A DNA stretch of 64,000 nucleotides from an uncultured Bacteroidaceae bacterium. GTDB lineage: Bacteria > Bacteroidota > Bacteroidia > Bacteroidales > Bacteroidaceae. The stretch covers positions 1 through 64,000 of the forward strand of contig CAJODY010000006.1 in assembly GCA_905233285.1 (NCBI GenBank). The letters are read 5' to 3'. The translations under genes and the position numbers were made by a program. This document shows, one piece after another, positions 1 through 64,000 of the stretch (positions are counted from its first letter, which is position 1; the number at the start of each line of letters is the position of its first letter). Below the pieces are notes generated by a model. That model had not been told where the DNA came from and did not search any database. It saw nothing but the letters and a program-made list of their open reading frames with translations.

Positions 1-1687
1 CTGCTGTGCTGCCGTTGTAGAGTCCGTACCATGCTCCCTTACTGTATGAGCTGGCCTGCTTGGCTGTGCCGCCTGTGATGCTTGCTCCGCTTTCGAAACC
101 ACCTATTGCAACGACGTTACCACCGCTGATGTAGAGTTTGTAACCGCCTTCGGTATTGGCATCGATACCTACTTCGGGCGATGTGGATGCTACGGCTACG
201 ACGTTTCCGCCTGTGATGTAGAAGTTGCCGTTGGCATCGAGTCCGTCGTTGCCAGAAGAGTTGCCGAAGACATATCCGCCGCTGATGGTGAAGTTGCCAG
301 AGGAGTTGATGGCGTCGTCGCCGCTGAAGGCATAGACGTAACCGCCGCTGACGGTGATTGTGCCTTTCGATTCGATAGCCTCGTGATAGGTAGCGCTGGA
401 TACGATAGAACCGCCGTTTACGATAAGGTTTCCATCTACTTTAATCCCCTTGGGTGAGGTCTTGAGACTGCTGTTGATGTTCTCGACGGTTTTGGTGGAT
501 GTAGTGGTACGAATAGTGCTGCCTGAGTAGTAAGCTATCTGTCCGGAAGTGTTGACGGTGATATTGGCTGCATCGGAAACGGTAAGCGACCCATCGATAC
601 TAATGCCCTTGCCGCCTGCTCCAGTAGCCTTGAGAAAGAGTGTTCCACCTGAGATGGAGATGTTGGCGTCAGAATTGAGACAGGAACTGGCTTTCACCTC
701 GGCATCGTCGGTATCGTAGGTGCTGCCGCCGCTGACTGTAGCTGTAACGGTGCCTCCGGTGATGCAGATGTCACCATTGCTCTTCAGACACTTGGTAGCC
801 ACAGCTGTGGTTGTAGCCGTAAGTGTTCCGTCTTCGATATACATGTTGCCTGAGTCCTCATCCTCGTGATCGGTAGTCTCACCCGTAGATACGGAACCGC
901 CCAGGTCGCACTGGATGGCGTCGTCCCCTACTCCACTGATGCTGACCGTACCGCCCTTCATCTGGAAGTATTCCTCGCAGTTGATGCCGTCGCTGACAGC
1001 CTTGGTGATGTTAAGGGTCAGGTTCTTTATGCTGATATAAGAAGCCGACTTGATGGCGTGCTTCAGGTTACCGACGACGTTCAACGTACCGTTGCCCTGC
1101 AGCTGGAGCTGACCCTTCGAATAGATACATGCCTTCTGCGAGCCGCTTCCGTCGGTAAGAGTGTTCTCTGTACCTTTCTTCGCACTAAGCTGTATGCGCT
1201 TCGAGTTGGTTATTTCGATAACGCCAGCCAAGGAAACCGTACACTTGAACGAACCTCCAAGCGTTAAAGAGCCGTCGGAGGTGGAACCGCTGAGCTGGTA
1301 GGTTATCTCGTCGTCATCGACTTTTGCCGTATTCCATTGGTAGATAGAGACATGTGCACCGCTGATTTCAGCATCGACGTACTGAGCCACGTTGCCTGCC
1401 ACACGAACAGTAGCCGAGGAGGTGCCGTATTCAACACTCACGAGGTTGTCGGTCACTTCGCTGTTATCAACCGTCATGCTGCTGATGTCGCTGAGAGTGA
1501 AGGTCTTACCCATGACGGTAAGTGTGGAACCGTCGGAGTATTCCATGTCGCCCACTTGTGATGCAGGGAACTGGTAGATGACGTTGCCGACCTGGACGTT
1601 GAGGGTCTGAGCCGTTGCAGTAATGCAGAATGCACAATGCAAAATGCATAATGAGACAAGAATATTAAGCGATTTCAGAGTTTTCAT
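1..1687 (-). CDS. Secreted carbohydrate-binding-domain protein, C-terminus cut by window edge
   Basis: The reading frame is open from an ATG at 1687 down to position 1, giving 562 residues with no stop, so the C-terminus lies outside the window. It begins with a signal peptide (MKTLKSLNILVSLCILH..., cleavage near ATAQ). A module of about 60 residues follows (SDGSTLTVMGKTFTLSDISS). After it comes a long run of beta-strand repeats of the type ISGG-V-A and GDDAI, for example TISGGYVFGNSSGNDGLDAN. This pattern matches the secreted proteins usually named carbohydrate-binding domain-containing (DUF4353-like) in Bacteroidales, and a right-handed beta-helix is likely. The start overlaps the stop of the upstream 135-residue gene as ATGA, so the two are probably translated together. 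The ligand is unknown, and glycan binding is inferred only from the family name. Confidence 0.75.
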   Translation of the reverse strand, partial: MKTLKSLNILVSLCILHCAFCITATAQTLNVQVGNVIYQFPASQVGDMEYSDGSTLTVMGKTFTLSDISSMTVDNSEVTDNLVSVEYGTSSATVRVAGNVAQYVDAEISGAHVSIYQWNTAKVDDDEITYQLSGSTSDGSLTLGGSFKCTVSLAGVIEITNSKRIQLSAKKGTENTLTDGSGSQKACIYSKGQLQLQGNGTLNVVGNLKHAIKSASYISIKNLTLNITKAVSDGINCEEYFQMKGGTVSISGVGDDAIQCDLGGSVSTGETTDHEDEDSGNMYIEDGTLTATTTAVATKCLKSNGDICITGGTVTATVSGGSTYDTDDAEVKASSCLNSDANISISGGTLFLKATGAGGKGISIDGSLTVSDAANITVNTSGQIAYYSGSTIRTTTSTKTVENINSSLKTSPKGIKVDGNLIVNGGSIVSSATYHEAIESKGTITVSGGYVYAFSGDDAINSSGNFTISGGYVFGNSSGNDGLDANGNFYITGGNVVAVASTSPEVGIDANTEGGYKLYISGGNVVAIGGFESGASITGGTAKQASSYSKGAWYGLYNGSTA

Positions 1688-2091
1688 TTCACGGCGATTT
1701 TAAGGGTTGCCTTACTGCTCTTGACTATGTACATGCCTGCGGGAAGGGACTGACGGGCAGCCTCAACGCTGGGGAATGTACCACAAGGGATGCCTGCCAG
1801 AGAGGTTACTTCAACTTCGGAAGAATCGGTAGTTTCAGGGTTTTGAACCTTTGTAACCACAGCCTCGGTAGTAAAATACATCTTCGAGAGGTCGGAGAGG
1901 CTGAACTGCTCCGTGCCGTCGTCGGAAGTGGCAATGAGAACTCCGTTGCTGATGGTCAGCGAAAACGAAGAAACGGAAACGGTTTTAACGGTTCCATCGG
2001 CAGTTTGGAATGCCATGTAGGGATAGTCGTAAGGCTCGGCAGAAGCAGTCAGGGCTGCAAGAAAGAGCAGAGCGGGAAGAATGGATTTCAT
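1684..2091 (-). CDS. Small secreted protein with sorting-tail-like C-terminus
   Basis: This is a 135-residue protein with a clear signal peptide (MKSILPALLFLAALTASA). A short beta-rich module follows (residues about 20-80, ending FSLSDLSKMYFTTE). The last 40 residues (GTFPSVEAARQSLPAGMYIVK, then KIAVK) resemble the C-terminal tails of type IX-secreted or Por-sorted proteins, which typically end LP-G-YIVK...K-V. It lies directly upstream of the carbohydrate-binding-domain gene with an ATGA overlap, so they form one transcription unit. Its middle module resembles the N-terminal module of that neighbour. The function is unknown. Secretion is well supported, but the sorting-tail reading is an inference because the tail is short. 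Confidence 0.7.
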   Translation of the reverse strand: MKSILPALLFLAALTASAEPYDYPYMAFQTADGTVKTVSVSSFSLTISNGVLIATSDDGTEQFSLSDLSKMYFTTEAVVTKVQNPETTDSSEVEVTSLAGIPCGTFPSVEAARQSLPAGMYIVKSSKATLKIAVK

Positions 2092-2125
2092 TTATAGTTA
2101 GTTTATAGATGATAGTTGATAGTCA

Positions 2126-2149
2126 GTTCAAGAGTTCAAGAGTTCAAGG
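2126..2149. repeat. Period-8 short tandem repeat
   Basis: Three copies of gttcaaga/g start at 2126, 2134 and 2142, an exact 8-base period. They lie in the gap between two divergent genes. Similar exact-period arrays occur at 1622, 3919 and 59238. Confidence 0.7.
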
Positions 2150-2169
2150 GGTTTGAGGGTAAATCGCCG

Positions 2170-2177
2170 CAAAGGTA
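2170..2177 (-). promoter_or_regulatory. Probable promoter -7 box for the secreted-protein pair
   Basis: Read on the minus strand this is TACCTTTG, which matches the Bacteroidetes -7 consensus TAnnTTTG. It lies about 80 bases upstream of the start at 2091. No clear TTTG -33 box is visible at the usual spacing, so the call is moderate. Confidence 0.5.
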
Positions 2178-2260
2178 GCGAAAAGGATTTACATGTTTTG
2201 ACAGGAAAAGAATAAAAAAGTTTAAATGAAGAGTGAAAAAAACTTATTAGAGGCGCATTT

Positions 2261-2292
2261 TTTGATTATGTCGGAGAAAAAGCGTACTTTTG
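2261..2292 (+). promoter_or_regulatory. Promoter (TTTG-N20-TACTTTTG) for the ABC-F gene
   Basis: TTTG at 2261-2264 is followed after 20 bases by TACTTTTG at 2285-2292. This is close to the Bacteroidetes sigma-A consensus and lies 33 bases upstream of the ATG at 2326. The promoter looks intact although the gene behind it is broken. Confidence 0.65.
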
Positions 2293-2316
2293 CACCGTTT
2301 TTTTTACATTATATAA

Positions 2317-3914
<1,598 letters not shown>

Positions 3915-3918
3915 TTTA

Positions 3919-3953
3919 GTTTACAGTTTACCGTTTACTGTTTACGGTTTACA
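3919..3953. repeat. Period-7 tandem repeat (gtttacN)5
   Basis: Five copies of gtttac plus one variable base start at 3919, 3926, 3933, 3940 and 3947. They begin just after the stop of the broken ABC-F gene. The seventh base differs in each copy while the first six are fixed. Confidence 0.8.
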
Positions 3954-3970
3954 GGTTAAAGGACATTGAG

Positions 3971-4171
3971 ATGTTAAAGACTTTCTTACTTTGTGTCGTA
4001 ATCATCGGACTTTGCATCGTGATGCTGAGTGTGAGGATTCTGCTGAAGAAGAACGGACAGTTCGTAAAGACCCACGTGTCGCAGAGCAAGGCCATGAGGA
4101 AACGTGGTATCGGATGTGTGCAGGGACAGGACTTTGCAGCAAGGCATAAGAGGAAGAGAGTGAAAGAATAA
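3971..4171 (+). CDS. Small single-pass membrane protein, function unknown
   Basis: This 66-residue protein has one hydrophobic N-terminal helix (LLCVVIIGLCIVMLSVRILL) and a basic, Cys-containing tail (RKRGIGCVQGQDF...RHKRKRVKE). I recall similar short proteins in other Bacteroidales with the same pattern of a helix followed by THV-KA-R-RGI-C-QSQD, so it is likely a real conserved gene rather than chance. It lies between the ABC-F gene and an OmpH-like lipoprotein on the same strand. No function can be assigned. Confidence 0.65.
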   Translation: MLKTFLLCVVIIGLCIVMLSVRILLKKNGQFVKTHVSQSKAMRKRGIGCVQGQDFAARHKRKRVKE

Positions 4172-4203
4172 GCCCATCCTACCCTCCCCATGGGGAGGAA
4201 CTA
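4171..4203. repeat. REP-like palindromic element, copy 1
   Basis: The element contains a perfect 16-base palindrome at 4183-4198 (cctccccatggggagg) inside a longer shared sequence (agccc...ggaggaact). A related copy lies at 31863-31899, also just after a stop codon on the plus strand. There is no T-run, so it does not look like an intrinsic terminator. Confidence 0.65.
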
Positions 4204-4235
4204 AATAGAAAATGAACAAACAAAATACATTAATT

Positions 4236-4847
4236 ATGAAGAAAATCTTATTTGTATTTGCTGCAGCCGCTATGATGGTAGCATGTGGCAACAATGAAGC
4301 AGAGAACACTGCAGAAGAGACTACAACCCAGCAGGAAGTGAAGAACGGCGAACTGAAGATTGCGTTCGTGTTGATTGACACCCTGACAAGTCAGTATGAA
4401 CTGTACAAGGAGGCAAGCGACGCTTTCCAGAAGAAGCAGGCTAATGCCGAGGCTACTATCAACGCTAAGGGAAAGAGTTTTGCAACACAGGTACAGGACT
4501 TCCAACGCAAGGTGCAGAACAACCAGCTGACTCAGCAGCAGTTTGAGAGTGAACAGGCTCGTCTGCAAAAACTGCAGCAGGACATCGAAGCTCTGCAGCA
4601 GAGACTGTCGGTAAGTCTGCAGGAGGAATATGCAAAGGAACTGCAGTCGCTCACCGACACTATTCAGAACTTCATGAAGTCGTATGCTAAGGAAAAGGGT
4701 TATGACTTCATTCTGTGCAAGTCGTCAGGCATTGACAACGTGCTGTACGGCAATCCGAAGTATGACATCACCAATGCTGTAGTGAAGGCTCTGAACAAGC
4801 GCTATGCTCAGCAGAAGAAGGAAGAAGAGAAAGAGGAAAAGAAATAA
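4236..4847 (+). CDS. OmpH/Skp-like periplasmic chaperone lipoprotein
   Basis: The protein has about 203 residues from the ATG at 4236. An upstream in-frame ATG at 4212 would place eight residues ahead of the signal sequence and is less likely. The start [17 protein letters not shown] has a lipobox with Cys17, followed by an acidic, Thr-rich linker. The core is an OmpH/Skp fold: a short strand region ([20 protein letters not shown]), a long Gln-rich coiled coil (residues about 60-150) and a closing segment ([24 protein letters not shown]) typical of Bacteroidetes OmpH proteins. Skp-type proteins hold unfolded outer-membrane proteins in the periplasm. Lipidation suggests a membrane-tethered version. 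The end is strongly charged ([10 protein letters not shown]). Confidence 0.82.
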
Positions 4848-4852
4848 ACGAA

Positions 4853-7486
4853 ATGATGACAGCAAAAGAGATAAGAGAGTCTTTCAAGAAGTTTTTTGAA
4901 AGCAAAGGACACCTGATTGTGCCGTCGGCTCCGATGGTCGTAAAGGATGACCCCACGCTGATGTTCACAAATGCCGGCATGAACCAGTTCAAGGATATTA
5001 TTCTGGGCAATGCCACTCCGAAGAGCCATCGCCAGGCCGACACTCAGAAGTGTCTGCGTGTGAGTGGAAAGCATAACGACCTGGAGGAGGTGGGACACGA
5101 CACGTATCACCACACCATGTTCGAGATGCTGGGCAACTGGTCGTTTGGTGACTATTTCAAGAAGGAAGCTATCAGTTGGGCCTGGGAATATATCGTGGAT
5201 GTGCTGAAGATAAATCCCGACGACCTGTATGCAACGGTGTTCGAAGGTAGTCCGGAAGAAGGACTGGAACGCGACAACGAGGCTGCTGAGATATGGGAAC
5301 ATTTCCTGCCAAAGGATCATATCATCAACGGAAACAAGCATGACAACTTCTGGGAGATGGGCGACACGGGACCATGCGGACCTTGCTCGGAACTGCACGT
5401 GGATTCACGTAGTGCGGAAGAGAAGGCAAAGGTGCCGGGACGCGAACTCGTGAACAAAGACAACCCACAGGTAATAGAGATATGGAACCTGGTGTTCATG
5501 CAGTATAACCGTAAGGCTGACGGCAGTCTGGAAGGTCTGCCAGCAAAGGTAATCGACACGGGTATGGGCTTTGAACGACTGGTTCGTACGCTGCAAGGTA
5601 AGACTTCGAACTACGATACTGACGTATTCCAACCACTCATCAAGGCTATGGCAAGCATGGCAGGATGTAAGTATGGCGAGGACGAGAAGAAGGACGTAGC
5701 TCTGAGAGTGATTGTGGACCACCTGCGTGCCATCGCTTTTGCTATTGCCGACGGACAGTTGCCATCGAACGCAAAGGCAGGATATGTAATCCGCCGAATA
5801 CTGCGCCGTGCCGTAAGATACGGATATACATTCCTGGGACAGAAGGAAGCATTCATCTATAAACTGGTGCCAACGCTGGTAGCAGAAATGGGCGATGCGT
5901 TCCCCGAACTGCCAGCTCAGCAGAAACTCATCATGAAGGTGATGCAGGAGGAAGAGTCGTCGTTCCTGCGCACTCTGGACAACGGTATCAAGCTGTTGCA
6001 GGGTGTCATAGACGAAGCCAAAGAAAAAGGCGAGAAGGAAATCAGCGGAGAGAAAGCGTTTAATCTGTTCGACACGTTCGGATTCCCACTTGACCTGACC
6101 GAGCTCATCTGCCGCGAACAGGAGATGGGTGTGGACGAGAAGGGATTTGACAAGTGTATGCAGGAACAGAAGGAACGCGCAAGAAATGCCGCTCAGACGC
6201 AGATGGGCGACTGGGTAACCGTAAACGAAAGCGGCGACGGAGACACTATAAGCGAATTTGTAGGATATGACTATACTGAGTACCCGGCTCATATCGTGAA
6301 GTACAGAGAGGTGACGCAGAAGAAGGGTTCGGTATTTGAGGTCATACTGGACAAGACTCCGTTCTACGGAGAGATGGGTGGTGAAGTAGGCGACAAGGGT
6401 GTGCTGGTATCGGAATTTGAAGAAGTGAAGGTAAGCGACACGAAGAAAGAAAACGGTATCTGCATACATATACTTAAGAAGATGCCTGAACATCCGGAAG
6501 CTGAGTTCATGGCATGTGTAGATGTAGAGAACAGACGCGCCATCGAGGCTAACCACACTTGTACCCACCTGCTCGACGAAGCTCTTAGAGAGGTGCTGGG
6601 TACACATGTAGAACAGAAAGGTTCGCTGGTTACAGCCGACGGTCTGCGTTTCGACTTCTCACATTTTGAGAAGGTGACCCCGGAACAACTGCGCGAAGTG
6701 GAACACATCGTAAACGAGAAGATTCGTCAGGACATTCCACTGGAGGAGTACCGCGACTACCCTATTGAAGAAGCAAAGAAGATGGGTGCCATTGCACTGT
6801 TCGGCGAGAAGTATGGCGACAAGGTACGTGTGGTGAAGTTCGGTTCGAGTGTTGAGTTCTGTGGTGGTTGTCACGCTGCCTCGACAGGACGTCTCGGAAT
6901 GGTTCGCATCACGAGCGAAAGCAGTATTGCTGCCGGCATACGACGCATCGAGGCCATAACCGGAAAGGAAGTGGAGAACATGTACGACATGATGCAGGAC
7001 TTCATCAGCGACCTGCGCACTCTTCTTAATAATGCTCCAGACCTTATGGCTACGGTACAAAAGGCTATCGCTGAAAATAAGGAACTGCAGAAGCAGGTGG
7101 ACGAATATAAGAGCCAGAAGGCTGTAGAGATGAAGCAACTGCTCATAAAGGTTGCCAAGGAGGTGAACGGAGTGAAGGTCATTTCCGGTGTAATGCCTAT
7201 GGAAGCTCAGCAGGCAAAGGATATCGCGTTCCAGTTGAGAGGACAGTTCCCAGAAAGTCTGATTGTGGTCATCGGCAGTTTTACACAGAACAAACCTACC
7301 CTGACCGTAGCAATGAGCGACGACCTGGTGGAAAAAGGCAGAAATGCCGGACAACTGGTTCGCGAAGCAGCAAAAATGATTCAAGGTGGAGGTGGCGGAC
7401 AGCCACACTTTGCAACTGCCGGCGGTAAGGATATCGACGGTCTGAAGGCTGCAGTATCAAGAGTAATAGAATTGGCTAATTTATAA
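4853..7486 (+). CDS. alaS: Alanine--tRNA ligase
   Basis: The product has 877 residues, close to the usual size for AlaRS (E. coli 876). It charges tRNA-Ala with alanine in the cytoplasm. The N-terminal catalytic domain starts with the class II motif region ([27 protein letters not shown]). The editing domain carries the zinc-type HxxxH (H568, H572 in HTCTHLL) and Cys670-Gly-Gly-Cys-His674. The C-terminal part has a helical region and the Gly-rich [14 protein letters not shown] module of the C-Ala domain. CGGC in place of the more common CGGT is, to my knowledge, seen in this phylum. The first codons are ATG ATG, so either may be used (4853 or 4856). The gene follows the OmpH-like gene by five bases and is probably co-transcribed. 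Confidence 0.98.
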
Positions 7487-7499
7487 ATAACATACGACT

Positions 7500-7796
7500 A
7501 TGGAAGTAAATATTATAAACGGCGACAAGATAACTGTCGAACTGATTGGCAGACTTGACACAGCTTCGGTTGCAGATTTCGACGAAGAGATAGCAGAAGT
7601 AATTGCAGACGACAACGATGTAGTGTTCGACTGCAAGGATTTGGAATATATTTCAAGTTCGGGGTTGCGCTCTGTTCTCAATGCACACAAACAGCTGAAG
7701 GCTGCCGGTGGCTCATTAGAATTGCAGAATCTGCAACCTGCCGTAAAGAGTGTGTTCGACCTTACTGGTTTCAGCGTTATCCTTAAAATATTATGA
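7500..7796 (+). CDS. STAS-domain anti-sigma factor antagonist-like protein
   Basis: This 98-residue protein is a single STAS domain like SpoIIAA/RsbV. The conserved segment CKDLEYISSSGLRSVLNAHK holds the Ser that partner-switch kinases phosphorylate; Ser53 aligns with Ser58 of SpoIIAA. It therefore probably binds a kinase or anti-sigma partner and switches with phosphorylation. No kinase (RsbW/SpoIIAB type) or PP2C phosphatase is in the window, so its partner is unknown. It starts 13 bases after alaS and overlaps rfbC by ATGA. Confidence 0.88.
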   Translation: MEVNIINGDKITVELIGRLDTASVADFDEEIAEVIADDNDVVFDCKDLEYISSSGLRSVLNAHKQLKAAGGSLELQNLQPAVKSVFDLTGFSVILKIL

Positions 7797-8365
7797 TTAA
7801 CGTCATAGACACGGAAATTGAAGGCATAAAAATAATCGAACCCCGTATCTTCGGAGACTCAAGAGGTTACTTCTTTGAGAGTTTCTCGCAGCGTGAGTTC
7901 GAAGAGAAGGTATGCAAGACCCAGTTCGTGCAGGACAACGAAAGTATGTCGGTGGCTGGTGTCGTACGCGGTCTTCATTTCCAGAAGCCACCCTACACCC
8001 AGTCGAAACTGGTGAGAGTTGTAAAAGGAGCCGTGCTCGACGTAGCAGTTGACATTAGGAAGGGTTCGCCTACTTTCGGTAAGCACGTGGCCGTAGAACT
8101 TACAGCTGAAAATCACAGACAGATTTTCATACCGAGAGGATTCGCACACGGGTTTGCTGTACTGAGTGACGAGGCTGTATTCCAGTATAAATGTGACAAC
8201 TACTATGCTCCGCAATCAGAGGGGGCCATAGCATGGGACGACCCCGACCTGGACATCGACTGGAGAGTGCCTACGGAAAACCGCATACTGAGCGAGAAGG
8301 ATGCTCACCACCCAAGGCTGAAGGATGCTGAACCGGTATTCGACATCAACGTGCCACTATACTAG
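7793..8365 (+). CDS. rfbC: dTDP-4-dehydrorhamnose 3,5-epimerase
   Basis: The product has 190 residues, full length for RmlC/RfbC (about 180-190). It epimerises dTDP-4-keto-6-deoxyglucose at C3 and C5 on the way to dTDP-L-rhamnose. Visible signatures are IFGDSRGYFFESFS, the cupin core VVRGLHFQKPPYTQSKLVRV with the catalytic His, RKGSPTFGKHVAVEL, IPRGFAHGFAVLSDEAVFQY and IAWDDPDLDIDW. It overlaps the STAS gene by ATGA and converges with a glycosyltransferase gene, overlapping it by four bases. The other rhamnose genes (rfbA, B, D) are not in the window. The adjoining polysaccharide cluster suggests the sugar is used on the cell surface. Confidence 0.97.
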   Translation: MINVIDTEIEGIKIIEPRIFGDSRGYFFESFSQREFEEKVCKTQFVQDNESMSVAGVVRGLHFQKPPYTQSKLVRVVKGAVLDVAVDIRKGSPTFGKHVAVELTAENHRQIFIPRGFAHGFAVLSDEAVFQYKCDNYYAPQSEGAIAWDDPDLDIDWRVPTENRILSEKDAHHPRLKDAEPVFDINVPLY

Positions 8366-9378
8366 TTCTTGATTTTACGATAGAAAGGATAAACCATACG
8401 GAAGAGCCGCTGCTGGAGGAGGAAGAGAGTCCAGTTCTGAATGGGAATATATCCAGGACGGAACTTGAAACGAGACTCCAGACGAGAGGTTTCGAAAGAA
8501 TGAAGTTTATCTTGTAATCGACGACTTATGTCTGCCCGTTCTGTGGCAGACATTTTTTGTTGATGCTCAAGGTAATAGCGCACCATATCGAGATAGTTGA
8601 ACCAACGGAGGTTTTCGAAATGGGTGAGCAGGGATTCCGGATTGCCGATGTTGCCAGCAGCTATCTCATGAAGTATATTCTCTTTCAGTAGAGAGAAAGC
8701 ATCCATAAACAGGAAACGGTTGACGGAATATTTATGGGTGACTGATTCTGCATGCTGACGATAGTAGTATTCTCCATCAGAGAAAGCTACTGAACGGGAA
8801 TGAAGAAAGTGGAGACGTGTTGTGTTGTCGTCGGAATAAACACGGAGAGTGGTATCGTAAGGGAATTGCAGATGAATGGCACGACGAAGGATATAATAAC
8901 CGTGCACTTGCCAGTCAAGTGACAGGCGGAATGCCTCCTGACCACAGATGGGAGTGTCGAACTGACGAGAGGAGAAGGGAGTCTTAGTATGATTCCATTC
9001 ATTATACATCATGAGTCGGAACATGACGCAGTCGAAACCTTCACCCTTGGTGGCTACGGTATATGCCTGACTGATAGCGTCGGGCGACAACCAGTCGTCG
9101 GCATCGAGCATCGTAATATATTCACCACGAGAAAAGGAAAGACCGAGATTGCGTGCTACAGACTGACCACTGTTGACAGGAGTATGAAGCAGTTGAAAGC
9201 GGGAGTCCTGTGCTGCATATTCCTTTACGATTGAGACGGAGGAATCGGTCGAACAGTCATCAATACATAGGAACTGACACTCGTCGAGGGTTTGGTTTCG
9301 GAGTGAGTCGAGACACTGGCGCAGATATTGCTCTGCATTATATATTGCTACGAGTACAGATACTTTTATTTCAGACAT
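8362..9378 (-). CDS. Family 2 glycosyltransferase
   Basis: The protein has 338 residues. The N-terminal GT-A domain is classic GT2: VSVLVAIYNAEQYLRQCLDS, then CIDDCSTDSS, ARNLGLSFSRGEYITMLDADD with the DxD metal/nucleotide site. The C-terminal half (about residues 200-338) is helical and ends basic. It transfers a sugar from a nucleotide donor, and the acceptor is probably a lipid-linked oligosaccharide. It is the last gene of a three-gene minus-strand run (11921 to 8362) after the flippase, with a 12-base gap. Donor and linkage cannot be read from the sequence. Confidence 0.92.
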   Translation of the reverse strand: MSEIKVSVLVAIYNAEQYLRQCLDSLRNQTLDECQFLCIDDCSTDSSVSIVKEYAAQDSRFQLLHTPVNSGQSVARNLGLSFSRGEYITMLDADDWLSPDAISQAYTVATKGEGFDCVMFRLMMYNEWNHTKTPFSSRQFDTPICGQEAFRLSLDWQVHGYYILRRAIHLQFPYDTTLRVYSDDNTTRLHFLHSRSVAFSDGEYYYRQHAESVTHKYSVNRFLFMDAFSLLKENILHEIAAGNIGNPESLLTHFENLRWFNYLDMVRYYLEHQQKMSATERADISRRLQDKLHSFETSRLESRFKFRPGYIPIQNWTLFLLQQRLFRMVYPFYRKIKN

Positions 9379-9390
9379 CTTTTCAGGGTA

Positions 9391-10878
9391 TTATAAACAA
9401 ACGCTACGTTTTTTACGAGTGAACAATTCCTTGATACCTATACGCTTGTTAAGTTGGATATATGACCATAGACATACAATGGTTGCACTAATCCCCATTA
9501 TGGCATAACAAATTACATCGCTTATGAGGAATGAGACCACTAGAGAGAATATGCAAGGAAACAGCATTGGTAGCAGAACCTTAAGAATGCCGAATGAGTA
9601 AGTGATATTATATCTCCACTTGTTCAGGAGTGTAGAACAAAGAATGTCGATGAAAGCATTAGCAACGATGGCGTACCCAAGTCCGACAAGTCCGAACAGG
9701 TAGTAACCTGCAACGAAGAGAAGGAAGGTTTTGACGTTTGTGAATACTCCATCGACCCAGAAAAAGAAAGACTTGTCGCCACGTGCAAGACAGACATAGT
9801 CGAGGGGGAAGCACCAGGCGCGAGCCACGAAACTGATAGCCATGAGACGGATGAGTGGAACGATGGAATCAAACTGTGACGTCAACAATATGCGTACTAT
9901 CAATGGTGCAAAGAGGATGAGCAGGGAGATGATGGGCAGCATAATCAGTATAACGATTTCCCCCTCTTTTTCCACCAGTCGGGATGATTCTTCATGGCTG
10001 TTAATTATAGAGGAAAGATGAGGGAAATAGTCGGTTGCCATTGCTGAGAAAACCAACGACGTACTCTGAAGGACTATCATGTTGGCAGCCTGAAAAAGTC
10101 CGATGTCGGCAATAGTACCATAACTACGTATGAACGTATTTACGAAGTATGTGCTGAGTGTACCAAACAGTCCTGCGAGCATCATGGCTCCCCCCAACAA
10201 AAACATACGACGTCCCCATGTCCAGGTCTCATACCAAGTCTGACGGACGTGAGAAACACCAATCTTACGGGTAAAATAACGTGAGAAACACCATGTGGTA
10301 AACGACAGTATTATCATGGAAGGCACAATACCAGCGATTCCGAAATACCAATAGAGGGGAACTCCGAACAAAAGTCCACAAAGCGCACCAACGATATTGC
10401 ACAGAGCAAGAGTTTTCAGTTGGCGATAACCTTGAAGAATACTATTCTCACCGGTTTGCAAAATAAAAAACAGTAATGCTACCGCCATTTCGACAAACCA
10501 CAGGGCATGAGACGTATCGCCAAAGGTTGAAATACTGAACAGCATGGCTCCGATGGCCATTGTACACATGCCGAGAAATGCCAAGACGAAGAGGACACGA
10601 CGGAACGCGACAACAACTCTGGATTTCCTCTCGGCATCAGTTTCTGCCGCCATATCGCGAACCCCTGCCGTAGGAAGTCCGAACGAAAACAACTGTTGCA
10701 TAGGCATGAGGGCTGACTGCATAAGCGAGGAAATACCCATTCCGTAGTCGCGCAAGATAATAGCCACTAATTTACCTTTTACAATGTTTATAAACATCGT
10801 AAAAAGTTGACTACCACCAAACACAGCGGTGCCTTTCATGATTTGTCTGTACAACGAACTATCGTTTTCGTTCTTCAT
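9391..10878 (-). CDS. Wzx-type polysaccharide flippase
   Basis: This 495-residue protein has about twelve to fourteen hydrophobic helices spread over its whole length, as in the MOP/Wzx flippases that move undecaprenyl-linked sugar units across the inner membrane. The start MKNENDSSLYRQIMKGTAVFGGSQL and the segment SFGLPTAGVRDMAAE fit this family. A longer frame begins at 10956, but the ATG at 10878 lies three bases after the stop of the preceding gene and leads straight into the first helix, so I prefer it. It sits between a fucosyltransferase-like gene and a GT2 gene, which supports a role in O-antigen or capsule assembly. No Wzy polymerase is seen nearby. Confidence 0.9.
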   Translation of the reverse strand: MKNENDSSLYRQIMKGTAVFGGSQLFTMFINIVKGKLVAIILRDYGMGISSLMQSALMPMQQLFSFGLPTAGVRDMAAETDAERKSRVVVAFRRVLFVLAFLGMCTMAIGAMLFSISTFGDTSHALWFVEMAVALLFFILQTGENSILQGYRQLKTLALCNIVGALCGLLFGVPLYWYFGIAGIVPSMIILSFTTWCFSRYFTRKIGVSHVRQTWYETWTWGRRMFLLGGAMMLAGLFGTLSTYFVNTFIRSYGTIADIGLFQAANMIVLQSTSLVFSAMATDYFPHLSSIINSHEESSRLVEKEGEIVILIMLPIISLLILFAPLIVRILLTSQFDSIVPLIRLMAISFVARAWCFPLDYVCLARGDKSFFFWVDGVFTNVKTFLLFVAGYYLFGLVGLGYAIVANAFIDILCSTLLNKWRYNITYSFGILKVLLPMLFPCIFSLVVSFLISDVICYAIMGISATIVCLWSYIQLNKRIGIKELFTRKKRSVCL

Positions 10879-10880
10879 TA

Positions 10881-11921
10881 TCAGAATTTTATTGGAATGA
10901 ATGGACGATCGAATACTTGAGAGGCTGCATATGGAAATCCACTCCGCCTTATCCAACGTGTTTCAAGCCGATATACTTCTGATGCTCCAGCGATAAGAAA
11001 GAAATCGACAAATGTCTTCTCGTACAACGTGTAATCTGCACTTGAAGATGGAGTGTCGAAATGCAGGATGTTTCCCTCATATATATATATGTAAGGAAGG
11101 TCGCGAACTGCACTGAGGAATGTGGTGCTGTCGGAACAGACGAGAATCTTGCTGTCGGGATGCTGTCCGTGAAGATTCTGAACCTGTTCGACACAACGCT
11201 GTAATAGCTGCTGACGAAGGTTCGGAGGCAAAGGAGGCGCTTTCTGAGTATCAATGAAGTCGCCAAGGCTGTTGATGAAACGGGCTGAGACACTTATATA
11301 GCCATCTTGCAATTGTTCCCTACATCTGTCTATGACAGACTGCAAACGGGGAGCCGTGCGAAACAGTTCATGGAAAAGGGATGAGAAATTCCGATTGTAG
11401 CAGAAATGAGCATTGGTACATACATGCACCTGTTGGGCAGATGAAGACACGATTTTTTTCTTCAGGAATTCATATTGCTTCTTACCCTGCCAGTCGGTTT
11501 CGTTTCCTATCTCCAGTGCTACAATATCGGAACAGGATGTATCATAAATAACCGTCTGCTCAGGAATAGTCCAATTGTATCCATTGGGAAGCAGATAGTC
11601 GGTCAGTGGGAATGGAGAGTTGAACAGTAACTTGAAAGGAATGTTCTGTTCTTTACATACCGCGAATGTGGACAATATACCTTTCAGACGATCTGCCCAA
11701 CCACCATGCTCTACGAATCCGTTACAAAGAAATACAACTGTCTTCGGACTGCCTTCAACCGGAGTAACCTCGTCGGATGTGTAGTGACCAAGCATTGTTT
11801 TGTGCCATCGCCGACTTAACCTACGACTGAAGATGTACCAGTTATAATACCGGTTCGAATACAACAAAAGACGTGTATTTCGCGTTATATATCTATATGC
11901 TCGAACAAATATATTTGCCAT
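10881..11921 (-). CDS. Fucosyltransferase-like (NodZ/GT23-like) protein
   Basis: This 346-residue protein starts with a basic region, then VVFLCNGFVEHGGWADRLKG, which resembles the GG--DRL-G motif of NodZ/alpha-1,6- and O-fucosyltransferases. SKILVCSDSTTFLSAVRDLP recalls the nucleotide-sugar-binding segment of the same fold. There is no signal peptide. It heads the minus-strand operon with the flippase and a GT2, and its start faces a divergent promoter region containing a perfect inverted repeat. Fucosyl transfer is an inference from motif similarity only; a general GT-B-fold sugar transferase is the safer statement. Confidence 0.6.
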   Translation of the reverse strand: MANIFVRAYRYITRNTRLLLYSNRYYNWYIFSRRLSRRWHKTMLGHYTSDEVTPVEGSPKTVVFLCNGFVEHGGWADRLKGILSTFAVCKEQNIPFKLLFNSPFPLTDYLLPNGYNWTIPEQTVIYDTSCSDIVALEIGNETDWQGKKQYEFLKKKIVSSSAQQVHVCTNAHFCYNRNFSSLFHELFRTAPRLQSVIDRCREQLQDGYISVSARFINSLGDFIDTQKAPPLPPNLRQQLLQRCVEQVQNLHGQHPDSKILVCSDSTTFLSAVRDLPYIYIYEGNILHFDTPSSSADYTLYEKTFVDFFLIAGASEVYRLETRWIRRSGFPYAASQVFDRPFIPIKF

Positions 11922-11923
11922 GA

Positions 11924-11949
11924 CGTTATTATTATCACTAATAATAACG
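11924..11949. promoter_or_regulatory. Perfect 11-base inverted repeat in divergent promoter region
   Basis: CGTTATTATTA (11924-11934) and TAATAATAACG (11939-11949) form perfect arms around a four-base centre. A further half-like site, CGTTATTACG, lies at 11981-11990, just after a -7 box at 11971. The arrangement suits a regulator-binding site controlling both divergent glycosyltransferase genes; it could instead be an mRNA hairpin. Confidence 0.5.
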
Positions 11950-11970
11950 ATGGAAGAGATAAAAAATTGC

Positions 11971-11978
11971 TATTTTTG
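11971..11978 (+). promoter_or_regulatory. Probable -7 promoter box
   Basis: TATTTTTG matches TAnnTTTG and lies 32 bases upstream of the GTG start at 12011. A -33 TTTG is not clear. Confidence 0.45.
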
Positions 11979-12010
11979 CACGTTATTACGCACATAAGGG
12001 GAACAAAACC

Positions 12011-13120
12011 GTGAAAATACTTTTATTGGGCGATTATTCTAATGTTCATTGCACTTTGGCTGAAGGGTTGAAGGCACTGGGACACGAGTGTGTGGTAGCA
12101 AGCGACGGCGACCACTGGAAGGACTATCCGAGAGACATAGATTTGAAAAGAGAATTCGGACTGAAAGCCAGTGTTTCGTTTGCATGTCGACTTGCAAAAG
12201 CATTACCCAAAATGCGCGGCTATGATATAGTGCAGATGATCAATCCTGTATTTCTGGAACTGAAGGCTGAACGTATCACACCTTTCTATAATTACTTGAG
12301 GAAGCATAACAAACGTATTGTAATGGGCGCCTTTGGCATGGATTATTATTGGGCACAGGTGAACACAGAAATACGTCCGTTGCGCTATAGTGATTTCAAC
12401 ATCGGTAATACCATACGCTATGACAATGCTGCAGAAATTTTTCGCAAGGATATGATTGGAACGGAAAAAGAAAAACTCTGCAAATATATTGCAAACGACT
12501 GCGATGCCATTGTAGCAGGATTATACGAGTATTGGGCTACATACGATGTTGTGCCGGAGCTTAGAGAAAAACTGACATTCATCCCTTTCCCAATAAAATC
12601 AGACACCCGCATCGATTATAATGCTATAGACAAAATACCAACCACGGTTTCACTTTTTATCGGAATGTTCCCCCAACGGGCTGAATATAAAGGCAGTGAT
12701 ATTATGCTTGCCGCAGCAAAAGCTGTACAGGAACGGTATCCTGACAAAGTTCAGATAAAGGTGGCAGAAGGTGTGCCTTTCAAGCAATACACCCAGATGA
12801 TGGACTCGAGCGACGCCATCTTGGATCAGATATATTCTTACACCCCTTCGATGAATTCGCTTCTGGCTATGTCAAAAGGTATTATTGATATCGGTGGTGG
12901 AGAACCGGAGAATTATGATATTCTCAGAGAAAAATCCTTGCGTCCTATTATAAACGTAGAACCGAACTACGAAAGTTGTTACAACGAAATTGAGCAACTG
13001 GTACTGAACCCAGAAAGGATACCGGAACTAAAACGCCAGAGTATTGAATATGTGGAGAAACACCACAACTACATAAAGGTGGCTAAACAATACGAAGAGC
13101 TATACGCCAGACTCCTCTGA
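12011..13120 (+). CDS. GT-B glycosyltransferase (family 4-like)
   Basis: This 369-residue protein opens with MKILLLGDYSNVHCTLAEGL (GTG start), a typical Rossmann beginning of GT-B glycosyltransferases with a nearby glycan-site His. The C-terminal domain has LFIGMFPQRAEYKGSDIMLAA and a GGGEPENYDILRE segment, where GT4 enzymes have the donor-binding E-x7-E region. It is a lone plus-strand gene between two minus-strand glycosyltransferase groups and overlaps the next convergent gene by 38 bases at its 3' end. It probably adds one sugar to the surface polysaccharide. The donor is unknown. Confidence 0.8.
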   Translation: MKILLLGDYSNVHCTLAEGLKALGHECVVASDGDHWKDYPRDIDLKREFGLKASVSFACRLAKALPKMRGYDIVQMINPVFLELKAERITPFYNYLRKHNKRIVMGAFGMDYYWAQVNTEIRPLRYSDFNIGNTIRYDNAAEIFRKDMIGTEKEKLCKYIANDCDAIVAGLYEYWATYDVVPELREKLTFIPFPIKSDTRIDYNAIDKIPTTVSLFIGMFPQRAEYKGSDIMLAAAKAVQERYPDKVQIKVAEGVPFKQYTQMMDSSDAILDQIYSYTPSMNSLLAMSKGIIDIGGGEPENYDILREKSLRPIINVEPNYESCYNEIEQLVLNPERIPELKRQSIEYVEKHHNYIKVAKQYEELYARLL

Positions 13121-13976
13121 CACCTTTTGATGATGCCCACTCGAACAACCGACCCATCACGTGGCTCATCTTATTCACCCTGAACCTGTCATAGATGAAC
13201 GCACGTACTTTGGCGCTGCATTCAGGACAGCCTTCATGCAACATCTTCCCACTCAGTATATAGCTGCGATAAAACAAAGCTGCAAATGCCTTCTGACATT
13301 CCTTTGTCGTGTAATCGGAGGTATATATATCATCAAAAGCAACATGAAGTGTATTGATTATTTCATCTGCCCGCGACGAAAGATCTGGTCCGGTCATTCC
13401 CTCAGGATGTATATGAACAATATGGAATGGGCGTAATTTCATCCACTGGACCTTTGGATGTCGCAAAAGAGAACGTATTCCCAATTCCCAGTCGTCCCAC
13501 ATAATACATGATTCGTTCCATCCGCCAATTGACAAAAGAAAAGATGTTTTATATATCACACTCGGTGTGTTAAGCATGGAACTGAGTATCTGCACATGTG
13601 GCGAGTCAACAGGGAAATAAGCACGTATCTGAGTTTTTCCACTGCATTCTTGCTGAATAGGAAGACAAACCATATCAGCATCAGAACTCCATTCAACAGG
13701 CAGACTGGTAAAGACATCGTCAGAATCAAAAAAATACACCCATTCTGTCTTACAGAGAGAAAGTCCTTTATTCCGTGCAGCAGCCGCACCCTGTTTCTGC
13801 TCTATAGTAAGGATTGTGTTTGGGCGTTCAGCCACTATTTCGCTGCATACTTCGAAACTACCATCAGTACTGCCGTTATCGACAAGTATGAGCGGATACT
13901 TCACATCGATTCTGTCAATAGTAGTACGGATATACTCCTTACGATTATATACTGGTATGACTATCGTAATATCCAT
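13083..13976 (-). CDS. Family 2 glycosyltransferase
   Basis: The protein has 297 residues. GT2 signatures are ITIVIPVYNRKEYIRTTIDR, LILVDNGSTDGS, AARNKGLSLCKTEWVYFFDS followed by DD (metal site), and MWDDWELGIRSL, which recalls the E/D-D-W-E acceptor-side motif. The C-terminus (residues about 230-297) is helical. Its start overlaps the end of the preceding minus-strand glycosyltransferase gene by 16 bases, so the pair is co-translated. Its 3' end overlaps the convergent GT-B gene. Confidence 0.9.
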   Translation of the reverse strand: MDITIVIPVYNRKEYIRTTIDRIDVKYPLILVDNGSTDGSFEVCSEIVAERPNTILTIEQKQGAAAARNKGLSLCKTEWVYFFDSDDVFTSLPVEWSSDADMVCLPIQQECSGKTQIRAYFPVDSPHVQILSSMLNTPSVIYKTSFLLSIGGWNESCIMWDDWELGIRSLLRHPKVQWMKLRPFHIVHIHPEGMTGPDLSSRADEIINTLHVAFDDIYTSDYTTKECQKAFAALFYRSYILSGKMLHEGCPECSAKVRAFIYDRFRVNKMSHVMGRLFEWASSKGVRGVWRIALRIV

Positions 13977-14755
13977 ATGCCACGAAACATGTTACATAAA
14001 ATGGGGAATGGGTTGGCATGCTGATGAACAAAATAAAAACCAGCTTCCTTCACACTGCGCCATAGTGCTTCAGTCGTTCCGAACAGATAACGAAAAACAG
14101 CACCTTTTGTTATTTGTACTTGTCGGTCAGAAATAAAATGCGTACCAGTAGTATTACCGTCTGTACATACGATAACCATCGGATATACAACCACATTGTA
14201 TCCTGCTTTAAGAGCATCATGAATCAGAACATCCTCTTCTCCAGCGCACAACAAAGGACTGCCAAGCCCAAATCTGGTATCGAAATGCAGCCCCAATCCT
14301 CGACGCATGGATAATTCGACAGAAGCCGGATAGAACCCTTCCTTAAATGCTTGCTGAAATGATGTCAGTTTGGAGGGATAATATTTCAGTGGCGCTCCGT
14401 TATAATTAGCAGCTGCAAAAAGAACTATGTCGCACGAGGGGTTCATCTCGTAAAAGTGTATGATTTCGAGCAAAGAAGACTTCTTATATAAGCAGTCATC
14501 ATCTCCCATCAACAGAATATCACCCTTTGCATGTTCTATTGCATTATTGCGATTTCGGCTCAGTCCCCTACCCTCAAGATATGTCAGAACGACATCGGGG
14601 CGAGATTTCAACTCGGATGGGACAAGGTCTAGGTATTGTTTGTCAGAATACTGCATTGACACCACCCAAGAAACTCCCTCTATACGAGGTAGTAATATAT
14701 TAGGAACCTTACAGATTCCCTCGTCAATGGTGCAAATCAGTATATCGAGTGTCAT
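13961..14755 (-). CDS. Family 2 glycosyltransferase
   Basis: The protein has 264 residues from the ATG at 14755 (MTLDILICTIDEGICKVPNI). An upstream frame start at 14797 adds a Cys-rich stretch with no family match and overlaps a terminator hairpin, so I reject it. The GT-A core shows GLSRNRNNAIEHAKGDILLM followed by GDDDC, the metal/nucleotide-binding acidic triplet, and later CAGEEDVLIHDALKAGYN. It is the first gene of a two-gene minus-strand unit with the next GT2. It belongs to the surface-polysaccharide cluster. Confidence 0.85.
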   Translation of the reverse strand: MTLDILICTIDEGICKVPNILLPRIEGVSWVVSMQYSDKQYLDLVPSELKSRPDVVLTYLEGRGLSRNRNNAIEHAKGDILLMGDDDCLYKKSSLLEIIHFYEMNPSCDIVLFAAANYNGAPLKYYPSKLTSFQQAFKEGFYPASVELSMRRGLGLHFDTRFGLGSPLLCAGEEDVLIHDALKAGYNVVVYPMVIVCTDGNTTGTHFISDRQVQITKGAVFRYLFGTTEALWRSVKEAGFYFVHQHANPFPILCNMFRGIWILR

Positions 14756-14794
14756 ACAAATAATGCAAGAATAACATTCAGACCTATAGAAAAA

Positions 14795-14835
14795 CAAAAT
14801 GTAAAGACGATCCCATCTGAACCGACTTTACATTT
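14795..14835 (-). terminator. Intrinsic terminator after the HU gene
   Basis: AAAATGTAAAG (14795-14805) pairs with CTTTACATTTT (14825-14835) around a 19-base loop. Read on the minus strand, the stem is followed by a T-rich tract. It separates the HU gene from the downstream glycosyltransferase pair. Confidence 0.65.
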
Positions 14836-14863
14836 TATCCTATACTCATATCAGAAAATGCAA

Positions 14864-15139
14864 TTATTTAAGCAACAAATCTTTGAAAACGTCTGCAGGC
14901 TTGAAATAAGGAATCTTATGCTCTGGAACTACAACAGACTTATTCTCTTTAATCAGACGACCGATCTTTTCTTTGCGGGTTTTTGTAGTAAAAGTGCCAA
15001 ATCCACGAAGGAAAACCTCTTCGTCATTTGCAATAGAGTCTTTTATTGTAACCATGAAAGCCTCAACTACTGCAAGCACCTTTTTGCTTTCAATTCCTGT
15101 TTCGTTGCTTATCTGCGCAACAATTTCTGCTTTTGTCAT
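14864..15139 (-). CDS. HU/IHF-family DNA-binding protein
   Basis: The protein has 91 residues from the ATG at 15139 (MTKAEIVAQISNETGIESKK). A longer frame to 15211 is unlikely because that stretch holds the promoter. The fold is that of HU: two N-terminal helices, then VFLRGFGTFTTKTRKEKIGR and the VVVPEHKIPYFKPAD arm-to-C-terminus region. It bends and compacts DNA as a dimer. It has its own promoter (-7 box at 15170-15177) and its own terminator, so it is a single-gene unit. HU and IHF cannot be told apart here. Confidence 0.95.
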   Translation of the reverse strand: MTKAEIVAQISNETGIESKKVLAVVEAFMVTIKDSIANDEEVFLRGFGTFTTKTRKEKIGRLIKENKSVVVPEHKIPYFKPADVFKDLLLK

Positions 15140-15169
15140 AATTGGTTTTGATTTTATTATTTGTTTGTG

Positions 15170-15177
15170 CAAAGGTA
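15170..15177 (-). promoter_or_regulatory. -7 promoter box of the HU gene
   Basis: On the minus strand the site reads TACCTTTG, a perfect TAnnTTTG, 31 bases upstream of the ATG at 15139. A minus-strand TTTG lies at 15203-15206, with a somewhat long spacer of 25 bases. Confidence 0.55.
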
Positions 15178-15240
15178 TAGATAAATTATTGAAAATAAAA
15201 AACAAAATCATATTTTATTTTTTTAGATTAAACCTTTAGC

Positions 15241-15248
15241 TACCTTTG
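15241..15248 (+). promoter_or_regulatory. -7 promoter box of the outer-membrane barrel gene
   Basis: TACCTTTG lies 25 bases upstream of the GTG start at 15274. No -33 TTTG is evident. The box is divergent from the HU promoter. Confidence 0.5.
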
Positions 15249-15273
15249 TGGTCAAATCAAGAAAAAACATAAA

Positions 15274-18240
15274 GTGAAAAAGAATATAATTCTAATATTG
15301 CTCTGTGCATGTTGCTCTTTTTCAAACGCACAGAGCAAATTTAATGTTTCTGGAATTGTTATCGATAAGAACACCAGAGAGTCTGTCATTTCAGCTACTG
15401 TAAGGGTTCTGTCACTTCCCGACAGCACCATGGTTACGGGTGTAGCAACAGATACCAATGGTGCATTTAATATTAAAAATGTAAAGAAAGGGAATTATGC
15501 CCTGAAAGTCACCTTTATCGGTTACCACGACAATGTAATACCTCTCAACCTGACAAAGGAGAAAGAGAAAAACATAAACGTTGGTTATATTACTCTGATT
15601 GATGACACACAATTGCTTAAAGAAGCCGTCGTAACTGCCAATGTAGCCCAAGTGCAGGTATCGGGCGACTCGCTTGTATTCAATGCAGCTGCCATTCGTA
15701 CTTCTGAGGGGTCTGCACTTGAAGAATTGGTAAAGAAACTGCCTGGAGCAGAAATTGATGACGACGGAAACATAACCATCAATGGAAAGACTGTGACTAA
15801 AATCCTAGTCGATGGTAAAGAGTTCTTCCTGAACGATAAGAACATGGCCCTGAAAAACATTCCGACCAAAATCGTAGATAAGATTAAAGCCTATGACCGC
15901 AAGAGCGACCTTGCTCGTGTGACAGGTATAGACGATGGAGAAGAAGAGACGGTGCTCGACCTCTCAATCAAGAAAGGTATGAATCAGGGCTGGTTCGGTA
16001 ATCTGGATCTTGCACTCGGTACAGAAAAACGATACACTGAGAAATTGATGCTCAACCGTTTCACAGACACCAAGCAGTTTACACTTATCGGTTCGGCAAA
16101 CAACATCGGCGACCGCGGTTTCGGTGGCGGTGGCGGACGAGGATGGGGACGCGGAGGCAATGGATTGGAAGCCCGTAAGGACCTCGGATTCAACTTTGCA
16201 ACTACATCCGAGAAACTTGAAACCGGTGGTAACGTGCGTTTCAGATACATTGGAACAGATGTCGAAAACACATCAAGCATTCAGAGTTTCGTTACTCCGA
16301 CTGGTGCATTCACCCGTTCACAAAGTGAGAACAAGACAAGCAACATATCAGCAAACATGGATTTCCGTCTGGAATGGAAACCCGACTCAATGACGAACAT
16401 CATTTTCCGCCCAAGTGCCAACTACTCTAGAAACCGCGGATTCAACAGCAGTCTCAGGGCAACATTCGACACCAACCCCGATTCGCTGGCTGAGGATCCT
16501 CTGCTTTATGCCACAGAAAACGTGCTCAATTACGAGTCGGCATATGATTTCATCGTCAATACAAACGTAAGCTATGCACAGACTTACAGCAACAGCAAGG
16601 GGGTGAATGGTGAATTACAAATCAACAGAAGACTTAACAACGAAGGACGCAACATCACTTTCCGTGCTACCGGAGGACTGTCAAGTTCTGCGAGCAAACA
16701 GCTGTCGACTTCGAGTATCGTCTATAGAAGAACACACTCACAAACGGACAACAACCGCTACTATACCACTCCGGGGCAGTCAAACAACTACTCGCTTCAA
16801 GCCACATACTCCGAGCCCATTGCCGAGAAAACATATTTGCAGTTCAGTTATCGTTTCAACTACAGCTATTCGGAAAGCGACCGTTCTGCAGATGTGTGGC
16901 CGACAGACAATGCCAGCACGTGCTATCAGGCTATAAGCGAGGCTTTGCTGACAAACCGCTATAACGTGGCTGGTGCCCTCGACCAAGTATTGAGCCAAGG
17001 ATTGTTTCCGAATATCGACAAAGCAACACAGGAAAAGGCAGACAGTCTGTCGCAGTATTCTGAATATCGCAACTTCAACCACACCATCGGTCTGAGTTTC
17101 CGCAAGGTGACCGATAAGGCTAATTTCAGTGCGGGTTTCGACCTCTTGCCTCAGCACTCTACTCTCGACTACAAATATATGGCAAAGGACTACCCGGTAA
17201 TAACCCGTAATGTGTTTAACTTTACTCCACGTATCGACTTCAGGTATCAGTTTGACAAGCAGACTCAATTCCGGGCTAACTATTGGGGACGCTCTCAGCA
17301 GCCGTCGATGACAAACCTGCTTGACATAACCGACGACTCCGACCCGCTCAACATATCGAAAGGTAATCCGGGGCTGAAATCTTCGTTCACTCACAACATA
17401 CGTCTCAACTACAACACGTACAATGCCGACCTGCAGCAAGGTATATTCTCGTTCGGAGGTTTCAATTTCACCCGAAATGCCATATCGAATCGCACATGGT
17501 ACGACGGAACAACGGGTGTAAGAACCACCCAGCCGGAGAATATCAATGGAAACTGGAGCGGATATGCCGGTTTCGGTTATAATCGAGGATTGGGTGAGAA
17601 GAAGTATTTCACAGTAAACACATTCACAAACCTCAACTATAACCACCAAGTCGGCTATGTTGACCCGACACGCTACGATGAAGAAATATCCACGACCAAC
17701 CAGGCTGGCATCGGACAACGTCTCTCGTTCGGATTCAGAAAGGAATGGTTTGAAATCAGCATAAACGGAAATGTAAATTACAACCACACCCGCAACAACG
17801 TCGTAGCTTCGAGCAATCTCGATACCTGGAACTTCAGTTACGGAGCAGAGATAAACCTCAACTTCGACAACGGCATCAGCTTCTCTACCGATATAAGCGA
17901 AAGCAGTCGTCGCGGATACTCATCTGCCGGTATGAATACCAACGAATTGCTGTGGAATGCAAAATTGAGTAAGTCATTCCTGAAAGGTAACGCGCTCACC
18001 ATTTCCGCCGAATGGAACGACATCCTGCAAAACCGTTCGAACATCAGCCGTGCAATTACAGCCATGCAGTCGAGCGATTCAAGATATAACTCCATCTACA
18101 GCTATGGCATGCTCCACATTATATATAAATTGAATATATTCGGAGGAAAGAATGCTCACGGTACAGAAAATGCCCAGAAGGCAGAAAGCTTCAGGATGGG
18201 CGGCAACCGCGGCGGAGGAGGTGGAGGACCACGACGCTGA
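15274..18240 (+). CDS. TonB-dependent receptor-like outer-membrane beta-barrel protein
   Basis: This 988-residue protein starts at GTG with a signal peptide (KKNIILILLCACCSFSNAQ). Residues about 25-110 form a carboxypeptidase-regulatory-like beta-sandwich (VSGIVIDKNTRESVISATVR). A plug-like region follows (EALV to GKTVTKILVDGKEFFLNDKN). The rest is a long beta-barrel of the OMP_b-brl_3 type with many aromatic-ended strands. Gly-rich patches occur at about residue 285 (GFGGGGGRGWGRGG) and at the C-terminus (RGGGGGGPRR). The family sits in the outer membrane; whether this member imports a ligand is unknown. It is a single gene with its own promoter, and its 3' end overlaps the convergent VanZ gene by 50 bases. 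Confidence 0.88.
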   Translation: MKKNIILILLCACCSFSNAQSKFNVSGIVIDKNTRESVISATVRVLSLPDSTMVTGVATDTNGAFNIKNVKKGNYALKVTFIGYHDNVIPLNLTKEKEKNINVGYITLIDDTQLLKEAVVTANVAQVQVSGDSLVFNAAAIRTSEGSALEELVKKLPGAEIDDDGNITINGKTVTKILVDGKEFFLNDKNMALKNIPTKIVDKIKAYDRKSDLARVTGIDDGEEETVLDLSIKKGMNQGWFGNLDLALGTEKRYTEKLMLNRFTDTKQFTLIGSANNIGDRGFGGGGGRGWGRGGNGLEARKDLGFNFATTSEKLETGGNVRFRYIGTDVENTSSIQSFVTPTGAFTRSQSENKTSNISANMDFRLEWKPDSMTNIIFRPSANYSRNRGFNSSLRATFDTNPDSLAEDPLLYATENVLNYESAYDFIVNTNVSYAQTYSNSKGVNGELQINRRLNNEGRNITFRATGGLSSSASKQLSTSSIVYRRTHSQTDNNRYYTTPGQSNNYSLQATYSEPIAEKTYLQFSYRFNYSYSESDRSADVWPTDNASTCYQAISEALLTNRYNVAGALDQVLSQGLFPNIDKATQEKADSLSQYSEYRNFNHTIGLSFRKVTDKANFSAGFDLLPQHSTLDYKYMAKDYPVITRNVFNFTPRIDFRYQFDKQTQFRANYWGRSQQPSMTNLLDITDDSDPLNISKGNPGLKSSFTHNIRLNYNTYNADLQQGIFSFGGFNFTRNAISNRTWYDGTTGVRTTQPENINGNWSGYAGFGYNRGLGEKKYFTVNTFTNLNYNHQVGYVDPTRYDEEISTTNQAGIGQRLSFGFRKEWFEISINGNVNYNHTRNNVVASSNLDTWNFSYGAEINLNFDNGISFSTDISESSRRGYSSAGMNTNELLWNAKLSKSFLKGNALTISAEWNDILQNRSNISRAITAMQSSDSRYNSIYSYGMLHIIYKLNIFGGKNAHGTENAQKAESFRMGGNRGGGGGGPRR

Positions 18241-18583
18241 TAACCGTTGCAAGTACAGCACCGACTACATCGGCATAAAAGTCAAGCCACTCGCTACTAC
18301 GATACCCCGTCATTCCCTGCAGGATTTCCATCAATCCGCCGAGCAATGCCGAATAAAGACATATTACAAGAGCAAACAAACAGGTTCTGCTCTTGTTTTT
18401 TTGCAACCACCAATCCAACCACGCAGCAAAAACAAGTCCTCCATACATTACAAAATGTACCCACTTATCCATCAGCGGGACATCACCCAAAGGAGGGTTA
18501 TCTGGGATTGGTATTAGTGATGCTACAATGATGACAAACGATGCCGACATCAACCACTTCCATTTCTTGAACAGTCTTCTCAT
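18191..18583 (-). CDS. VanZ-family membrane protein
   Basis: This 130-residue protein has four hydrophobic helices and the VanZ pattern: MDKWVHFVMYGGLVFAAW in the middle and LMEILQGMTGYRSSEWLDFY near the end, with the conserved D-x-x-x-H-F and E-x-x-Q positions. VanZ-like proteins are inner-membrane proteins. The founding member gives low-level teicoplanin resistance, but most bacterial members have no proven role. It overlaps rsmD by four bases (ATGA), so it is translated after it, and overlaps the barrel gene at its 3' end. Confidence 0.85.
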   Translation of the reverse strand: MRRLFKKWKWLMSASFVIIVASLIPIPDNPPLGDVPLMDKWVHFVMYGGLVFAAWLDWWLQKNKSRTCLFALVICLYSALLGGLMEILQGMTGYRSSEWLDFYADVVGAVLATVISVVVLHLLRRGCRPS

Positions 18584-19134
18584 TTCTTGAAAAAAGTAAA
18601 ATTCACACTTCCATAATTACGATGCTCCACAAAACAGGGATGACTGCTGAAATCGTAATCCTTGCCGTGTTCCATAACGAACAGTCCCCCATCAGCAAGT
18701 AGCGAGTCCTGCCCCTCTTTGCCAAGTACCACATCTGGGATTTCCTTCAGATTGGGCAAACTATACGGTGGGTCGGCAAACACTATATCGTATTGCTCCC
18801 TACACTGCTTACAGAATCTGAACACGTCGGCATGAAGGGGTTTCCATATTCCGTCATTCAGTTCATGAGCGACCTGCTGCAGGAACTGCCAATGTTTGAA
18901 ATCCTTTTCGACACTTATTACACGACTGCACCCGCGACTTGCCAACTCCAGACCGATGCTGCCTGTGCCGGCAAACAAGTCGAGTGCCGTAGGTGCGTCT
19001 CCCTCGAAATCGACATAGTTGTTCTCCAGTATATTGAACAGTCCTTCCTTTGCAAAATCGGTTGTTGGGCGTGCCTTGAAATTTTTAGGTGCAGGGAAGT
19101 GCCTGCCTTTATATTTTCCTCTGATTATTCTCAT
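18580..19134 (-). CDS. rsmD: 16S rRNA (guanine966-N2)-methyltransferase RsmD
   Basis: The protein has 184 residues. It begins MRIIRGKYKGRHFPAPKNF followed by RPTTDFAKEGLFNIL, the standard RsmD opening. The SAM-binding motif LDLFAGTGSIGLELASRG and the catalytic FADPPYSLPN (D/N-PPY) are intact. It methylates G966 of 16S rRNA during ribosome assembly. It is the first gene of a two-gene unit with VanZ. The gap upstream holds a strong terminator hairpin for the preceding minus-strand gene. Confidence 0.95.
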   Translation of the reverse strand: MRIIRGKYKGRHFPAPKNFKARPTTDFAKEGLFNILENNYVDFEGDAPTALDLFAGTGSIGLELASRGCSRVISVEKDFKHWQFLQQVAHELNDGIWKPLHADVFRFCKQCREQYDIVFADPPYSLPNLKEIPDVVLGKEGQDSLLADGGLFVMEHGKDYDFSSHPCFVEHRNYGSVNFTFFKK

Positions 19135-19170
19135 TGGCAGCAGAATATATATAATGTATTCCTGTTGTAA

Positions 19171-19210
19171 AAAGAAAGTCCATTCGTTTCTAAGCGAATG
19201 GACTTCTTTC
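19171..19210 (-). terminator. Strong bidirectional-type terminator hairpin
   Basis: AGTCCATTCG (19177-19186) pairs with CGAATGGACT (19195-19204). The stem is extended outward by an A-rich flank on the left and a T-rich flank on the right. It follows the stop of the minus-strand gene at 19253 and would work in either direction. Confidence 0.8.
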
Positions 19211-19252
19211 TATTTAGTCTGTTAACTATATCTACGATTCATAAAACGCGGA

Positions 19253-20005
19253 TTACTCCCAGTTACCTGCCATCTTGTTGCTTGGGTCAGCAAGGTCACC
19301 GATACGCAGACCATACCATTCGCCCTCTGTATCGTCCTCGTTGTCAAACATCAACTCAGCATGGTTCTTGTGCAGTTTCTTGAGGTCAGCCTTCAGGTTT
19401 CTAACCTTCTTCTCGCTCATACCGTCGAGGTAGTCATCGAGACGGGCACGGAATTCAACCAGATTCTCCCATTCGTTCGACTTCATATTGAACTGATCCT
19501 TCTTGCGCAACTGGATGATACCGTAATAAACAGTATCGATTGGGTGTTCTGTGTCGTACTCAGCCTTCACTGTGAAGAACGAACCATCAGCCGGACGTCC
19601 TACCGGCACATACTTCAATGAGTCAGGATTAGGGATGTTCAGTTTCTCTGCAGCTGTCATCCAGACAGTGTCACGACGGATAAGACCCAGACGTACAGCT
19701 TCGCGCTCAGTCATACCGGCTTCGAGCTGGTCGTCAGTCAGTTCACCATCTTTGATGACCTTATCGACAGTTTTACCGTTCTTAATGTAATCGATGAGAG
19801 AGTCAATCGTGCCACAATAGTAACCGAAAGTCATTTTGTACTGTTCCTCAGCATCACGGATTTGCATCAAACGAGCGATAACCTCTTTTTCGCGAGCTGA
19901 TTTCTTTTCGTCAAATTCAATGTCACTGTGAATACTTACGTAACATGCAAAGCACAATCCTACAACCAGGGCTGCGAGGATGCAATTGATAACTTTTTTG
20001 TTCAT
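19253..20005 (-). CDS. Membrane-anchored protein of unknown function
   Basis: The protein has 250 residues from the ATG at 20005 (MNKKVINCILAALVVGLCFACYVSI). A longer frame to 20101 runs through the divergent promoter region and is rejected. It has one N-terminal hydrophobic segment, then a periplasmic part that is largely helical (EKEVIARLMQIRDAEEQYKM), reminiscent of the start of pilin-like mature segments. A conserved-looking block reads YVPVGRPADGSFFTV. The acidic C-terminus ends GEWYGLRIGDLADPSNKMAG. I do not recognise the family. It is divergent from a RecD-like helicase and ends at a strong terminator. Confidence 0.75.
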   Translation of the reverse strand: MNKKVINCILAALVVGLCFACYVSIHSDIEFDEKKSAREKEVIARLMQIRDAEEQYKMTFGYYCGTIDSLIDYIKNGKTVDKVIKDGELTDDQLEAGMTEREAVRLGLIRRDTVWMTAAEKLNIPNPDSLKYVPVGRPADGSFFTVKAEYDTEHPIDTVYYGIIQLRKKDQFNMKSNEWENLVEFRARLDDYLDGMSEKKVRNLKADLKKLHKNHAELMFDNEDDTEGEWYGLRIGDLADPSNKMAGNWE

Positions 20006-20012
20006 GATATTA

Positions 20013-20042
20013 TTTGATTGATTGTTATTTTCACTAATTTTG
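20013..20042 (+). promoter_or_regulatory. Promoter (TTTG-N18-TAATTTTG) of the RecD-like helicase
   Basis: TTTG at 20013-20016 and TAATTTTG at 20035-20042 are separated by 18 bases. The ATG used by the helicase is at 20118. Confidence 0.5.
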
Positions 20043-20117
20043 CAAACAAATTGCAGCGCGAAGATAGAGAATAAAAATGAAATCAAGAATACAAATCGCA
20101 TTTTTTTTGAAAAAAAG

Positions 20118-21539
20118 ATGATAAAAGACTTTTTCCAAAAACTAATCGTCGAAAAATTTGGCTTCCAGCCGACATTTCAGCAGTCTGAAGTAATCAGTCT
20201 GTTAGTCGATTTCATAATGGCGGAAAACCGTGAAACCATATTCATTCTTCGCGGATTTGCAGGAACCGGAAAAACATCGCTCATCAGCGCACTTGTAAAG
20301 AGCATGACTGAACTGGAGCGCGAATGCGTACTCATAGCCCCTACGGGCAGGGCTGCAAAAGTATTCTCAGGCTATGCCGACCACCCCGCCTACACCATAC
20401 ACAAACGCATCTACCGTCAGAAGAGCATCGACCAGGATTCCGTCTTCTCGCTCAACTACAACACCAAATCCAACCTACTCTTCATCTGCGACGAAGCCTC
20501 GATGATAAGCAATCAGGGCGGAGGCGACTCCATCTACGGTACGGGAATGCTGCTCGACGACCTCATCCACTTTGTATATAATGGTAAGGGATGCCGGCTC
20601 ATCCTCATGGGCGACACCGCACAGCTTCCACCCGTTGGCGAAAGCGAGAGTCCGGCACTTCAGGACGATGTTCTCCGAGGCTACGGCATCGAAGTTCGCA
20701 GCTATACCATGACCCAGGTGGTGCGTCAGGCCGAACAGTCGGGCATACTCTGGAACGCAACCCGTCTTCGCACCGACATGACAGAGGAATATTTCTTCTC
20801 CCTACCGAAACTGCGTCTCAAAGGTTTTCCCGACATTCACAACATCAGCGGCAACGAACTGGTGGAAACCCTCGAAGAGTGCTACCGTCAAGACGGATAC
20901 GACGAGACAATGGTCATAACACGCAGCAACAAACGTGCAAACATATACAACAACGGCATACGCACCCAGATTCTATGGCGCGAAGAACAGATTGCTACAG
21001 GCGACATGCTCATGGTGGCACGCAACAACTACTTCTGGACAGAAGGGCAGGACGACGCACCTGAATTCATTGCCAACGGCGATATAGTGCGTGTAGAGCG
21101 AGTCCGCCACGAGCGCGAACTCTACGGATTCCACTTCGTCGATGCCGAACTCTCATTTCCCGACTACGACGATTACTCACTCGACTGCACCCTGCTGCTC
21201 GATGCCCTCCACGCCGATGCACCATCGCTCAGCTACGAACAGCAGCGCGAGCTCTACAATCAGGTAATGCTCGACTACGACCACCTGCATACCAAACGCG
21301 ACAAAATAAAAGCATTGAGGCAAGACCCCTACTACAATGCACTTCAGGTGAAATATGCCTATGCCATAACATGCCACAAGGCACAGGGCGGACAATGGAC
21401 AAACATATTCATCGACCAGGGATACATGACCGACGACATGCTTACACCCGAGTATTTCCGCTGGCTCTATACTGCCATCACACGTGCCACCAAGAACCTC
21501 TACCTTGTAAATTGGAAAGAACAACAGATTATGCCGTAA
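20118..21539 (+). CDS. RecD-like superfamily 1 DNA helicase
   Basis: The protein has 473 residues from the ATG at 20118 (MIKDFFQKLIVEKFGFQPTF). It is an ATP-dependent SF1B helicase of the RecD/Pif1 type. Visible motifs are Walker A GFAGTGKTSLISAL, motif II CDEASMIS, motif III LMGDTAQLPPVGESESPAL, the late motif ITCHKAQGGQWTNIFID and motif VI YTAITRATKNLYLV. It is shorter than RecD2 and lacks the long N-terminal region, which is usual for this Bacteroidetes form. No RecB/RecC partners are nearby, so it probably acts alone in replication or repair. The longer upstream frame starts inside the promoter and is not used. Confidence 0.92.
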   Translation: MIKDFFQKLIVEKFGFQPTFQQSEVISLLVDFIMAENRETIFILRGFAGTGKTSLISALVKSMTELERECVLIAPTGRAAKVFSGYADHPAYTIHKRIYRQKSIDQDSVFSLNYNTKSNLLFICDEASMISNQGGGDSIYGTGMLLDDLIHFVYNGKGCRLILMGDTAQLPPVGESESPALQDDVLRGYGIEVRSYTMTQVVRQAEQSGILWNATRLRTDMTEEYFFSLPKLRLKGFPDIHNISGNELVETLEECYRQDGYDETMVITRSNKRANIYNNGIRTQILWREEQIATGDMLMVARNNYFWTEGQDDAPEFIANGDIVRVERVRHERELYGFHFVDAELSFPDYDDYSLDCTLLLDALHADAPSLSYEQQRELYNQVMLDYDHLHTKRDKIKALRQDPYYNALQVKYAYAITCHKAQGGQWTNIFIDQGYMTDDMLTPEYFRWLYTAITRATKNLYLVNWKEQQIMP

Positions 21540-21580
21540 AGCCCCTATGCATCATCAGTTGCAATATTCCATTTTCTTAT

Positions 21581-21611
21581 TTTGGATTTTCCCTATTTCT
21601 TTGTAACTTTG
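21581..21611 (+). promoter_or_regulatory. Promoter (TTTG-N19-TAACTTTG) of the DHH/GH97 unit
   Basis: TTTG at 21581-21584 and TAACTTTG at 21604-21611 have ideal 19-base spacing. The ATG at 21630 is 19 bases downstream, which also argues against the upstream frame start at 21582. Confidence 0.7.
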
Positions 21612-21629
21612 CGAAATATTTTTCAACTA

Positions 21630-22709
21630 ATGGCAATTAAAACAAAGATTTCGGCACAGGATGCTGTGAACATGAAACGACTGCTCGACTCCTGCAAGAA
21701 CGTAGTAGTCCTGACCCATTATTCCCCCGACGGCGATGCCATCGGTTCGTCGCTTGCCCTGTGGGAATACCTGAAAAAGAAGGGGAAGAACGCCACAGTC
21801 ATCGTACCGAACTACTTTCCCGATTTCCTCAAGTGGATGAACGGAGCCGACAAGATAGTCATCTTCGAGAAACAGAAGGCCTTGTCGTACAACCTCCTCA
21901 ACATGGCCGACCTCGTCTGCATACTCGACCTCGGCGAAGCTTCGCGTATGGGTGACGAACTGGGCAGAGTCGTTTCCGGACTACGACGAACGAAAAAGAT
22001 AGTGATAGACCACCATCTCTCACCCGACAAGAACCTTGCCGACATACTGATTTCGTGTACCGACAGCAGCAGCACATGCGAACTGCTCTTTCGCACGTTC
22101 CTTGCCATCGATGCCACAGCCTCGCTCAGCAAACCCATCGCCGAATGTATCTATGCTGGTATGTACACCGACACTGGCGGATTCTCCTACAACAGCAACG
22201 ACCCCGACATATTCAATATCATAGCCGAGCTCCTGCGCAAAGGTATCGACAAAGACCTCATAGTACGCAACATCAACAATAACTTCACAGCCGAGCGCTT
22301 CCGGCTCATCGGATACGTACTGTACGAAAAACTGCAGGTATTCCCCGAACTGCACTCCTCCATCTACAGTCTGACAGCCGACGAACTGCGCAACTTCAAA
22401 TACCTGAAGGGCGATATGGAGGGAGTGGTCAACATGCCTCTGCAGATACGCGGACACAAACTGTCAATATCGCTTCGCGAAGACCTCGAGCACCCCATCA
22501 TCTGGGTATCCATCCGCTCCTACGACAACGTGTCGGCACGCGACATGGCTGAAAAGTTCTTTGGTGGCGGAGGTCACTTCAACGCAGCAGGCGGACGACT
22601 CGAAAAAATATCCATGGACGAGGCTATCGAACGTGCAAAAGCCGCCATCGAAGCCTTCCGCGACGTACTGACGAAAGACGACACCCCAAGCAACGGAACA
22701 ACTAACTAA
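21630..22709 (+). CDS. DHH-family phosphoesterase (NrnA-like)
   Basis: This 359-residue protein carries the DHH domain motifs VLTHYSPDGDAIGSSLAL (DxD metal site), CILDLGEASRMG, VIDHHLSPD (the DHH triad) and YAGMYTDTGGFSY. It also has the DHHA1 C-terminal motif FFGGGGHFNAAGGRL. NrnA-type enzymes degrade short oligoribonucleotides and may dephosphorylate pAp. It is 15 bases upstream of a GH97 glycosidase gene on the same strand, so the two are likely co-transcribed although no functional link is obvious. It has its own well-formed promoter. Confidence 0.93.
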   Translation: MAIKTKISAQDAVNMKRLLDSCKNVVVLTHYSPDGDAIGSSLALWEYLKKKGKNATVIVPNYFPDFLKWMNGADKIVIFEKQKALSYNLLNMADLVCILDLGEASRMGDELGRVVSGLRRTKKIVIDHHLSPDKNLADILISCTDSSSTCELLFRTFLAIDATASLSKPIAECIYAGMYTDTGGFSYNSNDPDIFNIIAELLRKGIDKDLIVRNINNNFTAERFRLIGYVLYEKLQVFPELHSSIYSLTADELRNFKYLKGDMEGVVNMPLQIRGHKLSISLREDLEHPIIWVSIRSYDNVSARDMAEKFFGGGGHFNAAGGRLEKISMDEAIERAKAAIEAFRDVLTKDDTPSNGTTN

Positions 22710-22724
22710 TAACCATATACATAC

Positions 22725-24761
22725 ATGAAACTAAGAAACATCCTCACTTCATTCGTGCTCTGTTCCGCCCTGAGCACAGCAGTTGCAGCACCCGCAGCAA
22801 CGGTCAGCAGCCCCAATTCCCAACTGAAGGTAAATTGCGATTTCATCGGTGGTTTACCTATGTTTTCAGTCGAACTCAACGGAGTCGCAATGCTTGACAA
22901 TTCACCTCTTGGATTCGTGGCAAACATCGGAGATTTCTCACGCGACATCACCTTCGAAAAGGCAACGACCTCACACAAGGAGTACGACTACTCCGTAAAG
23001 ACCATCAAAAAGAGTAATGTACACGTGAATGCCAACCAGATGGTGGTAGCCATGAAAAACAAAAAGGGACAGCGCTTCGAAGTGGAATTCATGGTATCGG
23101 ACAACGACGTAGCATTCCGCTACCGCATACCAAGCCAACCGGACAAAGCGAACGGAAAGAAGATGTCCATCCGCATCATGAAGGAGACAACAGGTTTCGA
23201 CCTGCCCGCAGGCACAACCACATTCCTCTCCCCACAATCCGACCCGATGATTGGCTGGAAGGGCAGTAAACCTAGCTACGAGGAAGAATATAAATTCGAC
23301 GAACCCATGACCACACGTTCCCAGTATGGTCGCGGCTACACGTTCCCATGCCTCTTCCACGTGAACCCAGCCGACAAGAGCGGCAAGGAAGGATGGGTAC
23401 TCATCAGCGAGACCGGAGTTGACAGCCGTTACTGCGCATCCCACCTCTCCGACATGAAGGGCGACGGACTCTACACCATCGAATTCCCTATGACAGAGGA
23501 AAACAACGGCAACGGCACACCCGAGCCGGCATTCGCACTGCCCGGCACCACCCCGTGGCGCACCATCACCGTGGGCAGCACACTGAAACCGATAGTCGAG
23601 ACCACAGTGCCTTGGGACTACGTAGAACCTCGATTCGAGACCACCAACAGCTATAAATACGGCAAGAGCACATGGTCGTGGATAGTATGGCAGGACAACT
23701 CCATCTGCCGCAAGGACCAGGATGCCTTCACCGCCTTGGCAAAGGCAATGGGCTACCCCTACATCCTCGTCGATGCAGGATGGGACGTGAATATGGGTAT
23801 GGACGGCACAGCCGACTTCATTCGCTATGCCAAGACACAAGGCGTCGAGGTATTCCTCTGGTACAGTTCGAGCGGATGGTGGAACGACATCGTGCAAAGT
23901 CCCATCAACGTCATGTGCGACCCCATAGCACGCAAACAGCACATGCGCTGGATGCAGCAGCTGGGAGTAAAGGGAATCAAAGTTGATTTCTTCGGAGGCG
24001 ACAAGCAGGAGACCATGCGCATCTACGAACAGATACTCAGCGATGCCGACGACCACGGACTCATGGTCATCTTCCACGGTTGCACCCTGCCACGCGGCTG
24101 GGAACGCATGTATCCCAACTATGTGGGCAGCGAAGCAGTGCTGGCAAGCGAAAACCTCTACTTCGAGCAGCATTTCTGCGATGTCGAGGCTCAGAACACA
24201 GCAATGCACCCCTTCTGCCGCAACACCGTCGGATGCATGGAATTCGGAGGCTGCTTCATGAACCGCCACATACACCGAGGCAACAAGGGTGGAAACACAC
24301 GTCGCACAACCGACTGCCACGAACTGGCAACAACCATTCTGTTCCAGAACCCGATACAGAACTTTGCCATCACACCCGAGAACCTGAATCCCTCGGTGGA
24401 ACCGGATAAAAACTACGATTTCAACGCTGCTGGAGCTATTGCTCCTCCACTCTGTATGGACTTCCTGAAACAAGTACCGACGATATGGGATGAGACCCAT
24501 TTCATCGATGGTTACCCGGGTAAATATTGTGTATTGGCACGTCGCAGCGGACAGACTTGGTACATAGCAGGCAACAACGCCACAGGCAAGCCGCTCACAC
24601 TCACCCTCTCGCTGCCTATGCTCACAAAGGGAGAGACCGTGACATTCTACACCGACAACTTGAAAAACCGCGAACCACAGCTCGCTCAGCAGAAAATATC
24701 AAATCCACAGAAAGTGAAAGTCACCCTGGCAGACCAAGGCGGCTTCGTGATAGTGAAATAA
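22725..24761 (+). CDS. Glycoside hydrolase family 97 (retaining, alpha-galactosidase-like)
   Basis: This 678-residue secreted enzyme has a signal peptide (LTSFVLCSALSTAVAAPAA). GH97 enzymes have an N-terminal beta-sandwich, a TIM barrel and a C-terminal beta domain. The barrel strands LVDAGWDVNM, VEVFLWYSSSGWWND and KGIKVDFFGGDKQ are visible. Asp421 in IKVDF fits the nucleophile of the retaining subgroup (Asp415 in the B. thetaiotaomicron alpha-galactosidase BtGH97b). Glu476 in ASENL is at the right distance for the acid/base, with Glu470 as the alternative. The inverting SusB glucosidases use Glu bases instead, so alpha-galactosidase or a related retaining activity is the better guess. It follows the DHH gene and has a terminator embedded in the convergent aroB. 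Confidence 0.93.
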   Translation: MKLRNILTSFVLCSALSTAVAAPAATVSSPNSQLKVNCDFIGGLPMFSVELNGVAMLDNSPLGFVANIGDFSRDITFEKATTSHKEYDYSVKTIKKSNVHVNANQMVVAMKNKKGQRFEVEFMVSDNDVAFRYRIPSQPDKANGKKMSIRIMKETTGFDLPAGTTTFLSPQSDPMIGWKGSKPSYEEEYKFDEPMTTRSQYGRGYTFPCLFHVNPADKSGKEGWVLISETGVDSRYCASHLSDMKGDGLYTIEFPMTEENNGNGTPEPAFALPGTTPWRTITVGSTLKPIVETTVPWDYVEPRFETTNSYKYGKSTWSWIVWQDNSICRKDQDAFTALAKAMGYPYILVDAGWDVNMGMDGTADFIRYAKTQGVEVFLWYSSSGWWNDIVQSPINVMCDPIARKQHMRWMQQLGVKGIKVDFFGGDKQETMRIYEQILSDADDHGLMVIFHGCTLPRGWERMYPNYVGSEAVLASENLYFEQHFCDVEAQNTAMHPFCRNTVGCMEFGGCFMNRHIHRGNKGGNTRRTTDCHELATTILFQNPIQNFAITPENLNPSVEPDKNYDFNAAGAIAPPLCMDFLKQVPTIWDETHFIDGYPGKYCVLARRSGQTWYIAGNNATGKPLTLTLSLPMLTKGETVTFYTDNLKNREPQLAQQKISNPQKVKVTLADQGGFVIVK

Positions 24762-24797
24762 GAAAACTCAGGAACGCCTGAAGGCAGCCTGCAAGGG

Positions 24798-25880
24798 CTA
24801 CAATCCCTCACGGAAGAAATCTAACATCTCATAGATTTCTTCCTTTTTTGCTGTCTGATTGATGCGTATGTCGCCGATACCACCCAGCAGGGTGAAATTG
24901 ATGGTGCCGGCAGTATTCTTCTTGTCGTGGGTCATCAGTTCGAGCAGCATCGGGTAGTCGTCACAAGTGATGGGCAACGTGCCGTACCAATCCTTGACGA
25001 ACTGAGCCGTCTGACGCATCGTATCGACCGGGAAACCTGTCTTCACGCACGACAGGTACAATTCGCACACCAGTCCCCAAGCTACGGCATATCCGTGCAG
25101 CACGGGGCGTATGCCGCGCTCATTGTCGGGCTGTCCCTCAAACTGCAATGCGAAACTCTCGAAGGCATGCCCTACGGTATGTCCCAGATTCAGTGCCTTG
25201 CGTATGCCATGCTCCAGAGGGTCAGCCTCCACTACCCTTTCCTTCACAGCCACGCTCCTGCCCACCATATCGGCAAGATACCTGTAATCCACCTTGTCTA
25301 GGTCGAAACCGATGAGTTCGGCAAAAGTCTTCACATCGGAGATAAGTCCGTGTTTCAGCATCTCGGCATAGCCCGAACAGACGTTCTGGTGGTCGAGAGT
25401 GCGCAGGAACTGAGTATCGATGATGACCTTCTCCGGCTGGCGGAACACACCTATTTCGTTTTTCAGTCCGTTGAAGTTGATGCCCGTCTTTCCGCCCACG
25501 CTGGCATCTACCATCGAGAGCAGAGTCGTCGGAATGTTGACGAATGGGATACCCCGCTTGAACGTGCTTGCAGCGAAACCGCCCAGGTCGGTCACCATGC
25601 CGCCTCCGAGATTTATCATCAGCGAATGGCGTGTGCCCCCACCCTCGCCCATCTGAGTCCACACCGTTGCCAGCGTGTCGAGCGTCTTATGAGTGTCGGT
25701 GGCACCAATCACAATACTTACAGCGTCGGCAATGCCGTCAACGCCCTCGATTACGGGCATACACACATCACGGGTCGTCTCGTCCGTCAGGATGAACAAC
25801 CTGTCGTAGTCCAGTTCGCTGAGCACCGTCTTCAGCGTAGTGCACACATCGTTCGAAATAATTACCTTATCCACGGTCAT
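24798..25880 (-). CDS. aroB: 3-dehydroquinate synthase
   Basis: The product has 360 residues, full length for AroB (about 360). It converts DAHP to 3-dehydroquinate in the shikimate pathway using NAD and zinc. Visible landmarks are GGGMVTDLGGFAASTFKRGI, NIPTTLLSMVDASVGGKTGI and the metal-binding NLGHTVGHAFES and HGYAVAWGL segments. It is a single minus-strand gene with no other aromatic genes in the window. Its 3' end carries on the opposite strand a hairpin that would terminate the GH97 transcript. Confidence 0.97.
   Translation of the reverse strand: MTVDKVIISNDVCTTLKTVLSELDYDRLFILTDETTRDVCMPVIEGVDGIADAVSIVIGATDTHKTLDTLATVWTQMGEGGGTRHSLMINLGGGMVTDLGGFAASTFKRGIPFVNIPTTLLSMVDASVGGKTGINFNGLKNEIGVFRQPEKVIIDTQFLRTLDHQNVCSGYAEMLKHGLISDVKTFAELIGFDLDKVDYRYLADMVGRSVAVKERVVEADPLEHGIRKALNLGHTVGHAFESFALQFEGQPDNERGIRPVLHGYAVAWGLVCELYLSCVKTGFPVDTMRQTAQFVKDWYGTLPITCDDYPMLLELMTHDKKNTAGTINFTLLGGIGDIRINQTAKKEEIYEMLDFFREGL
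24812..24849 (+). terminator. Intrinsic terminator for the GH97 transcript, inside aroB coding region
   Basis: GGAAGAAATCTA (24812-24823) pairs perfectly with TAGATTTCTTCC (24832-24843) around an 8-base loop and is followed by six T (24844-24849). On the minus strand the same bases encode the last codons of aroB (the KKEEIYEMLDFF region). Confidence 0.8.
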
Positions 25881-26135
25881 CTGTTATTTTGGGTGCGAAG
25901 GTACGTATTATATCGCAAACAGGAAACAACAAACAACATAAAAAACACGCGAGTTCGACATAAAAACCTAGGAGAACGAAACATTCTGTCAGCCTGTTAT
26001 GGTTGTTAAAAACTGGAGTCGCGTTTCACGACGTCAGCACTCACTAGTCCAGTAGATAATCCATCCTATTCTTTTCACTTCTAAAATCTGCCATCAACCA
26101 TTTCTATGCCCTTGGACCATATGATAGAACTTATA

Positions 26136-28946
26136 CTATTTTCTATTCTTCATAATTTCTTTATATTCCTTGAATGTCATCATGCGATTGCACCCTTTGC
26201 CATCAGACGTATAATTTGTACAACCCAAGAATGGTAAACTTTTCCCTTGTTTGACAATCAAATAACCATCTTTACAGTTATCGCATTTGAGGATGGACAT
26301 GCCGTTGCCCCTTAAATCATTCGTAAGGAAATCACATATCTCAGGTTCATTGGAACACATCCACAATTTCAGACCATATGTTTTTTTGTATCTCAACTGC
26401 AATGGATAGTTGCATATTGGACAATGTTTTATTTCTCCAGTATTCTGTTGGTGCTCGTCTAATTGACCCCGTAGTGTGACATTAGGATAGTCTTTCACAA
26501 GCTCACGGACAAATTCAGACGGTCGTTGTTGAGGGGTTACAATATAAACACGATTCTTTGTACGTGTCAAAGCAACATAAAATAGACGTCGTTCTTCCGC
26601 ATACTCAATAGAGCGGTCTATTTTAACCACATATTGTAGAACCGGATCGTCTTGGATTTTGGATGGGAAACCATATACTGAGTCTATTGCATTTATAATA
26701 ATCACATTGTCATAACCCAATCCCTTTGCACGATGGACTGTCATGAACTCCATCTCTATTTCTGCAAAGGTTTTAGAAGTAACATTACCTGTCTTTTCCC
26801 AATATTCAAAATCTGCTGATTTTGTAAGATTAAACCCGTCAAATCCATAGCGCCCCAATAACAATATCGATGATTTGGGGTTCTCTGCAAGAATTTCTTT
26901 CATCAACTTATCAACAGTCTCGCCAACTAAGAAAAACTTACCACCACGACCTTCATATTTTTTTCTATCAACGTCTTCTGTATATGTTTGGATTATTACC
27001 GGATTCGAAATATGTTTTGGAGAAATAAGTGCTTTTTGTATTTGTTCTGAGTTCTTCTGAATAAATCCTCCTGCAATATCAATAATCTCTTGAGCATTAC
27101 GATATGTTTTTGTAATACTAAGTTCCAAACCATACCCAAATGTATCTTTGAAATGCGTAAAAAGAGTAATGTCAGATCCTGCATAAGCGTAAATTGACTG
27201 CCAATCATCACCTACAGCTATAATTTTAGCATTACACAATTGACCCAATTCTTTGGTGAGATCAAAACGCTGACGAGATATGTCTTGATACTCATCAACA
27301 ATGATATACTTAAAATCCAATTCAAGTTTCTGTTCTTCGGCCTCATGCATGATTCGGGCAGAATCATTAATCATGTCCTCAAAATCTATGGCATGCCGCT
27401 CTTTCAGACATTTTGCATATTCATGATAACATTGTTCGCATATTGTGAGAAATAATTTATTTCGTTCATTCTTTGATGTGGCATTCCATGCGAAAAACTT
27501 CTCCGTAGTGTATCCATTTGTCTTGAAATTCTGAATAAAGGTGCAAACCAAATTAACAAGACGAGAGATGTATTTATTCTCTTCTGTATTGACAATCTTC
27601 TCAAACACCTCTTTAGATGGACGCGGATGAAGTTCAAAACTGTGCGATTTTAATTCCTCTCTCACATGGTCTAATAAACCTCTTCCATCATTATATGCAG
27701 AGAATGTGTAAATTAAATCGGTACCATGATTCCGATGTAACTTTACTTTGTCATTAACTTCCTGTTTATATTTGGCAAGTTGTTGTGAATTATACCGGCT
27801 ATTTTTCCCATCTTGAGTTATACCAAAGTGCTCAATGTATGCAACTTTGTCACCTTGTGTTATAGTAAAATCAGGGGTGTAAACTTTATATGAATTAGCA
27901 ATATTAAACGGATATGGTTTCTCATATACATATTCAATTCCATTAAGAAACAAGAAATTAGCAATCTGCACTTCTTGAGCCGAACGTAATGATTCGCGAG
28001 CAATTGTTTGACATTTACCTGTACGTTCGTTAATTACTTTTTCTGTATACTCATCTATATTTCCCCGAATTGTTGAAAAATCTGCCTTTGAGATATAATT
28101 GAAGAAGTCATTTAAATCTTCTCCTTCATAGGGAGCATCAAAATAACTACCAAAGAAAAGAATCAACTTGTCAACCAACTCAGGATTCTCAAGAATGTTA
28201 TTTTTGAGATAGTTATTAATAACATTAAACATAAATCCTTGATCAACAACTACCCTACGTTCGGCGTCTTGACGTCGTAAAATAGCGTATCCTGTCTTAT
28301 GAAATGTTGTAACTGGACAAGGAATCCTTAAGTTTTTGTTTATTTTCTCTCGAAGTTCTCCTACCGCCTTATTGGTAAATGAAATTACCAAGATTTGTTC
28401 AGGTGCGATACCTTTCCTTTCAACTAGATACCTTACTTTTGCAGAAACTGTTGTCGTCTTACCCGCTCCTGCACCAGCAATAACTAACGTATAATCCTCA
28501 TCAGACAATACAACACGCCTTTGTTCATCATCCAATCTTATCCTTGGGTCAACTGGTGCTAGGATATTGTCGAGATATTTTTTTTCTTCCTTTAAATGAC
28601 GTTGAACATATTGTTCATTATGCTTGGCAATAATCGACGACTCTTTGTTTAAACACACATCTGCATATTCTAGAAGAAACTTATCTACATAACTTCTCTC
28701 TAAGGCGTTTTTTTCGCAATAATAATCTAGCGTATTTGCCCTTTTTGTATTCTCAAAAAATGTATAGGTATCCGAATAATGTTCACGTAGATATTCATAG
28801 TCCGAGCGTGCTAAATATCTGTCAGTTTCTTGAAAAGACATTAACTCCTTGCGAAATCCCATCAATGATTTTATTTCATGCGTCAGTTCTTGGAAATCCG
28901 CTTTGTCGGATTGAAAGATGCTCAATATTTTGTAAATAAGTGACAC
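26136..28946 (-). CDS. UvrD/Rep-family helicase of the helicase IV (HelD) type with zinc ribbon
   Basis: This 936-residue protein has all SF1A helicase motifs: VIAGAGAGKTTTVSAKV, VDEYQDISRQRFD, GDDWQSIYAYAGSD, TVHRAKGLGYDNVIIINA and FYVALTRTKNRVY. Between motifs Ia and II there is an insertion (about residues 310-420) with YEKPYPFNIANSYKVYTPDF and VAYIEHFGI, the nuclease-like insert typical of helicase IV relatives. The N-terminal 130 residues are helical. The last 90 residues carry Cys pairs (CPICNYPLQL, LKCDNCKDGY), a topoisomerase-type zinc ribbon. It unwinds 3'-5' DNA, with a role in repair or defence. Base composition is visibly more A+T-rich than the neighbours, and it borders a repeat-rich gap, which suggests acquisition. 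Confidence 0.9.
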   Translation of the reverse strand: MSLIYKILSIFQSDKADFQELTHEIKSLMGFRKELMSFQETDRYLARSDYEYLREHYSDTYTFFENTKRANTLDYYCEKNALERSYVDKFLLEYADVCLNKESSIIAKHNEQYVQRHLKEEKKYLDNILAPVDPRIRLDDEQRRVVLSDEDYTLVIAGAGAGKTTTVSAKVRYLVERKGIAPEQILVISFTNKAVGELREKINKNLRIPCPVTTFHKTGYAILRRQDAERRVVVDQGFMFNVINNYLKNNILENPELVDKLILFFGSYFDAPYEGEDLNDFFNYISKADFSTIRGNIDEYTEKVINERTGKCQTIARESLRSAQEVQIANFLFLNGIEYVYEKPYPFNIANSYKVYTPDFTITQGDKVAYIEHFGITQDGKNSRYNSQQLAKYKQEVNDKVKLHRNHGTDLIYTFSAYNDGRGLLDHVREELKSHSFELHPRPSKEVFEKIVNTEENKYISRLVNLVCTFIQNFKTNGYTTEKFFAWNATSKNERNKLFLTICEQCYHEYAKCLKERHAIDFEDMINDSARIMHEAEEQKLELDFKYIIVDEYQDISRQRFDLTKELGQLCNAKIIAVGDDWQSIYAYAGSDITLFTHFKDTFGYGLELSITKTYRNAQEIIDIAGGFIQKNSEQIQKALISPKHISNPVIIQTYTEDVDRKKYEGRGGKFFLVGETVDKLMKEILAENPKSSILLLGRYGFDGFNLTKSADFEYWEKTGNVTSKTFAEIEMEFMTVHRAKGLGYDNVIIINAIDSVYGFPSKIQDDPVLQYVVKIDRSIEYAEERRLFYVALTRTKNRVYIVTPQQRPSEFVRELVKDYPNVTLRGQLDEHQQNTGEIKHCPICNYPLQLRYKKTYGLKLWMCSNEPEICDFLTNDLRGNGMSILKCDNCKDGYLIVKQGKSLPFLGCTNYTSDGKGCNRMMTFKEYKEIMKNRK

Positions 28947-28972
28947 TATTTCTTTTGTTTTGTATTTCTTTA

Positions 28973-28980
28973 CAAAGATA
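28973..28980 (-). promoter_or_regulatory. -7 promoter box of the helicase IV-like gene
   Basis: The minus strand reads TATCTTTG, matching TAnnTTTG, 26 bases upstream of the ATG at 28946. A TTG lies 18 bases further upstream at 28999-29001. Confidence 0.55.
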
Positions 28981-29147
28981 CAAATATTTTTTCTTACACA
29001 ATAATACCCAGGGGATTTTTTCCTTCATGTAACCAATCCAATTTTGGATTCGTTAGCCCAACTAAAAAATCAGCCTACCCTCGTACCACCGATGAAATGG
29101 GAAATTCTAAGTAATATAGCAATATCATTAATGAAATCCCGCAATGT

Positions 29148-29291
29148 GCTACAGCGCTACAGTGCTACAGTTAGAAACACTGTCTGCGAAAACTCAAAAA
29201 TGAATTTTATATTATATATATATATATAATATAACCATATTTTCATGGTCCGAAATAGGCTCTCGGGAACTGTAGCGCTGTAGCGCGTAGC
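29148..29291. repeat. Large imperfect inverted repeat with A/T palindromic core
   Basis: The left arm at 29148-29172 (gctacagcgctacagtgcta then cagtt) is matched by the reverse complement of 29268-29291 with one gap and one mismatch. Each arm is itself made of gctacag units. The centre at 29208-29233 is a perfect 26-base palindrome of A and T only, and its midpoint coincides with the midpoint of the arms. The intervening sequence is weakly similar as well. Confidence 0.75.
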
Positions 29292-29403
29292 AGTTCCGAG
29301 ACTCTCGCTCGAATCAGTAGCGTCACTACTCCATAAGTCCGTAAGGGACAAAATCCCCGCCCCTACAGCGCCATTACCACGCGACTGCCGCGTCGTGATG
29401 TGT

Positions 29404-29431
29404 CGGGCGCCGCGTCGCGACATCGCGCCCG
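29404..29431. repeat. G+C-rich palindrome
   Basis: CGGGCGC (29404-29410) pairs with GCGCCCG (29425-29431). The loop holds the smaller palindrome gtcgcgac. It lies in the G+C-rich half of the gene-free region. Confidence 0.55.
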
Positions 29432-29514
29432 CAAGATAACGGCTGGTATTCAGCTGCTTAAAACGACGTTTTCAACGTCATGACCCGAAAATCACCGATT
29501 TTAACGTTTTGCTA

Positions 29515-29545
29515 TTGCAGGGAATATGAGAAATGTGTACCTTTG
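29515..29545 (+). promoter_or_regulatory. Promoter (TTG-N20-TACCTTTG) of the coiled-coil protein gene
   Basis: TACCTTTG at 29538-29545 is a perfect -7 box, and TTG at 29515-29517 lies 20 bases upstream. The gene starts 16-28 bases downstream. Confidence 0.6.
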
Positions 29546-29561
29546 TAGCGGATTTTAAATA

Positions 29562-30443
29562 ATGTACATGCATATGAAGAAACAGTATATCATTTTCGCA
29601 GTTGTGGTTGCGGTGCTCGCCGTGGCACTGGTATTCGTGTTCACTATGCTGCAGCAGCAGAAGAGTGCAAATGCGGAGTTGCAGGAGTTGGCCGAACTCG
29701 ACAAGCTGGAGATGGAGGATCAGTACCGCCAGTTCGACATGCAGTACGGCGAACTGCAGAAGCAGTTGAAGAACGATTCGCTGATTGCCCAGATTGAGGA
29801 GGAACGCCGCCACACGCAGGAGCTGCTCGAGGAACTGGAACGCACGAAGGCTACGGACGCTGCTGAGATTACCCGACTGAAGAAGGAAATCACATCGCTC
29901 AGGAAGGTGCTGCAGAGCTACATCATGCAGGTGGATTCGCTGAACCGACTGAACGAGACGCTGGTGGCAGAGAATGCTGAGATGAAGGAGCAGGTGACGG
30001 AGGCTAACACTCAGATTTCGTCGCTGCGCACTCAGGCTTCGACGCTGAAGGATAAGGTGGAGATTGCTGCACAGCTCGACGCTACGGGGTTCTGGGTCAG
30101 TCCGCAGAACAAGCGCGGCAAGGACGAGAAGAAGGCTAAGAACGTGAAGAAACTGGCTTTCGGTTTCACAATCGTGAAGAACGTGACGGCTCAGAACGGT
30201 GAACGCGTGGTGTATGCCCGCATACTGAAGCCCGACAATACGATTCTGGGCAGCAAGGGCACGTTCAGCTACGAGAACACCCAACTGGAATACACCGAGA
30301 AGAAGTATATCGACTACAACGGCGAGGAACAGTCGGTGACGATGTATAGCGACATCGAGGAGTTCATCGACGGCGGCACGTACAAGGTGTTCATCTTCTG
30401 CGACAAGCAGATGATAGGTCAGACTTCGTTCACATTGAAATAA
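29562..30443 (+). CDS. Membrane-anchored coiled-coil protein, function unknown
   Basis: The protein has 293 residues if the ATG at 29562 is used; ATGs at 29568 and 29574 (MKKQYIIFAVVVAVLAVALV) are equally possible. One N-terminal membrane helix is followed by a long Glu/Gln/Leu-rich coiled coil (residues about 30-165). A globular, beta-rich C-terminal domain follows (LAFGFTIVKNVTAQNGERVV to KVFIFCDKQMIGQTSF). It is probably anchored in the inner membrane with the rest in the periplasm. I know similar architectures in Bacteroidales but no function. It starts a plus-strand run with rpe, a DUF4827 gene and glmM. Confidence 0.8.
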   Translation: MYMHMKKQYIIFAVVVAVLAVALVFVFTMLQQQKSANAELQELAELDKLEMEDQYRQFDMQYGELQKQLKNDSLIAQIEEERRHTQELLEELERTKATDAAEITRLKKEITSLRKVLQSYIMQVDSLNRLNETLVAENAEMKEQVTEANTQISSLRTQASTLKDKVEIAAQLDATGFWVSPQNKRGKDEKKAKNVKKLAFGFTIVKNVTAQNGERVVYARILKPDNTILGSKGTFSYENTQLEYTEKKYIDYNGEEQSVTMYSDIEEFIDGGTYKVFIFCDKQMIGQTSFTLK

Positions 30444-30489
30444 AAGACGTCGCAAACTAAAAAACTATAAACTCTCAACTTTAAACCTT

Positions 30490-31146
30490 ATGCTCGTTTC
30501 CCCTTCATTGCTGGCTGCCGACTTCGCCAACCTGCAGAAAGACATAGAGATGATAAACCGTTCGGAAGCCGACTGGCTCCACCTCGACGTGATGGACGGC
30601 GTGTTCGTGCCAAACATCAGTTTCGGTTTTCCGGTGCTGGAAGCGGTGGCTAAGATTTGCAAGAAGCCGCTCGACGTACACCTGATGATCGTGGAACCGG
30701 AGAAGTTCATCGGGCAGGTGAAGGCTCTGGGGGCTTACATGATGAACGTACACTACGAGGCTTGCCGCCATCTGCACCGCACCATAGCCGAGATTCACGA
30801 GAACGGCATGAAGGCTGCAGTGACCCTCAATCCGCACACACCGGTCAACCTGCTGGAGGACATCATTCGCGACGTGGACATGGTGCTCATAATGACGGTG
30901 AACCCCGGATTCGGCGGACAGGCTTTCATCGAGCATTCACTGGACAAGGTAAGGATGCTGCGCGAGATGATAGAGCGCACGGGCTCGAAGGCTCTGATAG
31001 AGGTTGACGGAGGTGTGAACGCAAAGACTGCGCCACGTCTGGCTGAGGCAGGAGTGGATGTGCTGGTGGCCGGAAGTTATGTCTTCGGAGCTGAGAATCC
31101 GGAGGAGAGAATTAAGGATTTGAAATCATTGAACATTAATGAATAG
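30490..31146 (+). CDS. rpe: Ribulose-phosphate 3-epimerase
   Basis: The product has 218 residues. It interconverts D-ribulose 5-phosphate and D-xylulose 5-phosphate in the pentose phosphate pathway. TIM-barrel landmarks are all present: SPSLLAADF, WLHLDVMDGVFVPN, LDVHLMIVEP, the phosphate-binding VNPGFGGQAF and LIEVDGGVN. The next gene (DUF4827) begins inside the last codons, with an 8-base overlap. Confidence 0.97.
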   Translation: MLVSPSLLAADFANLQKDIEMINRSEADWLHLDVMDGVFVPNISFGFPVLEAVAKICKKPLDVHLMIVEPEKFIGQVKALGAYMMNVHYEACRHLHRTIAEIHENGMKAAVTLNPHTPVNLLEDIIRDVDMVLIMTVNPGFGGQAFIEHSLDKVRMLREMIERTGSKALIEVDGGVNAKTAPRLAEAGVDVLVAGSYVFGAENPEERIKDLKSLNINE

Positions 31147-31861
31147 AAAGTTTTTGAAAAGTGCTGCTTCATCGACAGGGATGACCGCCTTGCTTGCGGC
31201 TGTCATCGTCTGCATTGCCGGCCTTTCGTCGTGCAACAAAGGCGAAACCTACGCAAAGATGAAGGAGAGGGAGCGTGATGCAATTGACAGATTCGTATCG
31301 GGAAACCATTTTACGGGTAGGATAAACGTGATTTCGGAGGAAGCGTTCAATGCGCAGGGACAGACTACGAACACGGCCAACAACGAGTTCGTGCGCTTCG
31401 AAAGCGACGGTATCTACATGCAGATTGTAAGGAAAGGAGCGGGATACACCATGTGGGAAATGTCAGAACCCGACCCCCAATACAATCCTGACAGCACTGC
31501 GACTCAGACCATCTGTTGCCGTTTTCTCGAATACGACATCGAGAATGCCGATACGACATGCACGAACATGTATCAGACTCAGAATGCATACGTAGATAAG
31601 ATGCAGTGCACCTACACCCGACTGGGACGCAGCTACACGGCATGGTTCACCGAAGGGAAGATGAAGGATTACCACTCGTCATCATCGGTGGTACCGAAGG
31701 GATGGCTCAAACCGCTCGACTACATTCGGTTGGCAAGGTCGGAAGGTTCGGGCGAAGTGGCTAAGGTGCGTCTGATTGTGCCGCATTCGTCGGGTACTGC
31801 CAATGCCAGTGCTTATGTGCTGCCTTTCTATTATGAGATAACGTATCAGTTAGGGAAATAA
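31139..31861 (+). CDS. DUF4827 lipoprotein
   Basis: This 240-residue protein has a long lipoprotein signal ending IAGLSSC (Cys32), then a linker. The domain begins YAKMKERERDAIDRFVSGNHF and contains VRFESDGIYMQIVRKGAGYT and a C-terminal VLPFYYEITYQL strand. This matches DUF4827 proteins of Bacteroidales, which I recall as having an FKBP-like fold and often sitting just upstream of glmM, as here. Peptidyl-prolyl isomerase activity is not shown by any residue I can point to. It overlaps rpe and is likely co-transcribed. Confidence 0.82.
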   Translation: MNRKFLKSAASSTGMTALLAAVIVCIAGLSSCNKGETYAKMKERERDAIDRFVSGNHFTGRINVISEEAFNAQGQTTNTANNEFVRFESDGIYMQIVRKGAGYTMWEMSEPDPQYNPDSTATQTICCRFLEYDIENADTTCTNMYQTQNAYVDKMQCTYTRLGRSYTAWFTEGKMKDYHSSSSVVPKGWLKPLDYIRLARSEGSGEVAKVRLIVPHSSGTANASAYVLPFYYEITYQLGK

Positions 31862-31862
31862 A

Positions 31863-31899
31863 AGCCCCTTCCTAACCTCCCCCATAATGGGGAGGAACT
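31863..31899. repeat. REP-like palindromic element, copy 2
   Basis: CCTCCCC (31876-31882) pairs with GGGGAGG (31889-31895). The flanks (agcccc...gaggaact) match the element at 4171-4203. Both copies lie on the same strand just after a stop codon and before the next gene. Confidence 0.65.
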
Positions 31900-31934
31900 T
31901 GAAGAATAAAAAATAGTCAAATAGTAAATAAAAG

Positions 31935-33344
31935 ATGTCATTAATTAAATCAATTTCAGGAATACGCGGAACCATCGGCGGAAGAGCCGGCGACGGACTC
32001 AACCCGCTGGATATCGTGAAGTTTACAAGTGCCTATGCCACACTTATGCGTCGCACAGGCGGTAACGGAAGCAATAAGATTGTAGTGGGCAGGGATGCAC
32101 GCATCTCGGGCGAAATGGTGAAGAACGTCGTTTGCGGTACTCTGATGGGTATGGGATTCGACGTAGTAAACATCGGACTTGCATCGACCCCTACCACCGA
32201 GTTGGCTGTAACGATGGAAGGTGCCTGCGGAGGTATCATCATCACCGCAAGTCATAACCCACGCCACTGGAACGCCTTGAAACTGCTCAACAGCGACGGA
32301 GAATTCCTCAATGCAGCAGAAGGCAACGAGGTGCTCAGAATAGCCGAGGCAGAGGATTTCGACTTTGCCGACGTAGATCACATCGGTAAGTATCGCGAAG
32401 ACAATACCTACGACCAGAAACATGTGGACCTGGTACTGGGACTTGACCTCGTGGATGTGCCTGCCATCAAGGCTGCAAAGTTCAAGGTAGCATTCGACTC
32501 TATCAACTCCGTAGGTGGCATCATCCTGCCGAAGCTGCTGAAGGCTCTCGGTGTCGAGGACGTGACTCCGCTCTACAGCGAACCTACAGGCGACTTCCAA
32601 CACAATCCCGAGCCACTGGAGAAGAACCTCTCGGACATCATGGGACTGATGAAGAAAGGCGGAAAGGACGTGGCATTCGTAGTTGACCCCGACGTGGACC
32701 GTCTGGCTTTCATCTGCGAAGACGGAAAGATGTATGGCGAGGAATATACATTGGTAACCGTTGCCGACTACGTGCTGAGCCACACTCCGGGCAATACGGT
32801 GAGCAACCTGAGTTCTACCCGCGCACTGAGAGACGTGACACAGAAATACGGCATGCAGTATAACGCAGCAGCTGTAGGCGAGGTGAACGTGGTGACAAAG
32901 ATGAAGGAAACCAACACCGTGATAGGCGGCGAAGGCAATGGCGGAGTAATCTATCCTGCTGCCCACTACGGACGCGATGCCCTCGTAGGTATTGCATTGT
33001 TCCTCTCACACCTGGCTCACAAACGCCAGCAGCAGCCCGGACTGACCGTAAGCCAGTTGCGTGCCACTTATCCCGAATACAGCATTGCAAAGAACCGTAT
33101 CGACCTGCAGCCATCGACCGACGTGGATGCTATACTGAAGAAGGTAAAGGAGATGTACACAGGTCAGGAAGGCGTGGCTGTGAACGATATCGACGGTGTG
33201 AAGATTGACTTCCCCGACAAGTGGGTTCACCTGCGCAAGTCGAATACCGAACCAATCATCCGCGTCTATTCAGAAGCTGGCACAATGGAGGCTGCCGACG
33301 AGATAGGTAAGAAGATTATGGACATCGTCTATTCGATGCAGTAA
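31935..33344 (+). CDS. glmM: Phosphoglucosamine mutase (alpha-D-phosphohexomutase)
   Basis: This 469-residue enzyme of the alpha-D-phosphohexomutase family converts glucosamine 6-phosphate to glucosamine 1-phosphate for UDP-GlcNAc. Visible sites are the phosphoserine loop IITASHNPRHWNALK, the magnesium loop VVDPDVDRLAFICEDG, the sugar-specificity loop IGGEGNGGVIYP and the phosphate-binding RKSNTEPIIRVYSEA. The length and the GEGNGG loop fit the Bacteroidetes GlmM form, though phosphomannomutase/phosphoglucomutase activity cannot be excluded. It is followed by a strong bidirectional terminator. Confidence 0.88.
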   Translation: MSLIKSISGIRGTIGGRAGDGLNPLDIVKFTSAYATLMRRTGGNGSNKIVVGRDARISGEMVKNVVCGTLMGMGFDVVNIGLASTPTTELAVTMEGACGGIIITASHNPRHWNALKLLNSDGEFLNAAEGNEVLRIAEAEDFDFADVDHIGKYREDNTYDQKHVDLVLGLDLVDVPAIKAAKFKVAFDSINSVGGIILPKLLKALGVEDVTPLYSEPTGDFQHNPEPLEKNLSDIMGLMKKGGKDVAFVVDPDVDRLAFICEDGKMYGEEYTLVTVADYVLSHTPGNTVSNLSSTRALRDVTQKYGMQYNAAAVGEVNVVTKMKETNTVIGGEGNGGVIYPAAHYGRDALVGIALFLSHLAHKRQQQPGLTVSQLRATYPEYSIAKNRIDLQPSTDVDAILKKVKEMYTGQEGVAVNDIDGVKIDFPDKWVHLRKSNTEPIIRVYSEAGTMEAADEIGKKIMDIVYSMQ

Positions 33345-33403
33345 GGGGCGCCCATTTTTTCGACATAACGACATATCGGCATATCGAAGGTGCCTAGAAA
33401 CTT

Positions 33404-33432
33404 AAAGAGGATGCGTTTGCATCCTCTTTTTT
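33404..33432. terminator. Bidirectional intrinsic terminator between glmM and plsC
   Basis: AAAGAGGATGC (33404-33414) and GCATCCTCTTT (33419-33429) form a perfect 11-base stem with a four-base loop. T residues follow on the plus strand and an A-rich start serves the minus strand. The two convergent genes end on either side. Confidence 0.88.
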
Positions 33433-34162
33433 AGTTTCTGTATTTCTCTTCAATTCCGCTGTTAATCGTGTCGTAAACCCGTTGCATCAATTCCTTGGTG
33501 CCGAGTTTGCAGTATTCTCCCGGACTGATGGGTTTATGTATCTTCATGCTCAAATGTCCTTGGCTGACACTATAATCGTTACGCGAAAAGGTGTCGAACG
33601 AGCCGTTGATGGTGATGGGTACGATGGGGAGTCCGATTTCGCTGGCAAGCATGAAAGCTCCGCGCTTGAACTCATTCATGTGTCCGTCGTGGGTACGAGT
33701 TCCTTCAGGGAAAATCGTCATCGACGTACCCTGCTGGAGGGTTTTCTCTGCCTGACGCACAGCATGGACTATGCTGGCACGGCTCTCACCAACGAATATC
33801 TGCTGACTGCGGGCACAGGCAATTCCAACGAAAGGAAGTTTGCGCAGGTATTCCTTCATCATCCACTTGAAACGGTTGGGCAGGTAGCCGTAGAGCAGAA
33901 AGATATCGAAGTAGCCTTGATGGTTGGCGAGAAAGACATAGCTCTGATGCGGCTCGATATATTCCATACCTTCAAGACGGACAGAGTGGAGACCGGTGCG
34001 AATGGTAAAACGGCTCCACAGGCGTGGCACGTACCAGGACACATATTTGGTGTCACCAAGGAACGAGGCAACCACAACAAGAAGAGCAACCACGATGGTA
34101 GCCACAACAAACAGCGGCAGAGCAACGAGGTAGGAGTATATCTTATATAGGACTTTTTTCAT
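33431..34162 (-). CDS. plsC: 1-acyl-sn-glycerol-3-phosphate acyltransferase
   Basis: The protein has 243 residues from the ATG at 34162 (MKKVLYKIYSYLVALPLFVV). The frame extends five codons upstream. It has one or two N-terminal membrane helices and then the acyltransferase motifs: FLANHQGYFDIFLLYG (NHx4D), GIACARSQQIFVGES, TIFPEGTRTHDG (PEGTR) and GLPIVPITING. It acylates lysophosphatidic acid to phosphatidic acid in phospholipid synthesis. It is followed downstream by the shared terminator and preceded by a metallophosphoesterase gene on the same strand. Confidence 0.92.
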   Translation of the reverse strand: MKKVLYKIYSYLVALPLFVVATIVVALLVVVASFLGDTKYVSWYVPRLWSRFTIRTGLHSVRLEGMEYIEPHQSYVFLANHQGYFDIFLLYGYLPNRFKWMMKEYLRKLPFVGIACARSQQIFVGESRASIVHAVRQAEKTLQQGTSMTIFPEGTRTHDGHMNEFKRGAFMLASEIGLPIVPITINGSFDTFSRNDYSVSQGHLSMKIHKPISPGEYCKLGTKELMQRVYDTINSGIEEKYRN

Positions 34163-34196
34163 ATTAAATCTAAACAAATGCCTCTTTGATGCGTTC

Positions 34197-35084
34197 TCAC
34201 TTGCCGCAATGTAGCGTCAGTACGTCGATTTCGGGGTCTGCACCCAGTCGGAAAGGTATAAGAGTGCCAGCTCCGATAGACACGTTGAGCAGTTGGTCAT
34301 CGTCAGCATATAAGCCTTGCCACTCATCGTATGCCCAACTTACAGGCGACCACCCGAAGACACGGAACTGTCCGGCATGGGTATGACCGGAGAGTGTGAG
34401 CTGGATGTTGGTCTTATCTACTATGTCGTGACGCCAATGAGTGGGGTCATGGGTGAGCAGAATCTTAAAGTCGGAATCGGACACTCCCTTCATGGCACGG
34501 TCGAGATGTGCAAACTTTGGGAAGTAGGATTTCAGATAACCCTGATTTTCCACTCCTACTATATATATATGTGTGCTGTCGCGCTCAATCTTCACGTTTT
34601 CGTTGAGCAGCGGCTTCCAACCGAAACTGCGTTCGTAAGCAACCAACTGACGCACGTCGGCTTTCTGCTGGGCTGGAGTCAGTTTGCGGCGGTAGAGTGC
34701 ATAGTCGTGGTTGCCAAGTATGGAAAGGACTCCATCAGGGGCTGACAGCTGAGACAGGATAGGCTCGTATCCCTTCAACTCGTCGGAACCGAAATTGACA
34801 ATGTCGCCGGTAAATACTATAAGGTCGGGCTTCTGGCTGTTGACGAGGTCAACGATATTCTGCACTTCCTTTTCGAAACCACCAGTAAAGGAACCGATGT
34901 GGAGGTCGGAGAGTTGCACTATACGGTAGCCCTCGAACGCAGCAGGAAGGTCGGAGAATGTCAAGTCATGACGGTTGACATGAAAACGGAAGCGTCCAAG
35001 AAAGTAACCATAGCATCCAATAAGGACGAGTATGAGAATTATTGCCACCGCAATAGTAGTGTTTCGTTTTGTCCTGGGTTTCAT
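34197..35084 (-). CDS. Membrane-anchored metallophosphoesterase
   Basis: The protein has 295 residues, with an N-terminal membrane helix (TTIAVAIILILVLIGCYGYF) followed by a calcineurin-like phosphoesterase domain. The metal-binding motifs are IVQLSDLHIGSF, IVFTGDIVNFG, SILGNHDYALY, LLTHDPTHW and LSGHTHAGQFRVF, in the usual order. This is the YkuE/YaeI-like group, some members of which act on lipids or nucleotides at the membrane surface; the substrate here is unknown. It lies between pyrC-type dihydroorotase and plsC, all on the minus strand with short gaps. Confidence 0.9.
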   Translation of the reverse strand: MKPRTKRNTTIAVAIILILVLIGCYGYFLGRFRFHVNRHDLTFSDLPAAFEGYRIVQLSDLHIGSFTGGFEKEVQNIVDLVNSQKPDLIVFTGDIVNFGSDELKGYEPILSQLSAPDGVLSILGNHDYALYRRKLTPAQQKADVRQLVAYERSFGWKPLLNENVKIERDSTHIYIVGVENQGYLKSYFPKFAHLDRAMKGVSDSDFKILLTHDPTHWRHDIVDKTNIQLTLSGHTHAGQFRVFGWSPVSWAYDEWQGLYADDDQLLNVSIGAGTLIPFRLGADPEIDVLTLHCGK

Positions 35085-35111
35085 AAACTATGAGAGTATA
35101 AAGTGAGAGGA

Positions 35112-36452
35112 TTATGGATTGAAATAAAGCTCTTTGCCGCGAATGCCATCGACCACAATACCATCGCAATAGGCTGTCGTACCATTAACTATAGTGCGAC
35201 GTACGCGCCAGTTGAATGTACGTTCGTCCATCGGTGTCCATCCGCACTTGGTGAAATAACGTCCGGAAATAACCTCCCACGGGTCATTGGGCTGTACGAG
35301 AACGAGGTCGGCATAGTAGCCCGGACGTATGAAACCGCGGCGGTCGATATGGAAGAGTGTGGCAGGATTGTGGCTCATGAGCTGCGGAACACGTTCGATA
35401 GGCATCACTCCTTCATCAACCATTTCGAGCATGGAGATGAGTGAGAACTGAATCATCGGCATACCGGAGGCAGCCTTCAAGGCTCCACCTACTTTTTCCT
35501 CTGCCAGATGGGGAGCATGGTCGGTGGCAACGACGTCGATGAGTCCGTTGGTGAGTGCCTGACGCAGTGCAGCACGGTCTTCAGGAGTCTTGACAGAAGG
35601 ATTACACTTTATTTTTGTACCCAAGCGGTCGTAGTCCTCAGACGTGAACATAAGATGGGCAATGACAGCCTCAGCCGTTATCTTCTTCTCTTCCAATGGC
35701 TTGTTCTCGAGAAGAGACAACTCCTTTTCGGACGACACATGAGCTATGTGGAGACGTGCCCCTGTCGTTTGTGCCAACTGAACGGCAAGCGACGAAGACT
35801 GGTAACAGGCCTCGACACTGCGGATACGATAATGGTAACGGACAGGGAAGTCGTTCTGACCTTTGTATTTCTTCCGGAAGAGTTTGATGTTCTGCTCGAT
35901 GATGGAAGTATCTTCACAGTGTGCCATGATGAGAAGTGGCGAAGAACTGAAAAGTTTATAAAGTGCCGATTCGTCATCAACGAGCATATTCCCCGTACTG
36001 CTACCCATAAACACCTTCACACCGGGGGTACGGTGAGGGTCGAGCTGCTGTAGCAGTTCCGTATTGTCGTTGGTGGCGCCAAAGAAGAAACTGTAGTTGA
36101 CACGACTCTTGTTTAGGGCTATATTGAATTTGTGGTTCAGGTCTTCGAGAGTGACGGTCTGGGGAACGGTATTGGGCATGTCCATGAAAGACGTGACACC
36201 ACCGGCTGCGGCAGTACGGCTTTCACTTGCAATGTCGGCCTTATGGGTCAACCCCGGTTCACGGAAATGAACATGATCGTCGATGACACCAGGGAAGAGA
36301 TAAAGTCCTGTGGCATCAATCTCGTTTTCATAGGTCTGAGTAGAGTCGTCGGTCGTGAGCACACTCTGAATCATCTCGTCTTCGATAACTACCGAACCCA
36401 CGAACGAACGTCCCTCGTTCACTATTGTAGCATTTCGTATTATTGTTCTCAT
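35112..36452 (-). CDS. pyrC: Dihydroorotase (class I amidohydrolase)
   Basis: This 446-residue amidohydrolase shows GVIDDHVHFREPGLTHKAD (HxH metal site), FMDMPNTVPQ, the MAHCED and LHIAHVSSEKE histidines, and VVATDHAPH with the catalytic Asp. Together these are the signature of dihydroorotase, which closes N-carbamoyl-aspartate to dihydroorotate in pyrimidine synthesis. The DHVHFREPG form is the class I type common in this phylum. It overlaps the upstream glycosyltransferase gene (36449) by four bases. A related hydantoinase-type activity is less likely. Confidence 0.9.
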   Translation of the reverse strand: MRTIIRNATIVNEGRSFVGSVVIEDEMIQSVLTTDDSTQTYENEIDATGLYLFPGVIDDHVHFREPGLTHKADIASESRTAAAGGVTSFMDMPNTVPQTVTLEDLNHKFNIALNKSRVNYSFFFGATNDNTELLQQLDPHRTPGVKVFMGSSTGNMLVDDESALYKLFSSSPLLIMAHCEDTSIIEQNIKLFRKKYKGQNDFPVRYHYRIRSVEACYQSSSLAVQLAQTTGARLHIAHVSSEKELSLLENKPLEEKKITAEAVIAHLMFTSEDYDRLGTKIKCNPSVKTPEDRAALRQALTNGLIDVVATDHAPHLAEEKVGGALKAASGMPMIQFSLISMLEMVDEGVMPIERVPQLMSHNPATLFHIDRRGFIRPGYYADLVLVQPNDPWEVISGRYFTKCGWTPMDERTFNWRVRRTIVNGTTAYCDGIVVDGIRGKELYFNP

Positions 36453-37198
36453 TTAGCTTTTGGATATTTCTTAAACCATCCGTCGAGTCGCAGTCGCATA
36501 ACTCCGAAAAAGGCTTCACCGAATATACCTCCACTCATCTTGCTGGTACCTTCGACACGATTGACGAATATCACAGGTACTTCCTTGATGCGGAACCCAC
36601 ACTTGTAGGCGGTGAATTTCATCTCTATCTGGAACGCATACCCTTTGAAACGTATTGAGTCGAGATCAATGGTTTCGAGTACGCGGCGTCGGTAACACTT
36701 GAATCCGGCTGTAGTGTCATGAACCTGGAAGCCGGTGACGAAACGGACGTATTTGCTGGCAAAGTAGGACATAAGCACACGTCCCATAGGCCAGTTGACA
36801 ACGTTGACACCACTCACGTAACGCGAACCGATGGCAAGGTCGTACCCTTCATCGGCACATGCACTGTAGAGACGGGGAAGGTCGGACGGAGCATGACTGA
36901 AGTCGGCATCCATCTCAAAGATGTACTCATAGCCATGAGCCAATCCCCACTTGAATCCAGTGATGTAAGCTGTACCAAGTCCGAGCTTACCTGAACGTTC
37001 AATGAGGAACAGGCGGTCGGAGAACTCCGTCTGCATGAGTCCTTTTACGATAGCAGCTGTACCGTCGGGGGAGCCGTCGTCGATTATCAGTATGTGAAAA
37101 CACTTATCCAGTGCGAAGACTGCACGGATGATTTTCTCTGCATTCTCTTTTTCGTTGTAAGTGGGGATAATGACTATACTGTCACTTTCATGCGCCAT
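36449..37198 (-). CDS. Polyprenol monophosphomannose synthase (DPM1-like GT2)
   Basis: The protein has 249 residues from the ATG at 37198 (MAHESDSIVIIPTYNEKENA). The upstream extension to 37249 overlaps the likely promoter. Motifs IDDGSPDGTAAIV, GLGTAYITGFKWGLAHGYEY and FEMDADFSHAPSDLP (DAD) are those of dolichyl/polyprenyl-phosphate mannose synthases. It has no C-terminal membrane helices, as in soluble DPM1. It moves mannose from GDP-mannose to a polyprenyl phosphate for later use outside the membrane. In Bacteroidetes this kind of enzyme may feed protein O-glycosylation or lipid sugars. It is translationally coupled to dihydroorotase. Confidence 0.88.
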   Translation of the reverse strand: MAHESDSIVIIPTYNEKENAEKIIRAVFALDKCFHILIIDDGSPDGTAAIVKGLMQTEFSDRLFLIERSGKLGLGTAYITGFKWGLAHGYEYIFEMDADFSHAPSDLPRLYSACADEGYDLAIGSRYVSGVNVVNWPMGRVLMSYFASKYVRFVTGFQVHDTTAGFKCYRRRVLETIDLDSIRFKGYAFQIEMKFTAYKCGFRIKEVPVIFVNRVEGTSKMSGGIFGEAFFGVMRLRLDGWFKKYPKAK

Positions 37199-37254
37199 GT
37201 CTTTCAGCAATTTTTTTGCGAATATAATGCTTTTACAAGCATTCTGCATAAGAT

Positions 37255-40200
37255 TTAACCATTATTAGCTATTTCTTCCATTATTTTCACGGCTTCACCT
37301 ATCGTTTTAACATCTTTGATAAGCAACGAGCGGTGTTCTCCGTCGCGCAGATGGGTCTGCCGTGGATGGAACGTAGCATAGGTTATTATCTTGTTAAAGG
37401 CTTCACTCTGATAGTATAGACTACTGAAGTTGCTGGGCATGAAAAGTGCCATCCTACCCTGCTTCAACGATATCTTCTCGATACCGAGACTCTTACCTTT
37501 CCATTTCAACTGGATAACCTTGAGGAGTTCTTCGCCCACCTGTGGAATCTGTCCGAAGCGGTCGAGCAGTCGCGACCTATAACCTTCCAACTGCCGCTGG
37601 TCGGTCAAACTGTCGAGTTCACGGTAGAGAGCCATACGTTCACCGCTGTTAGGCACATATTCCTCGGGGAGGAATGCTGGTATATCACTCTCGATATTGG
37701 TTTCATCGACGAAAGTATCGCCCGTGATGGTTCCTTCCTCATTTTTTGAGTCTTCGGCATAGAGTTCGGCAAACTCCGTCTCACGCAGTTCTGCGACAGC
37801 TTCGTTCAGTATCTTCTGGTATGTCTCGTAACCTAAATCGGCGATGAAGCCGGACTGCTCGGCACCGAGCATGTTGCCTGCACCACGTATGTCGAGGTCT
37901 TGCATTGCTATATGGATGCCGCTGCCCAAGTCGGAGAAATTCTCGATGGCTTGCAATCGACGTCGTGTGTCGTCGGGCAGTGCTGCAAGAGGTGGAGCAA
38001 TCAGATAGCAGAAGGCTTTCCTATTGCTACGCCCCACCCTTCCACGCATCTGGTGAAGGTCACTCAGTCCGTACATATTTGCCGAATTGATGATTATCGT
38101 ATTTGCATTCGGCACGTCGATTCCGTTCTCTACAATCGTCGTTGAAATCATTACGTCGTAGTCGTAGTTCATGAATCCGAGAACTATCTTCTCCAATTCC
38201 TCGGGATTCATCCTACCATGTCCTACACAGATGCGGGCATCGGGTACTTCGCGGCGTACCATCGCTGCAATGTCTTCAAGGTTATTTATGCGGTTATTGA
38301 CAATGAACACCTGTCCGTTACGGCTCATCTCAAAGTTGATGGCTTCGGCAAATACTTCGGGCGAGAACGTATGGATCTCAGTCTGGATGGGATAACGATT
38401 GGGAGGAGGGGTCTGAATACATGACAAGTCGCGTGCTCCCATCAGTGAGAATTGCAGAGTACGTGGGATAGGTGTGGCTGTCATGGTCAGTGTATCGACG
38501 TTCACCTTCATTTGCCGCAGTTTTTCCTTTACGGCTACTCCGAATTTCTGTTCCTCATCAATAATCAGCAGTCCGAGGTCACGGAACCGCACACCTTTTC
38601 CTATCAGTTTGTGGGTACCGATTATGATATCTACCGAACCGTCAGCAAGCCCCTGCAGTATGTCCTTCTGTTGTTTGGCGGAACGTGCACGGCTGAGGTA
38701 TTCCACCTTGACAGGAAAATCTTTGAGACGTTTCGAGAATGTCTGGAAATGCTGGTATGCAAGTACGGTGGTTGGCACGAGTACGGCCACTTGTTTTCCG
38801 TCGGTAGCTGCCTTAAATGCTGCACGGATGGCCACTTCGGTCTTGCCGAATCCCACATCACCACATACAAGGCGATCCATCGGGCGCTCACGTTCCATAT
38901 CAGTTTTCACATCGTTGGTTGCCTTCAACTGGTCTGGAGTATCTTCGTAAAGAAAACTGGCTTCGAGTGCGTGTTGCATATATCCGTCGGGACTGAAAGC
39001 AAAGCCCTTTTCCTTGCGCCGTTGAGCATAAAGCTTTATTAGGTCGCGGGCTATATCCTTTACCTTTGTCTTGACCCTCTCCTTCACACGTTCCCATGCA
39101 CCGCTGCCCAGTTTGCTGATACGTGGAGGCTCGCCTTCCTTACCTTTGTATTTCGAAACCTTATGCAGGGCATGGATGCTGACATAGATAGTGCCTCCAC
39201 CCTGATAGGTTATCTTTATCTTTTCAACCATCACTCCATTCTCGGGTACTCGAACCAAACCGCCGAATTGTCCGATTCCATGGTCGATATGAACCACGTA
39301 ATCACCTATTTCAAACTGTTGGATTTCCTTCAGCGTCAGAGCCACCTTACCCTGACGGGCCACGCTCGACTTAAGGTTATATTTGTGGAAACGGTCGAAT
39401 ATCTGATGGTCAGTGAAGAAACACTGCCGGAGACCTTCGTCTATGTATCCTTCATGTATGGCTTTGTTTACCGATGCAAAAGTAATCTCATCGGCTTCAG
39501 TCTTTGACAGTTCGATAAAAATGTCACGAAGACGTTCTATTTGCTTTTCACTATCAGCAAAGATATTAATCTTGTAACCCTCTGCCTGCAGCCGAATGAA
39601 CTCCTCCTTCATAAGTTCGAAGTTCTTATGGAACTGAGGTTGTGGCAGGGTGTGGAACTGAATATCGCCCTGGGGACGCAGCTCCACTATTTTGTAATCA
39701 GCCAGTTTCCTTACAATCTCCTCACCACGCATCATCACACGGTCGCGATTGAGTTCCGAAGCGCTATCTTGTGCATTATCTCCTATTGTGCTCTGCGCCT
39801 GACGCGAGAATCCTTCTTCGTAGATTTTGCCGACTTTCTCACATACATATACGATGTCGTGACACACCACAACGGCTTCTGAGGACAAGAATTCAAAAAG
39901 AGGAACCCGTTCTGCTTCATTATCTCTCATTTCAGGAACAATAGTCATATTCTGAACTCTGTCCTTTGACAACTGAGTCTGAACATCGAAACTTCGGATG
40001 CTGTCCACCTCGTCGCCGAAGAAGTCAATACGGTAAGGTATTTCGGAAGAATAAGAATAGACATCGACTATGCTTCCGCGAATAGCAAACTGTCCGGGTT
40101 CATATACATAGTCGGCATGCTGCATACCAAGATCGAGCAACCGTCGTTCAAACTTACTTAGATCGACAGACTCGCCAACATGAATAGGAATAGTGTTGTC

Positions 40201-40650
40201 GGTGAGTTCACGTTCTGACACTACTTTCTCCGATATGGCATCAGGATAAGTCACCACATACAGCACTTCACTCTCAGCACGTGTCTGCAAACGTGTGAGT
40301 ACCTCAGTTCGCAGTATCTCGTTAGCCTCATCTTTCTGATTGTATTTTATAGCCCTGCGGTATGATGAAGGAAAGAAAAGTACATGTTCATCACCTAAAG
40401 TCTGAAGCATGTCGTGATAGAAATAGCCTGCCTCATCCTGGTCGTCGAGAACGAAAAGGTAGAGACCATTGACCTTTGAACTATCAGCAATACTGCTAAA
40501 CAACATCGCAGCCGACGAACCCTTTAGTCCGCCGACTTGCAATCTCTTAATCTTGGAATCACTTAACTGTTTGAGAAACTCTTTTGCTTCATCACTAGAA
40601 GCAATCTGTTTAAGAAGAATGTCTATATGCACGAGCAAAAAGTTGTACAA
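37255..40650 (-). CDS. mfd: Transcription-repair coupling factor Mfd
   Basis: This 1131-residue SF2 ATPase removes RNA polymerase stalled at DNA damage and recruits UvrA. The N-terminal UvrB-like region (LFFPSSYRRAIKYNQKDEAN) is followed by the RNA-polymerase-interaction domain (IGDYVVHIDHGIGQFGGLVR). The translocase motifs are CGDVGFGKTEVAIRAAFKAA and LLIIDEEQKFGVAVKEK, TMTATPIPRT and IHQMRGRVGRSNRKAFCYL in order. The C-terminal TRCF domain closes the protein. The frame has no ATG at its beginning: TTG at 40650 is the outermost possible start, and GTG at 40632 (giving HIDILLKQIASS) may be the real one. It is full length compared with E. coli (1148). Confidence 0.96.
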   Translation of the reverse strand: MYNFLLVHIDILLKQIASSDEAKEFLKQLSDSKIKRLQVGGLKGSSAAMLFSSIADSSKVNGLYLFVLDDQDEAGYFYHDMLQTLGDEHVLFFPSSYRRAIKYNQKDEANEILRTEVLTRLQTRAESEVLYVVTYPDAISEKVVSERELTDNTIPIHVGESVDLSKFERRLLDLGMQHADYVYEPGQFAIRGSIVDVYSYSSEIPYRIDFFGDEVDSIRSFDVQTQLSKDRVQNMTIVPEMRDNEAERVPLFEFLSSEAVVVCHDIVYVCEKVGKIYEEGFSRQAQSTIGDNAQDSASELNRDRVMMRGEEIVRKLADYKIVELRPQGDIQFHTLPQPQFHKNFELMKEEFIRLQAEGYKINIFADSEKQIERLRDIFIELSKTEADEITFASVNKAIHEGYIDEGLRQCFFTDHQIFDRFHKYNLKSSVARQGKVALTLKEIQQFEIGDYVVHIDHGIGQFGGLVRVPENGVMVEKIKITYQGGGTIYVSIHALHKVSKYKGKEGEPPRISKLGSGAWERVKERVKTKVKDIARDLIKLYAQRRKEKGFAFSPDGYMQHALEASFLYEDTPDQLKATNDVKTDMERERPMDRLVCGDVGFGKTEVAIRAAFKAATDGKQVAVLVPTTVLAYQHFQTFSKRLKDFPVKVEYLSRARSAKQQKDILQGLADGSVDIIIGTHKLIGKGVRFRDLGLLIIDEEQKFGVAVKEKLRQMKVNVDTLTMTATPIPRTLQFSLMGARDLSCIQTPPPNRYPIQTEIHTFSPEVFAEAINFEMSRNGQVFIVNNRINNLEDIAAMVRREVPDARICVGHGRMNPEELEKIVLGFMNYDYDVMISTTIVENGIDVPNANTIIINSANMYGLSDLHQMRGRVGRSNRKAFCYLIAPPLAALPDDTRRRLQAIENFSDLGSGIHIAMQDLDIRGAGNMLGAEQSGFIADLGYETYQKILNEAVAELRETEFAELYAEDSKNEEGTITGDTFVDETNIESDIPAFLPEEYVPNSGERMALYRELDSLTDQRQLEGYRSRLLDRFGQIPQVGEELLKVIQLKWKGKSLGIEKISLKQGRMALFMPSNFSSLYYQSEAFNKIITYATFHPRQTHLRDGEHRSLLIKDVKTIGEAVKIMEEIANNG

Positions 40651-40835
40651 AGAAAACCGTATCGCGGCTCGGAGTCATCGGCTTCATTGATTTCATTTCA
40701 ACCACGCGAGCGTTCTCTTGCCTGTTTGTTGTGTGCGACTGAGATAGAAATAAGGAAGTAGAGTTTACCATAGGCATACGGGAGTTTTAGAGGTTCTTCA
40801 CTTATTCAAACGCAGTCGTTTACTCATTTATTGTA

Positions 40836-42035
40836 CTATTTAGAAATTTTAATTTTTATCCCGTCATTTTTTATACCAAGCATCCATTTCTGAACATATT
40901 CAGACCACTCGGCAGCAGAGTGGATGTCGCTTATCTCTTCCATGTCAGCACAGAAAGTGACATAATATTTTAGGCTGTTCTGATGGTCGAGCTTCATCAC
41001 GCATATATACTGCAAGTCATCTTCGGCAATATCTGTCAAATACGTTTTAGGTACATAAACAGCCAATCCAACGGCTTCTGGAGCATATAAATCTTTCTTG
41101 CCATAATCAGGGAAATCCTTACCCCATGACATAGCCAGTCCGTTCTTTTTCACCCACCCAAAAGGTTCGATTCCGACCTTCTGCACACCCGTACATAGCT
41201 GCCATCCGGTAAGTGGTGCGCTACTCTTTACATGAACTTCTATTTCACGATGTCCAGCATACATTATATAAAGTGTCTTGATGTTGTTGCCGTTCCATCC
41301 CATATCTTTGAACTCAACCACTGTACGCAACGGACCATATGCAATGATTCGTTCTCCCCTCACCTTAACATTGTCAACCAATACTGGACTGCCATCTTTG
41401 AATTCGCGCAGAGTTCCACAACCCATACTACCACCGGCCCAAAGCACATCATTACCCAAACCTTCATCCAAATCTTTTCGGACACTATAAAAATGGGTAC
41501 GTTCCAACTCCAATCCACGATGACGTTTCCCATACAGGTCGATATTCTGACGGTTATCAAAATATACACGATAAGCCGTCAGTTCACTCTCAAACTCTGC
41601 TCCATGAGGAAATACATCCTTAAACAGATAACTGTCACCAGCTGCCTCTATACTGTTGATTGTGGGATATTTACCATACTTATCGTTCAGTCCCATATTG
41701 GCATATACACGTGGGGAATAGGCTTTCTGTTCGCCGTCGGAACGGAGTGTAATCTCGTATTTATTCTCTGCCGATGCAGCCATATCGGCAAGAAATACCA
41801 GTTCGTCGGGACACAAATCACCGTCCATATCATCTAACTGACTAGGTACTTCTGTTCCGTTAAGCATTACAGTTGCACTTTTTACTTCAAAACCGATGTC
41901 CTGTAAACCTATGACTATGGGATAATCACTTACGGATTTTGATTGTGTATTACTTACGTTTACAATGAGATTCTTTTCACTGGCATATGCGCATAAAGAC
42001 ACAACAAATGCACAAAAACATAACAGACGTTTCAT
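40836..42035 (-). CDS. Secreted DUF4861 family protein
   Basis: The protein has 399 residues from the ATG at 42035 (MKRLLCFCAFVVSLCAYASE), with a signal peptide. The frame extends further to 42179, but that part overlaps the divergent promoter and mtaB. Recognisable family segments are VPSQLDDMDGDLCPDELVFL, YGPLRTVVEFKDMGWNGNN, TLYIMYAGHREIEVHVKSS and VGIEPFGWVKKNGLAMSWG. DUF4861 proteins are often found with pectin or rhamnogalacturonan degradation genes in Bacteroidetes, but no such enzymes are in this window. The chemical role is unknown. It is divergent from mtaB. Confidence 0.82.
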   Translation of the reverse strand: MKRLLCFCAFVVSLCAYASEKNLIVNVSNTQSKSVSDYPIVIGLQDIGFEVKSATVMLNGTEVPSQLDDMDGDLCPDELVFLADMAASAENKYEITLRSDGEQKAYSPRVYANMGLNDKYGKYPTINSIEAAGDSYLFKDVFPHGAEFESELTAYRVYFDNRQNIDLYGKRHRGLELERTHFYSVRKDLDEGLGNDVLWAGGSMGCGTLREFKDGSPVLVDNVKVRGERIIAYGPLRTVVEFKDMGWNGNNIKTLYIMYAGHREIEVHVKSSAPLTGWQLCTGVQKVGIEPFGWVKKNGLAMSWGKDFPDYGKKDLYAPEAVGLAVYVPKTYLTDIAEDDLQYICVMKLDHQNSLKYYVTFCADMEEISDIHSAAEWSEYVQKWMLGIKNDGIKIKISK

Positions 42036-42054
42036 GGGTTTGGGAAATTTTGCC

Positions 42055-42062
42055 CAAAGGTA
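42055..42062 (-). promoter_or_regulatory. -7 promoter box of the DUF4861 gene
   Basis: The minus strand reads TACCTTTG, a perfect -7 box, 20 bases upstream of the ATG at 42035. This short distance supports that start choice. Confidence 0.6.
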
Positions 42063-42107
42063 TGCAAAAATGATGACATTCAAAATATTCTCAATGATTA
42101 TTATTTG

Positions 42108-42115
42108 TATCTTTG
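42108..42115 (+). promoter_or_regulatory. -7 promoter box of mtaB
   Basis: TATCTTTG matches TAnnTTTG and lies 24 bases upstream of the ATG at 42140. No clear -33 box is seen. Confidence 0.55.
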
Positions 42116-42139
42116 CAAAGAAATAATGTTCAATGATTA

Positions 42140-43468
42140 ATGGCCAGTCATAATATATTACAAGGTAAGAAAGCCGCATACTTCACTTTGGGGTGCAAAC
42201 TGAATTTCGCAGAAACTTCGTCAATTGGACAAAAATTGCAGGAGTTAGGAGTGAGTAAGGCTGGAAAAGGAGAATGCGCGGATATTTGTGTCATCAACAC
42301 ATGTTCGGTAACTGAGGTGGCTGACCAGAAATGCAGGCAAGCCATCCATCGTATGGTAAAAAGCAACCCGGGAGCATTCGTTGTAGTTACAGGATGTTAT
42401 GCGGAATTGAAACCGGAAAGAATTGCAGCCATGCCAGGAGTGAGCATTGTAGTGGGCACCAAGGATAAAAGCAAAATTGTCGACCTAATTATCGACGGTA
42501 TTGCAAATACAGATAACACAAAGGAACAAGAACAATCTTCAGAGAAAGGAGGAACACCTGCTTTCTTCCCATCCTGCTCACGTGGCGACCGAACCCGATA
42601 TTTCCTGAAAGTACAAGACGGCTGTAATTACTTCTGTACTTACTGTACGATACCTATAGCCCGAGGACGTTCACGCAACGGCAGTATAGCTTCGCTCGTA
42701 GAACAGGCAAAGACCGTAGCGTCTGAAGGAGGAAAGGAGATAGTCATTACAGGAGTGAATATTGGTGACTTCGGACGCACGACTGGCGAATCGTTCCTTG
42801 ACCTCATAAAAGCTCTCGACGAGGTTGAAGGCATAGAACGATATCGCATATCAAGCATAGAACCAAATCTGCTCACAGAAGATATTATAGATTTCTGCGC
42901 AACTTCGAAACACTTTATGCCTCACTTTCACATACCTTTGCAATCTGGTTCCGACAGCGTTCTTAAACTGATGCACAGGCACTATGACACAACACTTTTC
43001 AGGCAAAGAATCGATTATATAAAACAAATGATGCCGGATGCCTTCATTGGTGTCGATGTGATAGTAGGTACAAGAGGAGAGACACATGAGTTTTTTGAAG
43101 AGTCGTATAGGTTTATCGAATCCCTGCCTATTTCCCAACTACATGTATTTTCTTATTCTGAACGTCCGGGTACAAAAGCATTACAGATTCCACACAAAGT
43201 GTCGCCACAGGAAAAACACGAACGTAGCCAACGACTTCTTGAACTTTCGAAAGAGAAGTTGGAAAGGTTCTATGTTTCACAGATTGGAGGCATCCGTCCC
43301 GTACTGTTCGAACATGCTCCGAAAACAAAACCAATGCATGGATTTACAGATAATTATATTCGTATAGAAACTAGCAATAATCCTGAGTTGAGTAATAGGA
43401 TAGTAAATGTAAGGCTAGGAGAGATGACTGAAAACAGAGATGCTCTTAAAGTTGGCGCTTTTTTATAA
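42140..43468 (+). CDS. mtaB: tRNA (N(6)-L-threonylcarbamoyladenosine(37)-C(2))-methylthiotransferase
   Basis: This 442-residue radical SAM enzyme of the MiaB family adds a methylthio group to t6A37 of tRNA. The N-terminal domain holds the cluster-binding cysteines FTLGCKLNFAE, INTCSVTEVADQKCRQ and VVTGCYAELKPERIA. The radical SAM motif is VQDGCNYFCTYCTIPIARGR (CxxxCxxC). The opening YFTLGCKLN-AE and CSVTEVAD favour MtaB over MiaB or RimO. The C-terminal TRAM-like region is present. It is a single gene that precedes the FAS1/SusCD locus. Confidence 0.94.
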   Translation: MASHNILQGKKAAYFTLGCKLNFAETSSIGQKLQELGVSKAGKGECADICVINTCSVTEVADQKCRQAIHRMVKSNPGAFVVVTGCYAELKPERIAAMPGVSIVVGTKDKSKIVDLIIDGIANTDNTKEQEQSSEKGGTPAFFPSCSRGDRTRYFLKVQDGCNYFCTYCTIPIARGRSRNGSIASLVEQAKTVASEGGKEIVITGVNIGDFGRTTGESFLDLIKALDEVEGIERYRISSIEPNLLTEDIIDFCATSKHFMPHFHIPLQSGSDSVLKLMHRHYDTTLFRQRIDYIKQMMPDAFIGVDVIVGTRGETHEFFEESYRFIESLPISQLHVFSYSERPGTKALQIPHKVSPQEKHERSQRLLELSKEKLERFYVSQIGGIRPVLFEHAPKTKPMHGFTDNYIRIETSNNPELSNRIVNVRLGEMTENRDALKVGAFL

Positions 43469-43501
43469 AATTAGAATATCGACATTGCAAAAACATACGG
43501 G

Positions 43502-43557
43502 TTAACGTTTTTTAACTAGCGCGTTAAATCCGAATAACATAAAAAAATCTAATTTTG
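43502..43557 (+). promoter_or_regulatory. Likely promoter and inverted repeat upstream of the FAS1/SusCD locus
   Basis: TAATTTTG at 43550-43557 fits the -7 box. It lies 153 bases upstream of the first ATG, so a long 5' leader is likely. Upstream, TTAACG (43502-43507) and CGTTAA (43522-43527) form an inverted repeat with another TTAAC between them, a possible operator. The 240-base gap has no other clear element; its second half is A+T-rich. Confidence 0.45.
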
Positions 43558-43710
43558 CGGTCACTTTGAACTAATCGGAGCACTTATACATGAGGGCTAT
43601 AATTATGTCTGAAATGTAAGTCATACATTATTAATATATAATAACCGAAACAATTGGAATTAGCATCTATAAAAATATTATCAAATTAAAATATCTTACT
43701 AACTTTTAAC

Positions 43711-46665
43711 ATGAAAAAAGTATTATTTAAAGCAGTTTTCTTCGGGGTATTGCTATGTTATTCTTGCGAGAACACTTTCAAGGATATATATGGCGATGTA
43801 AATGAAGATACACCTCCATCATGGCTTGGTGGAAGTATTTACTCCGAGTTGCAGAGTGCCAATCATCTAGACGGCACATTCTCAACCTACTTACGCCTTA
43901 TTGATGATTTGGGCTACGACGAAATCCTTAACAAGACTGGTAGTAAAACTATTTTCCCATCAAACGATGAAGCCTTTGCAAGATTCTTTGCAAATAATAA
44001 CTGGGGAGTAACATCTTACGATGATTTGACATACGCACAAAAAACATGGCTTGTAAAGTCTTCTATGCTTGACAATGCCCTGCTTATTGGCATGCTTTCA
44101 AATGCAAGTGCAGGAAACATCATTGCAGAAGGAGTGGCGATGAAACACCCAACCAACATAAATGTTATCGACTCTATCATTTGGGTTAAACCCCAAGACA
44201 TGCCACAGAATAATGTGTATTGGGGATATTGGAAGAAAAACAACATAGACACTTATGCAGTAAGCGATAACACAACTCCAATGATGGTTCACTTCACCCG
44301 TGAACACATGGTAAGAAACAACATCACTACAACAGGAGAGAACTCTGACTTTGAGATTATTACAGGTGAGAAGTACGACGCAGAAGCCAAGAACGTATTT
44401 ATTTTTGATAACAAAGTAATCAAACCGGATATAACATGTCAGAACGGTTACATTCATCAGGTACAAAATGTACTCATAGAACCAGGTAATATGGCTCAGG
44501 TACTAAAGGAGCAAGAAAATACAAAATATTGGAGTCACATTCTGGATTATTACTCTACACCTTATTTTGATGCTGCAACAACTAAAAACTATAATGACTG
44601 GGTTGAACAGTATAGCGATTTGGCTGCTCAAAACGGTTATCATAAACACGACTCTATATTCCAGGTACGCTACCTCAGTTCGCGTTCTCAAGGTGCACCT
44701 CTGAATGTAGACCCTAATGGTGCAAGTAAGTCTACTACGGAAATTTTGCGCTTCGACCCGGGATGGAATGCATACTATCCGCCATCTGAATATAACACTG
44801 GCGGAGATCAAAATCAAATTTCAGACATAGCTGCAATGTTCGTTCCGACAGATGCCGCAGTTGAAAAATATTTCCTCCCTGGAGGTTCAGGAGAATATAT
44901 CATAAACGTATATGGTAAAAAACCTAATATTAAAGCTAATCTTTTTGAAAATCTTGATAGTCTTCAGAAAGATCGCCCTTCTATTCTGACTGCATTTGTG
45001 CGAAACCTTCAGCACGCTTCATTTACAAGTTCTGTTCCAAGCAAATTCACCACATTGATGAACGATGCTAGTGAAAACTTGGGAATGAACCTTGAAAAAC
45101 TTGAGACAAAACCTGGCGGTTATGACATCAAAATTGCCAACAATGGTGTAATATATAAACTGAACGCTATGATTGCACCTGATGAATACAGTGCAGTACT
45201 TGCACCATCTTCTACTTATCAGGATATGCAAGTTATGAACTGGGCTGTTCAGGATTGGCACTCTGGGGCAACTACCAGCTATTTGTCTTTAGACTTCAAA
45301 TACTTCTTGCTTTCCATGAAGTCGAACTATGCATTCTTCATCCCAGATGATGATGCTTTTGCATCAAACGACATATATTATTTGGATCCGACCACAATTG
45401 GACATACATACCCGGAAGTCATACATTTCTACTACGACAAGAGCAAGAAGAGTGAGCCAAAGATTCAAGCAGAATCATACAGATATGACTTAAGTACAAA
45501 TACCATCGGAACATTAGTCGGTCCAATGGAAGTCGGTTCTGTTACCAGTCCCAACAGACGTATCAAATCTGCACTTACTGATATTTTGAATTATCACACT
45601 ATAGTGCTCAACTATGGCGACACAATCGGTGTAACCACTATGAACCACTATTATAAGACAAAGCATGGAGGAGAGATATATGTCGATTACGGTACCAATC
45701 CACATAATGGTATGGAAATCAAGAGTGGTGCTGCTATTGACAATGGACTTCCGTCATCGAATCTATACCCAATCACGTCAGGTAAAGCTGCATACTTTAA
45801 CCAAGCCAACGGTACATCATACCGCATTGACCATGTAATTCAACCAACTATTAAGAGCGTTACGGAAATTCTGAGAACAACAACTCAATTCCAAAAGTTC
45901 TATAATACTTGCTTACTATTCTCCAACTCTGAGATACTGTCATGGATAGGCATCTCAGCAGAGAAAGCTGATGGAGAAGTTAAGAGCCCGCAAGAACGAT
46001 ACATCCTTTTTAATCAACAAGACGGAGGTTATCACTCACTTGATGCAGTTGATGGCAACATAACCCTATTCAATACGTATAACTACACGCTTTACGTACC
46101 AAACGACAACGCGATGGATGCAGCTTACACATTAGGATTGCCTGACGTAGAAGATATATACACAATATATGAGACTTTGTCTCCAACCTACGACGAATGC
46201 CCGGAACCACAGGCTACCGAATTACGCGAGAAATTGGACGTGTTGAAAAATTTTGTACGCTATCATTTCCAAAATATCGCCCTATATGCCGATGTTGATA
46301 ATTTGCCAAGTGCAGCATACCAAAGTATGTACACAAACAATTATGGATTGGCACAGGAGTATAATGTGTCAGGAGGTGGCAATCAGCTTTCATTGAAGGA
46401 CGCTTCCGGCGTAACTCATATCATCAATGCCAACAACACTTCTATGGTATCTAATAAGATGACACGCGACTATTGGCTGGACAGCGATCGCAAGAATGCA
46501 ACAGAAATCGCCACATCTTCATTCTGCGTAGTTCATGAAATAGCTGATGCTCTGAATTTCAACAGCAAAACTTCAAGTAATCCTACCGCACGTTACGACT
46601 ACGGCAAAAGCTGGTATGGAGGCAGTGCAAAAAAGCATATGACTACAAGGAAGACAAACAAATAA
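43711..46665 (+). CDS. Multi-FAS1 (fasciclin) surface lipoprotein
   Basis: This 984-residue lipoprotein has a signal ending LLCYSC (Cys19). I see up to four fasciclin-type modules. The first (about residues 45-265) has the H1-like TIFPSNDEAFARFF and the H2-like NGYIHQVQNVLIEP. The second (to about 490) has IAAMFVPTDAAVEKYF and NGVIYKLNAMIAP. The third (to about 715) has YAFFIPDDDAFAS and YRIDHVIQP. The fourth has YTLYVPNDNAMDAAY and VTHIINANNTSM. FAS1 domains bind partner proteins or glycans in adhesion molecules. The acidic residues after the Cys (CENTFKDIYGD) fit export to the cell surface. It is the first gene of the run and is 18 bases before a SusC gene. The ligand is unknown. Confidence 0.85.
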   Translation: MKKVLFKAVFFGVLLCYSCENTFKDIYGDVNEDTPPSWLGGSIYSELQSANHLDGTFSTYLRLIDDLGYDEILNKTGSKTIFPSNDEAFARFFANNNWGVTSYDDLTYAQKTWLVKSSMLDNALLIGMLSNASAGNIIAEGVAMKHPTNINVIDSIIWVKPQDMPQNNVYWGYWKKNNIDTYAVSDNTTPMMVHFTREHMVRNNITTTGENSDFEIITGEKYDAEAKNVFIFDNKVIKPDITCQNGYIHQVQNVLIEPGNMAQVLKEQENTKYWSHILDYYSTPYFDAATTKNYNDWVEQYSDLAAQNGYHKHDSIFQVRYLSSRSQGAPLNVDPNGASKSTTEILRFDPGWNAYYPPSEYNTGGDQNQISDIAAMFVPTDAAVEKYFLPGGSGEYIINVYGKKPNIKANLFENLDSLQKDRPSILTAFVRNLQHASFTSSVPSKFTTLMNDASENLGMNLEKLETKPGGYDIKIANNGVIYKLNAMIAPDEYSAVLAPSSTYQDMQVMNWAVQDWHSGATTSYLSLDFKYFLLSMKSNYAFFIPDDDAFASNDIYYLDPTTIGHTYPEVIHFYYDKSKKSEPKIQAESYRYDLSTNTIGTLVGPMEVGSVTSPNRRIKSALTDILNYHTIVLNYGDTIGVTTMNHYYKTKHGGEIYVDYGTNPHNGMEIKSGAAIDNGLPSSNLYPITSGKAAYFNQANGTSYRIDHVIQPTIKSVTEILRTTTQFQKFYNTCLLFSNSEILSWIGISAEKADGEVKSPQERYILFNQQDGGYHSLDAVDGNITLFNTYNYTLYVPNDNAMDAAYTLGLPDVEDIYTIYETLSPTYDECPEPQATELREKLDVLKNFVRYHFQNIALYADVDNLPSAAYQSMYTNNYGLAQEYNVSGGGNQLSLKDASGVTHIINANNTSMVSNKMTRDYWLDSDRKNATEIATSSFCVVHEIADALNFNSKTSSNPTARYDYGKSWYGGSAKKHMTTRKTNK

Positions 46666-46683
46666 CTTTAAAATACATTTACT

Positions 46684-49600
46684 ATGAACAATATATTAAA
46701 AATGAGCAACCATAGATTTGGCGTCATATTGCTGACCATTCTGCTGAGTATTATTTCTCATGCAGCAATGGCACAGGGAACACGTATCTCGGGTACTGTG
46801 TCCGACGAGATGGGTCCGGTCATGATGGCAAACGTTGTAGAACGCGATGGTACGCAACAACTACCGACTTCAATGGTAACTTTGCCTTGGCTATAAAGAG
46901 CCCAAAGAACAAACTTGTCATTTCATATGTAGGTAACAAAACTGTAACCCTGCCACTGAATGGTAAGCAACGTGTATTCAAGGTTTTCATGGAGTCAGAA
47001 ACACAACTTCAGGAAGTAGTAGTTAAAGCTGTGAAGAAGACTGACGTAGGTGGTTTGAATATCCCTGTAAAGGAGATGACAGTCGCTGCGCAGACTTTCA
47101 ATATGGAAGACGTTGAAGGTCTTGCATTTACTTCTGCTGACGAAGCCCTCCAAGGTGAAATCGCCGGACTTGACATTGTTGCAAACTCTGGTAACCTGGG
47201 TGCCGGCACGCAGATGCGTCTACGTGGTGTCACAACAATCAATGGTGATGCAAATCCACTTATAGTTGTAGATGACAAAATATTCGACAATCCAGATGAG
47301 ACATTTGACTTTGCTAACGCAAGCGAAGAACAATATGCTGCACTTCTCTCTGTCAATGTCGATGACATCGCAAAAATAGATGTACTTAAGGATGCCGCAG
47401 CTACCGCTGTTTGGGGAGCCTACGGCGCAAACGGTGTAATTCAGATTACAACGAAGCGTGGTATTCGCGGAAAGACAAAAGTGAATTTCTCGTATAAATT
47501 TACAGGTACATGGATGCCGAATGGATATAAGTTGCTCAATGGTGATAACTACACCATGATGCTGAAGGAAGAATTCTACAACCCTTCACAGAGTTCAACA
47601 GCAACTTCTACCATGCGAGAGCTCAATTACGATAAGTCATGGGCTGAATATGAAAATTGGAACAACAATACAGACTGGGTAAAGGAGGTTTCAGATTTTG
47701 GAAAGCTTCATAACCTAAACTTCAACATAACCGGTGGTGGAGAAAAGGCAACATTCCGTATTTCAGGTAGCTATGACCACCAGACAGGTTCTATTATCAA
47801 ACAGAAGCTGGATCGTCTGACCACCCTCCTCATTCTTGATTACGATGTGAGCGATCGTATCCGCTTTTCTACGAAATTCCCTCTCACATACACCAACAAC
47901 GAGAAAAATTATACCGACCTATTGGCTATTGCCCAGAGATTATCTCCTAACATGGCCGTTTACCGTCAGGATCAGTATGGAAACGATACCGACGAGTTTT
48001 ACATCATGAACCCAGAAGGCGATCCGACGCAGGGTAATTATTCATCGGTAAACCTACGTGCAATGCGCAACCTTGGCAATCCTGTGGCTATTGCTCATCA
48101 AGCATGGAAGAAGGAATCAACCTATCGTATCACTCCTGACTTCCTGCTGAAGTATGAATTGTTGGGCAAAGACCCAGATAAACACCGCCTGACACTGTCA
48201 GCAGATGTCGATTTTGATATATATGCCAACAGTTCGCCGTCATGGCACCCCGCATCACTGAACACTGGCGCTATCTCAACCGGATGGACTGCCACTGACT
48301 ACAATGCAAGCACAAGTTCGGAGAGCAACCGTTTCAAGATTGGTGCAGAAGGAAAGTTGACATTCACTCCTCATTTCAGCAACGAGGATTGGACAGCTAC
48401 TGCTCTCCTGCGCTATCAGATGCATACATCGAAGTATAACAGTCAGAGCAATACACTGTTCGGACTTCCTTCAGGTATCACATCACCTACTGCTGAAGCT
48501 GGTATGACAACAAGCGGAATGTCTAACTCGACAAGTCGTTCGGCTGATGAGAACATCCTGTTCAATGCACATGCTTCATACAAAAGTATATACAATCTTG
48601 GAGTTTCAGTACGTATGGACGGAAACTCAAAATTCGGTCCTTCACATAAATGGGCTACGTTCCCTGGTCTTTCAGCTCGTTACAATATAAGCGACGAGAA
48701 GTTTGTAAGATCTTGGCTGCCAGAAGTTATCTCATTATTCGGCATTCGTGCCAGCTGGGGTATTAACGGTCGTGCTCCAACAACAGATTATCTTTATTAT
48801 AACAAATACAATACTAGCGCCGGATACTATGGTAATGGTACAAGCGTTGTACAGTACGGAACTGTCGATGGCATGAAACTCGACGACCTGCGTTGGGAAA
48901 AGACCACTTCTATAAATTTAGGAGGTAATCTGAATTTCTTCGATGATAAACTGACTATCGATTTCGACTATTATCGCAAGAATACTTCCGACCTGCTTAT
49001 GACTGGCGTCGGAATCCCTACATCAACCGGTTACTCCTCACTTTCGTGGTATAACGTAGGCGAGATGACCAACAACGGTTGGGAACTGAATATATCTGGA
49101 CGCGATTTCATAAAAATAGGAAAAAAATTCTCAATCAGTGCGACATTCAACATTGCTCAGAACGTGAACAATATCAAGTCGATGGATGAACGAGTATTGA
49201 GCGCAATTAACACTGAATGGGACTATTCTTCAAGAGGTACATATCTTAACCGTATCCAGGAGAACAATCCGCTGGGAAGTATCTACGGATACCGCTATAA
49301 GGGTGTGTACCAATACACATATTCATATCTTGAGAACATGAAGAAGGAGAACAACTGGACGGCAGACGAGTATCGCAACTGGATAAACGGACAGTTGGCA
49401 GAAGGCAAGACTTTCCCTGTAGTGACAGATGCTAACGGACACGTGGTAATGAACAATCAGGGGTCACCACAGCGCATGGTTTACTACTACAACGACGGTA
49501 CTCCTACTTATGAGTTCAACGGTGGTGATGCCATATATGAAGACATAAACCACGACGGACAGATTGACAAATACGACATTGTTTATTTGGGTAATTCCAT

Positions 49601-50090
49601 GCCCAAATTCAATGGTGGTTTCAGCCTCACACTAAAGTACGGGCGTTGGAAACTCGTAGCTCGTTTCTCATATCGCTACGGCAACAAGATTGTGAATGCT
49701 GCACGTATGAATTTGGAAAATATGTACACGACAAACAACCAGGCTGCAACGGTGAATTACCGTTGGCGTAAGGATGGCGACGTGACACCTATCCCTCGTG
49801 CGCTGTACAATACTGGTTACAACTGGCAGGGTTCAAGCCGATATGTAGAGGACGGCTCGTTCCTGCGATTCCAAAACCTGCAAATTTCATATTCGTTCCC
49901 GCAGAAGCCACTGAAAAAGATTGGCCTGAGCAGTCTGGCTTTGTATTTCTCACTTAACAACATCTACTGTTGGACTAAGTACAGCGGTGTTGATCCAGAA
50001 GTTGCAATTGGTGGATGGGGTGTTGCTCAAGATAACTCGAAGACCCCACGTACGAAACAGTTTACAGCCTCTATTAATGTCGGATTCTAA
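46684..50090 (+). pseudogene. SusC/RagA TonB-linked outer-membrane transporter, frameshifted
   Basis: The first segment (46684-46896) encodes the signal peptide (HRFGVILLTILLSIISHAA) and the start of the regulatory-like sandwich (TRISGTVSDEMGPVMMANVV). It stops early. The remainder continues in another frame to 50090, reading TTTDFNGNFALAIKSPKNK just before the plug. The shift near 46860 is explained by one missing base; a T lost from gatgg-tacgc would restore DGYATTTDFNGNF. The plug has MRLRGVTTINGDANPLIVVD and GANGVIQITTKRG, then a full 22-strand-type barrel ending KQFTASINVGF. No other defect is visible over 3.2 kb, so a recent mutation or a sequencing error is likely. With its SusD (next gene) it would import a ligand across the outer membrane. 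Confidence 0.88.
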
Positions 50091-50099
50091 AAACAGTCT

Positions 50100-51899
50100 A
50101 TGAACATGAAAAAGTATATATATATTATTCTATCGAGTCTTCTTGCCGTATCATGTGTAGATACAGCATTACTGCCTGATGACAAGACAGTGGACGAAGA
50201 CTTCTGGAAAACAAAAAATGACGTAGCACTTATGGTTAATGGTGCATATGCTCAAATGACTAACTCGGACCTCATCACCCGACTCATAGTGTGGGGGGAC
50301 TTCCGCAGTGACGAATTGGTACAGTCAACAGGAATAACGGGTGGTAATACATATCAGCAATTGCTGCAGATATTCACAAGCAATATTGCGGTGACTAATA
50401 TGTACACTAATTGGCAATCACTCTATTCTGTTATAAACAATTGCAACATCGTTATTGCCAAGGCCGGTAGTGTGATGGAACAAGACCCTAACTATACTCA
50501 AGGTGACTACCTCAACGACATTGCCCAAATGAAGACACTGCGTTCACTCTGCTATTTTTACCTTGTACGCGCATTCCGCGACATTCCGTATATTACAGAG
50601 GCATACATGCAGAACAGTCAGGATATGAATATTCCACAGTCATCACCAGAAACTGTATTAAACGGTTGTATCGCTGACCTTCTGGAATCTGCCCCCAACA
50701 TCATTTCCCCTACTGCATATGACGGGTGGAGAAGAAAGGGATGGTTCAATAGCGACGCAGTCTATTCTCTGCTTGCCGACATTTACATCTGGAAAGCATC
50801 TGTTCATCACAATGACCCGAGTTACGATGCCGCAACCGATTACCAGCAGTGCATCAACTATTGTGACATTGTAATAGATTCAAAGAATAATGCTCACGTG
50901 TATGGAAAATCAGAGGCGCCAGACCCGACTAACAAGTATCCTGCTCTTGCCAAATATGAGGACGACTACAACGAAATCTTCATTAGCCAGAATGCAGAAG
51001 AAAGCATTTTTGAGATTCAGTTCAGTGGACAGTATGAGAACTATGATAAGAATAATACACCACTGGGTAACAACGGCGTTTGCCAGATGTACTACAAGTA
51101 TCAAAACAACGGTTCGGGATATGGATATCTCAGAGCCGCAGGTATGTTTGGCATATCAGGTACGAGCAATGTTGTATTCAACCAATCTTACGATGGCAGA
51201 AAGATTAAGTTCATCTTTGGTTGCAATGGTGATGCGGCTGAACAGTATGACATAAGAAAGATGTGTGTGGAAGCTACGGGATATACATATGGAGCACCCA
51301 CAGGATCAGGTCAGACGCGTCAGGGCGACCGCGATTACAACCGCTTCGCACAAAACTACATTGTTTATCGCATGACAGACATTATGCTGTTGAAGGCTGA
51401 GGCAATGGTACAATTGGCAACAGATGACACAGACCCGACACTCCAGACCGCATTCGACATTGTTAAAGCAGTCAACGACCGTGCACATATTGCCGGTACT
51501 GTTACAATGAGTGACGAACTGCGTTTTGCTACAGGAAGTTCCATTCAGGGAAATGCCTTCAACACAAAAGTGGGTATGGAAGAACTGGTTATGGAGGAAC
51601 GTCTGCGCGAACTCTGTTTCGAGGGTAAACGTTGGTACGATCTTCTGCGTTACAACTATCGCCACACCGAAGGAGTTAACTACAATATAATACTTGCCGA
51701 CCAACAGGCTTTTGCAGCGAACTACCGTCCGATGATTAATCTGGCAGCAAGAAAGAGTAGTGACCTGAGTGCCCTGTATGCTAAAATGCCAACAGAACCA
51801 TATCTTTATATGCCTATCAGAGAGGGCGAACTAAAGGTGAATCCGGCATTGAAACAGAATCCTGTTTACACCAGCAAGACCGACACAAAGAATTACTAA
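50100..51899 (+). CDS. SusD/RagB surface lipoprotein
   Basis: This 599-residue lipoprotein has a signal ending LLAVSC (Cys19). The SusD N-terminal part shows NLWNDIVWGD-like YTNWQSLYSVINNCNIVIAK and MKTLRSLCYFYLVRAFRDIP (a TPR-type helix). The C-terminal part has YIVYRMTDIMLLKAEAMVQL and MEERLRELCFEGKRWYDLLR, the hallmark near the end of SusD proteins. SusD forms the lid over the SusC barrel and helps bind ligand. It follows the SusC gene by 9 bases, as the partner of the frameshifted transporter. The ligand cannot be deduced. Confidence 0.95.
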   Translation: MNMKKYIYIILSSLLAVSCVDTALLPDDKTVDEDFWKTKNDVALMVNGAYAQMTNSDLITRLIVWGDFRSDELVQSTGITGGNTYQQLLQIFTSNIAVTNMYTNWQSLYSVINNCNIVIAKAGSVMEQDPNYTQGDYLNDIAQMKTLRSLCYFYLVRAFRDIPYITEAYMQNSQDMNIPQSSPETVLNGCIADLLESAPNIISPTAYDGWRRKGWFNSDAVYSLLADIYIWKASVHHNDPSYDAATDYQQCINYCDIVIDSKNNAHVYGKSEAPDPTNKYPALAKYEDDYNEIFISQNAEESIFEIQFSGQYENYDKNNTPLGNNGVCQMYYKYQNNGSGYGYLRAAGMFGISGTSNVVFNQSYDGRKIKFIFGCNGDAAEQYDIRKMCVEATGYTYGAPTGSGQTRQGDRDYNRFAQNYIVYRMTDIMLLKAEAMVQLATDDTDPTLQTAFDIVKAVNDRAHIAGTVTMSDELRFATGSSIQGNAFNTKVGMEELVMEERLRELCFEGKRWYDLLRYNYRHTEGVNYNIILADQQAFAANYRPMINLAARKSSDLSALYAKMPTEPYLYMPIREGELKVNPALKQNPVYTSKTDTKNY

Positions 51900-51920
51900 T
51901 TAAAAGGAGAAAGAAGAAAT

Positions 51921-54059
51921 ATGAAAGCTAATAGATTCTTGAAAGATATGAAAACTCTCTATACAATAGGTATTCTGAGCATTACAGCCTGCATGGTTTC
52001 ATGCTCAAACGAACCGGATGGAGAAGACCTATATACTGCAACTGGAAAAACCATTGCTGAATACATAGAGGAAGATCCAGACTTATCTTCGTTTGTATAT
52101 ATTCTGAACCGTGTCGGCCTGGACAAGACATTGTCATCGTACGGACAATACACTTGCTTCGCTCCGTCTAATGCTGGTATAGAAGCCTATATCGATAGTC
52201 TTTACGACGACGACAAGTCACCTATTCCTCACAACGGCATGATAGAGAGGTCACTCTATGGTTTGACCGACAGTTTATGTAATGACATTGCGAAGTTCCA
52301 CCTTTTGGGAAGTATACGTACTATTGCCGACATGAGTGGTAGCATCGGTACATCTATCAATACAATGCTTGGATATGCCTTCACGGCCTCTATTGATGAG
52401 CAAACGGGACAGACTACCCTCAACAATGTCGCACATATCATTAACGCAGATAACGAGGCAACTAACGGATATTTCCACAAACTAGACAAGGCTATATCCC
52501 GAGACACACGAATGTTACCGGATGTACTGCACAGCATTGATGGTTATACCATATTTTATACGGCTTTGATGAAAACCGGGCTTAACGAGGCTCTTAAAAT
52601 AAACAACAAGGGCAAAATCTATACTTTGTCAGACCAGACAGATACTAATGGTGCAGACCTTTATTCACCTTCTGAGTGCAGGGTCGGATTCACCATCTTT
52701 GCCGAATCTGACGAAGTCATGGCAAAGGCAGGCATCAACTCTTTTGACGATTTGGTAGCTTATGCAAACAGCAAATACGGCAATGCTGCTGCGTGGTATC
52801 ACTATCTGAATGAGAAAGGACTGACTGTGAACACTGGAACCACTGATGCAGACTTCAAGAAACCCGAGAATGCCTTGAATATGTTTGTGGCATACCACAT
52901 TCTAAAGACCGGTATGGCTATCGACAAGATTCTGTTCTCGAGAGAAGCATATACCTCAGGAGGCTACACTGCTTACAACTACTGGAACTATAACCCCGAG
53001 ACATGTTATGCTGAAGTGTATGACTATTTTGAGACTATGCTCCCAAACACTCTTATGAAAGTATGGGGTGGCAAATATGGTAGTACAGGTTCGCTTTATA
53101 TCAACCGATGGAAACAGTATAATACATTGACCGATGAAGTCGGAACACCTGGTTCCGCTGCAATGCACCCGATGCGCCAAACAGGTGTAAAGATTCTACG
53201 AGACTTGAACAAATCCGCACTCAACGGATATATACAGGCTATCGACAAGATGCTTGTATATGACAGCAATGTTCCCAATGGTGTTCTCCACGAACGTATG
53301 CGCTTTGAAACCACCACTTTTCTTCCCGAATTCGGAAACAACGGTCTGCGATTCATTTCTTCCAACGAGGCATTCATCCTAAATGGCTCGCAGGGGTCTG
53401 GAGCTCGTATTGCATTCCCTGTTGATTACTTCGACAATGTATATTGCTATAATGGCGAAGATACCAAAGTAAGATACAACGTAAATGGAGCATATAACGC
53501 ATGGCAGGCAAACTGCTTCCAAGGTTGGGGACAATATGACCTAGCTATCAAACTTCCACACGTTCCGACTGGAATCTATGAACTCCGACTGATGTACGTT
53601 CCTATGGCTCACGGTGGATTCATGCAGTTCTATCTCGGTACAAGCAAAAACGTACAGGAAATGGAAATTCTCGGTCTTCCACTTGACGTACGTGTACCTG
53701 CAAATGATGAACGCATCGGTCTGACACCGGCCGACCAAGAGGATGACCAAGGAGTCGCAACGGATAAGGCACTTCGTAACCGTGGCTATATGCGTAGCCC
53801 TATGACATACCGTCAACACCCTGAAAGCCGCGATGAGGGTACGACAGGAAACCAGAACATGCGTACAACTAATGATGGTTCAAGTTGGGCTCTGCGTAAA
53901 ATCCTTGTTACAAAGCAATTCAAACAGAGTGAAGACTATTGGTTCAGAATCAAAAACATGATTTCTGATGACTCCGAACTCAAATGGCAGTTCGACTATA
54001 TTGAATTCGTACCAGTTGACATTGTCAACAGTACAGAATATTCAGAAGACTGGATGTAA
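51921..54059 (+). CDS. FAS1 lipoprotein with C-terminal beta-sandwich
   Basis: This 712-residue lipoprotein has the lipid-attachment Cys28 in ACMVSC, followed by an acidic stretch (SNEPDGED) suited to surface export. Two FAS1-type modules follow. The first (about residues 45-200) has GQYTCFAPSNAGIEAYIDSL and NNVAHIINADNEATNG. The second (to about 460) has SECRVGFTIFAESDEVMAKA and a VPNGVLHERM closing region. The last 240 residues are a separate beta-rich domain (RIAFPVDYFDNVYCYNG, GIYELRLMYVPMAHGGFMQF), like a galactose-binding-type sandwich. It lies 21 bases after the SusD gene. It may be the equivalent of the extra surface glycan-binding proteins (SusE/F) of ordinary loci. Confidence 0.82.
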   Translation: MKANRFLKDMKTLYTIGILSITACMVSCSNEPDGEDLYTATGKTIAEYIEEDPDLSSFVYILNRVGLDKTLSSYGQYTCFAPSNAGIEAYIDSLYDDDKSPIPHNGMIERSLYGLTDSLCNDIAKFHLLGSIRTIADMSGSIGTSINTMLGYAFTASIDEQTGQTTLNNVAHIINADNEATNGYFHKLDKAISRDTRMLPDVLHSIDGYTIFYTALMKTGLNEALKINNKGKIYTLSDQTDTNGADLYSPSECRVGFTIFAESDEVMAKAGINSFDDLVAYANSKYGNAAAWYHYLNEKGLTVNTGTTDADFKKPENALNMFVAYHILKTGMAIDKILFSREAYTSGGYTAYNYWNYNPETCYAEVYDYFETMLPNTLMKVWGGKYGSTGSLYINRWKQYNTLTDEVGTPGSAAMHPMRQTGVKILRDLNKSALNGYIQAIDKMLVYDSNVPNGVLHERMRFETTTFLPEFGNNGLRFISSNEAFILNGSQGSGARIAFPVDYFDNVYCYNGEDTKVRYNVNGAYNAWQANCFQGWGQYDLAIKLPHVPTGIYELRLMYVPMAHGGFMQFYLGTSKNVQEMEILGLPLDVRVPANDERIGLTPADQEDDQGVATDKALRNRGYMRSPMTYRQHPESRDEGTTGNQNMRTTNDGSSWALRKILVTKQFKQSEDYWFRIKNMISDDSELKWQFDYIEFVPVDIVNSTEYSEDWM

Positions 54060-54084
54060 CCTAATCTAACACAAAAATAATATT

Positions 54085-55866
54085 ATGAAGATAAATAAAT
54101 ATATAGGTTTTACGATGTTGGTTGCATCTCTTGTCTCAACCACATCATGTTCCGACTGGAACGACTGGAACGAAGTCCAGGCAGACCCTAACCCCTCTGC
54201 AGACAAAACGCTATGGGATAATATATCCGAGATTCCAGAGCTGCAGAACTTCAAGACCATCATTGAAAGAGTCAATATGCAGGAGGCACTCGAATCAAGT
54301 AAGTTCCATACCATATGGGCACCTTCACTTACTGATAAACAGCGCGACTCCGTTCTTGCATTGGACGACGAAGTCATTGTTTCACAATTTGTAAACAACC
54401 ACATTGCTGAATACAACTATCAAGCGACAGGTGTAATGGAGAATCGCGTTCATACTCTTAACCAGAAAGCTTACAATTTCTCCGGCAGTAATTTTGATTA
54501 CACTTTCAATCACGTAAAGTTGTCAAAAGCAAACATTCCAAATAGCAATGGTACATTACACGTATTGGAAAGCAACTCACCATTTCTTCCTAATGCATAT
54601 CAGAATATTTGGATGACAGAAAACGTGGATAAACTGGCAGATTACTTCAAGCAATACGAAATAACGGTATTAGATGAAAGCCAGTCTGTGCCAGGTCCAA
54701 TTGTTAATGGTAAGCAGACATACATCGACTCTGTGAAGGTAACGTACAACACGATGACGAGATCAATCGGAGCTGCACTCGACAATGAAGACTCTATTTA
54801 CACCTTTGTTTTGCCTAACAACGATGCATACGATAAGATGTACAATGCTATCAAGTCTCTCTATAAATATAAGGAAAATACTTTGGGACAGAACGTGGCA
54901 GAAGCAGCATCTACTACATATGCAACAGTTACAGGTACATCAAATGTAGATTATCTGAACTTCCTTGCCGACTCACTCACACGTCGTCAGATTGTAAACA
55001 ACCTTGCATATAGCCACACAAACAAATACAACAAATTGTATTTTGAGGAAGGTAGCCATGAGTTGGATACCATCAATTCAACATACCGCATGAAATTCTC
55101 CGAGCCCGACAGAATTTTTGACCCCGAACACATTGTTGAGCGCAAACCTCTGTCAAACGGAGACGCTGTAGTTGTTGACTCCTTAGGATTCAAGACATGG
55201 GAGACATATAATCCGGAAAATAAAATTTCAGGTACAAATGCATGCCGTGTTCTAAACGGAAATCGCGAGACAAAAGTAATCAACGTACCTTACATCAATA
55301 CAGATTTAGTTACTCTAAAGCCTGGCGAAACCACTTTCCGCTATATTCAGGCCGTTCCGAAATCAAATATTGGAAAACCCGAAGTTGACTATTACCTTAC
55401 AAACGTATTGTCGGGAAGATATTGTATTTATATAGTAATTCCACCATCAAGCATAGATAGGGAAGACGAGTCAACCCCACACCCCAATTGGTTAACTTTT
55501 TCACTAAACTATTTCAATGGCACTAAACTGGTTGACTACACATTCACTAATGAACGCTACGACCCTAAAAATAATGTTATTACAACAATAAATCCAAAAA
55601 CAGGGGCAGAGGTAAAAACCACAATAAGCAACACTGATTTCTTTAACAATATCAACAAAGTCGATACTTTATTTTTGGGAGAAATCGAATTCCCATGCTG
55701 CTATGTTGGTCTTGACGATGTATATCCTAACATAAAAGTAACTATCTCTAAAACGTTTAGTGTATCAAGTACCAAAGGGCATCTTGAAGCATTCGACCGT
55801 ACCATACGTATCAATTCAATCATCATGCGACCTAAAGACTACGACAAGTATCTTAAAGAAGAGTAA
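54085..55866 (+). CDS. Fasciclin-like surface lipoprotein (divergent FAS1)
   Basis: This 593-residue lipoprotein has Cys22 in TTSC followed by the acidic SDWNDWNE. The first module (about residues 35-170) is FAS1-like but degenerate: FKTIIERVNMQEALESSKFH and TIWAPSLTDKQRDSVLAL stand for the usual start and H1 motif, and NGTLHVLESNSPF for H2. A second region (about 185-350) has SIYTFVLPNNDAYDKMYNAI, another H1-like motif. The C-terminal part (about 380-593) is beta-rich with no recognised family. It is 25 bases after the previous FAS1 gene and 15 bases before the second SusC. The function is probably ligand capture or assembly with the SusCD complexes. Confidence 0.75.
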   Translation: MKINKYIGFTMLVASLVSTTSCSDWNDWNEVQADPNPSADKTLWDNISEIPELQNFKTIIERVNMQEALESSKFHTIWAPSLTDKQRDSVLALDDEVIVSQFVNNHIAEYNYQATGVMENRVHTLNQKAYNFSGSNFDYTFNHVKLSKANIPNSNGTLHVLESNSPFLPNAYQNIWMTENVDKLADYFKQYEITVLDESQSVPGPIVNGKQTYIDSVKVTYNTMTRSIGAALDNEDSIYTFVLPNNDAYDKMYNAIKSLYKYKENTLGQNVAEAASTTYATVTGTSNVDYLNFLADSLTRRQIVNNLAYSHTNKYNKLYFEEGSHELDTINSTYRMKFSEPDRIFDPEHIVERKPLSNGDAVVVDSLGFKTWETYNPENKISGTNACRVLNGNRETKVINVPYINTDLVTLKPGETTFRYIQAVPKSNIGKPEVDYYLTNVLSGRYCIYIVIPPSSIDREDESTPHPNWLTFSLNYFNGTKLVDYTFTNERYDPKNNVITTINPKTGAEVKTTISNTDFFNNINKVDTLFLGEIEFPCCYVGLDDVYPNIKVTISKTFSVSSTKGHLEAFDRTIRINSIIMRPKDYDKYLKEE

Positions 55867-55881
55867 CCTTATAAAAGTAAT

Positions 55882-58800
55882 ATGAATATGAAAAATATAT
55901 TTTCAGCTATAAAACGTCAGAGTTTACGCCTTCCTCTCTTTGCACTTATGATGGCATCTGCAACTGCTGTCTTTGCGCAGGACGAAGCAGAGGAACAGGC
56001 TCCTGAGCGCAAACCTGCCAAAGCAATAAAAACTGCTAAGCAATATCCCACGGTTACTCTTCAAGGTAACGTAATCGATCTTGGCACAAACGCCCCACTT
56101 GCTGGTGTGCAGATTCAGGCATTAGGCAATAACAAATACACTGCCATGAGCGACGAAGAGGGTAATTTCACGATTAGAGTACCCAAATTCGTCACCTCAC
56201 TCTATGTATTCTCGCCGGAATATCTTAGTCAACAGGTTGCAATCGACCCACGTGACTCTGTATCAACTGTTAGAATTAAGATGCTGAGCGATAAATTTGC
56301 GACAATGTATGATAAAGATACACACTACACTGCTACTTCAAAAGCATCTATAGAATCACACTATTCAACCATTGATGGTGATATAACAAAAAAACTCCAT
56401 GGAGATGTACATGCTGTTACTCGTTCTGGAGTTTTGGAAGATGGTGCAGCCATGTTCATACGTGGTTTCAACTCAATCAATGCCAATGCTCAACCCCTCA
56501 TCATCGTTGATGGTGTAGAACTAGACATGATGCTTGATCGCACTGCACTGCATGAAGGACAGTTTATGAACCTTCTTGCCAACATCTCCCCTGCCGACAT
56601 CGAAAGCGTTGAAGTTATAAAGAACGCAACCGCTCTCTACGGAGCAAGAGGTGGTAATGGTGTTATCCTCATCACAACAAAGCGTGGTCATTCTATGGCT
56701 ACTCGTATCGATGCAAACATCTATGCAGGAATACAACGAATACCTACCCTGCCCACAATGATGAATGCACAGCAGTATCGCACATACGCCACAGAAATGA
56801 TTGGTACTATAATGAATCAGTACAACTACAACAAGACTATTGCATTCAAATTCCTCAACGACGACCCAAACGGATATTACTATAACACATACCATAACAA
56901 TACCGACTGGTCAGACGAAGCATACAAGAAGAATGCTGTAACACAGAATTATAGCATCAACGTGCAAGGAGGTGACGATGTTGGTATGTATAATCTGTCT
57001 ATGGGATATGCAAAAGTACAGCAGACAGCAAAGGAAAACGATTTCGAACGTATGAACATCCGTTTCAATACTGACATTGAAATCATTCCACAACTGAAGA
57101 CGAAGTTCGACCTTTCTATTTCACGTGTCAATAGCAATGTTTTTGACACCGCTATCCCGGAAGACCTTACCAAAGGAACCATCACCTCGCCTACATTCCT
57201 TTCACTCATCAAGTCTCCTATCGTAGCACCATACGAGTACAATGGAATCATCAAGGCATACTCCAACACTTTGTCCGACTACGATGACATCTTCGAACAA
57301 CTTAACTCTGTACAGAGCGGTTTAGGTTCGAAGCAGTCATTAGCTAACCCTTCATCAATCCTGAAATATGGTAAGGGCGACAACAAGAACAAAAACGAAA
57401 ATACCTACTTCAACATCCATTTTGCTCCTACACTCGCCATCAACAAACATCTGAAAGTGACTGAAGATTTGAGTTATTCACTTGTTCGCAACTCACAGCG
57501 CTATCTTCGTCCTTACACAGGTGTACCAAGTTTTACTGTTGATGGTCTCGGAACAGTGTTCTCAAAAGTTGCCTCTTTCCAAGCTAAAGAAAACAATCTG
57601 GTAAGCGACACACGTATCGATTGGAAAAACACATTCAACGGTAGCCATAATATCAGACTGTTTGGAGGATTCCGTTACAACAGATTCAAATACGACGCAA
57701 CAGAACTCTACACTCAGCACACCACAAAATCAGACGACAAGAATCCTTCACTCTCCTCAGGATATCAGGGTGTTGACGGTGCTGCCGACATTTGGAAGCA
57801 GATTCAGTGGTTTGCAAATGCAGATTATAACTATCAGAACCGTTACTTCTTAACTTTGTCTGCACTTGCAGAAGCAAACAGTCGCTTTGGTAAGAATGCT
57901 GGAACGAAGATGTTTGGTGTCGGATGGGCAATATTCCCAAGCGCTCAACTCGGATGGGTTCTCACCAATGAGAAATGGTTCAGAAAGAATAAAGGAATCA
58001 ACTATCTGCGCATAAATGCAGGCTTTGACATGAGTGGAAACGACGATATTTCCAATTATGCAGCACGCACATCTTACTCGTCTATACGTTACAACAACAA
58101 CGCCATTGGTTCACAGCTCACCAATATTGGTAACGACAAAATCAAGTGGGAAACAACTAAGAAATGGAACTTTGGACTTGAAGGAAACTTTATTGACAAC
58201 CGTGTTTCCGTGATCTTCAACTACTTCATCCACAACACCAACGACCTTCTCACCCGTAAAGCATTTGACAATCCAATCGGAGGTATCAACATGTACTGGA
58301 CAAATGGAGGTTCACTGCGTAACACCGGTTACGAATTCACATTCAGTGGCAAACCTATTGCTACAAAGAACTGGCGATTTGAACTTGGAGCAACAGTTGG
58401 TCACTATAAGAACGAAGTCACTTCACTACCCGATGGCGACTACACCTCTTCAATATACGGAGTGGACAACATTCTCACAGCAGTGGGTATGCCTGTAGGC
58501 GTATTCTACGGATATCAGACTGACGGAGTGTTTGCCTCAGCATCCGAGGCAGCCCAATACGGCAAAACACATGTAAATGTTGATGGACAGACCACAACGA
58601 ACCTTTACATGGTTAACTCAGCAGGTCAGAAAGTTGACTTTGCTGCAGGTGATGTTCATTTCATCGACCAGAATGGCGATGGAATTATATCCGAAGCCGA
58701 CAAAGTTGTTATTGGTGATCCTAATCCCGACTTTTACGGCAACGTATTTGCGAAACTCAACTTTAAGCGCATTACTCTCAGCATGAATTTCACCTATAGC

Positions 58801-59220
58801 ATCGGCAATGACATCTACAACTACCAGCGCTCTATACTCAACTCTGGTAGCACATTCTACAACCAGCAGATTGCCGAAGCAAACCATTGGCGCTATGAAG
58901 GACAGCAGACCAGCATTCCACGTCTTAACTATGGTGACCCACAAGGCAACAACCGTTTCAGCGACCGTTGGATTGAAGATGGCAGCTATTTGCGTCTGAA
59001 AGCAATCAATCTCTCATATCAGGTTCCTGTACCTACATCCTGGTCATGGCTGCAAGGTCTTAACATATGGGCTGAGGCACGCAACTTATTTACACTGACC
59101 AGGTATAAAGGCTCTGACCCTGAATTCAGCATTGGCAACGGAGTGCTCTATCAAGGCATCGATGCCGGCAACCTTCCACAAGGACGCTCATTCCTCGTAG
59201 GCGTTAAGATTAACCTCTAA
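55882..59220 (+). CDS. SusC/RagA TonB-linked outer-membrane transporter (second copy)
   Basis: The protein has 1112 residues and an intact frame. A signal peptide (LPLFALMMASATAVFAQ) is followed by an unusual charged, Pro/Ala/Lys-rich stretch (about residues 35-55). Then comes the regulatory-like sandwich (VTLQGNVIDLGTNAPLAGVQ). The plug has FIRGFNSINANAQPLIIVDG and YGARGGNGVILITTKRG. The barrel ends RSFLVGVKINL. It differs clearly from the first SusC of the locus (no shared long stretches seen by eye), so this is not a recent tandem duplication. It is followed by its own SusD gene. It probably forms a second TonB-driven importer in the outer membrane. Confidence 0.95.
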   Translation: MNMKNIFSAIKRQSLRLPLFALMMASATAVFAQDEAEEQAPERKPAKAIKTAKQYPTVTLQGNVIDLGTNAPLAGVQIQALGNNKYTAMSDEEGNFTIRVPKFVTSLYVFSPEYLSQQVAIDPRDSVSTVRIKMLSDKFATMYDKDTHYTATSKASIESHYSTIDGDITKKLHGDVHAVTRSGVLEDGAAMFIRGFNSINANAQPLIIVDGVELDMMLDRTALHEGQFMNLLANISPADIESVEVIKNATALYGARGGNGVILITTKRGHSMATRIDANIYAGIQRIPTLPTMMNAQQYRTYATEMIGTIMNQYNYNKTIAFKFLNDDPNGYYYNTYHNNTDWSDEAYKKNAVTQNYSINVQGGDDVGMYNLSMGYAKVQQTAKENDFERMNIRFNTDIEIIPQLKTKFDLSISRVNSNVFDTAIPEDLTKGTITSPTFLSLIKSPIVAPYEYNGIIKAYSNTLSDYDDIFEQLNSVQSGLGSKQSLANPSSILKYGKGDNKNKNENTYFNIHFAPTLAINKHLKVTEDLSYSLVRNSQRYLRPYTGVPSFTVDGLGTVFSKVASFQAKENNLVSDTRIDWKNTFNGSHNIRLFGGFRYNRFKYDATELYTQHTTKSDDKNPSLSSGYQGVDGAADIWKQIQWFANADYNYQNRYFLTLSALAEANSRFGKNAGTKMFGVGWAIFPSAQLGWVLTNEKWFRKNKGINYLRINAGFDMSGNDDISNYAARTSYSSIRYNNNAIGSQLTNIGNDKIKWETTKKWNFGLEGNFIDNRVSVIFNYFIHNTNDLLTRKAFDNPIGGINMYWTNGGSLRNTGYEFTFSGKPIATKNWRFELGATVGHYKNEVTSLPDGDYTSSIYGVDNILTAVGMPVGVFYGYQTDGVFASASEAAQYGKTHVNVDGQTTTNLYMVNSAGQKVDFAAGDVHFIDQNGDGIISEADKVVIGDPNPDFYGNVFAKLNFKRITLSMNFTYSIGNDIYNYQRSILNSGSTFYNQQIAEANHWRYEGQQTSIPRLNYGDPQGNNRFSDRWIEDGSYLRLKAINLSYQVPVPTSWSWLQGLNIWAEARNLFTLTRYKGSDPEFSIGNGVLYQGIDAGNLPQGRSFLVGVKINL

Positions 59221-59237
59221 TAATAACCTCAGAAAGT

Positions 59238-59277
59238 CTAGAGCGACTAGTTAGTCTAGTGAATCTAGAGAATCTAG
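59238..59277. repeat. Period-9 tandem repeat built on ctag
   Basis: ctag recurs at 59238, 59247, 59256, 59265 and 59274, an exact 9-base period, with the surrounding bases partly conserved (gaatctaga). It fills most of the 76-base gap between the second SusC and SusD genes. Confidence 0.75.
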
Positions 59278-59296
59278 AAAAATACAATAAACGAAA

Positions 59297-61171
59297 ATGA
59301 AAAAAGATATGATAAAAAGAGCGACAGTGATGCTATTTGGAGCAGCCCTTTCTGCCTCTTTCATTTTGACTTCCTGCGAAAAAATGTTGGATGTTGGCAG
59401 CGACCGTCAGGCTTTCGAACCCGATATGAACGCTAAGACCGACTCGGTATTCTACGCATTCGGTATTGCACAGGCAATGCAACAACTTGCCGACCAGTAC
59501 TTCTATCAGGGAGAAATGCGTGGTGAACTGGTTGCCACGACACAATATACTGATAGTATGCTTTCACAGTTGAAGAACTTCAGTGCAGGACTCAACAACA
59601 AATACGACTCTGCATACGTGTACTATCGTGTAATCAACAACTGCAATTACTACCTTGAGCATCGTAACAGAGATTTGCGCACCGGTTCTACCGATGTCAC
59701 AATAAATGAATATGCCGCTGTCACTGCTTATCGTGCTTGGGCATACCTCCAACTGGCACGTAACTATGGTAGAGTGCCATTCTTTACCGAACCATTGACA
59801 AGCGTCTCACAGATTGACAAAGGATTCCCTGAATACGATATCTATCAAATTGCCGATGCACTTTGTCCCGACCTTGCACAATTTTCAGGCATACCAGTGC
59901 CAAACTATGGTACAAGCATCAATATCGGTAATGTAAATGGCGGTGGCTCTAAAGCGATGAATACAACAAAGATATTTATCCCTGTTGATGTCATTCTCGG
60001 TGACCTCTATCTCGAGACAGGTAAATACGCAGAAGCTGCCAACAGCTACTTCACCTATCTGCAGACTAATAAGACTTTACTGCCTAATGTTCAGACCGTA
60101 CTGCAAATGCGCGATGATTCCACCCCCTTCCCAACGGACTATGATAGGGACGATAATAATAAAGCCAACACGTATCCCAACATCTACACATTGTCAAACT
60201 CTGCCACATGTCTTGACATCGTATCCTACATACCTATGGCAGCCAACGAGCGAATGGGTACCATTACAAACGTACCTTTCTCATTTGGTTACGACTTCTA
60301 TGCTCTGTCTTCAAGAGCACGGTGGAGAGAGGATATCCAGCTAACCCAGTCAGCCGTTTACAACCAACTGGTTGAAGGTCTCGATTACTATTACTACAAG
60401 GATGTCTCCGGTGGCCTGCCTAAGCAGTACATTACAGCAGGCAAATATGGCGATATGCGTTCCATTGCTAACATCTATTCGACTAGTGCCACTTCATCTA
60501 CGACCAGCAGCGACGACGAATCTAAGACGGAATGGATTGACAAATTCCGCAGCGCCAACATCATCATATATCGTGTCACTACAGTTTACCTACACCTCTG
60601 CGAAGCACTCAACCGCATGGGCTTGCCTGATGCCGCTTTTGCTTTCCTGAAGGAAGGTCTGACCGACAAACTCGTACAGCCAACTACTACATGGCTGTCG
60701 GATGATGCAAAGGCCTACTTCAACAACACATTCTTCAACGCTGCAAACATTGACACATACAAATCCAACACTTTCCCAATTCACCAGCACGGATGCGGTG
60801 CTACGCCCGACGGCAACTACACCGACTACTCCACTTCTGTTACATATAAATTTACATCTGAAATAGCCAGAAAGTTCAAAGAACTTGCAGCAGCAGATGC
60901 TACCCTCTATCCTGGTTTGGCATCACGTGTCAGCACCGGTACCACAACCAAGGCCGACACCATCATGGCAATGGAAGAACTGCTTTGCGACGAAGAAGCT
61001 ATGGAATTCTGCTTCGAAGGCACACGTTGGTACGACCTCATGCGCTTTGCACGCCATAAGAATCGTGCCGGACTTCCGGGTAATGCATGGCTTGCCGACA
61101 AGGTAAAGTCGAACGACCCTGTTGTTAATCTTCTCGACGAAGCAAACTGGTACCTTCCATTCAAGAAGTAG
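59297..61171 (+). CDS. SusD/RagB surface lipoprotein (second copy)
   Basis: This 624-residue lipoprotein has a signal ending FILTSC (Cys27). SusD features are the helical YYRVINNCNYYLEHRNRDL and YAAVTAYRAWAYLQLARNYG region, and the C-terminal MEELLCDEEAMEFCFEGTRW followed by YDLMRFARHKN. It is the partner of the SusC gene upstream. The gap to that gene (76 bases) is longer than the others in the locus and carries a tandem repeat, so expression may be uncoupled to some degree. It is followed by a weak hairpin and a new promoter. Confidence 0.94.
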   Translation: MKKDMIKRATVMLFGAALSASFILTSCEKMLDVGSDRQAFEPDMNAKTDSVFYAFGIAQAMQQLADQYFYQGEMRGELVATTQYTDSMLSQLKNFSAGLNNKYDSAYVYYRVINNCNYYLEHRNRDLRTGSTDVTINEYAAVTAYRAWAYLQLARNYGRVPFFTEPLTSVSQIDKGFPEYDIYQIADALCPDLAQFSGIPVPNYGTSINIGNVNGGGSKAMNTTKIFIPVDVILGDLYLETGKYAEAANSYFTYLQTNKTLLPNVQTVLQMRDDSTPFPTDYDRDDNNKANTYPNIYTLSNSATCLDIVSYIPMAANERMGTITNVPFSFGYDFYALSSRARWREDIQLTQSAVYNQLVEGLDYYYYKDVSGGLPKQYITAGKYGDMRSIANIYSTSATSSTTSSDDESKTEWIDKFRSANIIIYRVTTVYLHLCEALNRMGLPDAAFAFLKEGLTDKLVQPTTTWLSDDAKAYFNNTFFNAANIDTYKSNTFPIHQHGCGATPDGNYTDYSTSVTYKFTSEIARKFKELAAADATLYPGLASRVSTGTTTKADTIMAMEELLCDEEAMEFCFEGTRWYDLMRFARHKNRAGLPGNAWLADKVKSNDPVVNLLDEANWYLPFKK

Positions 61172-61188
61172 TTTTTTCAACCACAAAA

Positions 61189-61221
61189 ACGGAGAAAAAT
61201 AATACTCCGTAATACTTTTTT
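61189..61221 (+). terminator. Weak terminator hairpin at the end of the SusCD run
   Basis: ACGGAG (61189-61194) pairs with CTCCGT (61205-61210) around a ten-base A-rich loop. A T-run follows at 61216-61221. The stem is short, so readthrough is possible. Confidence 0.45.
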
Positions 61222-61284
61222 GCGTAATTTCTTCATTTTTTCGTTAAAACATACGAAGACTTTGAGGAAATTACGCTAATTTTG
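61222..61284 (+). promoter_or_regulatory. Inverted repeat abutting a -7 promoter box
   Basis: GCGTAATTTC (61222-61231) and GAAATTACGC (61267-61276) are perfect 10-base inverted arms 35 bases apart. The right arm is directly followed by TAATTTTG (61277-61284), a -7 box. A regulator bound to both arms would cover the -33 region. The first ATG of the next gene is at 61385, leaving a leader of about 95 bases. Confidence 0.55.
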
Positions 61285-61384
61285 TCCCCACTACAGAGTA
61301 GTGTACTCACGTCTCTGTGTGTGCACAATCTTTAGAGATAAATCATATTAACTATTTTATTAACCCTATTAAACAACACTTTTT

Positions 61385-64000
61385 ATGAAAAAACTTTTAC
61401 TTTCATTAGTGGCTGCATTCTCTTTCGCTGGCGCTTTTGCCTATGAAGTTGGAGACTACATCTATACTGCCACTGCAAAGTACAAGGTGATTGACGACAG
61501 TCAAGTTTCACCCGTTGCATCATGGGAAGGTTCTGACGATATTGACGTCTGGTCTTTCTATGAAGAACCTGGATTCAAATCCTGTCTTGAAAGCATGAGC
61601 GGTGCAGAAGGTACTACGCTTCTCAGAACCAACACAGAACTCACATTCGGTCAGCGCTACATCGTAACCCTCAAAATCAAGGGCGTAGCAACTACAGTAT
61701 CTTCTGTGGATCCAGGTGCACAGAACGAAATCAACGCATTCATCACCAATGACGAGCCGTCAGCTGATGGTGTCCGCAGAGGTTCTGCAAATGTTGACTA
61801 CTTCCAGGTTGCAAATTCTCAAAGCATTTTCAACGGCGAATGGGCTGAAATCTCTTTCGCACTCGTTGACACATGTACTGAATGGACAATCGGTGAGGGC
61901 GCACACTACCTCAACATCACTATTGGTCGTCTCACCACAGGTACTTTTATAGCTGACGCAGAGGTATTTCCTGTAGAGGAAGTTTACGACACACGTAAGA
62001 TGGACCGTAAGATTGCATTTGCTCAGAAGCTCCTTGCTGATGCAAACTTCACCGACGCTGATAGTGACGACCTTGTGGAGGCTATCGAAATCTATGAGGG
62101 AATGGTTGAGGCAGGCGAGACTGACGATCCAGCTGCAATGGCAGACGTCGAGGCTCTTCTCGACGAGGGTCAGACAACTTTCATCGAATCTGTAGCAAAA
62201 AATATCAACGAGAACTTCACGAACATCGGAATCACAGGTGTGCCCAAAATCAACAATGGAGAAGGCGGTGGTAGTATAAACCGCGACTGTTGGACAACCG
62301 AAGGCGGTGCTTCACGTTGGGGACACCCATCAGGCTCTGAATGGATTGACTATTCTTATCCTGGTTCATACGCTCTTCCTTGGGGACGCATCACAGTTAA
62401 GCCTACCAGTGGTATCGTACTGCCTCCAGGTAAGTATATGTTCATGTGCGACCTCTATGCTACACAATACCTGAAGTCTAAGGTTGACGGTGGATACTAC
62501 GGTCAGGATCTTTCTGTAAAGTCTGAAGGAAACAAACTCTTCATCGGAACTGACACAGTTGAAATCTTGACTCCACTCGCAAACATAGTAGAGGAAGCTG
62601 AAAGATACTACATCATTAGCGAAGTAGATGAGGAAGAAGGATTCTCTGCCGGTGCTTGGTTCCCAGGTTTCGATCCTTACGGTGGCACATTCCGTATCGC
62701 TCACGTAGCTGTTTATGCATTCGGCGACGTTCAAAAAGCTATCGATCGTCAGAACGCATGGAACACATTCAAGGCTCAGTGGGATGCTGCTACAAACGCA
62801 CGCAACAACGTAATGGCTAAGATGAACGACGCTAACTACCCATGGGAGCAGGATTCAATCCAGCGTACAATCAACAAATGGGACTACCTCTACACTGACA
62901 TCCTTGGCAACTGGATTACCGCAGATGGTAAGGACACAGGCGTTGCATCTAACGACGAACTCACTGAATGGGCTACCAAGCAGGGCTACGAATACGAGGA
63001 AGGGGTAGATCCAACTTGGGCAGCTCAGTACCCACTCGTACGTGCATACCAATACACTAACAACTTTGTTCAGAGCCAGAACCAGCCGTTCATCGACCTC
63101 AAGGCTAAGGTTGCTGAAGCAAAGGCTGCTGTTGCAGACCCGGAATTTGCACACGTTGACCCAACAGATCTTAATGGCGAAATCGAAAATGCAGATGCTA
63201 TGATTGCCGGTGTTTCTGCTGTAAACCAGCATGACGACTTCGATGAGGAACTCAAAACCCTCACAACTGTTCTTCTGGAATTCTACGAAGGAGGTGCTTC
63301 ATTCTACAAACAGGCTGAAGTGGCAATAATCAATGGTGACTTCCAAGATGTCTCTGGTAAATCAAAAAGCAACGATGGTTATCGCGCAGGTACTGGTACA
63401 TTAGAAACATGGAATGGATGGGATTACTACTCTACCAACACCAGCGAATACTGGCGTATCAACACCGGCGATGAAGCATACGTAGGTGGTGGTAAAGCAT
63501 CTATGTGGCGTGGTTGGACTGGTAATCCTGTTGGCACCGCTACTCAGGACATCGTAGTTACTAATGCCGGTCACTACAACTTCAAGTGTCAGGCATACGC
63601 AACAGGTGACAACAAGAATATCTTCAATGCTGTTCGTCACATCAACATCTATACTGAAACCCAGGAAGTTTGGGATGATGACCTTGAAGAGTGGGTTGAA
63701 GAAGAGAAAGAAATAGGACGCGATACTGTTTATATCTCTGGCATCAAGCTCATCTTCGGTTCAATAGATGATGCAGATGGAACAGTACTTGACTCTCTTG
63801 ACGTGTGGACAGCAGGCGAGAATGTAGGCGACTACACTCCACAGTGGTTCGAAATGGAGTACGACAAGGCTACTGACGGTGAAGAGACTCTCCGTTTCGG
63901 TATGGATGGTCTGACAAGTGTTCAGCAATACCACACTCTCGGCATCTATCAGGGCGATAACCATCCTAACTCTTACGGATTGGGTTCTGTACACGTAACT
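61385..64000 (+). CDS. Large secreted protein with FIVAR-like helical segments, C-terminus cut by window edge
   Basis: The frame is open from the ATG at 61385 to the window end, 872 residues without a stop. It has a signal peptide (KKLLLSLVAAFSFAGAFA) with no lipobox, so it is secreted rather than lipidated. Beta-rich segments (YEVGDYIYTATAKYKVI, SWEGSDDIDVWSFYEEP) alternate with helical ones, such as KIAFAQKLLADANFTDADSD and LKAKVAEAKAAVADPEFAHV. The helical parts resemble FIVAR/GA-type three-helix modules common in large surface sugar-binding proteins. Near residue 640 begins another beta domain (IINGDFQDVSG, ETWNGWDYYST) like a carbohydrate-binding sandwich. The protein is strongly acidic. 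No catalytic family is recognised. It follows the SusCD run but has its own promoter. Confidence 0.75.
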   Translation, partial: MKKLLLSLVAAFSFAGAFAYEVGDYIYTATAKYKVIDDSQVSPVASWEGSDDIDVWSFYEEPGFKSCLESMSGAEGTTLLRTNTELTFGQRYIVTLKIKGVATTVSSVDPGAQNEINAFITNDEPSADGVRRGSANVDYFQVANSQSIFNGEWAEISFALVDTCTEWTIGEGAHYLNITIGRLTTGTFIADAEVFPVEEVYDTRKMDRKIAFAQKLLADANFTDADSDDLVEAIEIYEGMVEAGETDDPAAMADVEALLDEGQTTFIESVAKNINENFTNIGITGVPKINNGEGGGSINRDCWTTEGGASRWGHPSGSEWIDYSYPGSYALPWGRITVKPTSGIVLPPGKYMFMCDLYATQYLKSKVDGGYYGQDLSVKSEGNKLFIGTDTVEILTPLANIVEEAERYYIISEVDEEEGFSAGAWFPGFDPYGGTFRIAHVAVYAFGDVQKAIDRQNAWNTFKAQWDAATNARNNVMAKMNDANYPWEQDSIQRTINKWDYLYTDILGNWITADGKDTGVASNDELTEWATKQGYEYEEGVDPTWAAQYPLVRAYQYTNNFVQSQNQPFIDLKAKVAEAKAAVADPEFAHVDPTDLNGEIENADAMIAGVSAVNQHDDFDEELKTLTTVLLEFYEGGASFYKQAEVAIINGDFQDVSGKSKSNDGYRAGTGTLETWNGWDYYSTNTSEYWRINTGDEAYVGGGKASMWRGWTGNPVGTATQDIVVTNAGHYNFKCQAYATGDNKNIFNAVRHINIYTETQEVWDDDLEEWVEEEKEIGRDTVYISGIKLIFGSIDDADGTVLDSLDVWTAGENVGDYTPQWFEMEYDKATDGEETLRFGMDGLTSVQQYHTLGIYQGDNHPNSYGLGSVHVT

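What the first reader, a model, noticed from the sequence alone, without database searches (positions are those of the whole stretch)
43711..61171. Compact double SusCD locus built around three fasciclin-type lipoproteins and without any degradative enzyme
Seen: seven plus-strand genes in the order FAS1 lipoprotein, SusC, SusD, FAS1 lipoprotein, FAS1-like lipoprotein, SusC, SusD. Gaps are 9-25 bases, except 76 before the last. Known: SusCD pairs are TonB-driven importers, normally with glycosidases, lyases or peptidases and a regulator; FAS1 domains mediate adhesion or ligand binding. Inferred: with no enzyme and no regulator in the window, the locus may capture or import a ligand that needs no surface cleavage (peptide, cofactor, glycoprotein fragment), or build an adhesive surface complex. 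The two SusC proteins look only distantly related, so two different cargoes, or one cargo through two complexes, are possible.
Basis: partly seen in the sequence, partly recalled or inferred. Interest (0 to 1): 0.75.

Follow-up and report, generated by a model that had tools for sequence, protein, structure and literature searches.

The report
Conserved two-importer, three-fasciclin sugar-uptake locus
This is a real seven-gene locus for two outer-membrane importers and three fasciclin-domain surface proteins; the same gene order recurs in many gut and rumen Bacteroidota, relatives often sit beside pectin-cutting enzymes, and so it most likely captures and imports pieces of plant pectin.

Summary
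Confirmed: seven plus-strand genes, FAS1-A, SusC1, SusD1, FAS1-B, FAS1-C, SusC2, SusD2. SusC1 has a frame break that two close relatives lack. The order is not local: the same genome has a second copy (contig C24); 72 of the 80 best SusC1 relatives in named genomes show it (six others end at a contig end, two have a split gene); six of eight loci opened outside the family show it. "No degradative enzyme" holds only next to this copy. The C24 copy follows a GH43 arabinanase-like gene. Loci of the window's subtype carry an eighth gene, P8, a ~940-aa protein of no known family (from 61385), found in 21 of 24 subtype genomes versus 2 of 375 others; 7 of 18 such loci viewed have PL11 rhamnogalacturonan-I lyases nearby, none of the six in the window's genus. 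Models fit four tandem FAS1 domains in FAS1-A and FAS1 domains plus a beta-sandwich (CBM6-like among its matches) in FAS1-B. Best reading: capture and import of pectin (RG-I) fragments, a FAS1-based variant of the double-SusCD pectin loci of Bacteroides. Cargo is inferred from neighbours; neither binding nor transport was tested.

The parts
43711..46665 (+). FAS1-A, 984-aa lipoprotein; model fits four tandem FAS1 domains
   Evidence: ORF; Pfam Fasciclin 57.2 bits; AlphaFold pLDDT 76.6, pTM 0.75; Foldseek best hits periostin/TGFBIp, E 4e-19 to 2e-18 over about 930 columns, low TM-scores 0.24-0.40
46684..50090 (+). SusC1 (TonB-dependent transporter), reading frame broken near the 5' end; main frame open from 46887
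   Evidence: SusC/RagA 638.6 bits; open orthologues
50100..51899 (+). SusD1, lipoprotein lid
   Evidence: SusD_RagB 85.6 bits
51921..54059 (+). FAS1-B, 712-aa lipoprotein: FAS1 domains (two by inspection) plus C-terminal beta-sandwich
   Evidence: Pfam 62.3 bits; AlphaFold pLDDT 73.5, pTM 0.74; Foldseek
54085..55866 (+). FAS1-C, 593-aa lipoprotein, related to FAS1-B by profile (its last ~130 profile positions not aligned)
   Evidence: Pfam 35.4 bits; hhalign probability 98.2
55882..59220 (+). SusC2 (TonB-dependent transporter)
   Evidence: 26% identical to SusC1; 48% identical to the C24 copy
59297..61171 (+). SusD2, lipoprotein lid
   Evidence: SusD_RagB 35.4 bits
61385..64000 (+). P8, secreted-looking protein (signal peptide by eye) of no known family, 940 aa, runs to C6:64207 beyond the window; eighth gene of the subtype
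   Evidence: family alignment; 21 of 24 subtype genomes versus 2 of 375 others
40836..42179 (-). DUF4861 protein, upstream neighbour on the other strand, beyond the gene at 42140-43468; a similar 399-aa protein lies near the locus in a same-genus genome (by eye); role unknown
   Evidence: Pfam DUF4861 281.3 bits; no PDB relative

Best explanation
The seven genes encode the outer-membrane part of a polysaccharide utilisation system for pectin fragments. FAS1-A, -B and -C are surface lipoproteins that hold glycan chains at the cell surface (FAS1 modules as spacer or docking part, the C-terminal sandwich of B, and perhaps of C, as sugar-binding part). Two non-identical SusCD pairs import the fragments through TonB. 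In the window's subtype the cargo is most likely rhamnogalacturonan-I backbone oligosaccharides, made by PL11 lyases that are encoded near the locus in some relatives and elsewhere in this genome; P8 is a secreted helper. The paralogous C24 copy is most likely for arabinan. Shown: gene content, conserved order, subtype-specific neighbours, domain predictions. Inferred: surface location, sugar binding, cargo, complex formation.
For: Seven-gene order in 72 of 80 SusC1-selected loci, a second copy in the same genome, and six of eight loci opened outside the family. Pairwise distances of six of the seven families (SusD2 not included) correlate at r 0.86-0.94 over 86 loci. A GH43 gene precedes the C24 copy; the enzyme in that place in the close relative L042 matches endo-1,5-alpha-L-arabinanase 4kca at E 1e-135; arabinanase-profile hits at 15 of 28 rows of that FAS1-A clade and none of the other 84 rows. 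Window subtype: PL11 in the fetched flanks of 7 of 18 loci; within 20 kb of FAS1-B at 7 of 25 subtype genes versus 2 of 54 other FAS1 clusters in the same 20 genomes, Fisher p 0.0036. GH28 and GDSL esterases near some. Outside the family, each beside one locus: a rhamnogalacturonate-lyase match, GH2, FGGY kinase, SASA/GDSL esterase. Own genome: five PL11 loci, three GH28. CBM6 and CBM32 structures among the Foldseek matches of FAS1-B. B. thetaiotaomicron arabinan and RG-I PULs also use two SusCD pairs (PMC8002723, passages).
Against: No PL11 near the locus in the window's own genus (0 of 6 viewed). Neighbours in the large Prevotella clade vary (GH67, GH98, GH31, esterases, tRNA synthetase and other housekeeping genes), and GH115 lies beside one outgroup locus, so the core may not be pectin-specific. 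The PL11 test ignores shared ancestry, used capped hit lists and hand-collapsed clusters; at 12 kb from FAS1-B it shows nothing (1 of 25 versus 1 of 54). Flank lengths seen differ between loci. Models are moderate and TM-scores low; the FAS1-B sandwich also matches non-CBM folds (xanthan lyase, Cry5B, gingipain adhesin). No regulator found near this copy. The SusC1 frame break could mean decay.
Confidence: 0.6

Rival explanations
1. A general plant-glycan capture-and-import module (xylan, arabinan, pectin alike) whose cargo is set by whatever enzymes are near; the window copy has no defined pectin specificity.
For: GH67, GH98, GH43 with the xylosidase-type C-terminal domain, GH31, GH115 and esterases beside other copies; several copies per genome, e.g. 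FAS1 clusters on five contigs of Hallella seregens.
Against: Clades track enzyme type in part: arabinanase-profile hits only in one clade, P8 almost only with the window subtype.
Confidence: 0.25
2. An adhesive surface complex: tandem FAS1 proteins attach the cell to plant material or a host, and the SusCD pairs serve as membrane anchors.
For: Nearest solved structures are periostin and TGFBIp; FAS1 is often taken as adhesive (PMC6032426, passages).
Against: Two SusCD pairs in each of the 72 full loci; enzymes and hybrid two-component regulators beside relatives; the same review calls the adhesion reading context-dependent.
Confidence: 0.08
3. Import of a peptide, cofactor or glycoprotein fragment that needs no surface cleavage.
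For: No enzyme next to the window copy; RagA is among the PDB relatives of SusC1 (E 2.7e-67).
Against: Other SusC homologs match better (8aa4 E 4.7e-123, 5t3r 4.1e-96; their cargo is recalled, not looked up); glycan enzymes beside relatives; S8 and M60 peptidases each in 1 of 26 neighbours.
Confidence: 0.07

Closest known systems
B. thetaiotaomicron pectin PULs with two SusCD pairs: arabinan BT0348-BT0369 and RG-I BT4145-BT4183 (PMC8002723, passages; PMC3243724, passages)
   Same: Two SusCD pairs, separate surface glycan-binding protein, GH43 endo-arabinanase or RG-I lyase, pectin parts as cargo.
   Different: The passages seen name one SGBP per locus and no FAS1 protein (FAS1 was not searched for there); enzymes and regulator are in the locus. 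Homology of those SusCD to these was not tested.
Levan and dextran utilisomes (PMC7618045, passages)
   Same: Surface lipoproteins associated with SusCD for capture and import.
   Different: One kind of SusCD, one SGBP and one surface enzyme; 'FAS1' and 'fasciclin' do not occur in that text.
Tandem FAS1 proteins periostin and TGFBIp
   Same: Nearest solved structures by sequence profile and by fold.
   Different: Animal matrix proteins; 11-24% identity in the structural alignments with low TM-scores over whole chains; these are bacterial lipoproteins in an import operon.
RagAB importer
   Same: SusC1 matches RagA by profile (E 2.7e-67).
   Different: Weaker match than to 8aa4 or 5t3r; peptide cargo (recalled).

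Membership tests
Polysaccharide utilisation locus (PUL) | Adjacent SusC and SusD genes | tested here: met
Polysaccharide utilisation locus (PUL) | Carbohydrate-active enzymes in the locus | tested here: inconclusive
   Not met next to the window copy; met in the C24 paralogue and a part of the relatives
Polysaccharide utilisation locus (PUL) | Substrate-responsive regulator nearby | tested here: inconclusive
   None found in the window; hybrid two-component domains in 5 to 6 of 25 neighbours of other copies and profile hits in flanks L129, L131
Polysaccharide utilisation locus (PUL) | Induction by and growth on a defined glycan | not testable with these tools
   needs culture
B. thetaiotaomicron-type double-SusCD pectin PUL | Two SusCD pairs plus surface lipoprotein(s) | tested here: met
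   two pairs and three lipoproteins; sugar binding itself not tested
B. thetaiotaomicron-type double-SusCD pectin PUL | Sequence homology of the SusCD pairs to BT0361-64 or BT4164-69 | not tested
   those sequences were not at hand
FAS1 (fasciclin) domain proteins | Pfam PF02469 above the curated cut-off | tested here: met
   57.2, 62.3 and 35.4 bits, cut-off 22
RagAB-like peptide importers | SusC closer to RagA than to other SusC; peptide cargo | tested here: inconclusive
   8aa4 and 5t3r rank above RagA, which speaks against; what those carry is recalled, and cargo is not testable here
Surface glycan-binding proteins (SGBP) | Surface lipoprotein that binds the glycan | not testable with these tools
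   lipobox-like N-termini and a beta-sandwich in FAS1-B fit; binding untested

The most novel reading that the evidence does not exclude
The seven proteins form one hetero-utilisome: two different SusCD importers held together by tandem-FAS1 lipoproteins, so that one long pectic chain is gripped by FAS1 and sandwich arms and fed to two pores of different specificity; a widespread import machine of Bacteroidia that uses a periostin-like scaffold and has no described function.
Probability: 0.35. Interest if true: 0.78.

Novelty: new variant of a known kind. Interest (0 to 1): 0.55.

Why it matters
Fasciclin proteins of bacteria are often read as adhesins. Here they belong to a fixed seven-gene import cassette found in many Prevotellaceae of rumen and gut and in other families of the same class, with subtypes that partly track arabinan and rhamnogalacturonan-I enzymes. 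That gives a testable role for bacterial FAS1 domains, a marker for assigning cargo to many unannotated loci, and a case for asking why pectin systems use two SusCD pairs.

Tried and rejected
Peptide/cofactor import and pure adhesion were considered and rated low (see rivals). By-eye guesses for neighbours were not all confirmed: the 420-aa neighbour in L165, guessed as a pectate lyase, had no Pfam hit at 1e-5. Of the 20 regions, L025 (rearranged: two B, A, C1) and the lone FAS1-B genes L032, L034 and L040 do not follow the order. DUF4861 gave no paper and no PDB relative. P8 gave no Pfam match except a dockerin in one member, no NCBIfam match and only weak PDB matches, best E 0.076. Literature: seven searches with a fasciclin or FAS1 term listed no paper whose title or abstract start describes FAS1 proteins and SusCD as one system; listings only, apart from passages of PMC6032426 and PMC10199937. 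The latter mentions, apart from each other, a two-SusCD murein locus and a highly transcribed FAS1 gene in a symbiont. Searches asked about pectin and SusC without a FAS1 term. Only CC-licensed PMC papers are searched. FAS1-C and P8 were not modelled (two structure jobs only).

Full report
Observation. Seven + strand genes lie at 43711-61171 in the order FAS1-A, SusC1, SusD1, FAS1-B, FAS1-C, SusC2, SusD2, gaps 18, 9, 21, 25, 15 and 76. Families are confirmed by Pfam and NCBIfam. SusC1 has a frame break near its 5' end; two same-genus orthologues are open. The window is contig C6 of a 110-contig draft genome of 2.55 Mb, 89.9% complete; C6 ends at 64927. An eighth gene, P8, follows at 61385-64207. 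Next to the locus no enzyme was found; PL11, arabinanase, GH67 and hybrid two-component profiles hit no window ORF of 120 aa or more; a GH97 gene lies about 19 kb upstream. Not all window ORFs were scanned against Pfam.

A second copy in the same genome. Contig C24 carries the same seven genes in the same order on the other strand (SusC2 48% identical). Before them lies a GH43 protein with a laminin-G-like end; in the close relative L042 the enzyme in that place matches endo-1,5-alpha-L-arabinanase 4kca at E 1e-135. Genes that look like rplQ and rpoA precede it (by eye).

Conservation. Of 151 same-family genomes 103 have a FAS1 match. Twenty regions around FAS1-B-like hits, picked by hand and partly because two FAS1 hits lay close together, were fetched: 16 hold the order (two with a doubled FAS1-B), L025 is rearranged, L032, L034 and L040 hold a lone FAS1-B. 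A scan of named genomes with a SusC1 profile, not selected for FAS1, kept its 80 best of 570 relatives, mostly draft genomes of Prevotellaceae/Bacteroidaceae with Prevotella communis, Xylanibacter rodentium and Hallella seregens: 72 of 80 show A-C1-D1-B-C-C2-D2 (SusD2 cut by the 10-kb flank), six end early at contig ends, two have a split gene. Some of these are the same loci as. What the weaker 490 relatives look like is unknown. Distances of six families (SusD2 not included) correlate at r 0.86-0.94 over 86 distinct loci (C1-C2 r 0.93, reached by 0 of 999 permutations); this shows joint inheritance, not interaction. In a phylum sample of 296 genomes only the own genome gave full-length FAS1-B matches among those listed; others match over the FAS1 part. 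Eight of these places outside the family were opened: six have the seven-gene order with shorter FAS1 proteins, two a six-gene order with two FAS1 proteins.

Subtypes and neighbours. A tree of FAS1-A (112 rows, FastTree, midpoint root, so approximate) has a window clade of 17 rows (support 100), an arabinanase clade of 28 rows and a large clade of 59 rows. Arabinanase-profile hits: 15 of 28 rows of the second clade (L029 and L044 are one locus, the L041 hit is weak), none of the other 84; flanks seen differ in length. Window subtype, FAS1-B at least 40% identical: 24 of 399 family genomes. P8, with a profile built from subtype loci, is found in 23 of 399, 21 of them subtype genomes: 21 of 24 versus 2 of 375, Fisher p 1e-29 (both calls report 399 genomes with the same handles, taken as one sample). 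Flanks of 17 subtype loci were fetched and the window added: P8 near 17 of 18 (two on the other strand), PL11 near 7 of 18, none of the 6 in the window's genus. Within 20 kb of FAS1-B, PL11 occurs at 7 of 25 subtype genes versus 2 of 54 other FAS1 clusters in the same 20 genomes (p 0.0036); at 12 kb 1 of 25 versus 1 of 54, no difference; the lists were capped, clusters collapsed by hand, genomes related. GH28, GDSL esterases, GH97 and a pectinesterase domain also appear. Other copies have GH67, GH98, GH43, GH31, esterases and hybrid two-component regulators, but also housekeeping genes, and downstream neighbours share no family. Outgroup neighbours: a rhamnogalacturonate-lyase match, GH115, GH2, FGGY kinase, SASA/GDSL esterase, AraR-like regulator, one each; 83 further neighbours gave few shared families, GH2 and GH28 among them, besides unrelated ones. 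The own genome has five PL11 loci and three GH28 genes.

Proteins. Profiles of FAS1-A, -B and -C find periostin and TGFBIp as nearest solved structures. The FAS1-A model (pLDDT 76.6, pTM 0.75) aligns to these four-domain proteins over about 930 columns, with low TM-scores (0.24-0.40) that suggest a different arrangement of the domains. The FAS1-B model (pLDDT 73.5, pTM 0.74) matches tandem FAS1 (TM about 0.2) and all-beta folds: MiXBM, CBM6, CBM32 (E 1e-4 to 4e-3), but also xanthan lyase, Cry5B and a gingipain adhesin domain; that these fall on its C-terminal sandwich is inferred from the strand pattern. FAS1-C resembles FAS1-B in profile comparison (probability 98.2, 15% identity, its C-terminal ~130 positions not aligned). 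SusC1 and SusC2 are 26% identical; SusC1 is nearest to 8aa4.

Mechanism. Most likely a pectin import system: FAS1 lipoproteins capture chains, two SusCD pairs import fragments, lyases cut; in this genome the lyases are encoded elsewhere. Cargo and complex formation are inferred. The double-SusCD pectin loci of B. thetaiotaomicron (passages) are the closest kind; FAS1 lipoproteins and the fixed seven-gene order are the difference. Seven literature searches with a FAS1 term listed no description of it.

Noticed in passing
window 46684-46896: SusC1 frame break near the 5' end; intact in two same-genus genomes (L186, L187). Recent lesion or assembly error not decided.
   Followed up: partly
L019 (G000:C24): Second copy of the seven-gene locus after a GH43 arabinanase-like gene, beside rpoA/rplQ-like genes (by eye); in several other genomes the arabinanase-type locus also follows a run of ORFs of ribosomal-operon sizes (by eye).
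   Followed up: partly
window 61385-64000 and alignment A10: P8, a ~940-aa secreted-looking family without Pfam or NCBIfam match apart from a dockerin in one member (L130), nearly confined to genomes with this subtype.
   Followed up: partly
window 22725-24761: GH97 glycosidase about 19 kb upstream of the locus, apparently unrelated.
   Followed up: no
L129, L130 (G492): PL11 lyases and a P8 protein carry type I dockerin domains, unusual for Bacteroidota as far as I recall.
   Followed up: no
L145 (G115:C3): Two subtype FAS1-B genes about 12 kb apart, one outside a full seven-gene set.
   Followed up: no
L025 (G087:C65): Rearranged relative: two FAS1-B-like genes, then FAS1-A and SusC1.
   Followed up: no
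L170, L171 (G417, G152): Six-gene relatives with two FAS1 proteins, possibly an older form.
   Followed up: no
G694 (Hallella seregens): FAS1 clusters on five contigs of one genome; two viewed, both seven-gene loci (L172, L173).
   Followed up: partly
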